This document shows, piece by piece, positions 1 to 54,717 of a stretch of DNA of 54,717 bases. The notes beneath the pieces were generated by a model. It searched no databases. It was not told the origin of the DNA and was given only the letters and a program-made list of their open reading frames with translations. The stretch's first letter is position 1, and each line of letters starts with the position of its first letter. The DNA comes from Sphingobacteriales bacterium 44-15. GTDB lineage: Bacteria > Bacteroidota > Bacteroidia > Chitinophagales > Chitinophagaceae. A program made the translations under genes and the position numbers. The stretch lies in contig MKWG01000028.1 in NCBI GenBank assembly GCA_001899685.1, forward strand, positions 1-54,717. Reading direction: 5' to 3'.

Positions 1-197
1 TTCTGTATCCTGGCTTCTGATTCCGTTTTAATTAAATAGGACATAACTTTCTCTTTAATGATCTTTTATCTTTAAAATATTATTGGTTATACGTTACTAT
101 AACAGTTACCCATAAATTGAAATTTTAGGGGTTATTACATTGAAAAACAGTGTCACCTGTTTAATTTTTGACTTAGTCTTCTGAAGTGTATCATTCC

Positions 198-1637
198 TTA
201 GTTGCCATAAATGATCCATGGATCATTTATATTTTTTATTTTATCAAAAACCTTTTTCTTAAACTGATTAACCAGCGCAGGTTGTTCACTTGCTATATTC
301 TTCAGTTGAAATGGATCGGATTTGTTATCGAACAGTAATATTCCTGTTTCTTTACCTTCATTATTCCGTTGCATTACAAATGTGTAACGATCATTCCTCA
401 ACCCCCGCATTCCCCCCAGTGCATTCCAGGGATTACAAAGCAGGTAAAGCGTAAACTCAGGGGCGCCGGGCTTTTTGCCGGAGAAGTATGCAGAGAGATC
501 CTGTCCTTCAACGGCAGATGGTATTTGTTGCTTAAGCCCGATGAGAGAAAGAAGGGAAGGCATCATATCCGGCACACTGATCTGCAAATCGTTTATTCCC
601 GGCTTTAATTTTCCAGTCCAGCGGATCACCAGAGGAATACGGAATGATTCCTCGTAAGGAACTACTTTGGCCATCAACCCGTGACTTCCCATCATTTCAC
701 CATGATCCGAAGTGAATACTACTATTGTATTTTCTGACTGCCCGCTGGCTTCCAGCGCTTTCAGTATCCGCCCGACCTGTTCGTCCACGCCCGTTACACA
801 GGCAAAATAATCGGCCACACTTTGCCGGGCAACATCGCCTTGCTCTCCCCCGGGAACATTAGGCCTGTTTAATAGCTTTTTAACAGGGGTATCTTTGTAT
901 ATCTTTTTATATTTTTCCGGAACTTCATTAAACGGGCTGTGAGGCGGGTTCATCGAAATGAATAGAGCCCAGGGCTTATCTGTATTAGCCCCGATAAAGT
1001 TGATTGCCACATCCGCTTCGTGCTCCGGCGACCATTTCCCGGCAAACAAAGTGTCTTCAACCGGCGAATCGTTTACCCAGTAATAAGGATTGAGATGTTC
1101 GTTGTAACACCCGTAAGCATGCCAGAAATCAAAGCCATGTCTTTTTCTCCCGGGAGGCGTATACGTATCCCAGATACTATCTCTCCAGTCATCAACATCC
1201 GGACCCTTAGGCGCATCAAGATGCCATTTGCCGATATAACCGCAGTAATATCCGTTATTTTTCAAAACATCAGAAAAACAGGTTTCATCTTCATGTAAAA
1301 AATTCTGAAACTTACGGGTGCTCGTATTGCAATTTGTCAACACATTGTTTGAAAAGCTATACTTCCCGGTCATCAACATTCCCCTGTAGGGAGAACAAAT
1401 TGGCCGGTTACTTACCGCATTTGCAAATACGATACCCTGTTCTGCAAGCCTGTCTATATTGGGAGTTTTTACTGGATCCTCTCTCATAAATCCCATTGCC
1501 TGGGCACGAAACTGATCCGGGAAGATAAAAAGTAGATTGGGCTGATTTACAGATTCCTTTGAAACATTGCCAGCGCAGAGTGCTGAAAGAATTTCCACCA
1601 ACAGAAAAAAATAATTCACCGGGAACAACATATTCAT
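198..1637 (-). CDS. Secreted sulfatase, type I (formylglycine-dependent)
   Basis: Predicted to hydrolyse sulfate esters, probably on a glycan, in the periplasm or at the cell surface. The 479-residue protein starts with a hydrophobic signal segment (about 1-22). The sulfatase signature CSPYR is at 81-85, so Cys81 is the residue expected to be matured to formylglycine. Other family positions are visible: FPDQ near 40-42 (the usual second metal Asp is Gln42), GKWH at 137-140, NPPHSPF with His234, and SDHG with Asp312/His313. The length is normal for the S1 family. It is the last gene of the minus-strand run and follows the GH3 gene by 69 bases, which suggests co-transcription with the SusC/SusD/GH3 unit. 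The family is secure; the substrate is unknown. The last codons overlap a 24-bp perfect palindrome. Confidence 0.93.
   Translation of the reverse strand: MNMLFPVNYFFLLVEILSALCAGNVSKESVNQPNLLFIFPDQFRAQAMGFMREDPVKTPNIDRLAEQGIVFANAVSNRPICSPYRGMLMTGKYSFSNNVLTNCNTSTRKFQNFLHEDETCFSDVLKNNGYYCGYIGKWHLDAPKGPDVDDWRDSIWDTYTPPGRKRHGFDFWHAYGCYNEHLNPYYWVNDSPVEDTLFAGKWSPEHEADVAINFIGANTDKPWALFISMNPPHSPFNEVPEKYKKIYKDTPVKKLLNRPNVPGGEQGDVARQSVADYFACVTGVDEQVGRILKALEASGQSENTIVVFTSDHGEMMGSHGLMAKVVPYEESFRIPLVIRWTGKLKPGINDLQISVPDMMPSLLSLIGLKQQIPSAVEGQDLSAYFSGKKPGAPEFTLYLLCNPWNALGGMRGLRNDRYTFVMQRNNEGKETGILLFDNKSDPFQLKNIASEQPALVNQFKKKVFDKIKNINDPWIIYGN
207..230. terminator. Perfect 24-bp palindrome, possible plus-strand terminator
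   Basis: Positions 207-230 are a perfect palindrome with arms ATAAATGATCCA and TGGATCATTTAT. On the plus strand it is followed by ATTTTTTATTTT, so it could terminate a plus-strand transcript entering from the left. On the minus strand it lies inside the last codons of the sulfatase gene and has no T-tract after it. It is AT-rich and has no spacer loop, so it would be a weak terminator; a protein-binding site is possible. Confidence 0.35.
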
Positions 1638-1706
1638 TGTTCTTTATTGTTTTAGTATTGAAAAGTTTTTGCGGTTTAAATACCGGTAATACCTTTTCGT
1701 AATTAC

Positions 1707-4073
1707 CTAAGTGCCGGTAATATTGATCCTATCTTTTAGCCTGATGTCCTCAGCCGATGCCCCGATCATAATTTCAAACTCACCGGGCTCAACAGTGTAA
1801 TGCATGTGCTTATCCCAAAGGCCAAGCTCATTGCATGGAATTCTAAAACTGAGGACAGTAGTTTTCGAGGGACGGATCTCTATCTTTTTGAATCCCTTCA
1901 GTACTTTAACCGGAGTGGTAACAGAGCTTATTTTATCATTTATATATACCTGGACAACCTCCTTACCGGTAATGGAACCAACATTTTTCACTTTAATAGT
2001 TAACTCAATAGTATCTGTTTCTTTTAATTTCTTTTGTTTGATGTTCAGGTCGGAATATTCAAATGCAGTATAACTTAAGCCATAACCGAAAGGGAATAAA
2101 GGATCAGTAGGTGAAAATACATAATCTCTTCCCGGATTGCCCGGACTGCCGGGCTTGTGGTAAATTCCTCTCCCGGAAGGCTTGTAATTATAGAATACGG
2201 GCACATGACCTGCGCTCTGCGGAACCGACATCGTAAGTTTTCCTGAAGGGACCACTTCCCCGAATAATATGCGGGCAACGGCATTGCCCCCTTCTTCTCC
2301 CGGATACCAGGCGTCAAGAATAGCCGGGATATGTTCTTTTTCCCAGGGAATACTATACGGGCGGCCATGAACCATAACCAGTATAATGGGTTTGCCTGTT
2401 TTGCTGATGGCCCGGATCAGTTCAGGCTGAATTCCCGGAGGCGTTAATTCAGACCTGTCATATCCCTCTCCACCGGTTGGATACCCGCCCTGGTCGGCCA
2501 ACTCACCCCATCCCACACCCGACAAAGACATGCTGGACCCGCCGATCACCAATACAACCACATCACTGTTGTACGCAGCATCAACTGCTTCTTTAAAGCC
2601 GCTGCTGTCTAAACTCGTGATACCGCAACCCCTGGCATAATTAACCCTGATCTTATCTTTCGTGATATTTTTTATGCCTTCGAGAATAGTAACGCCGGTT
2701 GAATTATCTTTCGAAATACTATAGTCGCCATATTCAACCTGGTTCGCATTCGGGCCGATAACAGCAATTGAGTTTAATCCGGAAAACTTAAGCGGCAATA
2801 AATTATCCTGGTTCTTCAGCAATACAACAGATTCCTCGGCAATTTCACGGGCCAGTTTAACCGATGCCTTCGTATGAACAAGGTCTGATATCTTTCTGGG
2901 GGCAAAATATGGCTTATCAAATAATCCTGCCCTGAATTTAACCGTAAGAATCCTTTTTACAGACTCATCTACCAGTTCAGCTATTTCTTTATCATTTTTC
3001 GCCAACCCTATCAACTCTGAATAAGCATAATCAGAGCCTTCCTGGTCAACCCCGGCTTTGAGAGCGAGTACCGCTGTTTCTTTTTTGCTGGCAGTGATCT
3101 TATGGAATGTTTGTAACATGCCCACAGCGCCATAATCAGCAAACACATAACCATTAAAACCATATTCCTTTCGCAATACATCTTTAAGCAAATATTCGTT
3201 GGCATGAACAGGAATACCGTTTACTTCATTGTAGGCTGGCATTATCGAATATACATTTGCCTCCCTGACAGCCTTTTCAAAGGGATACAAATGAAGCGAC
3301 CGCAGATCTCTTGGACCGACTTCAACAGGCGCGATGTTTATTCCCGCAGTAGGAACACTATATGCTACATAATGTTTTGCAGTGCTGATCAGATGTCCTT
3401 CAGGAATATATTCCCTGGTTATTTTCGGGTCTCCCTGCAATCCTGTTACAAAGGCTTTTCCCATTTCAGCAACAAGATACGGGTCTTCCCCAAAGCATTC
3501 TTCCACTCTGCCGTACCGGGGATCTCTTGCTATGTCGAACAGTGGAGCAAAGAGCTGATCACATCCCGTCAAACCTGCTTCATAAGCGATAACCTCCGCC
3601 ATTTTTTTTATCAGGTCCGGGTTCCAAGTGCATCCCTGCCCGATGGATTGAGGAAAATTCGTTGCACCATAAGCCAATTGCCCGTGGATCCCGCCCAGGT
3701 CTACCTGAATGGCAGGAATCCCTAACCGGGTATTTTTCCTGAGATACTGATCGGCAGCTTCTGAAAAGCGGGCAATACGATCAATATCAGCAATCACAGG
3801 ATCAAGGCAACCAATACTCTCACCCTGGAATAATTTTTCTAACGATTCCCTGGTAACATTTCCTTTTTCGTCCTGTTTAAGCTCAGCGAGGTCAAGCTTC
3901 AACATCTGCCCGACCTTTTCCTCAATGGTCATCCGGCTTAGTAAGTCATTCACTCTGTCCTCAACCTTCAAAGCCGGGTTTTTATAAGGCAATAGCTGTG
4001 CATGCAAGGCATTTATAAAAAAAACAACTGACAGGAAAAATAATACAACTGAATGGAGTACTCTATTGCTCAT
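1707..4073 (-). CDS. Glycoside hydrolase family 3 (beta-glucosidase/xylosidase type)
   Basis: Exo-acting beta-glycosidase, expected in the periplasm, releasing glucose, xylose or a related sugar from oligosaccharides. The ORF can be read upstream to 4139, but those 22 residues are low-complexity and come from repeat DNA. The ATG at 4073 gives a clean signal peptide (MSNRVLHSVVLFFLSVVF..., ending ALHAQ), so it is preferred and gives 788 residues. The GH3 N-domain carries the KHYVAY motif and the nucleophile region YVFADYGAVG (Asp about 313 from the chosen start). The GH3 C-domain (HGRPYSIPWE, WYPGEEGG) is followed by a fibronectin-III-like domain at the C-terminus, the BglX-like layout. It is encoded after the SusD-like gene, separated by 265 bases of hairpin-rich DNA, and before a sulfatase. 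Beta-glucosidase is the default expectation; beta-xylosidase cannot be excluded. Confidence 0.95.
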   Translation of the reverse strand: MSNRVLHSVVLFFLSVVFFINALHAQLLPYKNPALKVEDRVNDLLSRMTIEEKVGQMLKLDLAELKQDEKGNVTRESLEKLFQGESIGCLDPVIADIDRIARFSEAADQYLRKNTRLGIPAIQVDLGGIHGQLAYGATNFPQSIGQGCTWNPDLIKKMAEVIAYEAGLTGCDQLFAPLFDIARDPRYGRVEECFGEDPYLVAEMGKAFVTGLQGDPKITREYIPEGHLISTAKHYVAYSVPTAGINIAPVEVGPRDLRSLHLYPFEKAVREANVYSIMPAYNEVNGIPVHANEYLLKDVLRKEYGFNGYVFADYGAVGMLQTFHKITASKKETAVLALKAGVDQEGSDYAYSELIGLAKNDKEIAELVDESVKRILTVKFRAGLFDKPYFAPRKISDLVHTKASVKLAREIAEESVVLLKNQDNLLPLKFSGLNSIAVIGPNANQVEYGDYSISKDNSTGVTILEGIKNITKDKIRVNYARGCGITSLDSSGFKEAVDAAYNSDVVVLVIGGSSMSLSGVGWGELADQGGYPTGGEGYDRSELTPPGIQPELIRAISKTGKPIILVMVHGRPYSIPWEKEHIPAILDAWYPGEEGGNAVARILFGEVVPSGKLTMSVPQSAGHVPVFYNYKPSGRGIYHKPGSPGNPGRDYVFSPTDPLFPFGYGLSYTAFEYSDLNIKQKKLKETDTIELTIKVKNVGSITGKEVVQVYINDKISSVTTPVKVLKGFKKIEIRPSKTTVLSFRIPCNELGLWDKHMHYTVEPGEFEIMIGASAEDIRLKDRINITGT

Positions 4074-4139
4074 TGACTTCTTTATTAAGATATATGCTCT
4101 TTTAGCTGACTTTGGCCCTTTGACTGCCCGACTAGTCAT

Positions 4140-4338
4140 TCAGGCGGGCGTAATTCCTTAGCGTGCTTTGCGGTAAAAAATAACCGCAAAGAAAATACAA
4201 AGCCTGCCTGTCGGTAGTCAGGTTTTTCGCCTGCCTGAACGAATCATTCGGGCAGGCAAAGACCATTAAGAAATCCAATGGGCATCCCCCATGTTTTGCA
4301 GGCGCGCCTGTTGGCGCTAATTTGAAATACGCTCAAAA
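4140..4338. repeat. Intercistronic repeat region with two hairpins
   Basis: This DNA between the SusD-like and GH3 genes holds no gene. A perfect 9-bp hairpin (CTTTGCGGT/ACCGCAAAG, 4166-4174 and 4183-4191, 8-base loop) is followed by a GCCTGCC-family element. That element is CCTGCCTGTCGG at 4203-4214, then GCCTGCC (4229-4235) pairing with GGCAGGC (4251-4257), with an inner CGAAT/ATTCG pair. Next to the SusD stop there is a segment ending GCTAATTTGAAATACG, which recurs after the AraC gene at 38579. The minus-strand transcript would be strongly folded here. The role may be mRNA processing, partial termination, or simply a REP-like element. Confidence 0.6.
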
Positions 4339-6033
4339 CTATTGCCAGCCCGGATTTTGAGTTAAATTCGGATTTAAATTCAACTCTTCCGCCGGTATTG
4401 AACTTAGATAATCCCGGTTTTCTTTGAATTGATAACCATCAGGTAAAAAATTCTGAAAATAATCAATTAACCCGTTAGCATCCAAAAGCGGATGGTAAGA
4501 GGGGAATTCACTTTGATCGAACGGATAGCCTTTAGGCCGTTTTCCCTTAAACAATTTATGAGCTGCCCACCGTTTATAATCATCCTCCCTGAAGCCTTCG
4601 AGCGCCAGCTCAACCCTGCGTTCTCTTCTTATGTCGTATAACTCATTAGAAATTGGATATCCATAGTCTACTACATTAGGATCAGAGCTTTGCGGATGGA
4701 CAACAAAATCAGGCATGCCTACTCTGGCCCGAAGCTGGTTCAATGCATTATAGGCGACATCTCCTTTTAATTCATAAAGCGCTTCCGCGTAATTTAACAG
4801 CACTTCTCCATACCGGAAAAGAATATAACCCGTTTCACTATTCCCGCCACCGGTAGCCCCGGCGCCCGGGGAATTCGGGTTCGAGCATTTTTTTAATTGG
4901 AAGCCGGTAGGGTTAAGCATTGAACTCACCTGGTCTACCCCCGGTTTTCCAAAAACCTGCCCTTTGCTTACTGATACAACATCTCCGGGCGCCCATACCG
5001 TCGCATGAAGCCTGGGGTCAACATCCTGGGATATTTTCGTTAAAAATGCGTTCCCTTTGGTTGTTGATGCAAGTGTAAGATAATCGTAAGGTTCTCCATT
5101 TTTGCCGAGATAGCTTGAGACCAAAGACCAGGTAATCCCTATTTCAAAGGGAGCGAAAGTTGTTGAATACTGAACATCATTAGATAAGCCATCCTTGATG
5201 TTGTATGCCCTGTAAAGTAAGACTTCATTGGCAGAAGACATATTGTCCAACCCGAACAATTTATAATAATCATTATAGATCCCAACCTGGTAATTCCCGC
5301 TCATTAATTCTTCGGCGGCATCAGTGCATGCTTTAAAGTACTTATTCGGATCTGCCCCGGGTGTTCCAAAAACAGAGCCCGCATGATATTTCTGCCAGCT
5401 TCCTTCATAAAGGGCAACCCTCGTTTTAAAAGCCAGGGCAGCTTCTTTGTTAATACGGTTATTACCATATTTTGACCGGGGGCTAAGCACCTCAATAGCA
5501 TGGTTCAGATCAGCCAGTATCGAGTCAACGACCAGCGTTCTGGGATCCCGGGGACGCGACAGTTCCTCCTTGGATGTTGGTAATAATTCTGTTGAAACCC
5601 AGGGCACATCCCCGTATTTTTCGACAAGTCCAAAATAATACCATGCACGGAAAAAATAAGCCTCACCCAGAAAATGCTTATATACATCGAAATTATCTTT
5701 GCACTTCTGATAATTATCCAAAAAAATATTAACACCCCGGATGTTCGACCACTCGCTTGTCCATCTTCCGGCAGTAGTTCCCCTTTCACCATTTAAGATA
5801 GCATTAGGCGTCCCTTCCATTGCATTATCTGCATTCCTGATTGAGTAGCCAATTCCAAATTGCCAAAGGCTGTGGGATGGAAATGTAGGATAAAACTGGA
5901 TAACATAGTTCTCAAGATCCTTGGCAGTCTGCCAATAACTATCAGTGCCAATCTGATCTAAAGGAGGACGGTCGAGAAATTTCTTGCATGAACAGAACAG
6001 GAACAGGAGTATGATTAGTTTTATTTGTTTCAT
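4339..6033 (-). CDS. SusD/RagB family outer-membrane glycan-binding lipoprotein
   Basis: Surface lipoprotein that captures oligosaccharides and forms the lid of the adjacent SusC channel. The 564-residue protein has a lipoprotein signal, MKQIKLIILLFLFCSCKK, with the lipobox Cys at 16. The N-terminal region (FLDRPPLDQIGTDSYWQTAKDLENYV) is typical of the SusD_3/RagB N-domain. The later TPR-like and RagB regions include GEAYFFRAWYYFGLVEKYGDVPW and the C-terminal YDIRRERRVELALEGFREDDYKRW signature. It starts 29 bases after the SusC stop, the standard susC-susD arrangement. The ligand is not readable from sequence; the neighbouring GH3 and sulfatase point to a beta-linked, possibly sulfated oligosaccharide. 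Confidence 0.96.
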   Translation of the reverse strand: MKQIKLIILLFLFCSCKKFLDRPPLDQIGTDSYWQTAKDLENYVIQFYPTFPSHSLWQFGIGYSIRNADNAMEGTPNAILNGERGTTAGRWTSEWSNIRGVNIFLDNYQKCKDNFDVYKHFLGEAYFFRAWYYFGLVEKYGDVPWVSTELLPTSKEELSRPRDPRTLVVDSILADLNHAIEVLSPRSKYGNNRINKEAALAFKTRVALYEGSWQKYHAGSVFGTPGADPNKYFKACTDAAEELMSGNYQVGIYNDYYKLFGLDNMSSANEVLLYRAYNIKDGLSNDVQYSTTFAPFEIGITWSLVSSYLGKNGEPYDYLTLASTTKGNAFLTKISQDVDPRLHATVWAPGDVVSVSKGQVFGKPGVDQVSSMLNPTGFQLKKCSNPNSPGAGATGGGNSETGYILFRYGEVLLNYAEALYELKGDVAYNALNQLRARVGMPDFVVHPQSSDPNVVDYGYPISNELYDIRRERRVELALEGFREDDYKRWAAHKLFKGKRPKGYPFDQSEFPSYHPLLDANGLIDYFQNFLPDGYQFKENRDYLSSIPAEELNLNPNLTQNPGWQ

Positions 6034-6062
6034 TACCGTAATTTTTAGAAAACAATAAGTAT

Positions 6063-9000
6063 TTATAATACAATGTTTATTCCCATCGAAACCATTTTAT
6101 CAGCGCGATAAGTTGCACCTAAAGTATTGCTGAATCCCAATGCAGTAGGATCTAACCCCCTGATCAAACTTGTCATTGTCCATAAGTTTTCACCCGATAT
6201 ATATATTCTTACTTTTTGTAAGTGAAGATTCCTTAACAAGGACTGGGACAGATTATATCCCAACTGTACATTCTGCAACCTGGCATAAGATAAATTCAGT
6301 AAATACCGGGTAGAGGGCTGCTCATTCTTATAGTTTTGATCAGCTTGTATATAACGCTTGGGCCAAAAAGCATTAAGGTTAATATTCGCATCTCCTTCGT
6401 ACAGCCCGGTGTACTTGTCTCCGGGCTGGTCGCGGAAATAATCCAGATGGTCGGTTGTGAGTGCGGTGTGCAACCAGGTTTTTATGCCCCAGTATTCGTA
6501 ATTAGAAACGTTAGCATTCTCCGTTACAAAAAAATCTCTTTTCGCCGTGCCTTTGATCAGGAAAGAAAAGTCAAAGCCTTTATATTCAAACCCGGCGCTT
6601 AGCCCCCATTGATACCTGGGGGTATTATTCCCAATGACCGAAAGATCGCCCGGATCATTTATGGAATTGGTACCGCTGTTTACTTTACCGTCTCCGTTTT
6701 TGTCAAGGTATTTTAAATCGCCCGGATTCCATTTATTATAAATATAGGATAAGTTCACCTTGCTTAAATAAGCGTCTACTTCATCCTGGGATTTAAATAA
6801 TTCATTTGCTGTGTAACCCCATATTTCTCCTACTTTTTTCCCGCGATACCAATCTGTAATAATGCCGGTAGGATTCAGATAATCCAGCACAACCGACTGT
6901 GCATCGGACAGGTTAAAAGAAGCAAAATAGGATAAACCTGAATTTTTAATCTCGTGGTTCCACCTTATGGTAGCTTCCCATCCTCTTGTTCTTAATGTTG
7001 AGTTATTGGAATTAGGAACTGATGCGCCCAACACTCCCGGGAGCGGGTCCGAAGGTCCGATCATATTTTTTGTAACACGTTCAAACAGGTCAAAATCAAG
7101 TTGCAATTTATTGTTCAGGAATCCCATATTCAACCCAATATTTTTTGTGGTTGCGGTCTCCCAGGTCAGATCAGGGCTTACCAGACTGGGAGTAGATGTA
7201 TACCCCAGCGGACGGGTCGTTCCGTAGTTAAACAGCCAGTTCAGTTGTCCGGATTGCAACGGGATGAGCGCTAAATCCTGGTAAGAGGCTACCTGCTGGT
7301 TTCCCAACTGGCCCCATGATCCTCTCAGCTTGAAAATATTCACATAACTCCCAATAGCTTTCCAGAATTTTTCCCTGTTCAGATTCCAGCCCACCGAGAA
7401 AGACGGGAAGAATCCCCAACGGTTACCCTGCTTAAACCTGGAAGTACCGTCGTACCTGGCATTAGCTTCAAAAAGATATTTTTCATCAAAATTATAAGTT
7501 GCCCTTCCGAAATAGCCCTGGGTTGACCAGTGCTCCAGGTCCTCACCGGCTATCAGACTTCCATTTGCGGTCTCTAAAGAAGGTACCGTTGGAACAATCA
7601 AATTGGTCTTGGAAGCTGTAAGCTCGTTACTTTGATTTAACTCAAGCTGTGTTCCGGCCATAAGGAACACGTTGTGCCTGCCCAGGTTAAGATCATAGGA
7701 TGAGTAAATATTTGTTGTCCAGTAAGCGATGTTACTGCGAACCTGCTCAATACTGCTTGGAATAGAACCGGCAAAAGGAGACAGGCTGCCATCTACCAGA
7801 TCAGTATAGATAGCCAGCTTCCGGTTAGATTCTTCGATATTGGTAGACTGGTAAGCAAATTCACCATAGATCTTCCACCCTTTGGCGGGCCGCAATTCTG
7901 TTGCTAACACGTGCCAATTCTCTGTTGTTGTATGATCGCTTGTGCCCCCATCTTCTACAAACGGGATTTTTGATTGTATGTTATAATTACCAAAACCATT
8001 ATACTTAGCCTGGGTTGGCACCGTTCTCATAATGTGGAAGAACATATAACTATACGGCATTACCCCGGGCATGCTGGGAAATTCCCTGGTGCTTTTCATA
8101 AAACGGGTTTCGTAACGCAAATCCCACCAGTCTGTAACAGCAGCTTTCACCTTGCCTACCAGGTTATACCTTTTATAATTATCAGTTCCATACTTGATAA
8201 CGCCGTTCTGGTCGGTAAACCCTGATGAGAAATAATAAGTGATTTTATTCGATCCGCCTTTTACTGAAAGGTTATGTTGCTGATTCAGGCTATTGCCATA
8301 GTATTCTTTGTACCAATCATAGTTCGCATGTGAGTCCTGGTTGGTACCCCATGTACCATTTGCCAGAGGCATAGCTTCATAGTAAGTTGCACCTGCCGGA
8401 TAAAACTGCTTTAAGTAGTCCCAGTCCTTATCCTGGTAGGCAATGACCCTGTCTATCGCCGCATCTGAATAAGTACGTCCGCCTCCATTAACCCCGTATT
8501 CATTGATGACCCGGGCAAATGTGTAAGAGTCAAGCATTTTAGGCAGCCTGGCTGTACTGTTCACTGAAACATTACCTGAATAAGTAACAGATAATTTTTC
8601 ATTTTTTTTACCGCTCTTAGTAGTGATCAGGATCACTCCAAACGGCGCCCTGGCGCCATAAATAGCCGATGCCGCTGCATCTTTGAGCACAGAGATAGAC
8701 TCAATATCACTCGGGTTCAGGCGATCCATTTCCCCCGGAAATCCATCAATGACAACATAGGGGCTGCCGCCATTTACTGAGCCCACTCCGCGAATATTGA
8801 TCTTCATGGAGGCTCCGGGTTCAAACCCATTATTCCCTAACGAAAAATCCAGTCCCGGAGATTGTCCCTGCAAAATTTGCGATACTGTGGTAGATTGCCT
8901 GTTCTCTATCTTCTTATTTGAGATTACATCTACTGCCCCTGTCAGGTTTACTTTTTTCTGGGTTCCATATCCAACTACCAGCACTTCGTCCAAAGCAGCA

Positions 9001-9326
9001 GAAGTGCTTACCAAGGAAATATTAATTGTCCTGCGATTATTCACCGCCATCTCTAAAGTTTCATAACCTACATGGCTGATAACTAATATCCCCGCGGGGG
9101 AGACTTTCAGCGAAAAGCGCCCGTTTTCATCTGTCAGCACGCTGGTAACAGTTCCTTTTATTTTCACAGATGCGCCTGTCAGAGGCTCATTTGTTTTTTC
9201 AACAGTTACTGTTCCGGCGACAGGAATGTCCTGTGCGCTCACTGGAGTTCTTAAAAAAAAAGAAAGTAGAAGAAGGGAGGTCCAACGAATAAAAAATTGT
9301 TGCTTTAAATACTTACCATTTCTCAT
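6063..9326 (-). CDS. SusC/RagA TonB-dependent glycan importer (no STN domain)
   Basis: Outer-membrane beta-barrel that imports oligosaccharides with energy from TonB. The 1087-residue protein has a signal peptide ending near PVSAQ (about residue 31). A carboxypeptidase-regulatory-like domain follows (VAGTVTVEKTNEPLTGASVKIKG, about 36-110). The plug begins at DEVLVVGYGTQKKVNLTGAVDVIS and includes the SusC signature VLKDAAASAIYGARAPFGVILITTKSGKK. The barrel then runs to the C-terminus. Unlike the other two SusC proteins in the window it lacks the N-terminal STN domain, so it should not be coupled to an ECF sigma/FecR pair. This fits the absence of such a pair beside it. It heads the susC-susD-GH3-sulfatase unit. 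Confidence 0.96.
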   Translation of the reverse strand: MRNGKYLKQQFFIRWTSLLLLSFFLRTPVSAQDIPVAGTVTVEKTNEPLTGASVKIKGTVTSVLTDENGRFSLKVSPAGILVISHVGYETLEMAVNNRRTINISLVSTSAALDEVLVVGYGTQKKVNLTGAVDVISNKKIENRQSTTVSQILQGQSPGLDFSLGNNGFEPGASMKINIRGVGSVNGGSPYVVIDGFPGEMDRLNPSDIESISVLKDAAASAIYGARAPFGVILITTKSGKKNEKLSVTYSGNVSVNSTARLPKMLDSYTFARVINEYGVNGGGRTYSDAAIDRVIAYQDKDWDYLKQFYPAGATYYEAMPLANGTWGTNQDSHANYDWYKEYYGNSLNQQHNLSVKGGSNKITYYFSSGFTDQNGVIKYGTDNYKRYNLVGKVKAAVTDWWDLRYETRFMKSTREFPSMPGVMPYSYMFFHIMRTVPTQAKYNGFGNYNIQSKIPFVEDGGTSDHTTTENWHVLATELRPAKGWKIYGEFAYQSTNIEESNRKLAIYTDLVDGSLSPFAGSIPSSIEQVRSNIAYWTTNIYSSYDLNLGRHNVFLMAGTQLELNQSNELTASKTNLIVPTVPSLETANGSLIAGEDLEHWSTQGYFGRATYNFDEKYLFEANARYDGTSRFKQGNRWGFFPSFSVGWNLNREKFWKAIGSYVNIFKLRGSWGQLGNQQVASYQDLALIPLQSGQLNWLFNYGTTRPLGYTSTPSLVSPDLTWETATTKNIGLNMGFLNNKLQLDFDLFERVTKNMIGPSDPLPGVLGASVPNSNNSTLRTRGWEATIRWNHEIKNSGLSYFASFNLSDAQSVVLDYLNPTGIITDWYRGKKVGEIWGYTANELFKSQDEVDAYLSKVNLSYIYNKWNPGDLKYLDKNGDGKVNSGTNSINDPGDLSVIGNNTPRYQWGLSAGFEYKGFDFSFLIKGTAKRDFFVTENANVSNYEYWGIKTWLHTALTTDHLDYFRDQPGDKYTGLYEGDANINLNAFWPKRYIQADQNYKNEQPSTRYLLNLSYARLQNVQLGYNLSQSLLRNLHLQKVRIYISGENLWTMTSLIRGLDPTALGFSNTLGATYRADKMVSMGINIVL

Positions 9327-9853
9327 AATGTTGAAGTTTGGATGAGTGGATTGAAAATATTCAACCTATAATTTTAATTACCCGGCTTTTAAAATACGAG
9401 GTAAATGTACTTTCATTAAAAAGTGGAAACAACGACTGTAAATTCAAATAATGACACTCTGTTTGCATTCAATTATACCCTGTGCATATATTAATGCTAT
9501 GTCAACGATAATTTTTCGAATTTCTTTGTGAGAGGTGAGACTTGCTTACCGGTTTACCTGCCGTAGGCATGGCAGGCAGGTGATAAATGTGAGGATAGCA
9601 CATTTGTCGCCTGCGGTTTCACATTTGGCACAACATCAGTTGCTTCATTCCTCGTTTAAAGAGACAGCGTTCTCCAAAGGCATTCAAAAAGAATACTATT
9701 CAAAATCCGGGATTCTGTTATTGCAAACGGAGAAGCTTTAATGGTATGCCAATTGAAATCTAATGCCGGATGATTAGAGTTTCAAATCTTTGTGCAGCAG
9801 GACTTTCATTTGTTAACCGGCATCAAACAAACTAAAAATAGCGCCAAAACGGT
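9327..9853. other. 527-base gene-free region upstream of a susC
   Basis: This interval separates the GH16 gene from the start of the downstream SusC on the minus strand, and must contain any dedicated promoter for the susC-susD-GH3-sulfatase unit. I could not find a convincing Bacteroidota -33/-7 pair (TTTG ... TAnnTTTG) on the minus strand. It contains the dispersed repeat at 9496-9608. A 68-codon open frame overlapping the repeat has no recognisable product and is not called. Confidence 0.5.
9496..9608. repeat. Dispersed palindromic repeat, copy 1
   Basis: Positions 9496-9593 match 26766-26863 with six differences in 98 bases, in the same orientation. The core is ACCTGCC (9556-9562) pairing with GGCAGGT (9575-9581). 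A second imperfect stem joins GATAAATGTG (9582-9591) with CACATTTGTC (9599-9608). The shared GCCTGCC/GGCAGGC core links it to the other intergenic elements of the window. No ORF or transposase is associated, so this is a REP/MITE-like non-autonomous element. Confidence 0.8.
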
Positions 9854-10645
9854 TTATTGATAAACCCTCACATAATCAACTAACATAGTAGCGGGAAATA
9901 CACTGTCGTCAATGCCTTTCTTTCCACCCCAATTACCGCCGATGGCAAGATTGAGTATGATATAAAATGGAGCGTCAAAAGGCCACTCGTCTGTAGTAAG
10001 ATGTTCATTTTTAAAGCTGTGATACACTTTATCATCCAGCAAAAACTCCACCTTTTCTTTTGTCCAGATGACTGAATACAGATGAAAACGAGTATATGGA
10101 TGATCGAGAAAGACAGCTTTTCCTTTTTGTGTGCCTTTAATGTGATTATAGGCTGCGGTGTGAACAGTTCCGTGCAAAGAATCCTTTTCGTAACCAACAT
10201 GTTCCATAATATCGATCTCTCCGCACGCTGGCCATTTGATAGCGCCTATATTCTGCCCGAGCATCCAAATGGCGGGCCAGGTACCCCTGCCGGCGGGCAG
10301 CTTGGCTTTAACATCAATGCGACCATATAAAAAATGATATTTACCCGAAGTAGACAGACGGGCCGAGGTATATTCCTTATTTTCCCTGTTTTCTTTTTTT
10401 GCAATAATATGGAGCATGCCATTTTTTACGATTGCATTGGCTGTATCTCCGCTGGTATAGAACTGCTTTTCACTATTGCCCCACCCATATGAGTTTCCAT
10501 GCGTTTCAAATTGCCATTTGGATGAATCCGGCAGACCATTATTATTAAATTCATCAGACCAGACCAGTTTCCATTTTTTTCGCTGAGAAAAACCAAACCG
10601 GGGAGCCAGCATCAGCAAAAGCTGTAGTATAAAGATATATTTCAT
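9854..10645 (-). CDS. Glycoside hydrolase family 16 (laminarinase/beta-glucanase type)
   Basis: Endo-acting beta-glycanase. The fold and motif point to beta-1,3- or mixed-linkage glucan, although GH16 also includes agarases, carrageenases and porphyranases. Translation from the ATG at 10645 gives 263 residues with a signal peptide MKYIFILQLLLMLAPRFGFSQ; the frame is open a further 30 bases upstream to a TTG, but only the internal ATG gives a clean signal peptide. The catalytic motif GEIDIMEHVG is present, with Glu143, Asp145 and Glu148 from the chosen start (nucleophile, assistant, acid/base). Flanking motifs WSDEFN, GRGTWPAIWMLG and the C-terminal DYVRVYQ are typical of GH16_3-like enzymes. 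A very strong hairpin lies just upstream of the start. It is the last gene of the sigma/FecR/SusC/SusD unit, and with the GH3 enzyme would form an endo/exo pair. Confidence 0.94.
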   Translation of the reverse strand: MKYIFILQLLLMLAPRFGFSQRKKWKLVWSDEFNNNGLPDSSKWQFETHGNSYGWGNSEKQFYTSGDTANAIVKNGMLHIIAKKENRENKEYTSARLSTSGKYHFLYGRIDVKAKLPAGRGTWPAIWMLGQNIGAIKWPACGEIDIMEHVGYEKDSLHGTVHTAAYNHIKGTQKGKAVFLDHPYTRFHLYSVIWTKEKVEFLLDDKVYHSFKNEHLTTDEWPFDAPFYIILNLAIGGNWGGKKGIDDSVFPATMLVDYVRVYQ

Positions 10646-10658
10646 TGCATTTTTTTGA

Positions 10659-10704
10659 TAACCATCCATTGTCAAATCCCCTGGAGTTTGACAATGGATG
10701 GTTA
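10659..10704 (-). promoter_or_regulatory. Intercistronic 18-bp perfect hairpin before GH16 start
   Basis: Arms TAACCATCCATTGTCAAA (10659-10676) and TTTGACAATGGATGGTTA (10687-10704) are perfectly complementary around a 10-base loop. In the minus-strand transcript the hairpin lies 14 to 59 bases after the SusD stop and 13 bases before the GH16 ATG. There is no T-tract on either side, so it is not a standard terminator. It could stabilise the 3' end of the susCD mRNA, be a processing site, or limit translation of the GH16 gene. Confidence 0.75.
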
Positions 10705-10717
10705 AGCAATTAAGTAA

Positions 10718-12250
10718 TTATTGAAGCCACCACGCAGCTTTGTTTATTCCGTCGAAACCGCCAAACTGTTCCTGAATAGCCTTATTATAGTTTCCGGCAT
10801 TTGTAGTGAGCTCTGAAGTCGGATATTTCCATCTTTTTGGAAATTCCGAAGGACTTTCCGGATTGAGGCTGGTAGCTGGATTAAGCGGGAATTGCGGATA
10901 ACCTGTTCTCAGGAAAGTCTTATAACTAAACAGGGAGTTTCCCTGAAAGAAATCGAGTAACCAGCGTTGCGTGATAATTTGTTCCAACCTGTCTTCTTTG
11001 GTACCTGCTGTTTTGTATGCTGCTTCGCCGGTGAAATAATTGTCAATATAGTCCTGGGTAATTGCCATACCGTGGAGGTTTCCCGGAAGCGCAGAGGAGA
11101 GGGTCATATAATATTTCAGAATTGACCGCACACCATTTTCATAGTACTCTTGCGCAGAACCGGGTACCCAACCTTCTTCAATTGCTTCTGCTATGATAAA
11201 ACATTGTTCCGCATAAGTAAATTGTAACATCGGATCTCCTGCTCTGGTCGCAACATACCGTTTGTTTATAAGTGAATATTGACCGCCGGCCCGATTAAGC
11301 GCAAGCTGATCTGCAGCCAGGTCAGTTGGAGCTCCCACATAGGCTTCATAATCGCTTTCAGATAACCCTTCAGAAATTTTCTCTGCAGCAGGCTCGCCAA
11401 AGTAAAACAGCCTGCGATCATGATTTGCCTTCAGAAAGTCAACAACCATGTCTGACGGCGCCGTCACAACACGACGGTTTTCGCCATTAAAAAAGGGATG
11501 TGATGCATTGGTGTTGTCGGTATAGGCAAGTTGAAAATTATCCGATGCCGTCAGCAAATTCCCCGACGCAACAATTTGTGCGAAACGAGTCTTTTGTTCG
11601 GATGAAATATGCTTACTTATAGTTTGCAACATTTTTAACTGCATGGCATTGCAAAGCCTGCGCCATTTTGCGGGATTACCATCGAACATAATGTCTCCAC
11701 CAAAGGACTTTCCATTTGCAAAAAGAGCTTCCGCTGATTTCAGGTCGTCCAGTATCTCCACAAAAACGTCCGCCTGCTTGTCATATTTGGGTGTCAGGTT
11801 TCCTTCTTCGGCCATACCAGCTTCGGAATAAGGAACATCACCCATATCAAGCGTCATAGCCAGGCCGCTCCAGGCCTTCATGAAAAGTGCAAGGCCCTGG
11901 AAAGAAGACGACGTGGGATTTCCTTCTGCCAGTTCAACCATACGTTTAAGATTTGTCAACTTCTGCATGCCGCCAAATGAGCCGTAGGGGTAATAGGAGT
12001 AATAGTATTGGTAAGGATTAGGGTTGGTCTCCAGCAGAACGGTGTGTTTGGCCCAAAGATTCCCCGAACCGAAATCCGTAGGGTTTACATTCCAGAAGCG
12101 ATAAGTGTCTTTTAACAGCTGTGTAGCCAGCATTTCGGGTGTAACTGTAGTAGGAACATCAGGATTGGTGTTCAGGTCGTCAAACTTATTGCACGAACCG
12201 GCTATACCCGATAAAAAAAACAATAGGAATATATGATGAAATTTTTTCAT
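10718..12250 (-). CDS. SusD-like outer-membrane lipoprotein (SusD-like_2 type)
   Basis: Surface glycan-binding lipoprotein partner of the preceding SusC. The 510-residue protein has a lipoprotein signal, MKKFHHIFLLFFLSGIAGSC, with Cys20 in the lipobox. The start of the mature part, DDLNTNPDVPTTVTPEMLATQLL, is characteristic of the SusD_2/SusD-like_2 branch rather than the classical RagB branch seen at 4339. Further markers are FMKAWSGLAMTLDMGDVPYSEA and the C-terminal W.Y(PT)SE...NAGNYNKAI region. It begins 14 bases after the SusC stop. This branch is often paired with STN-containing SusC proteins under ECF/FecR control, as here. Confidence 0.93.
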   Translation of the reverse strand: MKKFHHIFLLFFLSGIAGSCNKFDDLNTNPDVPTTVTPEMLATQLLKDTYRFWNVNPTDFGSGNLWAKHTVLLETNPNPYQYYYSYYPYGSFGGMQKLTNLKRMVELAEGNPTSSSFQGLALFMKAWSGLAMTLDMGDVPYSEAGMAEEGNLTPKYDKQADVFVEILDDLKSAEALFANGKSFGGDIMFDGNPAKWRRLCNAMQLKMLQTISKHISSEQKTRFAQIVASGNLLTASDNFQLAYTDNTNASHPFFNGENRRVVTAPSDMVVDFLKANHDRRLFYFGEPAAEKISEGLSESDYEAYVGAPTDLAADQLALNRAGGQYSLINKRYVATRAGDPMLQFTYAEQCFIIAEAIEEGWVPGSAQEYYENGVRSILKYYMTLSSALPGNLHGMAITQDYIDNYFTGEAAYKTAGTKEDRLEQIITQRWLLDFFQGNSLFSYKTFLRTGYPQFPLNPATSLNPESPSEFPKRWKYPTSELTTNAGNYNKAIQEQFGGFDGINKAAWWLQ

Positions 12251-12263
12251 TACCGAAAGTTTT

Positions 12264-15200
12264 TTAGAGTGATAGATTCAATTTGAAACCAAGATAGCGT
12301 ACGGCGGGATCGGCAAAATCTTCAGAACCTCCATCGGGATCCGAATATTTAAAGTCTTTCGCTTTTAGCAACACATTCTGGCCAATAAAACTTATTGTAG
12401 CTGCTTTCACTGCTTTACCCAGGTATTTTGCAGGGAGGTTATACGAAATTGCTATCTCTCTCAATTTGAAAAAAGTCTTGGAGTAGGTGTCCGCTATGCT
12501 TCCATTACCACCCCAGGCGCTGCTGTTATGTAAGTCAATTGCGTATTGCCTGTAGGTTGTTTTTATATCGTTGGGCGCAAATTCCCTTGTGTCGCTTGTA
12601 ATATTCCCGAAGGCATCATAAGTTACACTTCCGGATACCACTTTAACGCCTTGTCCGAGAAAATTCACGGAACCCGGATTGGCTACATCTGCGGCTCTTT
12701 CAGGCGTAAGAGAGTTAGGATGATTACCTGACTGCCACAGATAACTCTCCGTTCTGGTATTCATTATACCTCCCATTACCCCGTCCAGGGAAAGATAAAG
12801 GCTAAAGTTCTTATACCTGAGTGTTGAATTTGCTCCCCATATCCAGTCGGGATCGGTAAACCCAAATTTGCTGTCGTATGAGCTGTATACGAGCCTGCCG
12901 TTGTTAAAAACAATCTGTCCATCAGGACTGCGTACAAAATCCTTACTGGCTAAAACATCAATTCGTTCTCCCACCTGTACCCATGGTTTTTTAGCAGAAT
13001 ATACAGGGTCGAGTGCCGTATAAATTCTTTTATAAGTTGTCCAGTTCAGCCCAAAATCAAGCTGCCATGTCCGGTTCTTAACAGGGGTACCATTGAGCGC
13101 TACCTCCCAGCCTCTCCGGTTGGTCACTTCCTTGGTATTGGTATACACGCCGGAGTAGCCGCTTGCCGGTGTAATGTCCCCCGTAATAATACCATCGTAA
13201 AGTTTTTTATCGTAATAAGAGACATCCAGCATCAACCTGTTTTTTAGTACCATTCCCTGCATACCCACTTCAAAGGTATTTGATGCGGAAGGCGTGATAT
13301 CCGAAGGATATAAACTGGCCGGTACACCGGCGCCATTGAGCGTATTCCAGGTAGCGTTTGTAATAGAATAGCTGCTGTTAATCGCATAAATGTCTGGGAT
13401 GTCTTTTGCAATGGTAAAGCTACTTCTCACTTTTAGCAGGTCAAGCCAGTTTCTGGTATTTGGCAATAACTCAGAAACAAGAAAACTTCCCGAAACCGAA
13501 GGATAAAAATAAGAACGTTGCGCTTTTGATAAAGTTGAGCTCCAGTCGTTACGGCCGGTGGCTTCAACAAAAATCAGGTTGTTCCATGATAATGCCAGCC
13601 TGCCGTACACCGAGTTGATTTGTTTGCGGTACAGGCTTTGGCTTACGGAAGGTGGAGTAACCGAAGCTTTTATCGAAAAGAAACCCGGAATGGAAATACC
13701 ACCATTTGTTGCTGCATACAAATTGTCATCGCGGGTAAAATTAATACTGCTACCGGCCAGGTATTCAGCTCTAAATTTATGATATTTTGCCTCTCCTGTA
13801 AGAAGGAAGTCAGAGTTGATGCTGAATCCTGTATTTTGTCCGATAACATATGCACCGGTTTGGGTACCGTTCCAGGTATAAAGATTACCGGGTACTGACG
13901 TATTGCCCGTTGCAACATAAGAGCCTTGCGCTACCCGTAGTTGCCCTACCTCTTTATAAAAATCTACTCCGGTACGCATTGTAGCATTTAACCATTTGGT
14001 TACTTCATAACTCATCGACATATCAGCATTGAAAATGTCTCTATTGATCTGGTTGGTTTTTTCATAACGATCAAAATAAGGATTGTTTTGATTAGCGCCT
14101 GTATAGGAGCCGTCTGGTTGTAAACCGTAGGTGTAATTTTGCTGCACACCTTTGGTTATCCAGTAATTGTCTTTATACTTCCGGATGTCAAAGTCGGCGC
14201 TGGACCAAATAAGCAATGTATACATCGGGTCGTACGAAGTATACCCGTTCGTTCCTACGTTGGGTGATGCCTTCTTTGCATATGACAGATTAGAAGTCAA
14301 CTTAAATTTCTTCAGATTCAGATCAGCTCCAAACGAGTAGGTATATTTATTTAATGTTGAGTTAGGATATTGTCCTTTATTCTGAATCCAGTTTAATGAA
14401 TTTCTCAAAGAAACAGGTCCTTTGGTATAGCCCACACTGAGGTTGTTGTTGGTAACGTAGCCCTGCTCAAGGAAATTCTTAAAATTATTTTTTCCAACCG
14501 GCAGATAGGGCATGCTTTTAAATTCTTTATTTACCGGGTCCCATTGTACCTGTTCCTTTCCGTCCATTAATGTTCCCCAGGAATTGTCTGAATTGATGTT
14601 GTAGGTATTATTGCTGCCGCGTCCATACATAGACTGTTTTTCAGGAATAGCCAGAAAGCCGGCGGTAAACATAGTGTTAGTCGTGAAATCTACAGACAAT
14701 CCGGACTTATTATCTCCTCCCTTTTTTGTGGTGATCATTATAGTGCCGTTTCGCCCCCTGTAGCCATACAGCGCAGAAGCAGTAGCGCCTTTAAGTACGG
14801 TCATTGATTCAATGTCTTCTGCGGAAATATCGCTTAAAGTTTTGTTTGTATAGGGTACACCATCAATAACTATCAAAGGGCTTTCCCCTCTTACAGTAAT
14901 AACAGGCAGCGAACCATAATCGGAAGAGTTTTTTACCAAAAGCCCGGCAATTTTACCGGTTAGTGATGTTCCAACGTCTACACCTGCCACTTTTTGCAAT
15001 GTTTCACCGGCTACCTTTTGTACAGCATAGCCCAATGCTTTCTCAGAACGCTTAATACCTAAAGCTGTTACCACTACACTCTGTAACTCACTTACTTTTT
15101 CTTTTAAAACAATAGCATTCCTGGAATTAACTGCCGAAACCGGCAACTCGATTGTTTCATGTGCCACGCTTGTAAATACTATAATGGCATTGCTGTTCTC

Positions 15201-15737
15201 AACGTTGATCGTAAATAGCCCATTTTCATCAGTTACAGCTATGTTGCTCTTACCTTTTTCTGTAACAGTAATACCAGGCAGAGGAACTCCCTGCTCATCA
15301 ATAACCCTGCCGGTAACTTTTTCGGAAGCTGTTGGGGCAGTGTTTTCAGGAGTTTCAACAGCCGGCGGGGATTTGAATGAAGGATAAAGAACAATTTTGT
15401 TTTCTACTACTTCGTAGCCTATTTCATTAGGCTTTAGTACAGCACTTAAAAAATCACCAATGGTTGTATTATCGGCTGAAACACTAAACATTCTGTTGGC
15501 GTTAATCGCATTTAAGCTATACGAAAAATGGACGCCGGTCTGCTTTTGAATATCGGAAATTATTTTTTTAAGTTGTTTATTTTCAACAGATAATGAAAAT
15601 GTTTTGTTAAGTATCTCCTGGCTGTGTGCTTCTTTTGCATAGAGTGAACTTATAAATACGATAGTAATGGCAATTTGCGCAATCGTAAATCTCATAGCAA
15701 ATAGTATTACAGCAACCAATTGTTGCCTATTTTTCAT
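12264..15737 (-). CDS. SusC/RagA TonB-dependent transducer with STN domain
   Basis: Outer-membrane importer that also signals to the FecR/ECF pair. The ATG at 15737 (MKNRQQLVAVILFAMRFTI...) gives a signal peptide ending near AHSQ; a start 30 bases upstream is possible. The protein is about 1157 residues. The STN domain follows the signal (LNKTFSLSVENKQLKKIISDIQ... to about residue 110), then a carboxypeptidase-regulatory-like domain (VTGRVIDEQGVPLPGITV). The plug contains the SusC signature SMTVLKGATASALYGYRGRNGTIMITTKKGG, with GYRGRNG in place of the more common GARAANG. The barrel reaches the C-terminus. It is preceded by FecR and sigma genes on the same strand. In this family the STN domain contacts FecR when substrate binds, releasing the sigma factor. 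Confidence 0.95.
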   Translation of the reverse strand: MKNRQQLVAVILFAMRFTIAQIAITIVFISSLYAKEAHSQEILNKTFSLSVENKQLKKIISDIQKQTGVHFSYSLNAINANRMFSVSADNTTIGDFLSAVLKPNEIGYEVVENKIVLYPSFKSPPAVETPENTAPTASEKVTGRVIDEQGVPLPGITVTEKGKSNIAVTDENGLFTINVENSNAIIVFTSVAHETIELPVSAVNSRNAIVLKEKVSELQSVVVTALGIKRSEKALGYAVQKVAGETLQKVAGVDVGTSLTGKIAGLLVKNSSDYGSLPVITVRGESPLIVIDGVPYTNKTLSDISAEDIESMTVLKGATASALYGYRGRNGTIMITTKKGGDNKSGLSVDFTTNTMFTAGFLAIPEKQSMYGRGSNNTYNINSDNSWGTLMDGKEQVQWDPVNKEFKSMPYLPVGKNNFKNFLEQGYVTNNNLSVGYTKGPVSLRNSLNWIQNKGQYPNSTLNKYTYSFGADLNLKKFKLTSNLSYAKKASPNVGTNGYTSYDPMYTLLIWSSADFDIRKYKDNYWITKGVQQNYTYGLQPDGSYTGANQNNPYFDRYEKTNQINRDIFNADMSMSYEVTKWLNATMRTGVDFYKEVGQLRVAQGSYVATGNTSVPGNLYTWNGTQTGAYVIGQNTGFSINSDFLLTGEAKYHKFRAEYLAGSSINFTRDDNLYAATNGGISIPGFFSIKASVTPPSVSQSLYRKQINSVYGRLALSWNNLIFVEATGRNDWSSTLSKAQRSYFYPSVSGSFLVSELLPNTRNWLDLLKVRSSFTIAKDIPDIYAINSSYSITNATWNTLNGAGVPASLYPSDITPSASNTFEVGMQGMVLKNRLMLDVSYYDKKLYDGIITGDITPASGYSGVYTNTKEVTNRRGWEVALNGTPVKNRTWQLDFGLNWTTYKRIYTALDPVYSAKKPWVQVGERIDVLASKDFVRSPDGQIVFNNGRLVYSSYDSKFGFTDPDWIWGANSTLRYKNFSLYLSLDGVMGGIMNTRTESYLWQSGNHPNSLTPERAADVANPGSVNFLGQGVKVVSGSVTYDAFGNITSDTREFAPNDIKTTYRQYAIDLHNSSAWGGNGSIADTYSKTFFKLREIAISYNLPAKYLGKAVKAATISFIGQNVLLKAKDFKYSDPDGGSEDFADPAVRYLGFKLNLSL

Positions 15738-15782
15738 ATTTTTATTATGTTTTTGTTTAACAATCAAATGCGAACGAAAGCG

Positions 15783-15799
15783 AAAGCTTATTAAGCTTT
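15783..15799. promoter_or_regulatory. Palindrome AAAGCTTA-T-TAAGCTTT upstream of susC
   Basis: A perfect 8-bp inverted repeat with a one-base centre lies in the 167-base gap between the FecR gene and the STN-SusC gene on the minus strand, 46 bases upstream of the preferred SusC ATG. It could be a protein-binding site or a short 5'-leader structure. No promoter could be assigned with confidence. Confidence 0.3.
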
Positions 15800-15904
15800 A
15801 GGGAGCTGGATCGTGCACCACCACATCCGGCTCTTTTTACGCGATATCAGGTATGGAGTTAAGTAGGCGTTCTTTTCTTCATAAAGCATCAATTTTGGTA
15901 ATTA

Positions 15905-16996
15905 TCATTTACATCCGCTGCCTTTAATCAGTATTCTTGTCCCGTTAATTTCGTAAGAAGACTGCGTGGTAAGACAAAGTATTTTTAGTTTGGTAAACAG
16001 GTCGTCACCCGATAGATCGCCAGTAAAGATGCAATTGTTCAGGCTGGGATTTTCGGGAATTATTTCTATTCCGTATGTTGAGTCCAACTGGAGCAAAATA
16101 TTTTCAAGTCTTTCCTGGTCATAATTAAACCGCAACGAATCCTGGGTTTTATGAGTACCGGCGTTCCGGACAAACTCTTTTAAGATGGGCGCCGGTTTGT
16201 CAACGATGGTGGTTTCAAAGAATCTCTTTTCAGGTTCATATACAGCTTTTTGGTTGGGTGTAATGATAATTGGAGTTGCAGTATTTTGCTTTGGGTTTGC
16301 TTTGGTATTTTCAAAAACCTGTACACGCCCGGTTTTTACAGACACTTCCTCATTGCCGGAAGTTGTGTGAGTATCAACATAAAAGCTGGTGCCTAATACT
16401 TTAGTAATAATATGATCGCTATATACCAGGAATGGCCTGCCGGGAATATGCGTCACCTCAAAAAAAGCTCTTCCATCCAGGTATACCTCTCTCACACTAT
16501 CTGCAAATGTCTGGGGAAAATATAATGTGCTGTGGGGATCAAGCACTACACGACTCCCATCGCTCAACAAAATGGCTCTGGCAGTATCGCTGCTGTTTTG
16601 CATTGTCTGTGCTTTTCCGGCAAACGCCTGCGTTCTTAGTTTTTGCCCTCTGTCGTTAATAAAATAATAAAGAGAAACAGCGGCCACCAACACAGCAGCG
16701 GCCACCCAACCCAATGCCGGACGTTTCCTTTGTATAGGTATCACCGCGGCAGCAGCTCTTTCTGCAGACAAAATATTTCTAATAATTTCCTGGGAGATAT
16801 GTGGTGGCAACTCAGCTTTTCCGCCTTCAAATCCGATTTTAAAATCAACATCAATCTCCTGTTCAAGTAATGCATCAAACTGGTGGGTTGCTATTAAAGC
16901 AAAAAATTCATCCTGCTCAACGGGGGAGATATTACCTTTCTGGTAAAGATGAAGCAACTGACTGAACCGGGCAAGTTTGTCGGTATCCATAAGCAA
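15905..16996 (-). CDS. FecR-family anti-sigma factor / signal transducer
   Basis: Inner-membrane protein that holds the adjacent ECF sigma factor and relays the signal from the STN domain of the SusC transducer. It has 363 residues. The N-terminal cytoplasmic region (about 1-92) is followed by a single membrane segment, ALGWVAAAVLVAAVSLYYFI (about 93-112). The periplasmic FecR domain contains the typical ILLSDGSRVVLDPHSTLYFPQTFADSVREVYLDGRAFFEV. The C-terminal DUF4974-like domain (LRFNYDQERLENILLQLDSTYGIEI...) is typical of Bacteroidota FecR proteins. It is encoded between the sigma factor and its SusC partner, so its job is clear from both sequence and position. Confidence 0.94.
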   Translation of the reverse strand: MLMDTDKLARFSQLLHLYQKGNISPVEQDEFFALIATHQFDALLEQEIDVDFKIGFEGGKAELPPHISQEIIRNILSAERAAAAVIPIQRKRPALGWVAAAVLVAAVSLYYFINDRGQKLRTQAFAGKAQTMQNSSDTARAILLSDGSRVVLDPHSTLYFPQTFADSVREVYLDGRAFFEVTHIPGRPFLVYSDHIITKVLGTSFYVDTHTTSGNEEVSVKTGRVQVFENTKANPKQNTATPIIITPNQKAVYEPEKRFFETTIVDKPAPILKEFVRNAGTHKTQDSLRFNYDQERLENILLQLDSTYGIEIIPENPSLNNCIFTGDLSGDDLFTKLKILCLTTQSSYEINGTRILIKGSGCK

Positions 16997-17059
16997 CCAG
17001 GCGAATAATTTTGCTTCGCCGCTAATTAATACAACTGAACCGAAACTCCGGAGTACAGG

Positions 17060-17662
17060 CTATGAAAAAATAATTGAAAAAATAATAAAAGCCGGTAAAA
17101 ATTCAATTCCATTAGACTGGAAATAGGTTCTTATATGTTGCAGTGCCCGGGTCATATGAGTCTTTACAGTCAGTGGTGAAATATTCAAATACGCTGCAAT
17201 TTGTATATAAGTGAGCTTCTTTGTCCGGGCTAAATCAAATACCTTTTGTTGTTGTGCAGATAAGCCTGCGATAGCCTCGGTCAGCATCCGGCTGAATTCA
17301 GCGCTTTCGGCTTTTTCAAAGGCGGGAGCGGCAAAATTCATAGAAAAATGTGCCAGGTGATCCAGCGCTTTCCATTCATTAGCTATCTTTTTCAGTCTAT
17401 TGAGAATGTTATTTTTCGCAACGCTATACAGCCATGCTTCTATTGGCTTATCTTTTTTAAGGTTCCTTCTTTCAAACCATAGTTTCAGGAATACATCCTG
17501 TACCACTTCCTGTCCCAGGTGAGGAGACTTGAGATATCTGACTGCTGTTTGAAATATTCGGTTTCTATGCCTATCGTAGATGACCTGAAATGCGTATTCG
17601 CTGTCTTCAGCTAACAAAGACAGTAACTTAAATTCTTCATATTTGGCATAATTGTGATCCAA
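17060..17662 (-). CDS. ECF sigma-70 factor (FecI-like, SusC-associated)
   Basis: Extracytoplasmic-function sigma factor expected to drive the downstream susC-susD-GH16 genes when released by FecR. Region 2 is recognisable at YDRHRNRIFQTAVRYLKSPHLGQEVVQDVFLKLW, and region 4 at GLSAQQQKVFDLARTKKLTYIQIAAYLNISPLTVKTHMTRALQHIRTYF. The 200-residue length is normal. The start codon is a TTG; an in-frame stop lies nine codons upstream and there is no nearby ATG. The protein ends in a hydrophobic tail, LPAFIIFSIIFS, which may tether it to the membrane. It follows the esterase gene by 83 bases on the same strand and precedes FecR by 63 bases. Confidence 0.93.
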   Translation of the reverse strand: MDHNYAKYEEFKLLSLLAEDSEYAFQVIYDRHRNRIFQTAVRYLKSPHLGQEVVQDVFLKLWFERRNLKKDKPIEAWLYSVAKNNILNRLKKIANEWKALDHLAHFSMNFAAPAFEKAESAEFSRMLTEAIAGLSAQQQKVFDLARTKKLTYIQIAAYLNISPLTVKTHMTRALQHIRTYFQSNGIEFLPAFIIFSIIFS

Positions 17663-17745
17663 TTGCTTAAATATCGGAACAAATATCTAAAATATTTTCG
17701 CTCTCTTTTTTAAATACTATACCTCATTTTCATCTTTATTATTCT

Positions 17746-18612
17746 TTATTGATCCAGAATAGCCGGCGATCCCTTTAAAAAGCCGGTAGATATAAGAAAT
17801 TCATCTGCTTTCAGCAAAGTTTTTTTATAGTATCGGGGATGCCTGAAATTGAAAAATCCGTGCTTTTGTCCTTTATATAAATACAAGTCACAACGGCTGC
17901 CGATTTTCTCCATTACCTTTTTGTAGTATCTCACTGTCTCAACCGGTATTACCTCATCCCTGGTGCCCAGGAATACAATCGTTGGAGGAGTGCCCCGCCG
18001 GAGATTATGCAAAGGAGAAAAGTAAAGATATTCTTCACCTATCCTGTCATATCCATACCCTCCGGGGCCATTATCAATAACGGGATTAAAAAGTACCAGT
18101 GCATCCGGTTTGGCGGAAATGCTTAAATTATCATTTTTGTCATTGTATTTTAGGGTTGTAGCAGCAGCAGCGGCCAACTGCCCTCCTGCCGAACCTCCGG
18201 AAGCAACAATTCGATTAGGGTTAATATGAAACTTCTCCGCATTAGAACGCAGAAACCGGATAGCAGATTTTGCGTCTTCCAGGGATTGAAAAGGCGTGGA
18301 TCTGTTCCGGGAAAAAACCCGGTATTCCACCAAAACACTTACCATTCCTCTCCCTGCAAAATATTTCGCATGCGGTCTGAACTGAGCAATATCGCCTATG
18401 TTCCAACCACCGCCAAAGAAGAATACAATTGCCGGATACTTTTCAGGCTGATCACCCTGCTCCGGCTTTGGAGTATAGATCTCCATTGACAGGGAAACCG
18501 AATCAATCGTTTTGTATACGATCTTTTCCTGGCTGATGCCGCTTTGAGAACAGAAAACAGCACAGATCATTACAGCCGTTACCAGCCGGAAGTTATTTTT
18601 TAGTGTATTCAT
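17746..18612 (-). CDS. Secreted alpha/beta-hydrolase esterase
   Basis: Serine hydrolase of the BD-FAE / hormone-sensitive-lipase-like group, probably a carbohydrate esterase or small-ester hydrolase in the periplasm. It has 288 residues with a signal peptide ending near GISQ (about 27). The oxyanion region reads FFFGGGW (64-70) in place of the usual HGGG. The nucleophile elbow is GGSAGG with Ser141. The other triad candidates are Asp219 (GTRDEVIP) and His251 (KGQKHGFFN). It lies 62 bases after the ceramidase-family gene and is the last of the sulfatase/ceramidase/esterase trio. The substrate is unassigned; removal of acyl groups from a decorated glycan is a reasonable inference. Confidence 0.85.
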   Translation of the reverse strand: MNTLKNNFRLVTAVMICAVFCSQSGISQEKIVYKTIDSVSLSMEIYTPKPEQGDQPEKYPAIVFFFGGGWNIGDIAQFRPHAKYFAGRGMVSVLVEYRVFSRNRSTPFQSLEDAKSAIRFLRSNAEKFHINPNRIVASGGSAGGQLAAAAATTLKYNDKNDNLSISAKPDALVLFNPVIDNGPGGYGYDRIGEEYLYFSPLHNLRRGTPPTIVFLGTRDEVIPVETVRYYKKVMEKIGSRCDLYLYKGQKHGFFNFRHPRYYKKTLLKADEFLISTGFLKGSPAILDQ

Positions 18613-18674
18613 CCTGAATAAATACTTTTGGAATTCAGGTTTATATTGAAATAAGCAAAATTCCGGTAGTTACG

Positions 18675-20060
18675 CTAATCTCTGAACAACCCATTCAATA
18701 ACCTGGCAGCCGTTTCGACGATCTTGTACCCTGCATATGGCTCCAGCCTGCACCACGAAATGGGAGCCCCGGTATAACCTCCTCCAAGTATACCATAAAT
18801 GGTGGGGCAATACCCGCCATGCCCGTCTGTAAGTCCGACAACAGCGGTGGTTGAAGCCGGGCTGCGGCGTTTGATATCAAGCCCAAACTGACAGTATAGT
18901 TCGCAGGGTTCAGTCACTATTGCAAGTTCTCCTATGCGAACAGCATGCACAGGCAATATCTCAAAGGGATTATTGGTATAAAGTTCCTGCAAACGGATAG
19001 CTCCGTATGCCAGGATCGTTTCCATTATGCCAACATTTTCTCCCTTGTCAACGCGTGCCAGTATGCTGCGGCCTTCAATTAACTGTTCGGTGGATGGTGA
19101 ACGGAGGGCGACTTTTAAATCCTGGTAGTCATGCTTTAGCACAGGATCATCATCATAGGTTACTTTTTTATACAGCTCCATGGTTTTGCTGACTACCAGT
19201 TCGCTGACTCTTTTCAATTTCTCTTCCACTGTTTCCGTCCGGTGATCAAGCATATTTTCAATGGAAATATCGCCCTGGGCCCCGTTCAGGAAGAGCACGG
19301 GGATAGGGCTGCCGATCCTGTTGCGGATCATCTTTCTTACTTCTCCCGGAAAGTCGGCGGAATATACGCCTGCACCGTAAAAAATGGTGGGATGTGTTGT
19401 ATTGTTGTATAAAACAGCTAAGAGTTTGCCTTTCAGATCTGATGCAAACATGGCTAAATGCTGCGGATCAACCGGACCTTCCAACCCCGCAAAATCTTTT
19501 CTTTTGGTATCACCGTGCATGGTATGCGTACCGTCTGCCCAGGTCACCCGGCGGTTGAACCCGATCTGCACGTCCCCTTTCGCCCACCCGATCTTCCCCG
19601 GCCGGGCAGTTTTCACGGCTTCTGAAGCCAGATCCACCATCCATTGCTGAAGGCGTTCCATATATGCTGTATCCACCGGCATAATATAATTTGTCCTTAA
19701 CAGGGATGGACCCGCATGCGTATGTGTGCAGGATATTAATATATTGCGCGGGGAAATGCCGGCAGCAACTCCCATGGCTTCTCTCAGCCGGACAACAAAG
19801 GAAGATTCAAGCCCCACCAGGTCGCAACTGACCATTAATAACCGGAAGGTCCCTTTCGAGAAATACATAGCATTTGCTTCCAGGTTATCCCGAATCTGGG
19901 TAGCCCTGCGGAGGGTGCCCGCCCCCTGTACATAACTTCCTACTTCATTATTGATTATCCTGGTTGCAACACCTATCTTAAATACTTCCGGTTGTGCAAT
20001 ACCAAAATGTGTAAGCAATAAAAAAAAACAAATCAGAAGTGCAGTGCAATACTTATTCAT
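18675..20060 (-). CDS. Neutral/alkaline ceramidase-family hydrolase, N-terminal domain only
   Basis: Member of the neutral/alkaline non-lysosomal ceramidase superfamily (zinc amidohydrolases that cleave N-acyl bonds). The signal peptide MNKYCTALLICFFLLLTHFGIAQ is followed by the family N-terminus FKIGVATRIINNEVGSYVQG. The zinc-ligand segment SCTHTHAGPS carries His113 and His115; THPTIFYG supplies another His near 223. The motif GDIS at 263-266 corresponds to the catalytic Ser of characterised ceramidases. At 461 residues it is much shorter than ceramidases of about 650-700 residues and seems to lack the C-terminal domain. Such short paralogues are common in glycan loci of Bacteroidota, and their true substrates are mostly unknown. 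It lies between a sulfatase and an esterase. Confidence 0.82.
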   Translation of the reverse strand: MNKYCTALLICFFLLLTHFGIAQPEVFKIGVATRIINNEVGSYVQGAGTLRRATQIRDNLEANAMYFSKGTFRLLMVSCDLVGLESSFVVRLREAMGVAAGISPRNILISCTHTHAGPSLLRTNYIMPVDTAYMERLQQWMVDLASEAVKTARPGKIGWAKGDVQIGFNRRVTWADGTHTMHGDTKRKDFAGLEGPVDPQHLAMFASDLKGKLLAVLYNNTTHPTIFYGAGVYSADFPGEVRKMIRNRIGSPIPVLFLNGAQGDISIENMLDHRTETVEEKLKRVSELVVSKTMELYKKVTYDDDPVLKHDYQDLKVALRSPSTEQLIEGRSILARVDKGENVGIMETILAYGAIRLQELYTNNPFEILPVHAVRIGELAIVTEPCELYCQFGLDIKRRSPASTTAVVGLTDGHGGYCPTIYGILGGGYTGAPISWCRLEPYAGYKIVETAARLLNGLFRD

Positions 20061-20132
20061 ATCATATTGGTTATTTGGTACAGTAATTTTAGCTTTTAGT
20101 TATGCAGTATGATGTACAGTCCGTCTTCCTGA

Positions 20133-21611
20133 TCATGGAATAAAGATGCTATCACGTGCTTTCAAATGCCTGGTCAGCTTTTCGTGAAGTCCCTCTACCA
20201 GCTTTTGATTTTCAGGTTTATCCGCCACATTTACGTTCTCCTCAGGATCAGTACGATGGTCATAGAGCATGCGGGCATAAGGTTGCCCTGTCTTATTATT
20301 GATCCATTCGGTATAAGCATGTGTTTTTGTCAAAATAGTTTCCCCCGTGCCGGCCCTGTAAAAAATGGATTCTTTCCAGGGAGCAGATGGATCATCAAGA
20401 AGGGGTGCCAGGCTTTTTCCCTGCAGATGGACCGGCAGGCTTAATCCGGCCAGTTCACAAAGCGTCGGATAAATATCCACGAACTCGACTAATGCAGAAG
20501 TATGGACATCTCCATTTTTCCAGGGCACTTTTACGATTAAAGGTGCGTGGGGACCTTTCTCCATATTGCTTTGCTTTGTCCAGAAACCATGCTCTCCAAG
20601 AAACCATCCGTGATCTCCCAAAAGCACTACTATCGTGTTTTCTGAAAGCCCAAGCTCTTCCAGTGCATTTAACACTATACCAATCTGCGCATCAACATAA
20701 CTTACACAGGCATAATAACCATGAATAAGATTAATAGCGGTGGTATCGGGCAAAGGACCGGAGGAAGGAATACCATAAAAAAATCTTAGTTCGGCCCAAT
20801 TAAGCCTTGCTATATCCGGAGCGTCTTTTGGGAAAAAATAGTTCGGGGGCAGCTTAAAATCTTTCTTTTTATACAGGTCCCAGTATTTTTTGGGAGCGTT
20901 GAACGGAAGATGAGGCTTTTTAAATCCCACTGCAAGAAAAAAAGGCTCGTCGCTGTTGCTGAAATTTTGTAATTCTTCGACAGCGCGGTTTGCAATTCTG
21001 CCGTCCTCATAGCTGATATCAGGAATATCAGGATCCTCATAAGCTGGTCCTCTCTGAGGCAGGTTATTATTATCGCGAACATGCTTGTCTTTATACCGCT
21101 CTTTGTTTCTTTCTTCAAAAACCCGGATACTTTCTTTTGATTGATAATCCCAGTTAGTAACGGGCGGGCGCCAGCTTTTCACCCAGCTTCCTTTCCCGTC
21201 TTCAAAATTATTGTAAACCTTGCCTAAAGAAACCGTTTGGTAGTTATTGTTTTTAAAATACATTGGCAGGCTTACGATTCCCGGTGCATCTTTATCCTGT
21301 GAAGCATTCCAGATAGCAAACCTTTTGGTACTTGGATATATGCCGCTTAATAAGGATGCCCTGGATGGCCCGCAAACCGGGTAATTAGCAAAAGCATTAT
21401 TGAAAACAATGCCCGACATAGCCAGGCGGTCAATATTGGGGGATTTTATCTGCGTTTTTCCATAGCAGCCGAGTTCCGGTCTCAGATCATCAACAACTAT
21501 AAAAAGAACATTCGGCCTGCTTTGCTTTAAAGGCTTCACCTGTGCAAAAACAAAAGATGTACACATAAATACCCCTGTCAGCAAAAAAAACTTATTTATA
21601 TTCATATACAT
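20133..21611 (-). CDS. Secreted sulfatase, iduronate-2-sulfatase-like
   Basis: Type I sulfatase predicted to remove sulfate esters from sugars in the periplasm. It has 492 residues with a signal peptide ending near VFAQ (about 24); a second ATG two codons downstream is equally possible. The metal-binding VVDD is at 39-42. The formylglycine motif is CGPSR at 80-84 (Cys80 modified, Arg84). GKVYN (Lys131), KKPHLPF (His234) and LGDHGW (Asp333/His334) complete the site. The overall pattern (NVLFIVVDDLRPELGCYG..., FLAVGFKKPHLPFNAPKKYWDLY) is that of iduronate-2-sulfatase-like (S1_7 type) enzymes. It differs clearly from the sulfatase at 198. It begins the sulfatase/ceramidase/esterase trio. Confidence 0.93.
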   Translation of the reverse strand: MYMNINKFFLLTGVFMCTSFVFAQVKPLKQSRPNVLFIVVDDLRPELGCYGKTQIKSPNIDRLAMSGIVFNNAFANYPVCGPSRASLLSGIYPSTKRFAIWNASQDKDAPGIVSLPMYFKNNNYQTVSLGKVYNNFEDGKGSWVKSWRPPVTNWDYQSKESIRVFEERNKERYKDKHVRDNNNLPQRGPAYEDPDIPDISYEDGRIANRAVEELQNFSNSDEPFFLAVGFKKPHLPFNAPKKYWDLYKKKDFKLPPNYFFPKDAPDIARLNWAELRFFYGIPSSGPLPDTTAINLIHGYYACVSYVDAQIGIVLNALEELGLSENTIVVLLGDHGWFLGEHGFWTKQSNMEKGPHAPLIVKVPWKNGDVHTSALVEFVDIYPTLCELAGLSLPVHLQGKSLAPLLDDPSAPWKESIFYRAGTGETILTKTHAYTEWINNKTGQPYARMLYDHRTDPEENVNVADKPENQKLVEGLHEKLTRHLKARDSIFIP

Positions 21612-21752
21612 GCTTTTATTTCTGTTAACCCTGCTGCTTCAAATATTGGTCGAAAACATATCTGTATAACAATTGCTCCGGATAAAGTTATCCCAATCGT
21701 CAAACTTATAAAACTCTTGCGTTGCCCGTTTATAACACTCTGTTTGCACATT

Positions 21753-22610
21753 TTACCTGTTTGCTGTCCCGGGCAACGATGCGAGCAGCGTGTCCAGGCT
21801 TTCCTTCACAGGCTTATTATCATGCACTATACCCATTAGTACTCTTGTAATGAGGGCAGGACTGGCATGCTGGATTATATTACGTCCATAAACAATTCCG
21901 CTTGCGCCCTGCTCCATTAGCTTTGATGTCCGGATAAGAATTTCCTCGTCACTGGCTTTGCTTCCTCCTCTGACCAGGACAGGCGTTGCACCGGCGATTT
22001 CAATCACACGGTGATAGTCATGAATATCAGTGGTTGGGTCAGCTTTGATAATATCCGCTCCGAGCTCAACTGCCTGCCTCACCAGAGGTAATATTTTTTT
22101 TATATCACCATCTACCATATAGCCTCCTTTTTCAATATTTGGCCTAAACACGAGCGGCTCTATCATCAGGGGCATACTGTAAAGATCCGATTCCACTTTT
22201 AATTTCAAAATATTGTCAATACATTGGGCTGTTACTTCAGGAGCGCCGGGAATGCTAAACAAATTAACACATAAGCAGGCGGCATCAGCACGTACGGCCT
22301 GTAGCACGGGCCGGCTGATCATCTTGCTGAAAGCGTGCACCGGCAGAGCGGCTCCATATACATTTGCAACATCAGTACGCAGCACAAGGGAGGGCTTTTG
22401 TTTGCCGGGTATAGACTGCAGATATTTTAATTGTCCCGGTGTTAATTGAATAGCATCCGGTCCTGCCTTAACAATGATTTCAACAGCAAATTGGATATTT
22501 TCTATTCCCTGCAAAAAATTCGCTTCGTTGAAAAAGCCATGATCTATGGCAACATCAAAACATTTGTTCGATACAGGATTAAAAAGCCTGTTAAGTCTGT
22601 ATTGTTTCAT
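21753..22610 (-). CDS. DhnA/LsrF-type class I aldolase
   Basis: Schiff-base aldolase of the DeoC/LacD/DhnA superfamily, expected to cleave a phosphorylated ketose or related sugar phosphate in the cytoplasm. It has 285 residues with no signal peptide. The N-terminal DVAIDHGFF (Asp23, His24) and the strand GADIIKADPTTD, with candidate Schiff-base Lys189, are typical. The phosphate-binding end LVRGGSK and ASGIVYGRNIIQH closely match the LsrF/FbaB-like pattern. It starts 10 bases after the aminotransferase stop and stands downstream of the PfkB kinase, so the likely order is isomerise, phosphorylate, cleave. Fructose-1,6-bisphosphate, tagatose-1,6-bisphosphate and 6-sulfofructose-1-phosphate aldolases use related folds, so the substrate cannot be named. 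Confidence 0.88.
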   Translation of the reverse strand: MKQYRLNRLFNPVSNKCFDVAIDHGFFNEANFLQGIENIQFAVEIIVKAGPDAIQLTPGQLKYLQSIPGKQKPSLVLRTDVANVYGAALPVHAFSKMISRPVLQAVRADAACLCVNLFSIPGAPEVTAQCIDNILKLKVESDLYSMPLMIEPLVFRPNIEKGGYMVDGDIKKILPLVRQAVELGADIIKADPTTDIHDYHRVIEIAGATPVLVRGGSKASDEEILIRTSKLMEQGASGIVYGRNIIQHASPALITRVLMGIVHDNKPVKESLDTLLASLPGTANR

Positions 22611-22619
22611 TGAAATACG

Positions 22620-24008
22620 TTATGCGCTATATCCAAATTCATGTTCAACTTCTGCAATTGCTTCCTCAATAATATCCATTCCCATTTTAGCATATTTCTC
22701 ATCCATGATCAGGGGTGGGGACATACGGAGGATATGCCCGGCGGGGATCCATGCCAGTCCTTTCCGGAAAGCTTTTTGATATACTAAATTGCCGGCTTCG
22801 GGAAAAGGTTCTTTTGTGCCTTTATCCTTTACCAGCTCTATACCCAACAAAAAACCTTTGCCTTTAACATCTCCGATAATGGGATGCTCTTCTTTCATCT
22901 TTTTCATCCGTGTCATAAAAAAATTGCCGACGGAACGAACATTTTCTAGGATATTTTCATCCTCAATTACTTCTATGGATGCCAGCGCCGCCGCGCAGGC
23001 CATCGGGTTGCCTCCATAACTTGATGACGCTGAAATTTTTTCGAGTGATCCGCCATTTTCTTCACTTACTACCATCGCTGTTACGGGAAACCCGTTACCA
23101 AACGACTTGCCGAAAGTCACAATATCAGGGGTCACACCCCAGTGGTTCAGGGTAAGCCACTCCCCGGTACGTCCCATGCCGGCCAATACTTCGTCGTCAT
23201 ACAGGAGAATACGATGCTTCTCACACAAGGATTTTAATTTCGGGAAGAAATCATCAGGGGGAAATATACTCCCCGCCCATCCCTGGGCAGGCTCTAAAAC
23301 AAATGCAGCTACATTCCCTACGGTTGCCTCAACTAAAAATTGTTCGTAAAAACGTATATAAGCGTCTGTATCAATGGTGCCGTCGGCCTTGCTCCAGAGA
23401 GGGCGATAAGGATCAGGACGTGGGACCATATAAAAACCCGCGGCTCTTGTTGGTCCATAACTAAATGTTTCCCCCCGATACATTTGGGCGCAACTTACCG
23501 CACCTAATGTTTTTCCATGGAAATCACGGTAAGCTGAAATGAATTCATGCTTTCCGCTGATAGCCCTTGCAGCCCGGATCGCGGCTTCTACGGCAGTAGT
23601 CCCATCGGAATATAACTGGATGGCATTTAATTTTCCCGGTAAAATGGCAGCCATCTTTTCCATCAGCTTTTCTTTTACCGGAGTAGAAAAATCATGTACA
23701 TTCATCAGCTTTTTTGCCCAATAGCAAATAGCCTCCGAAATTTTAGGATGACAGTGCCCCAGGGAAGCAACATAAATTCCTGATGAGAAATCAAGGTATT
23801 TATTTCCATCAACATCGGTTAAGGTAATACCAAAGCCTTCCCTGAAGCACACAGGAAAAAGCTTTACCTGGGAGCTGAGCCCCTTCATATACCTGGCAGT
23901 ATTAGCATGCATGATCCTTGATTTTGGTCCAGGTGTTTCTGTTATCAGATGAGGTATGCCTGCGGCGCTTTGTTTCCACCAGTCTGAAGATATGTTTAAG
24001 CTATCCAT
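22620..24008 (-). CDS. Class III PLP-dependent aminotransferase
   Basis: Omega-aminotransferase (4-aminobutyrate / ornithine / dialkylglycine family), cytoplasmic. It has 462 residues. Family features are visible in order: YLDFSSGIYVASLGHCHP (about 71-88), the PLP-phosphate-binding SDGTTAVEAAIRAAR (134-148), the HG pair in DFHGKTLG, the PLP-ring Asp in YDDEVLAGMGRTG (Asp272), and the Schiff-base Lys301 in TFGKSFGNGFP. It sits between the sugar kinase and the aldolase, 120 bases after the kinase stop and 10 bases before the aldolase. That is an unusual place for this enzyme class and suggests that an amino-sugar or an aldehyde/ketone intermediate is transaminated in the same pathway. The specific donor and acceptor are unknown. 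Confidence 0.9.
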   Translation of the reverse strand: MDSLNISSDWWKQSAAGIPHLITETPGPKSRIMHANTARYMKGLSSQVKLFPVCFREGFGITLTDVDGNKYLDFSSGIYVASLGHCHPKISEAICYWAKKLMNVHDFSTPVKEKLMEKMAAILPGKLNAIQLYSDGTTAVEAAIRAARAISGKHEFISAYRDFHGKTLGAVSCAQMYRGETFSYGPTRAAGFYMVPRPDPYRPLWSKADGTIDTDAYIRFYEQFLVEATVGNVAAFVLEPAQGWAGSIFPPDDFFPKLKSLCEKHRILLYDDEVLAGMGRTGEWLTLNHWGVTPDIVTFGKSFGNGFPVTAMVVSEENGGSLEKISASSSYGGNPMACAAALASIEVIEDENILENVRSVGNFFMTRMKKMKEEHPIIGDVKGKGFLLGIELVKDKGTKEPFPEAGNLVYQKAFRKGLAWIPAGHILRMSPPLIMDEKYAKMGMDIIEEAIAEVEHEFGYSA

Positions 24009-24066
24009 ACATATTGTTTAGTGATTTCTCAATTTTTTTGCAGTATTTCTGTTCCGGGAAAGGCTG

Positions 24067-24191
24067 CATTCCAAATTGTCGTTCCATGCCGGTTTTCCGG
24101 TCGGTTAAACACCGACCGGTAGCACGTTCTACAGGCGTGTGCCTGCCTGACCGGTAGGCAGGTCGCTACCCGCCTGCGGCAATTTGGAATG
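24067..24191. repeat. 125-bp MITE-like element with 12-bp terminal inverted repeats
   Basis: CATTCCAAATTG at 24067-24078 and its exact complement CAATTTGGAATG at 24180-24191 bound this segment. Inside are two hairpins: CCGGTCGGT/ACCGACCGG (24097-24105 and 24111-24119, 5-base loop) and CCTGCCT/AGGCAGG (24142-24148 and 24156-24162). The right half lies inside the 3' end of the PfkB kinase gene and supplies its last codons and stop. There is no coding capacity of its own and no obvious target-site duplication. It shares the GCCTGCC core with other elements in the window. Confidence 0.7.
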
Positions 24192-25355
24192 TGCTTCGTG
24201 TAAAGTATTGTCTCTTAAAAGTTTTAAATTGACTACTTCCACATGCTCAAGCTCTAAAGATTTATACATCTGTTCCCAGTTATCCAGTTCGTTGTAAATA
24301 TCAGAGCAGTATAAATTATTCCTGCCGGCCATGGTCGCAAATCTTAAGGAACGCTCCGGGCTTTCTCCATCAAGGATGGCTGATAAAAAGGCTGCTGAAG
24401 CTGTGTCGCCTGCACCAGAGGCATTTTTTACTTTGGTTTGATCAATGGGGTAGGCAGCACACCAGAGTTCCCGGTAGCTCCACTGTTCTTCCTGCAAATT
24501 CAAGCCGGGCCTTTCATTTAAAAGTGATACATCTCCCGTTGCCAGATATGCCCCGCGATGTCCTGCTTTTATGAATACAATTTTGGCCCCGGCATCAATG
24601 ATGCGCTTTCCTGCTTCCCGTATAGTTGCGATAGTAACCAGCTCAATAATATCAGAACCGCCGGCATTTAAATTTATTTCTGCATATTCTTCGGGCATCA
24701 TTATCTGAAGCGCTTCTTCAAGGCTCGGGACAAAAATGTCTGTATATGGCAGTATTCTTTTTATCGTTTCCGGCCAGTTTATTTTACCAGATTCGCTTTC
24801 AGGGTCTACCAGGCTAAAGTCGAGTGAGGTAACCACACCCATTCGCTGTACTACGGAAAATAACTCAAGCAGCTGAGCTCCTTCTTTCACATAAAACTGT
24901 TTTAACAGCGGCGGATACCCGAAATGAAACAACCTGCATTTTGCTACAACATCAAAATCAATATGCTTTATTCCGAATAAATGACTGCAGCCGGGCGACT
25001 CCAGGAAGATGCGATCCACACCCGGGAGCGCAATAACAAGCCCCAGGGCCGTGCCTTCGCCTTCAATCGTTCTTACGCCGGTTAAAAGGTCGCTTTGATC
25101 TAAGAACGTCAGGGCGATTTTCCCGGCAAAATCATTCCCGATCAATCCGTTCAAAAAAACGCTTTTCGAGAATTTTTTCATCGCCATCCCAACATTTGCC
25201 ACAGCGCCTCCCATTGCATAGGTAAGCCCGGCGATTTCTATTAATTTACCTGGTTTCAGAAGTTCGGAGATATTGGTAAATGATTTATTTGTTTTGAACT
25301 CAGGAGTCAGGTCAACGCAGATATATCCCGCAATAACAGCATCATATTTCTTCAT
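24129..25355 (-). CDS. PfkB-family sugar kinase with repeat-derived C-terminal tail
   Basis: ATP-dependent ribokinase-family kinase expected to phosphorylate the ketose made by the upstream isomerase. It has 408 residues. The N-terminal PfkB pattern (YAMGGAVANVGMAMKKF, NGLIGNDFAGK) and the C-terminal signature NASGAGDTASAAF, with catalytic Asp317, are clear. The family normally ends soon after the last helix; here the final residues, roughly from HEAHSKLPQAG to LPTGQAGTRL (about 386-408), are encoded by the GCCTGCC repeat element, which also provides the stop codon. The tail is therefore probably acquired and non-functional. The start lies 8 bases after the isomerase stop, indicating translational coupling. 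Substrate unknown. Confidence 0.9.
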   Translation of the reverse strand: MKKYDAVIAGYICVDLTPEFKTNKSFTNISELLKPGKLIEIAGLTYAMGGAVANVGMAMKKFSKSVFLNGLIGNDFAGKIALTFLDQSDLLTGVRTIEGEGTALGLVIALPGVDRIFLESPGCSHLFGIKHIDFDVVAKCRLFHFGYPPLLKQFYVKEGAQLLELFSVVQRMGVVTSLDFSLVDPESESGKINWPETIKRILPYTDIFVPSLEEALQIMMPEEYAEINLNAGGSDIIELVTIATIREAGKRIIDAGAKIVFIKAGHRGAYLATGDVSLLNERPGLNLQEEQWSYRELWCAAYPIDQTKVKNASGAGDTASAAFLSAILDGESPERSLRFATMAGRNNLYCSDIYNELDNWEQMYKSLELEHVEVVNLKLLRDNTLHEAHSKLPQAGSDLPTGQAGTRL

Positions 25356-25363
25356 GTCTGCAG

Positions 25364-26728
25364 TTAGATTACTTTAATATTTTTCAGATAACAGAAATCA
25401 GCTATTTTTTGAACATGATCTCCATAAACAAGTATATAATGCTGCCCGGAAATTTTTTGTGTGAACGCTTCCACAGGCGTATCAAGAAATATTTCCAGGC
25501 TTGGAAGCTGGGGCCCCGGCTGGTCCCAGCCCGCTTCTTCCCATGATCTGAATCTTCCTTCACCGGTACATACATGCATGGTATACTGGTCTGCAGTATT
25601 AGAAAGCCGCGCAATGGTGACCGGACCGGTTTTGACGGCCGAAATATTCAGCAATCCGCCGCTTATACCGCCAAAAGCTGCTCTTGTAACCTTTACTTTC
25701 CCGTCCACAATTTCGGAGGGAACAAAATCAGGCACTCCCATTAACACGCTTTCCTCCAGGAAGTCATAAAATTCTAAATAAGCCGCGCATTGGCCTGTAA
25801 GATGCTTAATGACCAGTTGGGTAACGGCTCCCATCGCATCATTCTCGGGAATGGTGCTTAGTTTCATCTCATCGGAAAGAAGCATGAAGATCATTGCCGG
25901 GGGATAATTCAGGATTTTTTTCATCCCGTCAACATCCTTCAATGATATTCCATCCAGATGATTACCCTCGGCAATTTTTTTAATGGCGAGATAATAAGCA
26001 ATCCCCCTTTTTAAGAACCCGTCTTCAACAGGTTTAACAAATTCCCATTCCTGTTTGAGCTTTCTCAGTACATTCAATATTTCGTTTTCTTCAACAGCTT
26101 CGCTCAGTTGCAGCATCTCGAGCATTTCAAAAAATTCAACTTCCACGCCCATTAAAGCTTTCAGCGAGAGCCCTTCATAAAGTGTATTATAAAGTTTCAT
26201 GTCGCGGTATCCAATCATACCTACCTTTGTATTTTCAATTGACTTTACTGCAGATGCGGCAATCCCAAAACTTCTTATTTTTTCCAGTGGAGATGGTTTT
26301 CCAATAATATTATAGAGGTATTTAAACTTATATCCCAAGTCTTCAAATACTTTCCGCAACGCAGTAGTACCAGCCTGGGCAGCAGCTGTAACAATACGCC
26401 CGTTTTCAATATGCCCTGCAAGCCCCCACAGGATCATTGGCTTTGCCTTGAACTCATTTGTAAGGGAAATAACGGCATGGGATGGGATCCAGCCGGCAAG
26501 GCAAATGATCAGTACATCAAAATCCTTTCTCTTAAATTGGTTTATAGCGTGTTTAACATCAGCTCCTTTTGGATCGTCTGTGATCACTTCTGTAGTTATG
26601 ATTTCAAATCCAAGAGACCTGACTTCTTCTAACGCAACCGAACACTTTTCCTTAATTAACGGAAGAGGAGAGTTTACTTCTCCAAATCCTGCAAAAGCAG
26701 CATTAACCAGAGCTTTCTTTTTTCCCAT
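25364..26728 (-). CDS. L-fucose/L-arabinose isomerase-like protein
   Basis: Cytoplasmic sugar isomerase of the FucI/AraA fold, predicted to interconvert an aldose and a ketose using a divalent metal. It has 454 residues. The N-terminal Rossmann-like part includes DVLIICLAGWIPSHAVISL, and the second domain begins near KVGMIGYRDM. The likely metal-binding Glu295 and Asp297 lie in IPENDAMGAVTQLVIKHLTG, the position of the E.D..G pattern of FucI-like proteins. It is shorter than E. coli FucI (about 590) and AraA (about 500), so it belongs to a separate, poorly characterised branch. It is followed directly by a PfkB kinase and preceded by an MFS sugar transporter. Some fucose-isomerase-like proteins are thought to isomerise sulfoquinovose, which is one option here. 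Confidence 0.82.
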   Translation of the reverse strand: MGKKKALVNAAFAGFGEVNSPLPLIKEKCSVALEEVRSLGFEIITTEVITDDPKGADVKHAINQFKRKDFDVLIICLAGWIPSHAVISLTNEFKAKPMILWGLAGHIENGRIVTAAAQAGTTALRKVFEDLGYKFKYLYNIIGKPSPLEKIRSFGIAASAVKSIENTKVGMIGYRDMKLYNTLYEGLSLKALMGVEVEFFEMLEMLQLSEAVEENEILNVLRKLKQEWEFVKPVEDGFLKRGIAYYLAIKKIAEGNHLDGISLKDVDGMKKILNYPPAMIFMLLSDEMKLSTIPENDAMGAVTQLVIKHLTGQCAAYLEFYDFLEESVLMGVPDFVPSEIVDGKVKVTRAAFGGISGGLLNISAVKTGPVTIARLSNTADQYTMHVCTGEGRFRSWEEAGWDQPGPQLPSLEIFLDTPVEAFTQKISGQHYILVYGDHVQKIADFCYLKNIKVI

Positions 26729-26765
26729 TAGTGTAAATAATTTTCAATGTAACGACACTGCCAGT

Positions 26766-26890
26766 GCTGTGTCAACAATAATTTTTCGTATTTCTTTGTG
26801 AGAGGTGAGACTTGCCTACCGGTTTACCTGCCGTAGGCATGACAGGCAGGCGATAAATGTGAGACATTCCTTTCACTTCTCACATTTATC
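26766..26890. repeat. Dispersed palindromic repeat, copy 2
   Basis: Same element as 9496-9593 (92 of 98 bases identical over 26766-26863), followed by a perfect 13-bp hairpin: GATAAATGTGAGA (26852-26864) with TCTCACATTTATC (26878-26890). It occupies most of the 268-base gap between the MFS transporter and the isomerase. It would fold strongly in the transcript, and may separate expression of the transporter from that of the isomerase-kinase genes. Confidence 0.8.
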
Positions 26891-26996
26891 CTCTCACTGT
26901 TCACGATAACATACAGACATAATTAGCTTGACTTGGCACCGGAAGCCCAGGCATGTCTCAGCCTCGCATCGTAGTCAAATTTTATTTTGAATTTTC

Positions 26997-28202
26997 TTAA
27001 ACTATTATACTTCGGTTTTTACTCACATGTACATTATTGACGACCGCTACAAAGAGCAAATAAAGGATACATACAACCGGCACCAGAAAAGCGGTTTGGA
27101 TGGAGGCGCCGTCTGCAACCACTCCCATCACCGGAGGAATAAAAGCGCCTCCTGTTATAGCCGATACCATTAAGCCCGATAGCTCATTGGCATGATCGGG
27201 CATGTATTCTATAGTTATTGAAAATAAAAGAGGAAAAATATTCGCAAACCCCAATCCAATAACAAAAATCCCAAACAGCGTTAACACAAACGAATTGCTG
27301 AAGATCAGCGTAAAACCCAAAAATGAAAATAAAACAGTAAATAACAATAATCGTGTGGGTGCTATCCGCGACATGATCCATGCCCCCAAAAACCTGCCGG
27401 ACAGGATAGGCAGGTAAAAAAGCGACCAGCCGATCAGTAAACCTATTTTCTCGACGGATACATTATACTTTTCCTTTAGTAAAATTGGTACATAAGCACT
27501 CATCGATATTTCAATCCCGCAATAAATAAAGATGCCGACAACCATAATCAATATGTAACTATTCTTAAGGAGCCTGAAGCATGATCTGACCGTCGCATGT
27601 TTATCTGTATCATTTCCTTCCCGGATGCGAAGCATGTTCAACCATATAATGCCGGTTAAAACAATTCCTGCAAAAACCGGGAATAGTATGCTCCAATCCA
27701 GGCCGAACGCACGAAGCATGATGACAGGAAGAAGAAAACCCAGCGAAGAACCTACAGTAATGAAAGACTGTGCAAACGACAGATTTCTGGAATACTGACC
27801 CGGTTCGGAAAAATCCCGCATGATCGGATTTCCGGAAACCTGGAGAATAGCGCCACCCGCTCCCAACATGAGGATCGCTGCCAGTATCTTATAAAATTGA
27901 GATAAGGAGCTGTGATCAATTATCATTTTCCCGGACATCCCCGATATAATGGGAATGAAAAGCCCGGCGAGAGCAATTGACAGCCCCAGGTTCATAATGA
28001 ATTTTTTCCCTTTTTTATCTTGTAACAAACCTGTGGGTATTGAGAGCAGACCATACATCATGTAGCCTAACATCGGCAGCAAGGATGCTATTGTTGTTGA
28101 TATTTTAAATGATTCTTTAGCCAGGCTGACCATGGGTCCTACTGAATCAATGAGCCCCATCGTCAAAAAGATCATATAAACCGGCAACGTCCTTATTTTC
28201 AT
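26997..28202 (-). CDS. MFS transporter, sugar/proton symporter type (FucP-like)
   Basis: Inner-membrane permease of the major facilitator superfamily. It has 401 residues, and about 12 hydrophobic segments can be traced, beginning with VYMIFLTMGLIDSVGPMVSL. The loop 2-3 motif reads GLLQDKKGKKFIMNLGLSIALAG, the usual D..GRR/K pattern. The GGAILQVSGNPIMRDF segment resembles FucP-type transporters, which have a conserved Asn/Pro there. It is placed between the large secreted enzyme and the isomerase, so it most likely imports the monosaccharide released by the secreted enzymes for the isomerase-kinase-aldolase pathway. The exact sugar is not readable from sequence. Confidence 0.88.
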   Translation of the reverse strand: MKIRTLPVYMIFLTMGLIDSVGPMVSLAKESFKISTTIASLLPMLGYMMYGLLSIPTGLLQDKKGKKFIMNLGLSIALAGLFIPIISGMSGKMIIDHSSLSQFYKILAAILMLGAGGAILQVSGNPIMRDFSEPGQYSRNLSFAQSFITVGSSLGFLLPVIMLRAFGLDWSILFPVFAGIVLTGIIWLNMLRIREGNDTDKHATVRSCFRLLKNSYILIMVVGIFIYCGIEISMSAYVPILLKEKYNVSVEKIGLLIGWSLFYLPILSGRFLGAWIMSRIAPTRLLLFTVLFSFLGFTLIFSNSFVLTLFGIFVIGLGFANIFPLLFSITIEYMPDHANELSGLMVSAITGGAFIPPVMGVVADGASIQTAFLVPVVCILYLLFVAVVNNVHVSKNRSIIV

Positions 28203-28445
28203 ATCAGAATAGTTTTGGGATATATGACTTCATATGCGTCTTTAGTATTGCAGCTATTCAGAAATCTTAAAACAAAACTATCTGATTATTAGTTTTTAAT
28301 AAACTACTGGTTTTCCAAATCATGACACTGTATATACTTCTTTGCCGGTCAGAACCCTGCCTGCTTACATTCGCAGACCTGCCTGTTTATTGGGTATGTA
28401 AGGCTTTCTTCTTCAGATGGAGCTGAAAAATTTGCAGGAATGTAT

Positions 28446-30728
28446 TTATCGTTTTATCCGGTCAAGGAGATAGTTGCAATTGATGACTTTTTCAACAAGG
28501 TCCTGCTGAACGTAATAATATTGATTTGAAGCTTCGTAACCGATCCGGGAATCTCTGCTGCATATTTCAAACAATTCAGAAGCAAGCTGTATTTCCTGTT
28601 TTAATATACGGCGCAACTCTTCCCTGAGCCTGGTTTTATCTGATAATGAGAGATTATTCGCCAATAGCTTATCCCGGTCAACAACGTAGGCAACCTGATT
28701 GGCAACCGAAGCAAAATGTAAATATGCTGCCTGAGCAATATCCTCATCAGACGTGGCATTGGCCCGATGTAAGCTGTCGGACAAGACAACTATCTGTTTA
28801 AAGTACTTAAGTCCCTCAAGCCAACCGTCAGCAACCTTTTTGAACTGTTGCATAAAAATGTTCTCAGGGTATATGCCTTTCCAGCTTTTCAGGTCATCAT
28901 AAGGAAACCCGACCATCGTAGCCTTATACCCTGTCGGTTGTTCATACAGCAAATTTGCAGGTCCATATTGTTGTGGGGCGGTGTATAACGTGCCGCCGCT
29001 ATACGGATATTGTTCAAATGCATTGCTGAATGCCGTCCATGCCTTACGCGCTGCCTTTACAGCAGGCTTCCCGTACCTTTCTCCGGCAAGGTCATTCAAT
29101 ACTTCCTCCCTTGAAAGTTCGGGATGATTTGAGATACGGTCGGCAATTTCCAGGTTGGGAGAAGGATAGCCTCCAAGGGACCAGCTCAGCATCAGCCCGT
29201 CTGTTTTTGCATCTGAAAGCGCTGACATATGGCGTGCAACAAGATCCGGCACCGGCAGCCAGGGAACAGAAGAAAGCTCCCATGTATTGTTGACCTGCAC
29301 CTTGGCAATTGTTTTCAGTCCTCTCTCTTTTGCCCATTTCCAGTGCTGTAATGCCCTTGGCCCCGGACCTACCGCAGACATGGAGTATTCGCCCACTTCT
29401 GAGGACACACCTCCACGCTCAACCGGCTTGGCCCATTCGCTGACAGACATAAGATATACATCATCGGGCAAAGCAGCAATTACATCCGGCGCAAGCCCGT
29501 GATTATGCCAGCCCCAATCCCATACTATTACTTTTGCATCAGGATTACCTTTATGAACACCTTCTTCTATAGTACGGTTTACCCCGGCTATAATTTCAGC
29601 ATAGCTTCTCCTGCTGCAACGCTCGCAGCCCTTCTGATTTCCATGTGATGCGCAATTGGTAAAATTTTCTGAAGCTGTTATTGTCAGTACGCCTCCCAAT
29701 CCGGGCACACCCGAAAAAACATATGCCAGCGCGTCTCTCATCCATTGTTGAACTTCTTTACTGCTGGTGCACATGGCATAATAGTTTCCTTCTTTTGTAC
29801 CCCTTACCTGTTCTCTGTTAATAAAAAAGCCAGCATCCATTGCCCTCGGTTCATTAATGTACAGGTAAATGTCTATACCATATCGCTTGGCCCGGGCAAC
29901 GATCCTGTTCAGATTTTGAATACGTAAAGCGTGCCCTGACCCGAATTCAGGAAATGCAGCGCCGCCCGGGGCAATTTGATTCAAAACCACATGCATCCAT
30001 ATTCCATTCACCCCGCTTTGAGCCAGCTTTTCCAGCAGGCCATCCGGGTACAGATCCTGCAGCGTATCAGAAAGAGGATCGCCATAGGTGCCAAAATAGG
30101 AATAAACAAGCCTCAGACCCCTGTCCTTGCCCGGCTGATAAACATTTTCATTTTTTTTCCCGGAAGCATACTTTAGCTCCTCAACAAACTGAAAGGGAGT
30201 GCAGGTATTTTGCCCCCGAAAATACTGTTGGGCAATATGTTTTATTTTTAAAGCGCCCCTGATCGCTTTTTTATCCGGGGCGGTATACTTCAGCTCCTCA
30301 ATCTCAGGTTTTAGGTTGCCGAGCTTGATGAACAAACCATCATCCTCCTTTAATGCAACGGACAGTTCATTACTATTCATGTTAAGCAGCGTAAGCAATT
30401 GAGCGTAGGGTAATAAATGCCAGTTTCTTCTTATAACGGTTATATATATACGCCGGTCAAAGCCGGGTTCTTTAGGTTGATAAGAAGGGAGCCCCATGGA
30501 GGATGCTATTTTAATAATATCCAAAGCATTGCACCCTATTGTTCTGCCCATTGTTTCGGGACTGACAAGATTCCAGTTTCTCCATACAAAAGCGTGTACC
30601 CTGTCGGGAAAATGTGGCACCGGTATGGCCTGTGGATGGCTTCCCAAAGGCAACACGCCTTCCTGGCCTGAGGCAACCTTACAGCACAGCAACCCCAGGA
30701 TCATTAAAAAGGAAATCGTTGTTTTCAT
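28446..30728 (-). CDS. Large secreted TIM-barrel-like putative glycosidase, family unassigned
   Basis: I do not recognise a named family. The frame opens at 30794, but the ATG at 30728 gives a signal peptide (MKTTISFLMILGLLCCKVASGQ) and about 760 residues, 49 bases after the preceding gene. The N-terminal part (MGRTIGCNALDIIKIASSMG..., RRNWHLLPYAQLLTLLNM) is a conserved-looking domain. The middle looks like a (beta/alpha)8 glycosidase: GVNGIWMHVV, AKRYGIDIYLYINEPRAMD, GVLTITASENF, KVIVWDWGWHNHG, LMLSWSLGGYPSPN. A Cys/His cluster (Cys359, His362, Cys368, Cys371 from the chosen start) follows the candidate acidic residue Glu354. The C-terminal third is helical. Its neighbours, a GH109-like protein and a sugar permease, support a role in glycan breakdown, but this is an inference. 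Confidence 0.7.
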   Translation of the reverse strand: MKTTISFLMILGLLCCKVASGQEGVLPLGSHPQAIPVPHFPDRVHAFVWRNWNLVSPETMGRTIGCNALDIIKIASSMGLPSYQPKEPGFDRRIYITVIRRNWHLLPYAQLLTLLNMNSNELSVALKEDDGLFIKLGNLKPEIEELKYTAPDKKAIRGALKIKHIAQQYFRGQNTCTPFQFVEELKYASGKKNENVYQPGKDRGLRLVYSYFGTYGDPLSDTLQDLYPDGLLEKLAQSGVNGIWMHVVLNQIAPGGAAFPEFGSGHALRIQNLNRIVARAKRYGIDIYLYINEPRAMDAGFFINREQVRGTKEGNYYAMCTSSKEVQQWMRDALAYVFSGVPGLGGVLTITASENFTNCASHGNQKGCERCSRRSYAEIIAGVNRTIEEGVHKGNPDAKVIVWDWGWHNHGLAPDVIAALPDDVYLMSVSEWAKPVERGGVSSEVGEYSMSAVGPGPRALQHWKWAKERGLKTIAKVQVNNTWELSSVPWLPVPDLVARHMSALSDAKTDGLMLSWSLGGYPSPNLEIADRISNHPELSREEVLNDLAGERYGKPAVKAARKAWTAFSNAFEQYPYSGGTLYTAPQQYGPANLLYEQPTGYKATMVGFPYDDLKSWKGIYPENIFMQQFKKVADGWLEGLKYFKQIVVLSDSLHRANATSDEDIAQAAYLHFASVANQVAYVVDRDKLLANNLSLSDKTRLREELRRILKQEIQLASELFEICSRDSRIGYEASNQYYYVQQDLVEKVINCNYLLDRIKR

Positions 30729-30777
30729 ACCAAAAATTTTGATTTCATTGACATCTTCTCGATACAGACAGACCACT

Positions 30778-32139
30778 TCAGATGGAAAAATCATCCTGCA
30801 GCCCGAACACAGGTGTTCTTCCTTTCCATTTTCCTCTTGTAAAGTCGGGTACTAAAACCGGCTGTGATCCTTTTGCTATAGATCTTTCCGAGAGCGGGCG
30901 TAGTACCGACCACATGGCTGCATCATATACATCCATCAAAAAGGGTTTCCTGTTGATCACACAATCTACAAACTCTCTGACTATAAAATAGTCCATGCCT
31001 CCATGACCCGAGGATTCCGCTTTAGCGCCATATTTTTTCCAGTAAGGATGATCGTACTCGCTGAAATATTTTTCTGCGGGTTCATATTGGTGGGCGCGGG
31101 GTGAATGTTTCTGGAGATAGATACCGTTAGTGTCTTCGGTCCAGATACCATCGCTCCCCTGTATACGAAAGCCTAAGGAATACGGTCTGGGAGAACAGGT
31201 ATCAAAAGTCATTTTTATTACTTCCCCGTTCACGCATTTAATCAGGCTGGTAACTACGTCCCCGCACTTGAATTTTACTTTGGCATTGGGATGGGAAGCA
31301 CCCCCGTTTTCAACAATATACTGATGTAATCCTATAGCGGGGGAAGCCATGGATACCAGTTGTGCAAATTGGTTTCCCCGGGTGATATTTAACATATTGG
31401 ATACCGGCCCTACGCCATGTGTAGGATACATATCCCCATTATTTGTTACATAATGCGGTGTTCTCCACTTTGCTTCATTAATTCCTTTTTCCCCGAATTC
31501 AACACCATGTCCGGTCATGTGCTGTCCGTCATTGAATAAGACCTCTCTCAGGTCATGCTGATACCCGCATTCCGTATAGGTAATATCACCGAACAAATGC
31601 TTTCTTGCCATGTTCAATACAGCCATTACGTCTCTCCTGTAACACACATTCTCCATCATCATATAGGGTGTACCGGTTTTTTCCTGCAAATTTACCAGCT
31701 CCCATATTTGCGGCACAGTTAGTCCGGCCATCACTTCGCAGCCTGTATACTTTCCGGCTTTCAGGCTTGCAAGGGACATGGGCAAATGCCATTCCCACGG
31801 AGTGGCTATAATTACAGCATCTACATCATCTCTTGTTACAATCCTTTCGAAATCATTTTCCTTTAGATAGTAATCCGGTTCTCCTGATCCGGCATCTTTA
31901 ATGATCTGCTTTGCATTATTGATAGCGATCTCATTAATATCGCTAATGGCTACTATGTCACTATGCCCCTGTGATACTGCTTCTTTCAGCAAACCGCTCC
32001 CTCTCATACCTACACCAATAAAGGCAAGCCTGGCCTTTGGCGACTGTTTTTTTGTTCCCGTTAATATCATTTTATCCTGAAAGACTGCAGCTCCGGCCCC
32101 GATAATAGTGGCATGGGCTATAAATTCTCCTCTGTTCAT
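30778..32139 (-). CDS. Gfo/Idh/MocA-family protein of the GH109 type
   Basis: Protein of the GH109 group, in which a bound NAD cofactor drives glycosidic-bond cleavage by a redox-elimination mechanism; characterised members are alpha-N-acetylgalactosaminidases. It has 453 residues. The nucleotide-binding loop is FIGVGMRGSGLL (Gly42, Gly44, Gly47). The segments PTHGVGPVSNMLNITRGNQF, HGGMDYFIVREFVDCVI and DVYDAAMWSVLRPLSERSIAKGSQPVLVPDFTRG are the GH109-like core. The N-terminus MNRGEFIAHATIIGAGAAV looks like a Tat signal in which the twin Arg has become Arg-Gly, so export is uncertain. It is followed closely by the unassigned secreted enzyme. A simple sugar dehydrogenase is the alternative. 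Confidence 0.82.
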   Translation of the reverse strand: MNRGEFIAHATIIGAGAAVFQDKMILTGTKKQSPKARLAFIGVGMRGSGLLKEAVSQGHSDIVAISDINEIAINNAKQIIKDAGSGEPDYYLKENDFERIVTRDDVDAVIIATPWEWHLPMSLASLKAGKYTGCEVMAGLTVPQIWELVNLQEKTGTPYMMMENVCYRRDVMAVLNMARKHLFGDITYTECGYQHDLREVLFNDGQHMTGHGVEFGEKGINEAKWRTPHYVTNNGDMYPTHGVGPVSNMLNITRGNQFAQLVSMASPAIGLHQYIVENGGASHPNAKVKFKCGDVVTSLIKCVNGEVIKMTFDTCSPRPYSLGFRIQGSDGIWTEDTNGIYLQKHSPRAHQYEPAEKYFSEYDHPYWKKYGAKAESSGHGGMDYFIVREFVDCVINRKPFLMDVYDAAMWSVLRPLSERSIAKGSQPVLVPDFTRGKWKGRTPVFGLQDDFSI

Positions 32140-32201
32140 ATTAGTAAGATTAATTAAACAATATAGTAACTACTGCTATGTTAATCGTGAAACGGCAGAA
32201 G

Positions 32202-32290
32202 ACAAACCTGTCTGCCGACAGGCAGGCGTGAAATCTCACGCTCACTTTTCATGTCTCACGTTTCACTTTTCACTTTTCACGTCTCCCCAA
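32202..32290. repeat. GCCTGCC-family element and GTGAAA/TTTCAC repeats
   Basis: In the 182-base gap between the M19 gene and the GH109-like gene, CCTGTC-TGCC-GACAGG (32207-32222) forms a short hairpin. The 25 bases around it match, on the opposite strand, the element at 4203-4226 (CCTGCCTGTCGG...CAGGTTT) with two differences. It is followed by a run of CTCACG/TTTCAC/TTTTCAC units to about 32282, like those at 41805-41866. No gene is present; a short open frame here is repeat-encoded. Confidence 0.6.
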
Positions 32291-32321
32291 TTGTTTACGA
32301 CCCGATAGTCTTAACTTAACA

Positions 32322-33395
32322 CTACTTCCAGGCATTGCGTAAAAATCTCAGCCAGTTGCCATGAAAGATATTTTCGATATCACTTTGAGCATATCCCCGC
32401 TTTGCAAGTAACCCTTTCAACTGCTGCAGATCAGCAATAGTGTCTATGTCACAGGGTGATTGCTCCAGCCCGAACATACCATCCAGGTCGCTGCCTATGG
32501 CTATATGATTGCTGTTGCCCGCGATCTGGCAAATATGATCGTAATGGTCGATCAATGTATCAAGTGTAATATTTTCTTCTTTGGGATCATGTTTGCCACG
32601 TATCCAGCCTGGCATCAGCATCCAGGTGTCCAGCACTCCGCCAATCACGGCATTCCGCTCTATCAATATTTTTATCTGTTCATCGGTGAGCTGGCGCTGG
32701 TGCGGAACTAATGCCCTGCAATTATGATGGCTCGCCCATATATGACCTCTGAATAGATCAACTGTCTGCCGGAATGCTTTATCCGTAAGGTGGGTAACAT
32801 CAAGAATAATATTCAGCTCTTCCATCCTTTTTAACAGCGCTACGCCTTCCTGCGTTAAGGGGCCTTCCATGCCTGTGCCGGGCGAATATCGTCCGGGACC
32901 ATAATGCGCAGGCCCGAGTGCACGCAGGCCATTCTGCCATGCTCTTTCAAGACAGGAGAGGTTGACAAGCGAATCCGCGCCTTCAAGGCTGAGTATAAAA
33001 CCCACCGGCTTTTTTTCATCGCTAATAGCATCATTATTCCATAGTTGAATATGCTTTTCCAGTTCCTGCAGGTTGGTAATCTGTACCATTTCTCCTTCGG
33101 CTGCCATGGCTTTATACCATGCGAGCTGTCCCTGCGTTTGCGCCCAGGCCTGCTCCGGCGAATGCCAGCCGGGAAGCGTACTGTCTTCCGCTACATATCT
33201 TGCGATCTGCGTGGCAACTACAAGTCCTATTTTTCCTTTTCTTAATTCAGGCAATGATACCGTGCCTTTGCCTCGGTCTGGTTTGTCGGTAAGGTTTTTT
33301 TCTCTTGCTCTTATATCCGTTGCCGTTCGTTTAAGATCCCGGTTCCATTCAAGGGCATTCATTGAAAGATCAAGATGCGCGTCGATGATCAACAT
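32322..33395 (-). CDS. Peptidase M19 (membrane/renal dipeptidase family)
   Basis: Zinc dipeptidase-family protein. It has 357 residues and starts MLIIDAHLDL, the metal-binding H.D motif (His7, Asp9). The bridging Glu is in SLEGADSL, further ligands lie in LDVTHLTDKAF and ASHHNCRALVPHQRQLTD, and the terminal Asp is in IAIGSDLDGMFG. No signal peptide is visible, so it is probably cytoplasmic. Family members hydrolyse dipeptides (often with a D-amino acid), some lactams and some lactones. The start follows the dehydrogenase stop by a single base, so the two are translationally coupled. The presence of an M19 enzyme in a sugar locus is unexplained; a lactonase-like or amide-cleaving role is possible. 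Confidence 0.92.
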   Translation of the reverse strand: MLIIDAHLDLSMNALEWNRDLKRTATDIRAREKNLTDKPDRGKGTVSLPELRKGKIGLVVATQIARYVAEDSTLPGWHSPEQAWAQTQGQLAWYKAMAAEGEMVQITNLQELEKHIQLWNNDAISDEKKPVGFILSLEGADSLVNLSCLERAWQNGLRALGPAHYGPGRYSPGTGMEGPLTQEGVALLKRMEELNIILDVTHLTDKAFRQTVDLFRGHIWASHHNCRALVPHQRQLTDEQIKILIERNAVIGGVLDTWMLMPGWIRGKHDPKEENITLDTLIDHYDHICQIAGNSNHIAIGSDLDGMFGLEQSPCDIDTIADLQQLKGLLAKRGYAQSDIENIFHGNWLRFLRNAWK

Positions 33396-33396
33396 A

Positions 33397-34416
33397 CTAT
33401 ATACTTTTCTTTGCCTTTAATTTTTTTCTGGCTTCTATTTTTTTCTTTACGATGTTTTCCGGGTACTTAAGCGCGAGCGCCCTTATATCGTAGCTGAAGT
33501 CGGTAAACGTTTCTTCCCAAAGCTTAGCTTCTTCAGCGGTATACTTGTAAAACCCATGAGCGTTTGCAACACCTCTGCCACCTTTTTTCACTATATCATC
33601 AATCAGCTTCGGAACCTTTGTTCCATTATTAAGGGTCGGAAACAGGTCCTTCATTACCGTGTGGTAAGCGGGTACGCCTGTTAAGTCCATCCAGCGGAAT
33701 ACTCCAACCAATGTCATCCAGTAGCCGGCATTATTCCTGCATGCCCTGTCAACATCTTCTATGGTGGCATAGCCGTTTTCTACAAGCGAGATGGCTTCCC
33801 GGTATGCAGCGTACATTATACGGTTGGTGATAAAACCACGTATATCCTTTCGAACCAGCGTTGGCTCCTTACCCCAGTTATGCGACAATTTATACAGGTA
33901 TTCCCCTTTCTTAATGTCACTTTTATTACCGCATATTATTTCAAGAAAACGGGTGGTATGTGATGGCTCGGCCCAATGAAGCCCGAAAAATCTTCCAGGC
34001 CTTGTGGTTTGCTCCTGCAGCAAACTGATAGGAATAGCAGAAGTGTTGCTCGTCATTAATGCATCGGGAGATATGACATCTTCTATCTTTTTATAGACAG
34101 ACTTTTTTATGTCCATGTTTTCAATAGTACACTCAATTACAAGTCTGCAGTCTTTTAAAGCGGTATAATCTTCGGTAATAAGCAGGTTTTTAAGATAGTG
34201 ACCGGGCAGTTTTTTTACCAGCTTTTCTTTAAATGATCTTTTAAGATGTGCGGTAATGCGCTTTTTTGCAAGCAGTAGATCAGCAGGTATTGGTGCAACA
34301 GCTATTACTTTATGCCCGGCGATTAAAAGACAGGTGGCGATACTGCATCCCATTAGTCCTAACCCAACAACACCTATACTGGTTACATCATTTCTATTTC
34401 TCAAGGCTTTATTCAT
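33397..34416 (-). CDS. 3-hydroxyacyl-CoA dehydrogenase-family NAD-dependent dehydrogenase
   Basis: Cytoplasmic dehydrogenase of the HAD/lambda-crystallin family. It has 339 residues. The N-terminal Rossmann loop is IGVVGLGLMGCSIA (14-27). The catalytic region has ECTIEN (Glu95), TSNTSAIPI (Ser123/Asn124) and GLHWAEP (His147). The C-terminal dimerisation domain includes DIRGFITNRIMYAAYREAISLVENGYATIEDVDRACRN. The sequence HWAEP, where true acyl-CoA enzymes usually have HFFNP, suggests a substrate other than a fatty-acyl-CoA, for example a polar 3-hydroxy acid as in L-gulonate 3-dehydrogenase. The tail is Lys-rich (KKKIEARKKLKAKK). It lies between the SDR and the M19 gene. Confidence 0.88.
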   Translation of the reverse strand: MNKALRNRNDVTSIGVVGLGLMGCSIATCLLIAGHKVIAVAPIPADLLLAKKRITAHLKRSFKEKLVKKLPGHYLKNLLITEDYTALKDCRLVIECTIENMDIKKSVYKKIEDVISPDALMTSNTSAIPISLLQEQTTRPGRFFGLHWAEPSHTTRFLEIICGNKSDIKKGEYLYKLSHNWGKEPTLVRKDIRGFITNRIMYAAYREAISLVENGYATIEDVDRACRNNAGYWMTLVGVFRWMDLTGVPAYHTVMKDLFPTLNNGTKVPKLIDDIVKKGGRGVANAHGFYKYTAEEAKLWEETFTDFSYDIRALALKYPENIVKKKIEARKKLKAKKSI

Positions 34417-34510
34417 TTATATTAAAACATTTTCGATCTAAAAGTCATCCTGCTATGATACAGCAGTACTGAAAAGACTATGATCCTTCCCGGATACAGC
34501 TTTTGCACGG

Positions 34511-35236
34511 TTAATATACTGCCCTTCCTCCTGATAAATCAAAGGTAAATCCGGTTGTAAAGCTGTTTTCAGGTGATACAATGAATGCTACCATATCCGC
34601 CAGCTCTTCCAAAGTTCCGCATCTCCTCATGGGTATTTTGTCTGTCATGTACTTCACCTGGGTTTCAGGCATTGCGTCCACAAGAGGTGTTTGGATCACA
34701 GCCGGCGCAAGCGCGTTAACAGTAACACCTGTTTCCGCATACTCTTTACCCTGTACTTTTGCCATGGCAATAACAGCAGCCTTGGAAGCTGAATACGCAA
34801 GCATGCCTGCATTACCTTCCTTGCCCGCAATGGAAGCAATATGTAAAATACGACCATAATGATCAGCCAGCATAAAGGGCAACACGTACTTCGACATTAA
34901 AAAGCTGCCTGTAAAATTCACATTGAAAACAGACTGCAGGTCGCCGGTATTTACTTCATGGCTTTTCATATTTGTAGCTCCTGTTATCCCGGCACTGTTT
35001 ACCAGTATTTCCACTGAGCCAAACTGTTCAACAACTCTTGCTACATTTTTCTTAACTTCATTTTCATTTGTGACGTCAGTTTCAAATACTTCACAATTAC
35101 CTGTCAATTGCCCCGAGAGTGCCGACAGCTTTTCCCCTTGCTTATCAAACAAAGCAAGATCCATGTTTTTTTGTGATAGTCTTTTTGCAATTGCGATACC
35201 TAATCCCGAAGCAGCGCCTGTTATTATTGCAGCCAT
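34511..35236 (-). CDS. Short-chain dehydrogenase/reductase (FabG-like SDR)
   Basis: NAD(P)-dependent oxidoreductase. A GTG at 35260 is in frame, but the ATG at 35236 begins directly at the first strand (MAAIITGAASGLGIAIAKRL), so it is preferred, giving 241 residues. The cofactor motif TGAASGLG, the structural NSAG, the catalytic Ser135 (HIASIAG), Tyr148 and Lys152 (YSASK) and the C-terminal TGFTFDLSGG are all present. It is the first gene of the minus-strand block and is transcribed away from the LacI regulator across the operator region. It is therefore the best candidate for direct LacI control. Together with the next two genes it probably oxidises and processes a sugar or sugar-acid intermediate. 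Confidence 0.92.
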   Translation of the reverse strand: MAAIITGAASGLGIAIAKRLSQKNMDLALFDKQGEKLSALSGQLTGNCEVFETDVTNENEVKKNVARVVEQFGSVEILVNSAGITGATNMKSHEVNTGDLQSVFNVNFTGSFLMSKYVLPFMLADHYGRILHIASIAGKEGNAGMLAYSASKAAVIAMAKVQGKEYAETGVTVNALAPAVIQTPLVDAMPETQVKYMTDKIPMRRCGTLEELADMVAFIVSPENSFTTGFTFDLSGGRAVY

Positions 35237-35302
35237 ATAATTAGTATTTTTTGATTTCACTATTTATTGCAATAGTAAAAACTGTACATCATATTTCCTT
35301 TA

Positions 35303-35316
35303 GACAACCGGTTGTC
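35303..35316. promoter_or_regulatory. LacI-family operator 1 (GACAACCGGTTGTC)
   Basis: Perfect 14-bp palindrome with a central CCGG, the symmetry expected of a LacI/PurR-type site. It lies 67 bases upstream of the SDR ATG and 79 bases upstream of the lacI-like ATG, between the two divergent genes. The centre is 27 bp from that of operator 2, so the two sites lie 2.5 helical turns apart. Confidence 0.75.
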
Positions 35317-35330
35317 CGAAAAAAATCAGC

Positions 35331-35342
35331 ACAACCGGTTGT
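35331..35342. promoter_or_regulatory. LacI-family operator 2 (ACAACCGGTTGT)
   Basis: Perfect 12-bp palindrome, identical to the core of operator 1; the outermost pair differs (C...C instead of G...C). It lies 53 bases upstream of the ATG of the regulator gene, so autoregulation is likely. The paired sites support control of both divergent transcripts by one regulator. Confidence 0.75.
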
Positions 35343-35394
35343 CTTATTATTTAGCTTCATCTTCTTTTCTGTAACTTTAAAGAAATACGATTTT

Positions 35395-36423
35395 ATGACA
35401 CCGCGGAAGGTCACAATTATTGATATTGCCAAACGACTTAATATTTCGAAGTCTACGGTGTCCAGGGCGCTAAGCAACCATCATAGCATTGGGCTACGGA
35501 CTAAAATGCGTGTAACGCAACTGGCATCAGAATTAAATTATGAACCTGACAACAGAGCGATCTTTTTTAAGCAACGTAAAACATATCTGATCGGCCTGAT
35601 ATTACCTTCCTTATCCAATACTTTTTTTGCATCCATAGTAAGCGGCGTTGAAGACGTAGCATATCAAAAAAAATACACACTGCTGCTTGGACAATCAAGA
35701 GATGACCAGGAAAGAGAAAAAAGTATTGTAGAAACAATGAAAAATCATCGCGTGGATGGCATGCTCGTATCTATTTCAAAAAGCACTACCAGTTATGAAC
35801 ATTTTAAACTACTGGAAAAAAACAATATACCCGTAGTATTTATTGACAGGATACCTGAAATGAAAAATATTCATTTTATAGCCTGCAAGCTGGAAAATGG
35901 TATGATAGAAGCCGTAAGTTTTTTAGTTAAACAAGGACATAAGATAATTGGATTGATTAACGGGCCTGAAAACTTTTCCGCCAGTAAGGAACGTTACAGC
36001 GCTTACCTGAAGGCGCTAAGGAAAAATAAAATAAAGCCCGATAAAAAATTAATTACCTGTTCCGATCTTACAATTGACGGGAATGTAGCAGCTTCAAAAA
36101 AGCTACTGGCACTCGCCAGGCGGCCAACTGCAATAATAACTTTTAATGACTATGTGGCCCTGGACGCAATAGACTACTGCAAACGGCAAAAGATAAGGAT
36201 AGATAAGGATATAAGTTTTGTAAGTTTTGCCAATGAGGCTATTTGTAATTATATGGATCACCCTCCAATAGCATCGGTAGAACAATTTCCCTATCAGCAG
36301 GGGCAAAAAGCCACCGAAATGCTGATAGAGATTATTGAAAAAGCAAAACCGGAAAACGAAAATAAAAAGACGTTCAACAATTTATTACTGCAATCCCAGC
36401 TCGTTATCCGCGGAACCCATTAA
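35395..36423 (+). CDS. LacI-family transcriptional regulator
   Basis: DNA-binding regulator. The frame is open from 35251, but the residues before Met49 are not LacI-like. The ATG at 35395 puts the helix-turn-helix at the N-terminus (VTIIDIAKRLNISKSTVSRALSNHHSIG), as expected, and gives 342 residues. The periplasmic-binding-protein-like effector domain begins at TYLIGLILPSLSNTFFASIVSGVEDVA. Typical later motifs are NIPVVFIDRIPE and ISFVSFANEAICNYMDHPPIASVEQFPYQQGQKATEML. Two palindromic operators lie just upstream. The divergent layout with the SDR gene suggests that it represses the left block until a sugar or sugar phosphate is present. Confidence 0.95.
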   Translation: MTPRKVTIIDIAKRLNISKSTVSRALSNHHSIGLRTKMRVTQLASELNYEPDNRAIFFKQRKTYLIGLILPSLSNTFFASIVSGVEDVAYQKKYTLLLGQSRDDQEREKSIVETMKNHRVDGMLVSISKSTTSYEHFKLLEKNNIPVVFIDRIPEMKNIHFIACKLENGMIEAVSFLVKQGHKIIGLINGPENFSASKERYSAYLKALRKNKIKPDKKLITCSDLTIDGNVAASKKLLALARRPTAIITFNDYVALDAIDYCKRQKIRIDKDISFVSFANEAICNYMDHPPIASVEQFPYQQGQKATEMLIEIIEKAKPENENKKTFNNLLLQSQLVIRGTH

Positions 36424-36665
36424 ATGCATTATCCCATCAATGCAGGGGGTGCTGACTAACCGGAGATGCCTCATAGATTTGGGAAAAAGGAGTATATCGC
36501 ACCTAATGCACGAATATGTAGTGTTAATTCATAAAAAATCTTGAGAGAATTATCTGTTTTTGAAGTATAAGATTTGATCTGGGGGCATCATTGCTGCAAG
36601 ACTTTTGTGAGAATTATTTAAAAACATCTGTAGTCATCAGGTACAAAATACATAACACGAAATTT

Positions 36666-36700
36666 GATACACAAATACGCTGTAGGCGCATTCGTGTATC
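36666..36700. repeat. 15-bp stem hairpin with 5-base loop
   Basis: GATACACAAATACGC (36666-36680) pairs with GCGCATTCGTGTATC (36686-36700) around the loop TGTAG. The two differences from perfect complementarity would both be wobble pairs in RNA. No T-tract follows, so it is not a standard terminator. Confidence 0.65.
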
Positions 36701-36741
36701 CTGTACAACAAACCATTTCTGTTTTAGCATTTTTAAGAGAT

Positions 36742-36799
36742 AGCCACTAATGCACAAATGAGCACGAAGGCATTAGGGTAAATTCGTGCATTAGTGGCT
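36742..36799. repeat. 14-bp perfect inverted repeat with 30-base spacer
   Basis: AGCCACTAATGCAC (36742-36755) and GTGCATTAGTGGCT (36786-36799) are exact complements. An alternative inner pairing, GCACGAA (36762-36768) with TTCGTGC (36783-36789), is also possible. Confidence 0.65.
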
Positions 36800-36840
36800 T
36801 ACATTGCTCTGCAAGACAAATTGTTGTCTCTAAAAATCAT

Positions 36841-36855
36841 CCCGCGGAACGCGGG
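36841..36855. repeat. GC-rich hairpin CCCGCG-GAA-CGCGGG
   Basis: A 6-bp all-GC stem with a 3-base loop, followed by AATTCGTGGCC rather than a T-tract. It is the third stem-loop within 200 bases. Confidence 0.5.
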
Positions 36856-37211
36856 AATTCGTGGCCTAGAAAAAATAGACACTGCCGTTAGACAGCAAGC
36901 CATAAGTAACTTTCTCTGTAATTATTCCCTCTATATCATTCTATTGCTATGATGTTCTAAAAATTGTAAACATAGTGTCATAATCAGGAAAACCAGTAGT
37001 TTGTTTGGAGATAACAACCTAATAGCTTTGCTTCCATATCGAAAGAATGCTAAAATATTATTACATCCTGAAAACCCTGATTGGAGCTCCTGACATATTT
37101 TACCTGCCGGGAATAGAGAATGTGGCATTTATAATACGGCTAAAATGTGTCAAAAAGATAGGAAATATACCATTAGAACAGCTCTTTTTCTGGTTGGCAA
37201 TTTGTAGTTAT

Positions 37212-37236
37212 AAGCCGGAATTCTTTCCGGCTTTTT
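37212..37236 (+). terminator. Rho-independent terminator, plus strand
   Basis: AAGCCGGAA (37212-37220) pairs with TTCCGGCTT (37225-37233) around a 4-base loop, with further T residues and TATAT following. This is a standard terminator on the plus strand. No convincing gene lies directly upstream; the nearest plus-strand gene is the LacI regulator, almost 800 bases away. It may end a non-coding or degraded transcript. Confidence 0.75.
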
Positions 37237-37257
37237 ATATATCTCCCCTGAAATAAT

Positions 37258-37494
37258 GGCATCAACAATATTTCCTGTGAAACCGGAGATGATTGCTGCT
37301 GCTATCAGGACAGGGATATAAAATCTTTAAACTGCATTAGGAAGAGCATCCATGCAGGCTTTTTCTTCTTTTCCGGGAATATATCAGGGCCATATACATT
37401 CAACCTTAATTTTGCTTCTGCACTGCTTAACCCGCCCGCACCGGAACCAATCTGGTGGTGAAGCCGATGCTTTCTCAATACCCGCTCCTTTCAT
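37258..37494 (-). pseudogene. Cation-transporting P-type ATPase, N-terminal remnant
   Basis: This is not an intact ORF, but pieced-together minus-strand frames read as the start of a calcium-type P-ATPase. One frame (about 37305-37463) encodes AGGLSSAEAKLRLNVYGP, DIFPEKKKKPAW and MLFLMQFKDF, the cation-ATPase N-domain. The next frame (about 37258-37320) continues with IPVLIAAAIISGFTGN, the first membrane helix. A start ATG at 37494 (MKGAGIEKASASPPDWF) is in a third frame, 18 bases after the stress-protein stop. So at least two frameshifts are present and everything after the first helix is missing. The original gene was probably about 850-900 residues. It adjoins a second damaged gene. Confidence 0.78.
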
Positions 37495-37512
37495 TAAAAG
37501 GAATCTGTCTTC

Positions 37513-38349
37513 TTATTTTTCTGCAGGAATAACCAGCAGCGGGATCCTTGTATGGTAAGACATTTTCTTCGACATGCTCGGGTAAAACAGCCTCTCAAAA
37601 AAGCTTCGCTGGTAAGTTACCATTGCCAGCAGCTTTATGTCATTCTTATTAATATATTGTTCTATAGCATTTTCAAAATCATTCCCCGTCAAATACTCTG
37701 TTACAAGGCTTTTATCATGGTAACTTTTTTGCAGCTCCTGGCCATATTCCTCAAGATCCTCTGCCACGGTAGTATTTTCTGTACTTCCGGAAGAAAAAAG
37801 CGCTACAAACACCTGTGCCATATTAATGGCGGCAAGTTCAAACAGGGGATCCAGGATCCGGGGTGATCCTTCAAAATGATTGGTGGTGAATAAAATTTTA
37901 TCAGGAAGAACACCATCATATTCTATTGGAACGGCCACCACAGGAATTTTACTCGCTCCTATTACGGCAGCTGTGCTGCTTCCCCACAATCTTTCCTTTA
38001 TGCCGCCATTCCCTAATGTTCCCATTATGATAATATCAGCGTTACTATCTGTTGATGATTTTATAATATTCTCCTTTATGGATCCTTCATATTGCAGTAC
38101 CGATACTGTAATGCCCTCTGTTTCTTCCATGCTCTTTTGCAACTGCTTTAATTTCAGGAGTCTCTCATTCATCATTGTTGCCTTGAACTCCTTGTCGAGC
38201 CCTACATAATCTGTATATGTTGAGCCGGCATGTTCCTATACATTAAGAAGCATGATCTCTGCAGATAGAACTTTAGCCATTCCTACGGCAAAATTTATTG
38301 CATTATCTGCGCAGGGAGAAAAATCAGTAGGAACCAATAAACGCTTCAT
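37513..38349 (-). pseudogene. Universal stress protein (UspA tandem) with premature TAG
   Basis: The whole reading frame from the ATG at 38349 (MKRLLVPTDFSPCADNAINF, a classic UspA start) to the stop at 37513 is open for 278 codons except for one TAG at codon 38 (38236-38238), directly after EIMLLNV. After it the frame continues without a break (EHAGSTYTDYVGLDKEF...) through the first UspA domain (IIIMGTLGNGG..., ASKIPVVAVP) and a second domain ending IPLLVIPAEK. A shorter product could start at 38175 (220 residues), but it would lack the first strand and nucleotide-binding Asp. It is called a pseudogene by a point mutation; a sequencing error, suppression or reinitiation remains possible. 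Confidence 0.8.
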
Positions 38350-38565
38350 CGGATTTAATTTTATTAGATAAAATTGTTGCTTATCCTATTTTCGGATTTC
38401 ATCCAGAGATACAAATCTATTGTAAAAGCTACCCGGATAACGATGATGACCATCAATATAAATATTGACAATACTCATTATTGCCGGCTGGTACTTATTA
38501 TCAGTATTCCCAACCTTATGACCTTAATAATATGCACAACCCTGGTAAAATAACCTTATTGCAGT

Positions 38566-38594
38566 CGCGCCTGCCCGGCTAATTTGAAATGCGT
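38566..38594. repeat. 3'-end element (CGCGCCTG ... GCTAATTTGAAATGCG)
   Basis: Lies five bases beyond the AraC stop on the minus strand. It shares CGCGCCTG and GCTAATTTGAAAT.CG with the segment 4301-4331, which lies eight bases beyond the SusD stop, and is related to the right end of the element at 24067-24191. Position and orientation relative to the gene end are the same in all cases. Confidence 0.5.
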
Positions 38595-38598
38595 CCTT

Positions 38599-39489
38599 TT
38601 AAAAAGCCTCTTTTAAATTTAAATATTTCTTTTGATAAGCTTTGGCTGTAAGACCTGTAATAAGCCGGAATTGCCTGTTAAAATGAGAAATGTTATTGTA
38701 GCCCGTACCGTATGCTATCTGACTGATAGTTTTGTCGCTTGTAACCAACAGTTTGCAAGCATTTGAAATTCTGACTTCATTCAAAAACTGGGAGAAAGTT
38801 TTATGCGTCCGGCTTTTAAAATAGCGGCAGAAAGATGATTTGGACAGATTGGAGAAAGCGGCTATTTCTTCGATTTTGATTTCATCAGAATAATTTTCCG
38901 TGATAAAATTCATGACCTTGTTCAATCTTTCAGTATCCAGAGAGCTGAATGTATTGGCAAGCCCCGGGCCGGATAACAGTTCATATTCTTCTGTTTTTGC
39001 AATGGCATCAAGTGTTTTCAGGAACAGGATCAATCTGTCAATACCTCTTGCGTTTACCACATCTTTTACTAAAGTGGATATTTCTTTATGATCTTTCCCA
39101 CGGATCAACACGCCCTGCCTGCCACGTACAAAAAGTTGTTTGATTGACGACAGCTCAGGTAAATCAAAAAAGCCTTCTTTCAGGGCACTTTCGAGGAAAT
39201 GGATCACATATACATCAACGAAAAGACTTTTATTTCCCTGATAAAAATCATTATCATTTTTCCACACGTGAGGTAAATTTGAACTGATAAACATTAGATC
39301 TCCATCATTAAAGTTCCCGATATGGTTTCCCATAAACCGGATACCATAACTTTTTTCAACGAAGATGATCTCATGTTCAGGATGATAATGCCATGGGTAA
39401 TCCATGTAGGGGGTTATCTCTCTTTTTACCGTAATTGACGAGGTATAGGCGGACGGGATCTTCTCAAGCTTGGGTTGCATAAAATGCAT
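38599..39489 (-). CDS. AraC-family transcriptional regulator
   Basis: Sugar-responsive type regulator of 296 residues. The N-terminal half is a cupin-like sensor (DYPWHYHPEHEIIFVEKSYGIRFMGNHIGNFNDGDLMFISSNLPHVW). The C-terminal half has two helix-turn-helix motifs: EEIAAFSNLSKSSFCRYFKSRTHKTFSQFLNEVRI, and TISQIAYGTGYNNISHFNRQFRLITGLTAKAY. An ATG three codons downstream is an equally good start. It is transcribed away from the sigma/FecR/SusC locus on its right, 377 bases upstream of the sigma gene. It may control that locus or the left block; neither can be shown from sequence. Confidence 0.94.
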   Translation of the reverse strand: MHFMQPKLEKIPSAYTSSITVKREITPYMDYPWHYHPEHEIIFVEKSYGIRFMGNHIGNFNDGDLMFISSNLPHVWKNDNDFYQGNKSLFVDVYVIHFLESALKEGFFDLPELSSIKQLFVRGRQGVLIRGKDHKEISTLVKDVVNARGIDRLILFLKTLDAIAKTEEYELLSGPGLANTFSSLDTERLNKVMNFITENYSDEIKIEEIAAFSNLSKSSFCRYFKSRTHKTFSQFLNEVRISNACKLLVTSDKTISQIAYGTGYNNISHFNRQFRLITGLTAKAYQKKYLNLKEAF

Positions 39490-39696
39490 TTTATTGACAA
39501 CAATTTCAAAAAAGGCAGCTTATTTCTGTAAAAATAGTGTTTTTCCAGGAAACCCGGCTGCTATTGCAGATTTCTGATGTGCAGAAAGCTTCAAACAAAA
39601 GATATCCTGCCGAAAAATTCTTCCGGGACATTACTGTTTGTGTTTTAAACGAAGAATGAAGAAATAATAAGTCTACAATAATTTTATAAACCGGCT

Positions 39697-39727
39697 ACGA
39701 CTTTCCAGATTGCCGGTTGTCTTATAT
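39697..39727 (+). promoter_or_regulatory. Putative ECF-type promoter upstream of sigma gene
   Basis: ACGACTTTC, then a 7-base spacer, then CCGGTTGTC and TTATAT. The motif recurs at 40486-40516, upstream of the FecR gene, with exactly the same spacing (23 of 31 bases identical). This two-block arrangement, found only upstream of the two regulator genes, resembles an autoregulated ECF promoter. It lies about 140 bases upstream of the sigma ATG. The long leader contains an 8-bp hairpin TTTTCTCC/GGAGAAAA at 39817-39836. Confidence 0.55.
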
Positions 39728-39866
39728 AAGGATTCATAGCATAATTTCAGGTGTATCCTATGTAAAAAAGAGAAAAAAGCTTTAAGTTAGTGAGTGTAAA
39801 CTGTTGAGGTATGAATTTTTCTCCCGTTGGAGAAAAGACCTTTCAAAACCTGCTTAATGATAACGA

Positions 39867-40469
39867 ATGCTCAGTGCTTCTGAAGATAGAGAAAGATGTC
39901 TTTTAGATGAAGTAGCCAATGGTAATGAAAGGGCTTATACTTTGCTATTTCAAACCTACAGACCCAAAATTTACTCTTTTATCTTTCGCATATCAGGTTC
40001 AGCTCAATCAGCCGAAGATGTTACCCAGGATGTATTTGCTAAAATATGGCAAACCAGGGCAGACCTTGTCAGAATCAAAAATTTTAATGCTTATATTTTC
40101 CGTATAGCGCACAATCACTTTCTGAATGCCCTCAAGAAAATGGCCAAAGAAACGCTCGTTTTACAAAAAATTGAAAAGCAGTCAGCTACCGTGGAAGAGG
40201 CTTCTGAAGTCCTGGAAAAGAAAGAGCTGCGGCGCTTATTTCATTTGGTTGTTGATGAACTGCCGCAAAAGCAGAAAATGGTTTTCCTGCTGAGTAAGGA
40301 AAAAGGAATGAAGCAGGAGGAAATTTCTGAACGGCTTAATATATCCGTAGTAACGGTTAAAAGCCATATGACCCAGGCATTCCGGAGTATACGAAAGAAA
40401 TTAAAAACCGTTCATTATTTTGTCACTATCCCTCTTATAATTATGCTCAGCTGTCTTTTTATGTGTTAA
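39867..40469 (+). CDS. ECF sigma-70 factor (FecI-like, SusC-associated)
   Basis: Sigma factor predicted to direct transcription of the plus-strand locus. It has 200 residues. Region 2 reads YRPKIYSFIFRISGSAQSAEDVTQDVFAKIWQTRADL. Region 4 reads ELPQKQKMVFLLSKEKGMKQEEISERLNISVVTVKSHMTQAFRSIRKKL. The C-terminus is hydrophobic (HYFVTIPLIIMLSCLFMC), as in the other sigma factor of the window, and could hold it at the membrane near FecR. It is followed by FecR after 119 bases. A putative ECF promoter lies upstream of each gene, so sigma and FecR may be separate but co-regulated transcripts. Confidence 0.94.
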   Translation: MLSASEDRERCLLDEVANGNERAYTLLFQTYRPKIYSFIFRISGSAQSAEDVTQDVFAKIWQTRADLVRIKNFNAYIFRIAHNHFLNALKKMAKETLVLQKIEKQSATVEEASEVLEKKELRRLFHLVVDELPQKQKMVFLLSKEKGMKQEEISERLNISVVTVKSHMTQAFRSIRKKLKTVHYFVTIPLIIMLSCLFMC

Positions 40470-40485
40470 TTTTTTGAGGCGGCAT

Positions 40486-40516
40486 ACGACTTTCTCTTTT
40501 CCCGGTTGTCATATAT
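40486..40516 (+). promoter_or_regulatory. Putative ECF-type promoter upstream of fecR
   Basis: ACGACTTTC, 7-base spacer, CCGGTTGTC, ATATAT: the second copy of the motif at 39697-39727, in the 119-base gap between sigma and FecR and about 73 bases upstream of the FecR ATG. Conservation of both blocks and of spacing in otherwise dissimilar DNA argues for a functional promoter or binding site. Confidence 0.55.
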
Positions 40517-40588
40517 TCTACCTATACAACGTTCATTAAGTTTTACCCATTTTCTGAATGTTCAATTCAGAGTCAAAAAATAGAGAAG

Positions 40589-41776
40589 ATGGAAGAATTA
40601 GACGAAAGAATCTACTATCTGATGGATCGCCTTTTCAGCAACAACTGCACACAGGCGGAAAAAGAAGAACTGGCTTATTGGATAGAAAAAGCACAAGACG
40701 ATTCAAAGCTGAGACGCTATTTGTCGGAAATGTGGAACCGCTTTGAACCTTTGGAAGACATGTCCGAAGAAAAAGCAAACTACCTGTTTAGTTCTGTTAC
40801 CAGAGCCAACACACCTGCAATGCTTCGGTCAAAATTTAAAAACAGGTATTTGCTGTTTTCCGGGATAGCTGCGGCTTGTATTTTGATCATTATCAGCGTA
40901 GGTTATATTTTCTTCCGGGATTCAAAAAACAACGAGATCTCCTCATTTGCCGATAAACCGCACAAGATTATAAATGATGCTGCGCCGGGACAGTTTAAAG
41001 CCGTATTAACCCTGTCTGATGGTTCCCAGGTTGTATTAGACACCGTTCAGGACCAGATGATCGCACAGGAAGGAAGCGCACAGGTAAACAATTCGAACGG
41101 CCACCTTTATTATAACAGCTCTGCCGAAGAAAAAAAAGAAATACTTTATAATACACTTGCTACCAACAGGGGAGAACAATACTCCATGACGCTGGCTGAC
41201 GGAACAAAACTCTGGCTGAATGCGGCATCTTCTATCCGGTTCCCCGTAGCATTTACCGGCAGCTACCGCGACGTGGAAATTACCGGGGAAGTGTATTTTG
41301 AAGTAGCCCACAATAAAGAAAAGCCCTTCAGGGTAAAAGCAGGAGACGAGCATATTGAGGTATTAGGAACGCATTTCAATGTTAATGCATATCACGATGA
41401 ACCTTTTATACGCACTACGTTGATCGAAGGATCAGTCAAAGTAAACCGTGGTACTTCAAGCGCTTTGCTTAAGCCAAATGAGCAGGCCCTTGTAAAAAAC
41501 GGCAACACTGCCATCAATGTTTCTCCCGCAGACGGTCAGGCTGCTATTGCATGGAAAAGCGGCTACTTTAAACTGACCAATAGCGAGGTGTCCGACATTA
41601 TGCGGCAGATAGCAAGATGGTACGATATAGAAGTAGTCTACAAAGGAAATGTTACGTCCGGAACCATTTCGGGTGAAGTGCCAAGAAACCTTAACTTATC
41701 GGAAGTGCTGAAAGTGCTGGAATTAAGCGATGTGCATTGCAAACTGGAAGGAAAAACACTGATCGTTACTAACTAG
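40589..41776 (+). CDS. FecR-family anti-sigma factor / signal transducer
   Basis: Inner-membrane partner of the sigma factor encoded upstream. It has 395 residues. The cytoplasmic N-terminal part (MEELDERIYYLMDRLFSNNCTQAEKEELAYWIE, about 1-85) is followed by one membrane helix, LLFSGIAAACILIIISVGYI (about 87-106). The periplasmic FecR domain contains LADGTKLWLNAASSIRFPVAFTGSYRDVEITGEVYFEVAHN. The C-terminal DUF4974-like domain is KLTNSEVSDIMRQIARWYDIEVVYKG...LEVLKVLELSDVHCKLEGKTLIV in outline. It precedes the STN-containing SusC gene, which should be its signalling partner. The start is supported by GAGAAG before the ATG. Confidence 0.95.
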   Translation: MEELDERIYYLMDRLFSNNCTQAEKEELAYWIEKAQDDSKLRRYLSEMWNRFEPLEDMSEEKANYLFSSVTRANTPAMLRSKFKNRYLLFSGIAAACILIIISVGYIFFRDSKNNEISSFADKPHKIINDAAPGQFKAVLTLSDGSQVVLDTVQDQMIAQEGSAQVNNSNGHLYYNSSAEEKKEILYNTLATNRGEQYSMTLADGTKLWLNAASSIRFPVAFTGSYRDVEITGEVYFEVAHNKEKPFRVKAGDEHIEVLGTHFNVNAYHDEPFIRTTLIEGSVKVNRGTSSALLKPNEQALVKNGNTAINVSPADGQAAIAWKSGYFKLTNSEVSDIMRQIARWYDIEVVYKGNVTSGTISGEVPRNLNLSEVLKVLELSDVHCKLEGKTLIVTN

Positions 41777-41804
41777 TGTTACGTTAATCATAATATGCCG
41801 TATC

Positions 41805-41945
41805 ATTTGGTGAATAGTGAAAAGTGAATGGTGAATAGTTTGACCATTGACCATTGCCTATTCACCCGGACATACGACATATTATAATTCATTCAGCACT
41901 AATACCCCCTGAATATAAAAACCGCCCTGCAGGCAGGCAGGACGG
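41805..41945. repeat. GTGAATAG repeats and GCCTGCC-type hairpin between fecR and susC
   Basis: The 329-base gap between FecR and SusC contains no gene. GGTGAATAG (41830-41838) pairs with CTATTCACC (41858-41866), and a further GGTGAATAG copy lies at about 41812. CCGCCCTGC (41922-41930) pairs with GCAGGACGG (41937-41945) with one mismatch; this belongs to the GCCTGCC family. The promoter of susC must lie in this region or upstream; a partial CATACGAC match occurs at about 41871, but the second block of the putative ECF motif is absent. Confidence 0.55.
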
Positions 41946-42062
41946 TAAATCGTTCAGGCTGACCGCGCAGCATAGGCTGCGATGGAAAACAACATACCAA
42001 ATGCTATTGATTGTTTAACCCAAACATTACAAAGTTATGTATTTAACGGCTCTTTGTCACTA

Positions 42063-42088
42063 TCAATGCACCAATATAAGTGCATTGA
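42063..42088 (+). promoter_or_regulatory. Leader hairpin before susC start
   Basis: TCAATGCAC (42063-42071) and GTGCATTGA (42080-42088) form a perfect 9-bp stem with an 8-base loop, 17 bases upstream of the preferred susC ATG at 42106. If the start is at 42106 this is a 5'-leader structure; if translation begins at 42037 it would be coding. Confidence 0.4.
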
Positions 42089-42105
42089 CCAAAACGGTGC
42101 GTGTC

Positions 42106-45100
42106 ATGAAATTAACTGCATTTTTATTGTTGGCGGCTTTCCTGCAGGTGTCAGCCCGCAGCCACTCACAAACCATTACCCTTTCTGAAAAGAATGCTCC
42201 ATTAGAAAAGGTCTTTACAGAAATAAAAGCCCAAAGCGGGTACACCTTTGTATACCGGGACGAATGGTTAAAACTTGCTAAAAACGTGGATATCAATCTT
42301 CGGAATGCTACTGTCAGGCAGGCGCTAGACGCATGTTTTAAAAATCAACCCCTGACCTATACCATTATTAAAACGGCAGTTGTGATACGCCTTACTCAAA
42401 AAAAAGAGAATACAGATGCCGGAGCAGATTCTTTTGATATACTGCCGCCTGTTGATGTCAAAGGTAAAGTTACCGATGAAGAAGGTAAACCACTGCAGGG
42501 AGTTTCGGTAACCGTTAAAGGTTCTTCAAGAGGTACAAAAACAGATGACTCCGGCTTGTTTGCCCTTAACGGGATAGATGAAAAAAGCATATTGGTTTTT
42601 TCCATCATAGGATATCAGAGCCGGGAAATTACGGTCGGAAAACAAGAGACACTGAATATCAGGCTTGTCCAGGTGCAGGAAGTGCTTGACGACGTTGTGG
42701 TGATCGGATACGGCTCAGTAAAGAAATCGGATGTTACAGGTTCGGTTGCTACTGTAAAGCAGAGTGATATCGGCAATGTGGTTACTTCCGATGTTGGCAG
42801 CATGATACAGGGCCGTGTGGCAGGTGTAAATGTGGTAAGTGCAAACGGCGTCCCCGGATCCGGCAATAAGATCCTGGTTCGCGGCACGGGTACTTTATAC
42901 AATGCAGATCCCTTATATATTATTGACGGAATGCCCGGGAGCTTTGCAGCCATCAATACCTACGACATTGAATCCATAGAAATATTAAAAGACGCCTCTT
43001 CCACAGCCATATATGGTGCGCGTGCCGCCAATGGGGTAGTATTGGTAACTACCAAAAAAGGAAAAAGAGGTCCTTTACAGGTAACCTTAAATGCATACAT
43101 GGGGATTGCCCAAACACCTAAAAAATTACCCATGCTGAATGCAAGCCAGTATATAGACCTGGCTGTAGAAACTGATCCGAATTTCTGGTCGAAAGCAAAA
43201 CGCTTTATGCCGGTGAGTGACGGGGGATTGGGATACTCGGAAGAATGGGCGCGTACTACAAGGAATGATATCCAAAATACATTATTTCAAAATGCTTTGC
43301 AGCAGGAATACCATATCAATCTTAGCGGGGGCGCACCCAATATCACCTACAGCTTTTCGGCAGACTATCAAAACCAGGATGCCATAGTAGAAGGTTTTAA
43401 TCACCAGCGGCTAAACGTTCTGGCAAATACTGAATACAGGTATCATGATTTTATAAAAATTGGTAATAACCTTACTTTTTCACGTGTCGAGGATAATGGA
43501 ACTCCTTTTACAGGTTATGCCGCCTCATTAATGTCGGCGCTTAATTATGCGCCTTATATGGATCTTTATGATGAAAATAATTCCTGGGGATACTCCCAAA
43601 TGTCAAGCGCCCTTGATGGCGGAAGCAGCTTTAATCCATTGCCGGAAATTTATACGCATCACAGGCTGAGCAGGATCAATGTATTTCAGGACCAGGTATA
43701 CGGTGAAGTAAATATATATGATGGTCTGAGATTCAGAAGTCAGCTGATATATACACAAACATCTCCTTTCAGCCAGGAGTGGTATCCTACCTATGCGCAG
43801 GGAGGATTACAATATCCGTCCCAGATCACAAAAAGCATAAGCTGGTCTCAGGCTTCCACCTGGGAAAATTATTTTTCCTATAATAAAACTTTAGGCAGAC
43901 ATAGTATTTCAGCAATGGCAGGTATGTCAAGCTCCGTGTCAAAGTTTAATGATTCCTATGGACTGGGAGCGCTTGGAACAAGTTCCGCCACACTTCCATG
44001 GGATAATTATAATGTACTGATGGTTTCTCAAACACCGGTATCCAGCGTTACCAGCGAAAGTATTAGCCACACTGCTTATTTATCCTATTTTGGCAGGATC
44101 AATTACTCGTTTCTTGACAGGTACCTGCTAACCCTTAACTATCGCCAGGATGCCTCACCCAACTTTGCCCCTGAAAACCGCTGGGGACGTTTTCCTTCAG
44201 CAGCCCTGGCATGGAAAATTAACGAAGAACCTTTTTTGAAACAGGTTAAGGCTATTGACCAGTTGAAGCTGCGTTTAAGCTGGGGATTATCCGGCAACGA
44301 CCGTATCCCTAATTATGGATACCTGTCAACCTTATTTAAAGGCTATAATGTGGCAGGATTCCCTAACGGGGTTGGAGCGGCATTCGGCTATCCGGCAACC
44401 TGGATACAGGGCACAACATCCAATTCGCTTGCTTCTGTAGGTATTAAATGGGAGCAGTCGGAATCTTACAATGCCGGTATTGACCTCAGCTTGTGGCAGA
44501 ATAAATTTACGGCATCCCTTGATGTATATGTGCGCAACACCAATAACATCCTGGTGCAGGTACCTATTAACCCCTCTTCGGGTATTGATGTTGCTCCGTA
44601 TACCAATGCAGCTTCAGTGCGCAACAAAGGCTTTGACCTTTCTCTGGGGTACAATGATAAGATCAGCAGAAATCTCCGCTTCAGCTTATCGGGGGTAATG
44701 GGCTTTGTAAAAAACAAAGTCACTTCGCTTGGCGCCGGGGAGCCAATATGGAACGCACCGCTTGAAACAAGCGAATTTATTACACTCACTGCCGTAGGAC
44801 ACCCGATAGGTTCTTTTTATGGTTACCAGGTAGACAGGGTACTTCCTACTACTGCAGATGCGGAAGCATATAATGCAAAATACGGACAGCATGCTGCTGC
44901 GGGCGATATTGCCTTCAAAGATATAGCCGGACCAAAGGATGACAAGGGTAATCCAACCGGTCCTGACGGAAAAATTGATGATAATGACCGCACTTTTATC
45001 GGGAATCCTATACCAAAATTCAATTACGGGTTTAATCTCAGTCTTTATTATAAAAAATTTGACCTGAGCATTGGCGGTACAGGCATTGCCGGAGTGCAGA

Positions 45101-45516
45101 TATATGATTTCTTTTCTCAAACGATCAGAACGACTGAGCGTTTGAAAAGATGGAGAAAAGAAGGAGATATTACTGATGTTCCAAGAGCTGTAAGTGGTGA
45201 TAATAACAGGAACGGCAGGGTGTCGGACAGGTTCGTAACAGATGGAAGCTACCTCAAAATCAGGAATATCACATTAGGCTATAATGTATTGTCAAAAGAA
45301 AGCAAATACATACAGCAATTCAGGATATACCTCACTGCCCAGAATGCCATCCGGTTCACCAGTTACAAAAGTTATGATCCGGAACTGGGCTCTATGAATG
45401 CAAATGGCGGAGGCAACGACTCTAATTATAATTTACAGAGAGGCATTGCCGGGCAGTACAATAATTTCCCTAATCCGAGAATTTACCTGATAGGCTTAAA
45501 TGTAACATTCAAATAA
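42106..45516 (+). CDS. SusC/RagA TonB-dependent transducer with STN domain
   Basis: Outer-membrane oligosaccharide importer and signal transducer. The frame is open from 42037, but the ATG at 42106 gives a clean signal peptide (MKLTAFLLLAAFLQVSARSHSQ) and 1136 residues. The STN domain follows (ITLSEKNAPLEKVFTEIKAQSGYTFVYR... to about 95). Next are a carboxypeptidase-regulatory-like domain (VKGKVTDEEGKPLQGVSVTVKGSSRGT) and the plug, with DVVVIGYGSVKKSDVTGSVATV and the signature SIEILKDASSTAIYGARAANGVVLVTTKKGK. The barrel extends to the C-terminal NVTFK. The upstream sigma/FecR pair and the STN domain form a complete signalling chain. SusD follows after 86 bases, with a 7-bp stem between (45524-45556). 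Confidence 0.96.
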   Translation: MKLTAFLLLAAFLQVSARSHSQTITLSEKNAPLEKVFTEIKAQSGYTFVYRDEWLKLAKNVDINLRNATVRQALDACFKNQPLTYTIIKTAVVIRLTQKKENTDAGADSFDILPPVDVKGKVTDEEGKPLQGVSVTVKGSSRGTKTDDSGLFALNGIDEKSILVFSIIGYQSREITVGKQETLNIRLVQVQEVLDDVVVIGYGSVKKSDVTGSVATVKQSDIGNVVTSDVGSMIQGRVAGVNVVSANGVPGSGNKILVRGTGTLYNADPLYIIDGMPGSFAAINTYDIESIEILKDASSTAIYGARAANGVVLVTTKKGKRGPLQVTLNAYMGIAQTPKKLPMLNASQYIDLAVETDPNFWSKAKRFMPVSDGGLGYSEEWARTTRNDIQNTLFQNALQQEYHINLSGGAPNITYSFSADYQNQDAIVEGFNHQRLNVLANTEYRYHDFIKIGNNLTFSRVEDNGTPFTGYAASLMSALNYAPYMDLYDENNSWGYSQMSSALDGGSSFNPLPEIYTHHRLSRINVFQDQVYGEVNIYDGLRFRSQLIYTQTSPFSQEWYPTYAQGGLQYPSQITKSISWSQASTWENYFSYNKTLGRHSISAMAGMSSSVSKFNDSYGLGALGTSSATLPWDNYNVLMVSQTPVSSVTSESISHTAYLSYFGRINYSFLDRYLLTLNYRQDASPNFAPENRWGRFPSAALAWKINEEPFLKQVKAIDQLKLRLSWGLSGNDRIPNYGYLSTLFKGYNVAGFPNGVGAAFGYPATWIQGTTSNSLASVGIKWEQSESYNAGIDLSLWQNKFTASLDVYVRNTNNILVQVPINPSSGIDVAPYTNAASVRNKGFDLSLGYNDKISRNLRFSLSGVMGFVKNKVTSLGAGEPIWNAPLETSEFITLTAVGHPIGSFYGYQVDRVLPTTADAEAYNAKYGQHAAAGDIAFKDIAGPKDDKGNPTGPDGKIDDNDRTFIGNPIPKFNYGFNLSLYYKKFDLSIGGTGIAGVQIYDFFSQTIRTTERLKRWRKEGDITDVPRAVSGDNNRNGRVSDRFVTDGSYLKIRNITLGYNVLSKESKYIQQFRIYLTAQNAIRFTSYKSYDPELGSMNANGGGNDSNYNLQRGIAGQYNNFPNPRIYLIGLNVTFK

Positions 45517-45602
45517 CAGCGTAATGCTTTCACTCCGGAATTTATTAGTAAAGCATAATGATTTTCCACCTGAAGTTTTATCAGATCAATAAAACCATAA
45601 TA

Positions 45603-47180
45603 ATGAAAAAGATACTCCTGATAGTTTGGGTGCTTGCCCTTACATCCTGCTCAAAAGATATAGTAGACCTGAATGATCCGCAGAATTTTAATGAAGGCAA
45701 TTATTATTCAAATATGAATGAATGCCTTGAAGCTGTGGCAGCCATATATTCCAACCTCGTTGATCCCGGTTTGGATAAATATTTTTTTCATGCTGTTGAC
45801 GCAATGGGGCAGGAAATGTCGCTGCTGACGGGAACAGAGCCTACGCAGCCCCAGTTTAACAATTATAATGTGGATGCCAACAACCCGCTCAACGCATGGA
45901 TATGGCAATCTCTTTTCCGCCAGGTATGGCGGGCATCATTTGCACTGGAAAAAATAGAAGCATGGCAGCCCACACTGGAAAATGAAAATAAGCAAAAAGA
46001 GTATATGATCGGGGAATGTAAGTTCTTCAGAGCCTGGAGCTACTATTACCTGACACAGCTCTACGGCGATGTTCCCATGCATCTTTCAGCCACAGATATT
46101 AAAACCAAACCGGCAAAACCGCTTTCTCCCGTAGCAGAAATTGAGCGTACCATCATTGAGCCTGAGTTATTGAGCGCTATTGAATTACTTCCCGGCAAGT
46201 GGGAAAGCAAATATCTTGGCCGCATCACAAAGGGCGCCGCGCAAACTTACCTGGCTAAATATTATATCGGCGCCGGAAAATTCCCCGAAGCCGTTACCCA
46301 GCTTAATAATATCATCAACGATGCTGATGCCGGATATACTTATTCCACTAATTTCTATGGTATGTTCTCCAATGATGATAACCGTACAAATCCTGAGATC
46401 ATTATGCAAACCATTCACGATGCCAGCGATCCCGCAAGCCTGTGGTTTTATTTCCTGATTGACTACCACGAAAAAGTAGGTAAAAACTCGTACAACAGTA
46501 AAATGAATTATTATTCCCGGAACGACATGTGCGATTTTCCACTTACCGATGGAGCAGTATCTAATGCCAATGCCAATCAGTTCGTTTATATGTTGAATGG
46601 CGCTGAATATACAGACCCACGGGCAGCCCTTACATTTTATGGCGGAACAGATCCAGACGGGAAGACACTTGGTGCAATAACCTACAAAGGCGGTAGCTGG
46701 CCCTACAAGCCATACGAAGAAGGCAAATCCAATACAGGATATATGCTTAAAAAATATATGCCTTTTGAAAATGTGAGCATGATCTCAAGCTTTGGAGGGA
46801 ACTGCGGTAAAAATTCAACCGTATGGACAAGGCTCACCGATGTTAAGTTGTTGCTGGCTGAAGCTAAATTATTCAGCAATGATATCCCGGGAGCTTTTAC
46901 GCTTATTAACGAAGTAAGAACCCGCCCTGCAGTTGGTGCTGAGCCTTATGCCAATGCATTTGCCAACAACAATGAAGCATTCAGGGCATTAATGAAAGAA
47001 CGATACCTGGAGCTTTCCTGCGAACAGCAGCACTGGTTTGATCTTCGCCGCTGGGACAGGCTCGGCAAGATTGATATGGCCGCTCAGGTCGCTTCAGAGT
47101 CTGGTAAGACCTTGCCGGCGGGAGCAAAGACCTTACCCATTCCGCAGGGCGAAAAAGATACAAACTCATTTATCAATTGA
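45603..47180 (+). CDS. SusD/RagB family outer-membrane glycan-binding lipoprotein
   Basis: Surface lipoprotein partner of the preceding SusC. The frame is open from 45558, but the ATG at 45603 gives a typical lipoprotein signal (MKKILLIVWVLALTSCSKD, lipobox Cys16) and 525 residues. The N-domain DIVDLNDPQNFNEGNYYSNMNECLEAVAAIY, the TPR-like KFFRAWSYYYLTQLYGDVPMHL, and the C-terminal ALMKERYLELSCEQQHWFDLRRWDRLG, typical of RagB/SusD, are present. The protein ends in PIPQGEKDTNSFIN, also typical. The glycan is unknown; the GH26 gene downstream suggests a beta-mannan or a related polymer. Confidence 0.95.
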   Translation: MKKILLIVWVLALTSCSKDIVDLNDPQNFNEGNYYSNMNECLEAVAAIYSNLVDPGLDKYFFHAVDAMGQEMSLLTGTEPTQPQFNNYNVDANNPLNAWIWQSLFRQVWRASFALEKIEAWQPTLENENKQKEYMIGECKFFRAWSYYYLTQLYGDVPMHLSATDIKTKPAKPLSPVAEIERTIIEPELLSAIELLPGKWESKYLGRITKGAAQTYLAKYYIGAGKFPEAVTQLNNIINDADAGYTYSTNFYGMFSNDDNRTNPEIIMQTIHDASDPASLWFYFLIDYHEKVGKNSYNSKMNYYSRNDMCDFPLTDGAVSNANANQFVYMLNGAEYTDPRAALTFYGGTDPDGKTLGAITYKGGSWPYKPYEEGKSNTGYMLKKYMPFENVSMISSFGGNCGKNSTVWTRLTDVKLLLAEAKLFSNDIPGAFTLINEVRTRPAVGAEPYANAFANNNEAFRALMKERYLELSCEQQHWFDLRRWDRLGKIDMAAQVASESGKTLPAGAKTLPIPQGEKDTNSFIN

Positions 47181-47204
47181 TCAGTATTGATGTAAACAGG
47201 TTCA

Positions 47205-48932
47205 ATGAAATTACTCCGATCCAAATGGATTTTGCTGGCAGCAATGTTCATAGCAATCAACACTATTGTCTGCGGTACTCCAACGCATATCTATATCTAC
47301 AGGCTTGTTCAAAAAAATAATACAGCGCTGTATGATGAAGCAATGGCGGTATCCTGCCTCCAGGGGATACTAAACCGGGAAGGACCTGTTATATATGTTA
47401 GCTCTTCAACCAATATCCAGCCTGATTACTGGCTGCAACAGTTCGCTTCACCCGGTGGCTGGTTATCCGGAATTAAAATGGATACTTTGAAAACACCGGA
47501 CGAACTGTTTGCATTAGCAGGGAACAAAATTAAAGGCGCAGTAATCTGGGATACCGCAGTTGCTGCCTCTGTAAATGTAGCAACCACCATCGCCGGCGTA
47601 GAAGATGCTGTAGTGATGAGCCCTTCCTTTGCCAAAAAGTATCTTCATAAATGGAGACTTCCCATAATCAAAGATCTGAGAGGCATGTTTACCGGAGCAG
47701 TCACAGGCAGTGCGAAAAATGATGCCTACAGGTGGGCAATAAAAAACTACCTGGGCAAAGGGCTTTGTTATACGCATCGTGTATTTCTATCAGAAGACGC
47801 TTATAGCGCAAGGGCCAAAGGCGATATCGGTTATGTAGTTACGAGAGATTGGGCTGTGCACAAAGGCTCTTTTGTGTATGACCTTTCACCCTGGGGCGAC
47901 GAACAACCCCAGGACGATCCGGGGCAGCCATTGGGTACAGACCTGGAAACATATAAAATGATGCTGGGTGAGCTGTTACGGCAAACCGGTGGTAAGGAAA
48001 TGACAGAGATCGCCGGTTTCTTTGCATTTTCCAAATACAGCAATATGCCCGATCACCCGAGCAAACATAAAGATGTCCCTACGGAATGGGAATCTGTTTT
48101 TTTAATGTCGCCCTACAACTGCTATCAAAACACCTCTACAAGTTATTGTTTCAATCAATCATTCCATAGCCAGGCCCCGGTTAAAGATCTCCGGCAACAC
48201 CGCCCGTCTGTGGAAAAGAAGTTAAAGAACAAAACCTATATATGCATCCTGATGGCAGATTATGATTCCGGCACAGCATTGTATGAATTTTTATATAAAC
48301 ACTGGGATGATAAGCAAAGGGGGGAAATACCTTTTATCTGGGGCATCAATCCCAATCTTATAGAAACATATCCGGATATAATAGCGCATTTTTATAACAC
48401 CGCTACTGAAAACGATTATTTCGGTTCTGATGCCAGCGCTGCGGGGTACACAAATCCCAACAGGATCCTACCGCAATACCTTCCCTTATTCATCAGGCAC
48501 AATCAGAAATTTTTCAAAAAGCTTGATCTGACCATAGCGCCAATGGTACTGGATTGGAATGAGCCCACAGACCAGGTAAAGGATGCCTATGCACAGTTTT
48601 CTCCCGATGGATTTGCTACGATCATATACAACTTTCATACGGAAACCGTAAAGCACCAGACGCCGGAAGTATGGAAAGGAATGCCTGTAATGGATCTGCA
48701 TAATCATGCCTGCGAATTCAAAAGCATAGAAGAAGCGGCAAACGCAATGTCATCAGCTATTCCAGCAACTGAAGCAACCCCGTCATTTCATTTTTTCAGG
48801 ATCGTATGGACTTCCCCTTCAAACGTAATTGCGGGCATAGAAGCGTTAAAGCGTATACGCCCCGAGCTGGATATTGAAGTAACGGATCCTTATAATTTTT
48901 TTAAACTGTTTAAGGAACACTATGAAAAATAA
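47205..48932 (+). CDS. GxGYxYP-family putative glycoside hydrolase
   Basis: Secreted protein of 575 residues, probably of the GxGYxYP family (a predicted glycoside hydrolase fold with little biochemical data). The signal peptide is MKLLRSKWILLAAMFIAINTIVCG. The N-terminal segment VSCLQGILNREGPVIYVSSS is characteristic of the family N-domain. The later SDASAAGYTNPNRILPQYLP stands where the GxGYxYP motif is expected, but with changes (AAGYTNP), so active-site integrity is uncertain. YICILMADYDSGTALYEFLYKHWDD and APMVLDWNEPTDQVKDAYAQF are further conserved-looking segments. It starts 25 bases after SusD, so it is part of the same transcript. No confirmed substrate can be stated. Confidence 0.68.
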   Translation: MKLLRSKWILLAAMFIAINTIVCGTPTHIYIYRLVQKNNTALYDEAMAVSCLQGILNREGPVIYVSSSTNIQPDYWLQQFASPGGWLSGIKMDTLKTPDELFALAGNKIKGAVIWDTAVAASVNVATTIAGVEDAVVMSPSFAKKYLHKWRLPIIKDLRGMFTGAVTGSAKNDAYRWAIKNYLGKGLCYTHRVFLSEDAYSARAKGDIGYVVTRDWAVHKGSFVYDLSPWGDEQPQDDPGQPLGTDLETYKMMLGELLRQTGGKEMTEIAGFFAFSKYSNMPDHPSKHKDVPTEWESVFLMSPYNCYQNTSTSYCFNQSFHSQAPVKDLRQHRPSVEKKLKNKTYICILMADYDSGTALYEFLYKHWDDKQRGEIPFIWGINPNLIETYPDIIAHFYNTATENDYFGSDASAAGYTNPNRILPQYLPLFIRHNQKFFKKLDLTIAPMVLDWNEPTDQVKDAYAQFSPDGFATIIYNFHTETVKHQTPEVWKGMPVMDLHNHACEFKSIEEAANAMSSAIPATEATPSFHFFRIVWTSPSNVIAGIEALKRIRPELDIEVTDPYNFFKLFKEHYEK

Positions 48933-48940
48933 CTAACAGA

Positions 48941-48969
48941 GTTCCGAACCTTCCAATAAGGTTCGGGAC
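48941..48969 (+). promoter_or_regulatory. Intercistronic 12-bp hairpin
   Basis: GTTCCGAACCTT (48941-48952) pairs with AAGGTTCGGGAC (48958-48969) around the loop CCAAT; the single non-Watson-Crick position would be a G-U wobble. It lies eight bases after the GxGYxYP stop and 21 bases before the acyl-CoA synthetase ATG. There is no T-tract, so processing, 3'-end protection or partial attenuation is more likely than full termination. Confidence 0.7.
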
Positions 48970-48990
48970 CAATCCAAACTATTTACTATT

Positions 48991-50553
48991 ATGGAAATAC
49001 CTCTCACCCCTTTAGAATTTTCAAGACGCGCCCGGAAATTATATGGCGACAGGATAGCGGTGATTGATGGCGACCTGAAGTATACCTACAGGCAGTTTTT
49101 TGATCGTTGTGACCGTTGGTCGTATGCATTGCAACAACTGGGCATTATGCAGGGAGACCGTGTGGCTTATATAGCTAATAATACACATGCCCAGTTGGAA
49201 GCATTTTATAGCGTTCCGCAAATCGGAGCAATCCTGGTCCCTGTAAATTACAGGTTGTCTGCCGAAGAATTTGCTTATATCATCAACCATAGCGGCGCGG
49301 TCGCTGTATGTGTACATAGCGATTATTTAAAGGTAGTGGAAAGCATACAAAACCAGTTGCCGGGAGTAGAGCATTTTATTGCACTGGAAGAAGAGAGAGA
49401 AGGATGGGCAAGCTATGAAAAGCTCATAAAGCGCTCCCGGACAAAATATATGCCCGTGGACATTCAGGAACAGGATCTGATAACTATCAACTATACAAGC
49501 GGAACAACTGCCCAGCCTAAAGGTGTGATGATCACTCACCGGAATGCATACATGAATTCGATCGGCGCTCTTGTCCATTTTAACCTTTCCGTAAAAGAAC
49601 GCTACCTCTGGACCCTCCCTATGTTTCATGCAAACGGCTGGACTTTTGTGTGGACCATCACAGCATGTGGCGGCACTCATGTCTGCTTAAGAAAAACCGA
49701 TGCCCAGAGCATTTTCCATCTCATTAACCGGGAGAACATAACCCTGTTTTGCGCAGCTCCTACGGTATTGATCGGTATTGTTAATGCGCCGGAAAAGCTG
49801 CGCAGGCAGGCGCATTCCGGTATTCGTGTCATTACTGCGGGCGCGCCGCCTGCAGCAGCAACCATTGAGCGTGTTGAAAATGAATTGGGATGGGAGCTCA
49901 TACAGGTATATGGATTGACAGAAACGGCCCCCTTTATTTCCATTTGTGAAGCGCTTCCCGAACACCGCCACCTGTCCTTGTCTGAATCTGCTGTTATTAA
50001 AGCAAGGCAGGGAGTGGAATTGATCACTTCCGGAGAACTGATAGTAATAGACGAAGAAGATAATGAAGTGCCGCACGATGGCAATACAATGGGGGAGATC
50101 GTAACCAGGGGAAATGTAGTTATGAAAGGATATTACAATGACCCCGAAGCTACAAACAAAGTTTTAGTGAACGGCTGGTTCCATACCGGTGATATGGCTG
50201 TAATACACCCTGACGGTTATATAGAAGTGCGTGACAGGATAAAAGATGTTATTATCAGCGGGGGAGAGAACATCTCTTCTGTAGAAGTAGAAGCTGTTTT
50301 GTTGCGACACCCGTCTGTTAAAGAAGCGGCTATTGTCGGGATGCCTCACGGAAAGTGGGGACAGTCGCCCCATGCTTTTGTAGTACTGCATCAGGGACAT
50401 ATGCTGACGGAAGACGATCTTAAATTGTTTGTCGGGCAACACCTTGCTTCTTTTAAAAAACCGCAGTGGGTAACTTTCGTTAAAGAGCTTCCAAAAACAG
50501 CTACCGGGAAGATCCAGAAATATGTGTTGCGCGGCGGCAGGTCTAATCTTTAA
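48991..50553 (+). CDS. AMP-forming acyl-CoA synthetase
   Basis: ANL-superfamily ligase that activates a carboxylic acid with ATP and CoA. It has 520 residues with no signal peptide, so it is cytoplasmic. The P-loop-like motif YTSGTTAQPKG (168-178), the A5-type QVYGLTETAPF, the GWFHTGDMAVIHPDGYIEVRDRIKDVI hinge region and the catalytic Lys507 in TATGKIQKY are all present. The overall pattern is that of medium/long-chain or aromatic acyl-CoA ligases. It is embedded between glycan-degradation genes on the same strand; the following GH26 gene starts 19 bases after its stop. It may activate an acid released from an acylated glycan by the neighbouring hydrolase. Confidence 0.94.
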   Translation: MEIPLTPLEFSRRARKLYGDRIAVIDGDLKYTYRQFFDRCDRWSYALQQLGIMQGDRVAYIANNTHAQLEAFYSVPQIGAILVPVNYRLSAEEFAYIINHSGAVAVCVHSDYLKVVESIQNQLPGVEHFIALEEEREGWASYEKLIKRSRTKYMPVDIQEQDLITINYTSGTTAQPKGVMITHRNAYMNSIGALVHFNLSVKERYLWTLPMFHANGWTFVWTITACGGTHVCLRKTDAQSIFHLINRENITLFCAAPTVLIGIVNAPEKLRRQAHSGIRVITAGAPPAAATIERVENELGWELIQVYGLTETAPFISICEALPEHRHLSLSESAVIKARQGVELITSGELIVIDEEDNEVPHDGNTMGEIVTRGNVVMKGYYNDPEATNKVLVNGWFHTGDMAVIHPDGYIEVRDRIKDVIISGGENISSVEVEAVLLRHPSVKEAAIVGMPHGKWGQSPHAFVVLHQGHMLTEDDLKLFVGQHLASFKKPQWVTFVKELPKTATGKIQKYVLRGGRSNL

Positions 50554-50572
50554 TCACAACAACAGGAAGTAT

Positions 50573-51733
50573 ATGGGTTTATTAAAAATAATGCTGGGAA
50601 CCGGGTATGCAAGCCTGCTATTTATTTCTAAGGTGTATGGAAATGGGTTACCCATTGACGAAAAAGCCACAACAGAAACTGTTTGCCTGTACAAAAACCT
50701 TTCAGAGTTGTCAAAGAGCGGCCAGTTTATTTTCGGTCATCATGATGCATTAGCCTACGGTGTTGGCTGGAAGTCCATACCCGGCAAAAGTGATATAAAA
50801 GAGGTTACGGGAGATCATCCTGGTTTGTGTGGCTGGGATCTCTCAGGTATTGAAACAGGAAGCGTTGTCAATATAACCGGTATTGCTTTTGCAGAGATAA
50901 GGCAATATATCTTACAGGGATATGAACGAGGAGAAATAATTACCTGTAGCTGGCACATGATGAACCCGGCGACCGGAAAACCTGCCTGGGATGCAAAAAA
51001 AGGAACGCTTTCTTCTGTTTTGCCCGGTCATGAAAAGCATGAAGCATACAAGCGCTGGCTGGATGCAGCGGCTGAATTTATGCTTAGCCTGAAAGACAAA
51101 GAGGGAGTATATATACCGGTCATCCTTCGTCTTTTTCACGAGCTTAACGGGAACTGGTTCTGGTGGGGAGGGACGAATACCACATCAAATGAATTTAAGC
51201 AGCTATGGCAGTTTACTGTAAGCTATTTGCGGGATGAAAAGAATGTTCATAATGTTTTGTACGCGTTCAATACAGATATCTTCAAATCTGAAAATGAATT
51301 TTTACAAAAATACCCCGGCAATGAATGGGTGGATATTGTAGGATTTGATATCTACCAGCAAAAAAATGTATCTAATAAATCCTTTACCAGAAAACTGCAA
51401 AAGGATCTGATGCTGCTGAATGCAATTGCCTTAAAACAAAATAAAATACCTGCATTAACTGAATTCGGGTATAATACAATTCCTGACGATACATGGTGGA
51501 CACAGGTGTTTCTGAAAGCTGTCTGCAAATACAGGTTAGCTTATGTCATGGCCTGGCGTAACTCAGGAACAACCGAATACTATGTACCCTATGCCGGGCA
51601 ACAGTCTGCCGACGATTTCAGATCATTTTACCGCTCGGGCATTCCTTTGTTCAGCAAAGAAACCGGGCTTAGGCAAATGTATCAATTACATCCGCCTCTC
51701 GAAAATGATCGCCAGAATCATGAACAAAAATAG
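50573..51733 (+). CDS. Glycoside hydrolase family 26 (beta-mannanase type)
   Basis: Retaining endo-beta-mannanase or related GH26 enzyme. The frame opens at 50522 inside the preceding gene; the ATG at 50573 gives a hydrophobic N-terminus (MGLLKIMLGTGYASLLFISKVYG) and 386 residues. The early motif FIFGHHDALAYGVGW and the SWHMMNP strand are family-typical. The acid/base is Glu190 in FHELNGNWFWWG and the nucleophile is Glu297 in PALTEFGYN. The WRNSGTTEYYVPYAGQQSADDFRSF ending is also typical. Known GH26 activities are beta-1,4-mannanase, mannobiohydrolase and beta-1,3-xylanase, and mannan is the most likely substrate. The protein probably acts in the periplasm. Confidence 0.94.
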   Translation: MGLLKIMLGTGYASLLFISKVYGNGLPIDEKATTETVCLYKNLSELSKSGQFIFGHHDALAYGVGWKSIPGKSDIKEVTGDHPGLCGWDLSGIETGSVVNITGIAFAEIRQYILQGYERGEIITCSWHMMNPATGKPAWDAKKGTLSSVLPGHEKHEAYKRWLDAAAEFMLSLKDKEGVYIPVILRLFHELNGNWFWWGGTNTTSNEFKQLWQFTVSYLRDEKNVHNVLYAFNTDIFKSENEFLQKYPGNEWVDIVGFDIYQQKNVSNKSFTRKLQKDLMLLNAIALKQNKIPALTEFGYNTIPDDTWWTQVFLKAVCKYRLAYVMAWRNSGTTEYYVPYAGQQSADDFRSFYRSGIPLFSKETGLRQMYQLHPPLENDRQNHEQK

Positions 51734-51767
51734 TTTTTCATTTTTCAATATTCTATTCTTATACGTT

Positions 51768-53414
51768 ATGCCAATACGTTTTATTATTAAATATTTCCTT
51801 CTTCCGTATGTATTCGTTTCAGGCATTCAGGCTTTTGCTGCGGCGCAGCCCGTATCTGCGGATTCTTCCACGATCAAAATATTTGAAACAAATATTACTA
51901 TGGATGACGGGGTCGCCCTGAGTACCCGTATCTTCCTGCCGGATACCGGTAAATCATTTGCAGCGGTATTGATCCGCACCCCTTACAACAAAGAACTTGA
52001 GATGTGGATAGATAAAAAATTCCTTTCAAAGAATATCGCTATTATCGTACAGGATGTAAGAGGAAAGTATAAATCGGGGGGTAAATTTTATCCGTTTGTA
52101 AATGAAAGAGCAGATGGATTAGCCACATTGAGATGGATAAGAGATCAGCCCTGGTCAAATGGCGTAGTGGGTGGCTGGGGAGTAAGTTATATGGGATACA
52201 CACAGTGGATAATAGCCGATTCATTAGATGCTGCAGCCCCATTGCTCACCAGTTCCGGCATGTATGATTTTGTTTACCCCGACGGGCTGCTTTCGTTACA
52301 ATCTGCTTTTTTATGGGGATATGCAAACGCAGCTAAAGCAGGCGACGACCTTTCTCCCGGCAATGTAAAAAAAAGAATGAGCCGGCTGCCGCTTTCCGTT
52401 GCGGCAGATTCAATCAACTTTTTACTGGACTGGTTGCAGCATGAAACGAAAGATGAATACTGGGAAAAACAGGAGTTTCATGGCGTCATCAAATCTCCTG
52501 TAATAAGCATAGCCGGGTGGTATGACATTTTTTTAAAAGACCAGATCAAAAGCTTTGAACAACTTTCCATAACAGGGAATCCTCAAAACCGGTATATCAT
52601 CGGTCCCTGGGCGCATGGGGTAACCAGCTATAAAAATGATTATGGAGGAAACACACATACCGGAAATTATGGACAATTGGCTTTTGAATACATGGTCAGC
52701 GCACTCAATGGAAAAGCGGCAAAACTGTCTCCGCCGCTTAAAGAGGCAATATTCAACTTGTTTATTATGGAGAAGAATGAATATGTAGGATCATCTGTAT
52801 GGCCGCCAAAGGAAACGAAGATGGTTCCCTATTTTTTACAGGACGATCAATCGCTCAGCACAAAAAAGCAGGCAAAAAGCAAAACATTTTCTTACCTGTA
52901 TGACCCTGCAGATCCGTATCCCAATTATGGTGGAACATTTTTGGGGGACAGTGTTGGTCCGGCGCTCCAAAACAGGAACATGGCCAGAACAGACCAGGTT
53001 AAGTTTGAAACGGAAGCTTTAAAAGAGCCTCTTGTACTTCTCGGTCCTATAGGGGCCTCACTATGGTTATCCAGCACTGCAACATGCACTGATTTTATAG
53101 TATGCCTGCAGGATGTCTTCCCTGATGGCAAAATCATCAACATACAGGAAGGAGGGGCTAAAACAACACTTACAACATCTGGTCCGGGCAAACATCAGAT
53201 CCCGATATGGGCCACCGGATACCAGGTAAACCCGGGACACAGGTTGCGTGTAATCATCACTTCAAGCCTGTACCCAAGATTTAACAGGAGCCTCAATACC
53301 TGTGAGCCGGTTTTTTCAGCAGAAGATATTCATAAAGCCACTCAGCAGATTTATACCGGATCAAAAACGCCATCCTGTATCCTGCTGCCGGTGTATTCAG
53401 TAAAAAATAAATAA
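51768..53414 (+). CDS. CocE/NonD-family secreted hydrolase (X-prolyl/acyl type)
   Basis: Serine hydrolase of the CocE/NonD (X-Pro dipeptidyl-peptidase-like) family; members act on esters or amides such as cocaine, glutaryl groups and proline peptides. The frame is open from 51543 inside the GH26 gene. Candidate starts are 51720 (overlapping GH26 by 14 bases) and 51768, which gives a clean signal peptide (MPIRFIIKYFLLPYVFVSGIQAFAAAQ) and 548 residues. The nucleophile elbow GGWGVSYMGY contains Ser140, and IIGPWAHGV near 280 provides a typical family His segment. The C-terminal jelly-roll domain includes PLVLLGPIGASLWLSSTATCTDF and VNPGHRLRVIITSS. It may release an acyl group for the neighbouring acyl-CoA ligase. 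Confidence 0.9.
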   Translation: MPIRFIIKYFLLPYVFVSGIQAFAAAQPVSADSSTIKIFETNITMDDGVALSTRIFLPDTGKSFAAVLIRTPYNKELEMWIDKKFLSKNIAIIVQDVRGKYKSGGKFYPFVNERADGLATLRWIRDQPWSNGVVGGWGVSYMGYTQWIIADSLDAAAPLLTSSGMYDFVYPDGLLSLQSAFLWGYANAAKAGDDLSPGNVKKRMSRLPLSVAADSINFLLDWLQHETKDEYWEKQEFHGVIKSPVISIAGWYDIFLKDQIKSFEQLSITGNPQNRYIIGPWAHGVTSYKNDYGGNTHTGNYGQLAFEYMVSALNGKAAKLSPPLKEAIFNLFIMEKNEYVGSSVWPPKETKMVPYFLQDDQSLSTKKQAKSKTFSYLYDPADPYPNYGGTFLGDSVGPALQNRNMARTDQVKFETEALKEPLVLLGPIGASLWLSSTATCTDFIVCLQDVFPDGKIINIQEGGAKTTLTTSGPGKHQIPIWATGYQVNPGHRLRVIITSSLYPRFNRSLNTCEPVFSAEDIHKATQQIYTGSKTPSCILLPVYSVKNK

Positions 53415-53425
53415 AGTAAACAGCA

Positions 53426-54676
53426 ATGATCATTATGCGATATTTATTATGGGGTTCCCTGCTTTTCACTCATTTGAATATACATGCACAAAACTGCCCG
53501 TATAAAAGTATCAGGGATTTTAATGTAATGCCATCCAATACTGCCTCGGTAAATAAAACCAACCTGCAAAAGGCAATAGACTGGGCTTCCGGAAAAGGAG
53601 CCGCCTTATTTGTAGAGCCCGGCGATGAACCCTACCCTGTCGATGGCGGAATTATACTGAAGTCAAACGTATCATTGATTGGCGCTAATGGGCCCGTTCC
53701 CGGAGGAACATCTCATCCGGCCAAAAAGCAACCTGTCGGCAGCGTATTTAAGATCACTGATAAAAGCAAGCCTTTCATTACCGTAGAATCCGCCACACAA
53801 ATCAGGGGTATACAATTTTGGTATCCGGAGCAAACGCTTACGGATGCCCAAAAGATCATTCCTTACCCCGCCACTATTCAAAACGTGAAAAATAAACTGG
53901 TGGAAGGGGTATACCTTTCCTGTCTGACTTTTTATGGCGAATGGCTCGCAATGGATTTTAATGCAAGCCTGGAACATTCTATAGCATTAATAATTTTTGA
54001 GCATTGCTACGGATATCCTCTGAGCGGTGAATTTATCCGTATCAGGCATTGCTACGATATACCACGCATATTGCATTGCCATGTCAATCCCGCGCTTCAG
54101 CGGTTATTTAAAGGGGATTATGCTCCGGCAGTCATTGATGCAGTAGTGGCACAGAAAACTTATGCTTACGCTATTGATTATACAGACAATGCACAGTTGA
54201 TGGACATCTTCACTTTTGGAACTTACGGGGGCATCATGCTTGGCAGCGAAACCTATGGACAGCTCACCAACTTCAATTTTGACTGTGTGGCTAACGGCAT
54301 TTACAAAAAGGGAAGCCAGGCGGTGAACAGGAACTGGCAGATATCACAAGGTTCCATTATTTCAAATACCGGTGAAAAAGTAAAGGACCTGCACCCTGTA
54401 ATTATAGAGGGAGAAGGACATACTTCTTTAAACAATGTTGAAATTTTTTCCGGTCAAAACCTGGCCCTCACCACTGTTCCGGAACATCAGTCGTGGGATT
54501 ATTTACAGGTGAGAGGAAATAAAAAGCTGACCGTAACCCTTACCGGGTGCAGAATGGTAAAATACATGGCTGATAATCCAATAAGTGTAGAAAATAAAGC
54601 TGCCGTTATACAGGTAATAGGTTGTATTGGCAAAAACCAGGAGCCGTTAAATTTCATGATTAATGAAAAACCATGA
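53426..54676 (+). CDS. Right-handed beta-helix protein (pectate-lyase-like fold)
   Basis: Secreted protein of 416 residues with a signal peptide MIIMRYLLWGSLLFTHLNIHAQ. The segment SIRDFNVMPSNTASVNKTNLQKAIDWASGKGAALFVEPGDEPYPVDGG has the layout of the N-terminus of pectate-lyase-superfamily/GH28-related proteins (D.G....D...ALQ.AID.A...G). Irregular beta-helix rungs follow. No clear GH28 catalytic Asp triad or lyase Arg is visible, so the activity is unassigned; it may be a lyase, an epimerase-like protein or a binding protein. It starts 12 bases after the CocE-type hydrolase and is the last complete gene in the window. Confidence 0.72.
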   Translation: MIIMRYLLWGSLLFTHLNIHAQNCPYKSIRDFNVMPSNTASVNKTNLQKAIDWASGKGAALFVEPGDEPYPVDGGIILKSNVSLIGANGPVPGGTSHPAKKQPVGSVFKITDKSKPFITVESATQIRGIQFWYPEQTLTDAQKIIPYPATIQNVKNKLVEGVYLSCLTFYGEWLAMDFNASLEHSIALIIFEHCYGYPLSGEFIRIRHCYDIPRILHCHVNPALQRLFKGDYAPAVIDAVVAQKTYAYAIDYTDNAQLMDIFTFGTYGGIMLGSETYGQLTNFNFDCVANGIYKKGSQAVNRNWQISQGSIISNTGEKVKDLHPVIIEGEGHTSLNNVEIFSGQNLALTTVPEHQSWDYLQVRGNKKLTVTLTGCRMVKYMADNPISVENKAAVIQVIGCIGKNQEPLNFMINEKP

Positions 54677-54717
54677 CATCACTTTTATTTAGTTTTTATC
54701 CAACATTTAATTATTAC
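54677..54717. other. End of window, no feature seen
   Basis: Only 41 bases follow the beta-helix gene. They contain no terminator hairpin and no start of another recognisable gene. Confidence 0.5.

Follow-up and report, generated by a model that had tools for sequence, protein, structure and literature searches.

A rare gene cassette from a Chitinophagaceae bacterium that resembles an undescribed route of amino-sugar breakdown

What kind of sugar might be handled by a gene cassette that unites a permease, an isomerase, a kinase, an aminotransferase and an aldolase, and what could the aminotransferase contribute to it? This question is raised by a stretch of 54,717 nucleotides from Sphingobacteriales bacterium 44-15 (contig MKWG01000028.1), which in its entirety is referred to here as the window. 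An earlier note on the bare sequence had described the five genes on one strand between 21753 and 28202, with spacings of 8–10 bases at two of the junctions. All five open reading frames were found on the minus strand (Table 1); the gaps are 8 bases between isomerase and PfkB kinase, 9 between the class III aminotransferase (AT3) and the aldolase, 120 between PfkB and AT3 and 268 between permease and isomerase. The gene order is kept in relatives from other genera in the loci compared, which speaks against a chance arrangement. The gene set is rare and looks like an undescribed amino-sugar breakdown route in which an aminotransferase seems to remove the nitrogen, and its logic is found again, frequently with exchanged components, in several bacterial phyla. 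Literature searches returned no published account of it among the matches listed.

Table 1. Annotated features of the window, in order of position
Feature	Position	Strand	Basis
Second sulfatase	198-1637		
Ceramidase-family protein, candidate N-deacylase, putative pathway part	18675-20060	-	Ceramidase_alk weak, 26.7 bits (cut-off 32.1)
Sulfatase next to cassette	20133-21611	-	Pfam 148 bits
DhnA/DeoC-type class I aldolase	21753-22610	-	Pfam DeoC 107 bits
Class III aminotransferase AT3	22620-24008	-	Pfam Aminotran_3 305 bits
PfkB-family sugar kinase	24129-25355	-	Pfam 88.8 bits (cut-off 25.8)
AraA/FucI-fold aldose-ketose isomerase	25364-26728	-	Fucose_iso_C sub-threshold, 19.3 bits (cut-off 29.3); predicted fold
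FucP/GluP-like MFS sugar permease	26997-28202	-	Pfam MFS_1 141 bits
782-aa protein upstream of permease	28446-30794	-	No Pfam or NCBIfam match
Gfo/Idh protein, GH109 C-terminal domain	30778-32139	-	Glyco_hydro_109_C 266 bits
M19 dipeptidase-family hydrolase	32322-33395	-	Pfam 160 bits
LacI-family regulator, divergent from cluster	35251-36423	+	Pfam LacI 44 bits, Peripla_BP_1 87 bits

The isomerase, PfkB and AT3 occur together in all fetched Bacteroidota isomerase loci except L056, where the contig ends after PfkB, and in the six other loci of the scan that yielded the more distant isomerases AT3 lies in the locus itself. Nine of 294 genomes of the family carry AT3 (five of them from one genus), and these hold the aldolase in every case and the isomerase in eight. 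Across 13 genomes with more distant isomerases from four phyla, which were selected for holding the isomerase, AT3 is present in 11; the remaining two have another aminotransferase beside a Gfo/Idh gene, on a contig other than that of the isomerase. The search for genomes with AT3 but no isomerase covered the samples taken from the family and the phylum. The distances of isomerase and AT3 are correlated (Spearman 0.85 over 12 taxa, with the second isomerase of L064 left out). A phylum sample of 395 genomes contained no orthologue of either protein outside the window genome, the remaining isomerase matches being 21–26% identical. Plasmids yielded one isomerase match, 25% identical and spanning half the length, and no AT3 match at 1e-90.

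Between loci the kinase is either PfkB or FGGY, and the aminotransferase is AT3, a divergent class III enzyme or a class IV enzyme; such non-orthologous swaps appear to preserve the kinase and aminotransferase functions. The earlier note had treated the genes as a single pathway, and this idea withstands the test proposed there, in which loss of the aminotransferase from homologous cassettes would have refuted it: these cassettes keep an aminotransferase.

For the tabulation 17 loci were used. Near relatives, duplicates and empty stretches (L031–L042, L044, L048–L051, L053, L058) were left out of it and entered only the comparison of loci. The GC-rich loci L059, L061–L063, L065 and L075 were re-called for genes under long opposite-strand reading frames, and L060 and L064 were taken on first calls. 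A 660-aa neighbour in L045 matched nothing in Pfam or the PDB.

AT3 belongs to the class III aminotransferases by its Aminotran_3 domain. Over 12 sequences, including that of the window, 225 residues are invariant, among them K301, which is presumably the PLP lysine. Its nine orthologues in the family genomes are 81–100% identical and the next best match reaches 35%; by sequence it is thus a discrete family. Among solved structures it comes closest to a hypothetical 4-aminobutyrate aminotransferase and to amino-acid racemases, as would be expected if AT3 were a racemase or a general transaminase of nitrogen metabolism that is merely co-inherited with its neighbours. We regard this as quite unlikely in view of the discreteness of the family and its company of the aldolase in all nine and the isomerase in eight of its family genomes, and because a class IV or divergent class III enzyme takes the place of AT3 beside Gfo/Idh.

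The kinase is a PfkB member, with its GAGD motif (314–317) invariant in 11 sequences; a palindromic repeat overlaps its C-terminal ~20 residues, and its relatives align only up to residue 368–394 of 408. The permease scores 85 bits with the gluP model and 78 with the fucP model, each under the family cut-off.

An AlphaFold2 model of the isomerase (pLDDT 87) has L-arabinose isomerases as best Foldseek matches (E 1.6e-24), with TM-scores, normalised by query or target length, of 0.70–0.80 for AraA and 0.56–0.79 for FucI. The model confirms the three-domain AraA/FucI fold; the earlier note had called the enzyme FucI/AraA-like and had named Glu295 and Asp297. All 17 aligned sequences, the window's among them, share Glu295; Asp297 is nearly invariant, with one row masked there, and so is His430. 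A profile alignment pairs Glu295 and Glu319 with two glutamates of AraA, and these two residues and His430 are candidate metal-binding or catalytic residues.

The earlier note had also thought a sulfated or sulfonated sugar worth testing. In favour of such a sulfoquinovose-type or sulfated-sugar route, the sulfoquinovose isomerase SftI (NF048012) is the only NCBIfam model matched by the isomerase at E 0.001, and two sulfatases lie within the window, as had been noted. In PMC11465081, some GH188 clusters are noted with fucose-isomerase genes. The SftI score is however only 47 bits where 700 are required. Moreover, sulfatases hydrolyse sulfate esters and not C-sulfonates, and orthologues of the sulfatase next to the cassette are confined to near relatives, with proteins of 29% and 45% identity in L043 and L063. 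A Pfam scan of 34 of the 35 window reading frames of at least 150 aa reported no sulfonate-specific family and also no GH31, the absence of which had been remarked before. The isomerise-phosphorylate-cleave logic is indeed common to the cassette and to sulfo-EMP and fucose/tagatose-type pathways, but unlike in these the most conserved partner here is an aminotransferase while the aldolase is optional. The sulfoquinovose review searched here (PMC12890257) has the word "aminotransferase" in a reference title only and "transaminase" nowhere. Taken together, a sulfosugar or sulfated-sugar route is very improbable.

The aldolase has MJ0400 and LsrF as relatives in the PDB, and its Lys189, the residue named earlier for a DhnA-type enzyme, aligns with the corresponding lysine of both and is likely to form the Schiff base. 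The GG and GRN motifs presumably make up the phosphate site. Its best named model is 2-amino-3,7-dideoxy-D-threo-hept-6-ulosonate synthase, at 117 bits against a cut-off of 241; it reaches 101 of the 297 bits required for the LsrF-type thiolases (NF006081) and 110 of 299 in a further comparison. As these scores are far under the family cut-offs, the enzyme would represent a separate subfamily. The named families closest to it have phosphorylated dicarbonyls as substrates.

Orthologues of the aldolase and of a Gfo/Idh enzyme (at least 52% identity) seem to stand in for one another: among 22 genomes, 12 have the aldolase, nine the Gfo/Idh enzyme, none both and one neither. All nine Gfo/Idh orthologues are clustered with an aminotransferase gene, and relatives at 47–50% adjoin aldolase paralogues in G417, G660 and G687. 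The choice between the two mostly tracks lineage.

These distributions bear on a reading in which a nitrogen-free sugar is isomerised, phosphorylated and cleaved, with AT3 then transaminating the aldehyde or keto acid that cleavage releases, e.g. to an amino alcohol or a beta-amino acid. Class III aminotransferases commonly act on terminal aldehydes, and AT3 directly adjoins the aldolase in the window. Among the 13 more distant genomes, however, AT3 occurs in 11 and the aldolase in three, a count of orthologues of the window aldolase that leaves unrelated aldolases aside, and some of the ten absences may be gaps since most of these genomes are MAGs. Because AT3 is retained where no orthologue of the window aldolase was found, and in view of recurring N-deacetylase-type and NagB-like neighbours, we consider product transamination unlikely.

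These neighbours are best seen in G658, where AT3 and aldolase lie together with NagA (246 bits, cut-off 226) and with weakly NagB-like (58 bits against 237) and ceramidase-like genes. The G658 genome has no isomerase match at 1e-10, and the 35 kb retrieved from it gave no match to PfkB. In G417 and G660 the aldolase-paralogue clusters contain PIG-L together with a protein related to the NagB-like one of G658; the L094 relative of this NagB-like protein is 25% identical and has no Pfam match. A search of the window's own genome, an uncontrolled negative, found no NagB-like protein. G658 holds a NagB-like protein and AT3 at once; a single-amine sugar would not need both.

The ceramidase-family protein of the window has an apparent signal peptide (by eye), and other members of the family recur next to AT3 and aldolase in relatives. 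The Ceramidase_alk gathering score of 32.1 is missed by the proteins of the window, L043 (21.4) and L057 (19.7), and passed by the L092 relative (43.9). The in-cassette form is absent from the window; the genome contains a distant copy at another place. Relatives of the L057 in-cassette protein occur in six of nine AT3 genomes and in none of 31 control genomes, which were hand-picked from the family listing and not random. Two in-cassette proteins were scanned, and both lack one histidine present in the window's family member (by eye); given this and the sub-cut-off scores, amidase activity of the in-cassette proteins is a guess.

Indirect support for an amino sugar comes from the genes found near AT3 and aldolase in relatives, namely NagA, PIG-L, NagB-like and ceramidase-like ones. 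Of the two explanations offered earlier for the transaminase, an amino sugar is thus strengthened and transamination of the aldehyde product disfavoured; the earlier interpretation as a whole is partly supported.

G658 could also suggest a diamino or 2-amino sugar, with NagB-like isomerisation and deamination by the AraA-like isomerase and removal of a second amine by AT3, as it combines NagA and a NagB-like protein with AT3 and aldolase and has no isomerase or PfkB match within the ranges searched. The NagB-like match is however weak, and we know of no AraA/FucI-fold enzyme that deaminates C2, which leaves this reading decidedly unlikely.

As to the other window genes, the Gfo/Idh-GH109 protein occurs in near relatives and not in L042 or L051, and the M19 hydrolase has matches in near relatives only. 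The 782-aa protein gave chance-level matches in a PDB sequence search and an unusable AlphaFold2 model (pLDDT 40, from five sequences that are 83–90% identical or the protein itself).

We lean, by a small measure, towards the catabolism of an N-acylated amino sugar that has a hydroxyl at C2 and the nitrogen elsewhere on the chain; the C2 hydroxyl is proposed since it would make the sugar accessible to an AraA/FucI-type isomerase. In the order of steps that we infer, the sugar would be imported by the permease and its N-acyl group taken off by an amide hydrolase, for which many cassettes offer a ceramidase-family protein and related clusters NagA or PIG-L. The isomerase would then convert the aldose to the 2-ketose, PfkB (FGGY elsewhere) would phosphorylate it, and AT3 would turn the amine into a carbonyl, removing nitrogen rather than adding it. 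The DhnA/LsrF-like aldolase would cleave the resulting phosphorylated dicarbonyl; other lineages would instead reduce the new carbonyl with the Gfo/Idh enzyme.

A more specific version is rather doubtful, namely an undescribed 3-/4-amino-sugar glycolysis in Bacteroidota, Spirochaetota, Acidobacteriota and Planctomycetota, in which isomerisation and phosphorylation give an amino-ketose phosphate and a PLP aminotransferase converts its amine to a ketone, generating a phosphorylated diketone for LsrF-like cleavage or Gfo/Idh reduction. If it holds and the substrate is a 4-amino sugar, the expected diketone would be of the type cleaved by LsrF, possibly to DHAP and an acyl-CoA. Bacterial surface glycans commonly contain amino sugars whose nitrogen is not at C2, and to our knowledge no degradation route for such sugars has been described. 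As the enzyme set is small, conserved and swappable, and an aminotransferase recurs in it, the question is tractable with few purified enzymes, and the answer would give functions to the isomerase, the aminotransferase, the aldolase subfamily and possibly the ceramidase-like family, which now lack specific annotation.

Among known systems, the catabolism of amino sugars by NagA/NagB and by Aga (GalNAc) likewise combines amide hydrolysis, amine removal and a kinase or aldolase, and NagA and a NagB-like protein are present in the variant cluster of G658. In the cassette, however, the amine is apparently removed by PLP transamination and not by a NagB/AgaS deaminase, and the isomerase is AraA/FucI-like. 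LsrF and the ADH synthase MJ0400 are the nearest named relatives of the aldolase, sharing the aligned lysine at scores far below cut-off. Finally, NtdC/NtdA and WbpB/WbpE are pairs of a Gfo/Idh enzyme and a PLP aminotransferase from amino-sugar biosynthesis, in which the same two enzyme types are adjacent and interconvert hydroxyl, carbonyl and amine. Here the aminotransferase classes differ and the genes accompany an isomerase, kinase and transporter of catabolic type, suggesting that the direction is probably the opposite one.

Taken as a whole, the evidence is most simply read as catabolism of an N-acylated amino sugar, a route whose chemistry is inferred throughout from gene content, gene order, folds and gene swaps that are themselves shown. 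In detail, an N-acyl amino sugar carrying a C2 hydroxyl would be imported and deacylated, and the deacylated sugar would be isomerised to a 2-ketose and then phosphorylated. The class III aminotransferase (AT3) would turn the amine into a carbonyl, giving a phosphorylated dicarbonyl that an LsrF/MJ0400-like aldolase would cleave; in an alternative branch, a Gfo/Idh protein would reduce the new carbonyl and so let an ordinary aldolase act. An amine at C4 would make the AT3 product a 3-hydroxy-2,4-dione phosphate, the type of compound cleaved by LsrF. For an amine at C3, a precedent would be found in the pairs of Gfo/Idh protein and aminotransferase that occur in amino-sugar biosynthesis.

The isomerase gives almost no Pfam signal. 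The best matches of its predicted structure (pLDDT 87, built from 17 sequences) are L-arabinose isomerases, over the whole length, followed by D-arabinose and L-fucose isomerases; the nearest named family is the sulfoquinovose isomerase SftI, yet with 47 of 700 bits. AT3 is a complete member of the class III aminotransferases; among solved structures, its closest relatives are amino-acid racemases and a hypothetical 4-aminobutyrate aminotransferase. The closest relatives of the aldolase are MJ0400 and LsrF, whose substrates are phosphorylated dicarbonyl compounds and whose corresponding lysine aligns with Lys189; at the position of the tyrosine that serves as acid/base residue in archaeal class I aldolases, the alignment shows no tyrosine.

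The window, contig 28, belongs to a genome of 6.0 Mb. Genes for an SDR, a HADH-like protein, an M19 hydrolase, a GH109-type Gfo/Idh, a 782-aa protein, the FucP-like permease, isomerase, PfkB, AT3, aldolase, a sulfatase, a ceramidase-family protein and an esterase follow one another in transcription order on the - strand, and a LacI regulator on the + strand points away from them. The gaps from permease through isomerase, PfkB and AT3 to aldolase are 268, 8, 120 and 9 bases. For the Gfo/Idh, a GH109 C-terminal domain scores 266 bits; PMC10755693 describes one GH109 enzyme as an N-acetylgalactosaminidase. The 782-aa protein, directly upstream of the permease, has no family match, is kept at 83–90% in near relatives and is possibly a new glycosidase-like enzyme. 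The palindromic repeat (one occurrence in the window, 0.01 expected) overlaps the PfkB 3' end, and the residues that it adds are unmatched in most relatives' PfkB proteins. L070, a second place in the same genome, repeats by sequence some of the genes downstream of the cassette: its sulfatase and esterase are 69% and 55% identical to the cassette-adjoining counterparts.

Coordinates of features in the window and in fetched loci (L-handles)
Feature	Location	Positions	Strand
Cassette, permease to aldolase	window	21753-28202	-
782-aa protein	window	28446-30794	-
GC-rich palindromic repeat, CTGCCTACCGGTCAGGCAGG	window	24110-24185	-
Ceramidase-family gene (497 aa) grouped with sulfatase and esterase	L070, window genome	9489-15743	
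Second-family isomerase	L064, spirochaete	3522-4850	
Second-family isomerase	L091, spirochaete	9663-11015	
AraA-like isomerase, Gfo/Idh and divergent class III aminotransferase in one cluster	L089, spirochaete	8204-12315	
URO-D/MtaA-like methyltransferase gene	L064, spirochaete	11344-12609	
URO-D/MtaA-like methyltransferase gene (by 41% similarity)	L065	3307-4923	

Isomerase and AT3 are rare and travel together. Among 395 phylum genomes neither an isomerase orthologue (remaining matches 21–26% identical) nor an AT3 at 1e-100 was found beyond the window's own genome. Among 294 family genomes AT3 occurs in nine (81–100% identity; next match 35%), which are not independent events because five belong to one genus, and all eight genomes with the isomerase (1e-10) fall within these nine. 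A single-protein scan across 84,980 species, each represented by one genome, is sensitive to close relatives alone; it yielded 19 loci with the isomerase (46–96% identity) in Bacteroidota, Spirochaetes, Terriglobia and Planctomycetes. AT3 lies inside the locus itself in six of them (L048–L051, L053, L058), and 11 of the 13 genomes of the others encode it at 61–89%. The order isomerase, PfkB, AT3 is constant across the Bacteroidota loci, with the exception of L056, whose contig ends after PfkB. Pairwise distances of the two proteins correlate with a Spearman coefficient of 0.85 (12 taxa, 66 pairs), shared species-tree signal included.

In the Bacteroidota loci the kinase gene is of the PfkB type; L059 (Spirochaetaceae) and L060 (Terriglobia) have an FGGY gene adjoining the isomerase, and L061, L063, L064 and L091 contain FGGY genes as well (assigned by family scans for L060 and L064, by similarity for the rest). 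FGGY-type kinases likewise adjoin isomerases of a second family, which share 33% identity with the window isomerase (and 67% between the spirochaete copies in L064 and L091); as far as sequence goes, this suggests a sister pathway. The L089 cluster, adjoined by an FGGY-type kinase and a DeoR-like regulator, is apparently a parallel version of the cassette's logic. URO-D/MtaA-like genes, which adjoin the isomerase in one spirochaete and are separated from it by a few genes in another, could point to a methylated sugar.

The aldolase is not universal, with an orthologue in just three of the 13 more distant isomerase genomes. It is present in 12 of 22 cassette-bearing genomes (three by search, nine seen in loci); a Gfo/Idh at ≥52% identity, a line of our own choice, is present in nine, every one without aldolase. 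None has both and one has neither (G680, a MAG with short contigs). This mutual exclusion fits two ways of handling one AT3 product, and lineage accounts for much of the pattern too. The Gfo/Idh gene directly follows AT3 in L052, L054, L055 and L078, and its orthologue is clustered with an aminotransferase in 9/9 cases: AT3 in genomes G675–G678, AT3 plus a class IV enzyme in G683, class IV in G684, and a divergent class III in G682, G685 and G686 (family scan for G685; 56–71% similarity for the other two). In G682 and G684, both lacking AT3, this cluster lies on a contig other than that of the isomerase. Gfo/Idh relatives at 47–50% adjoin aldolase paralogues in G417, G660 and G687.

Further neighbours are putative amide hydrolases and amino-sugar enzymes. 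A ceramidase-family protein, a family whose activity is amide hydrolysis, is encoded between AT3 and aldolase in six loci (L043, L045, L046, L047, L057, L066); the four aligned (L043, L047, L057, L066) show by eye no evident signal peptide at the start, and both that were scanned fall under the Pfam cut-off. Relatives of the L057 protein (1e-20) occur in 6/9 AT3-bearing family genomes versus 0/31 hand-picked controls, and the in-cassette form (55–73%) in 4/9. G658 is the sole family genome with AT3 and aldolase yet no isomerase match. Adjoining these two are genes for a NagA (246 bits, above the cut-off of 226), for a protein with weak likeness to NagB (58 of 237 bits) and for SDR and aldo-keto reductase proteins; an FGGY-type kinase is encoded close by. 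The aldolase-paralogue clusters of G417 and G660 hold a PIG-L gene (L094, 88.8 bits; L095, by similarity), Gfo/Idh, PfkB and a protein without Pfam match that is 25% identical to the NagB-like one of G658. Near each lies another gene resembling an aminotransferase, which Pfam places in class III for L095. The cluster of G687 shows just aldolase, Gfo/Idh and a PfkB-like gene.

A description of this gene set was not found among the matches listed by a literature search with limited coverage of subscription papers. The logic of the cassette is similar to that of the sulfo-EMP and fucose-type pathways, and its handling of amide and amine to that of Nag and Aga catabolism; it differs from these known systems, however, in the type of enzyme that removes the amine and in that the aldolase is optional.
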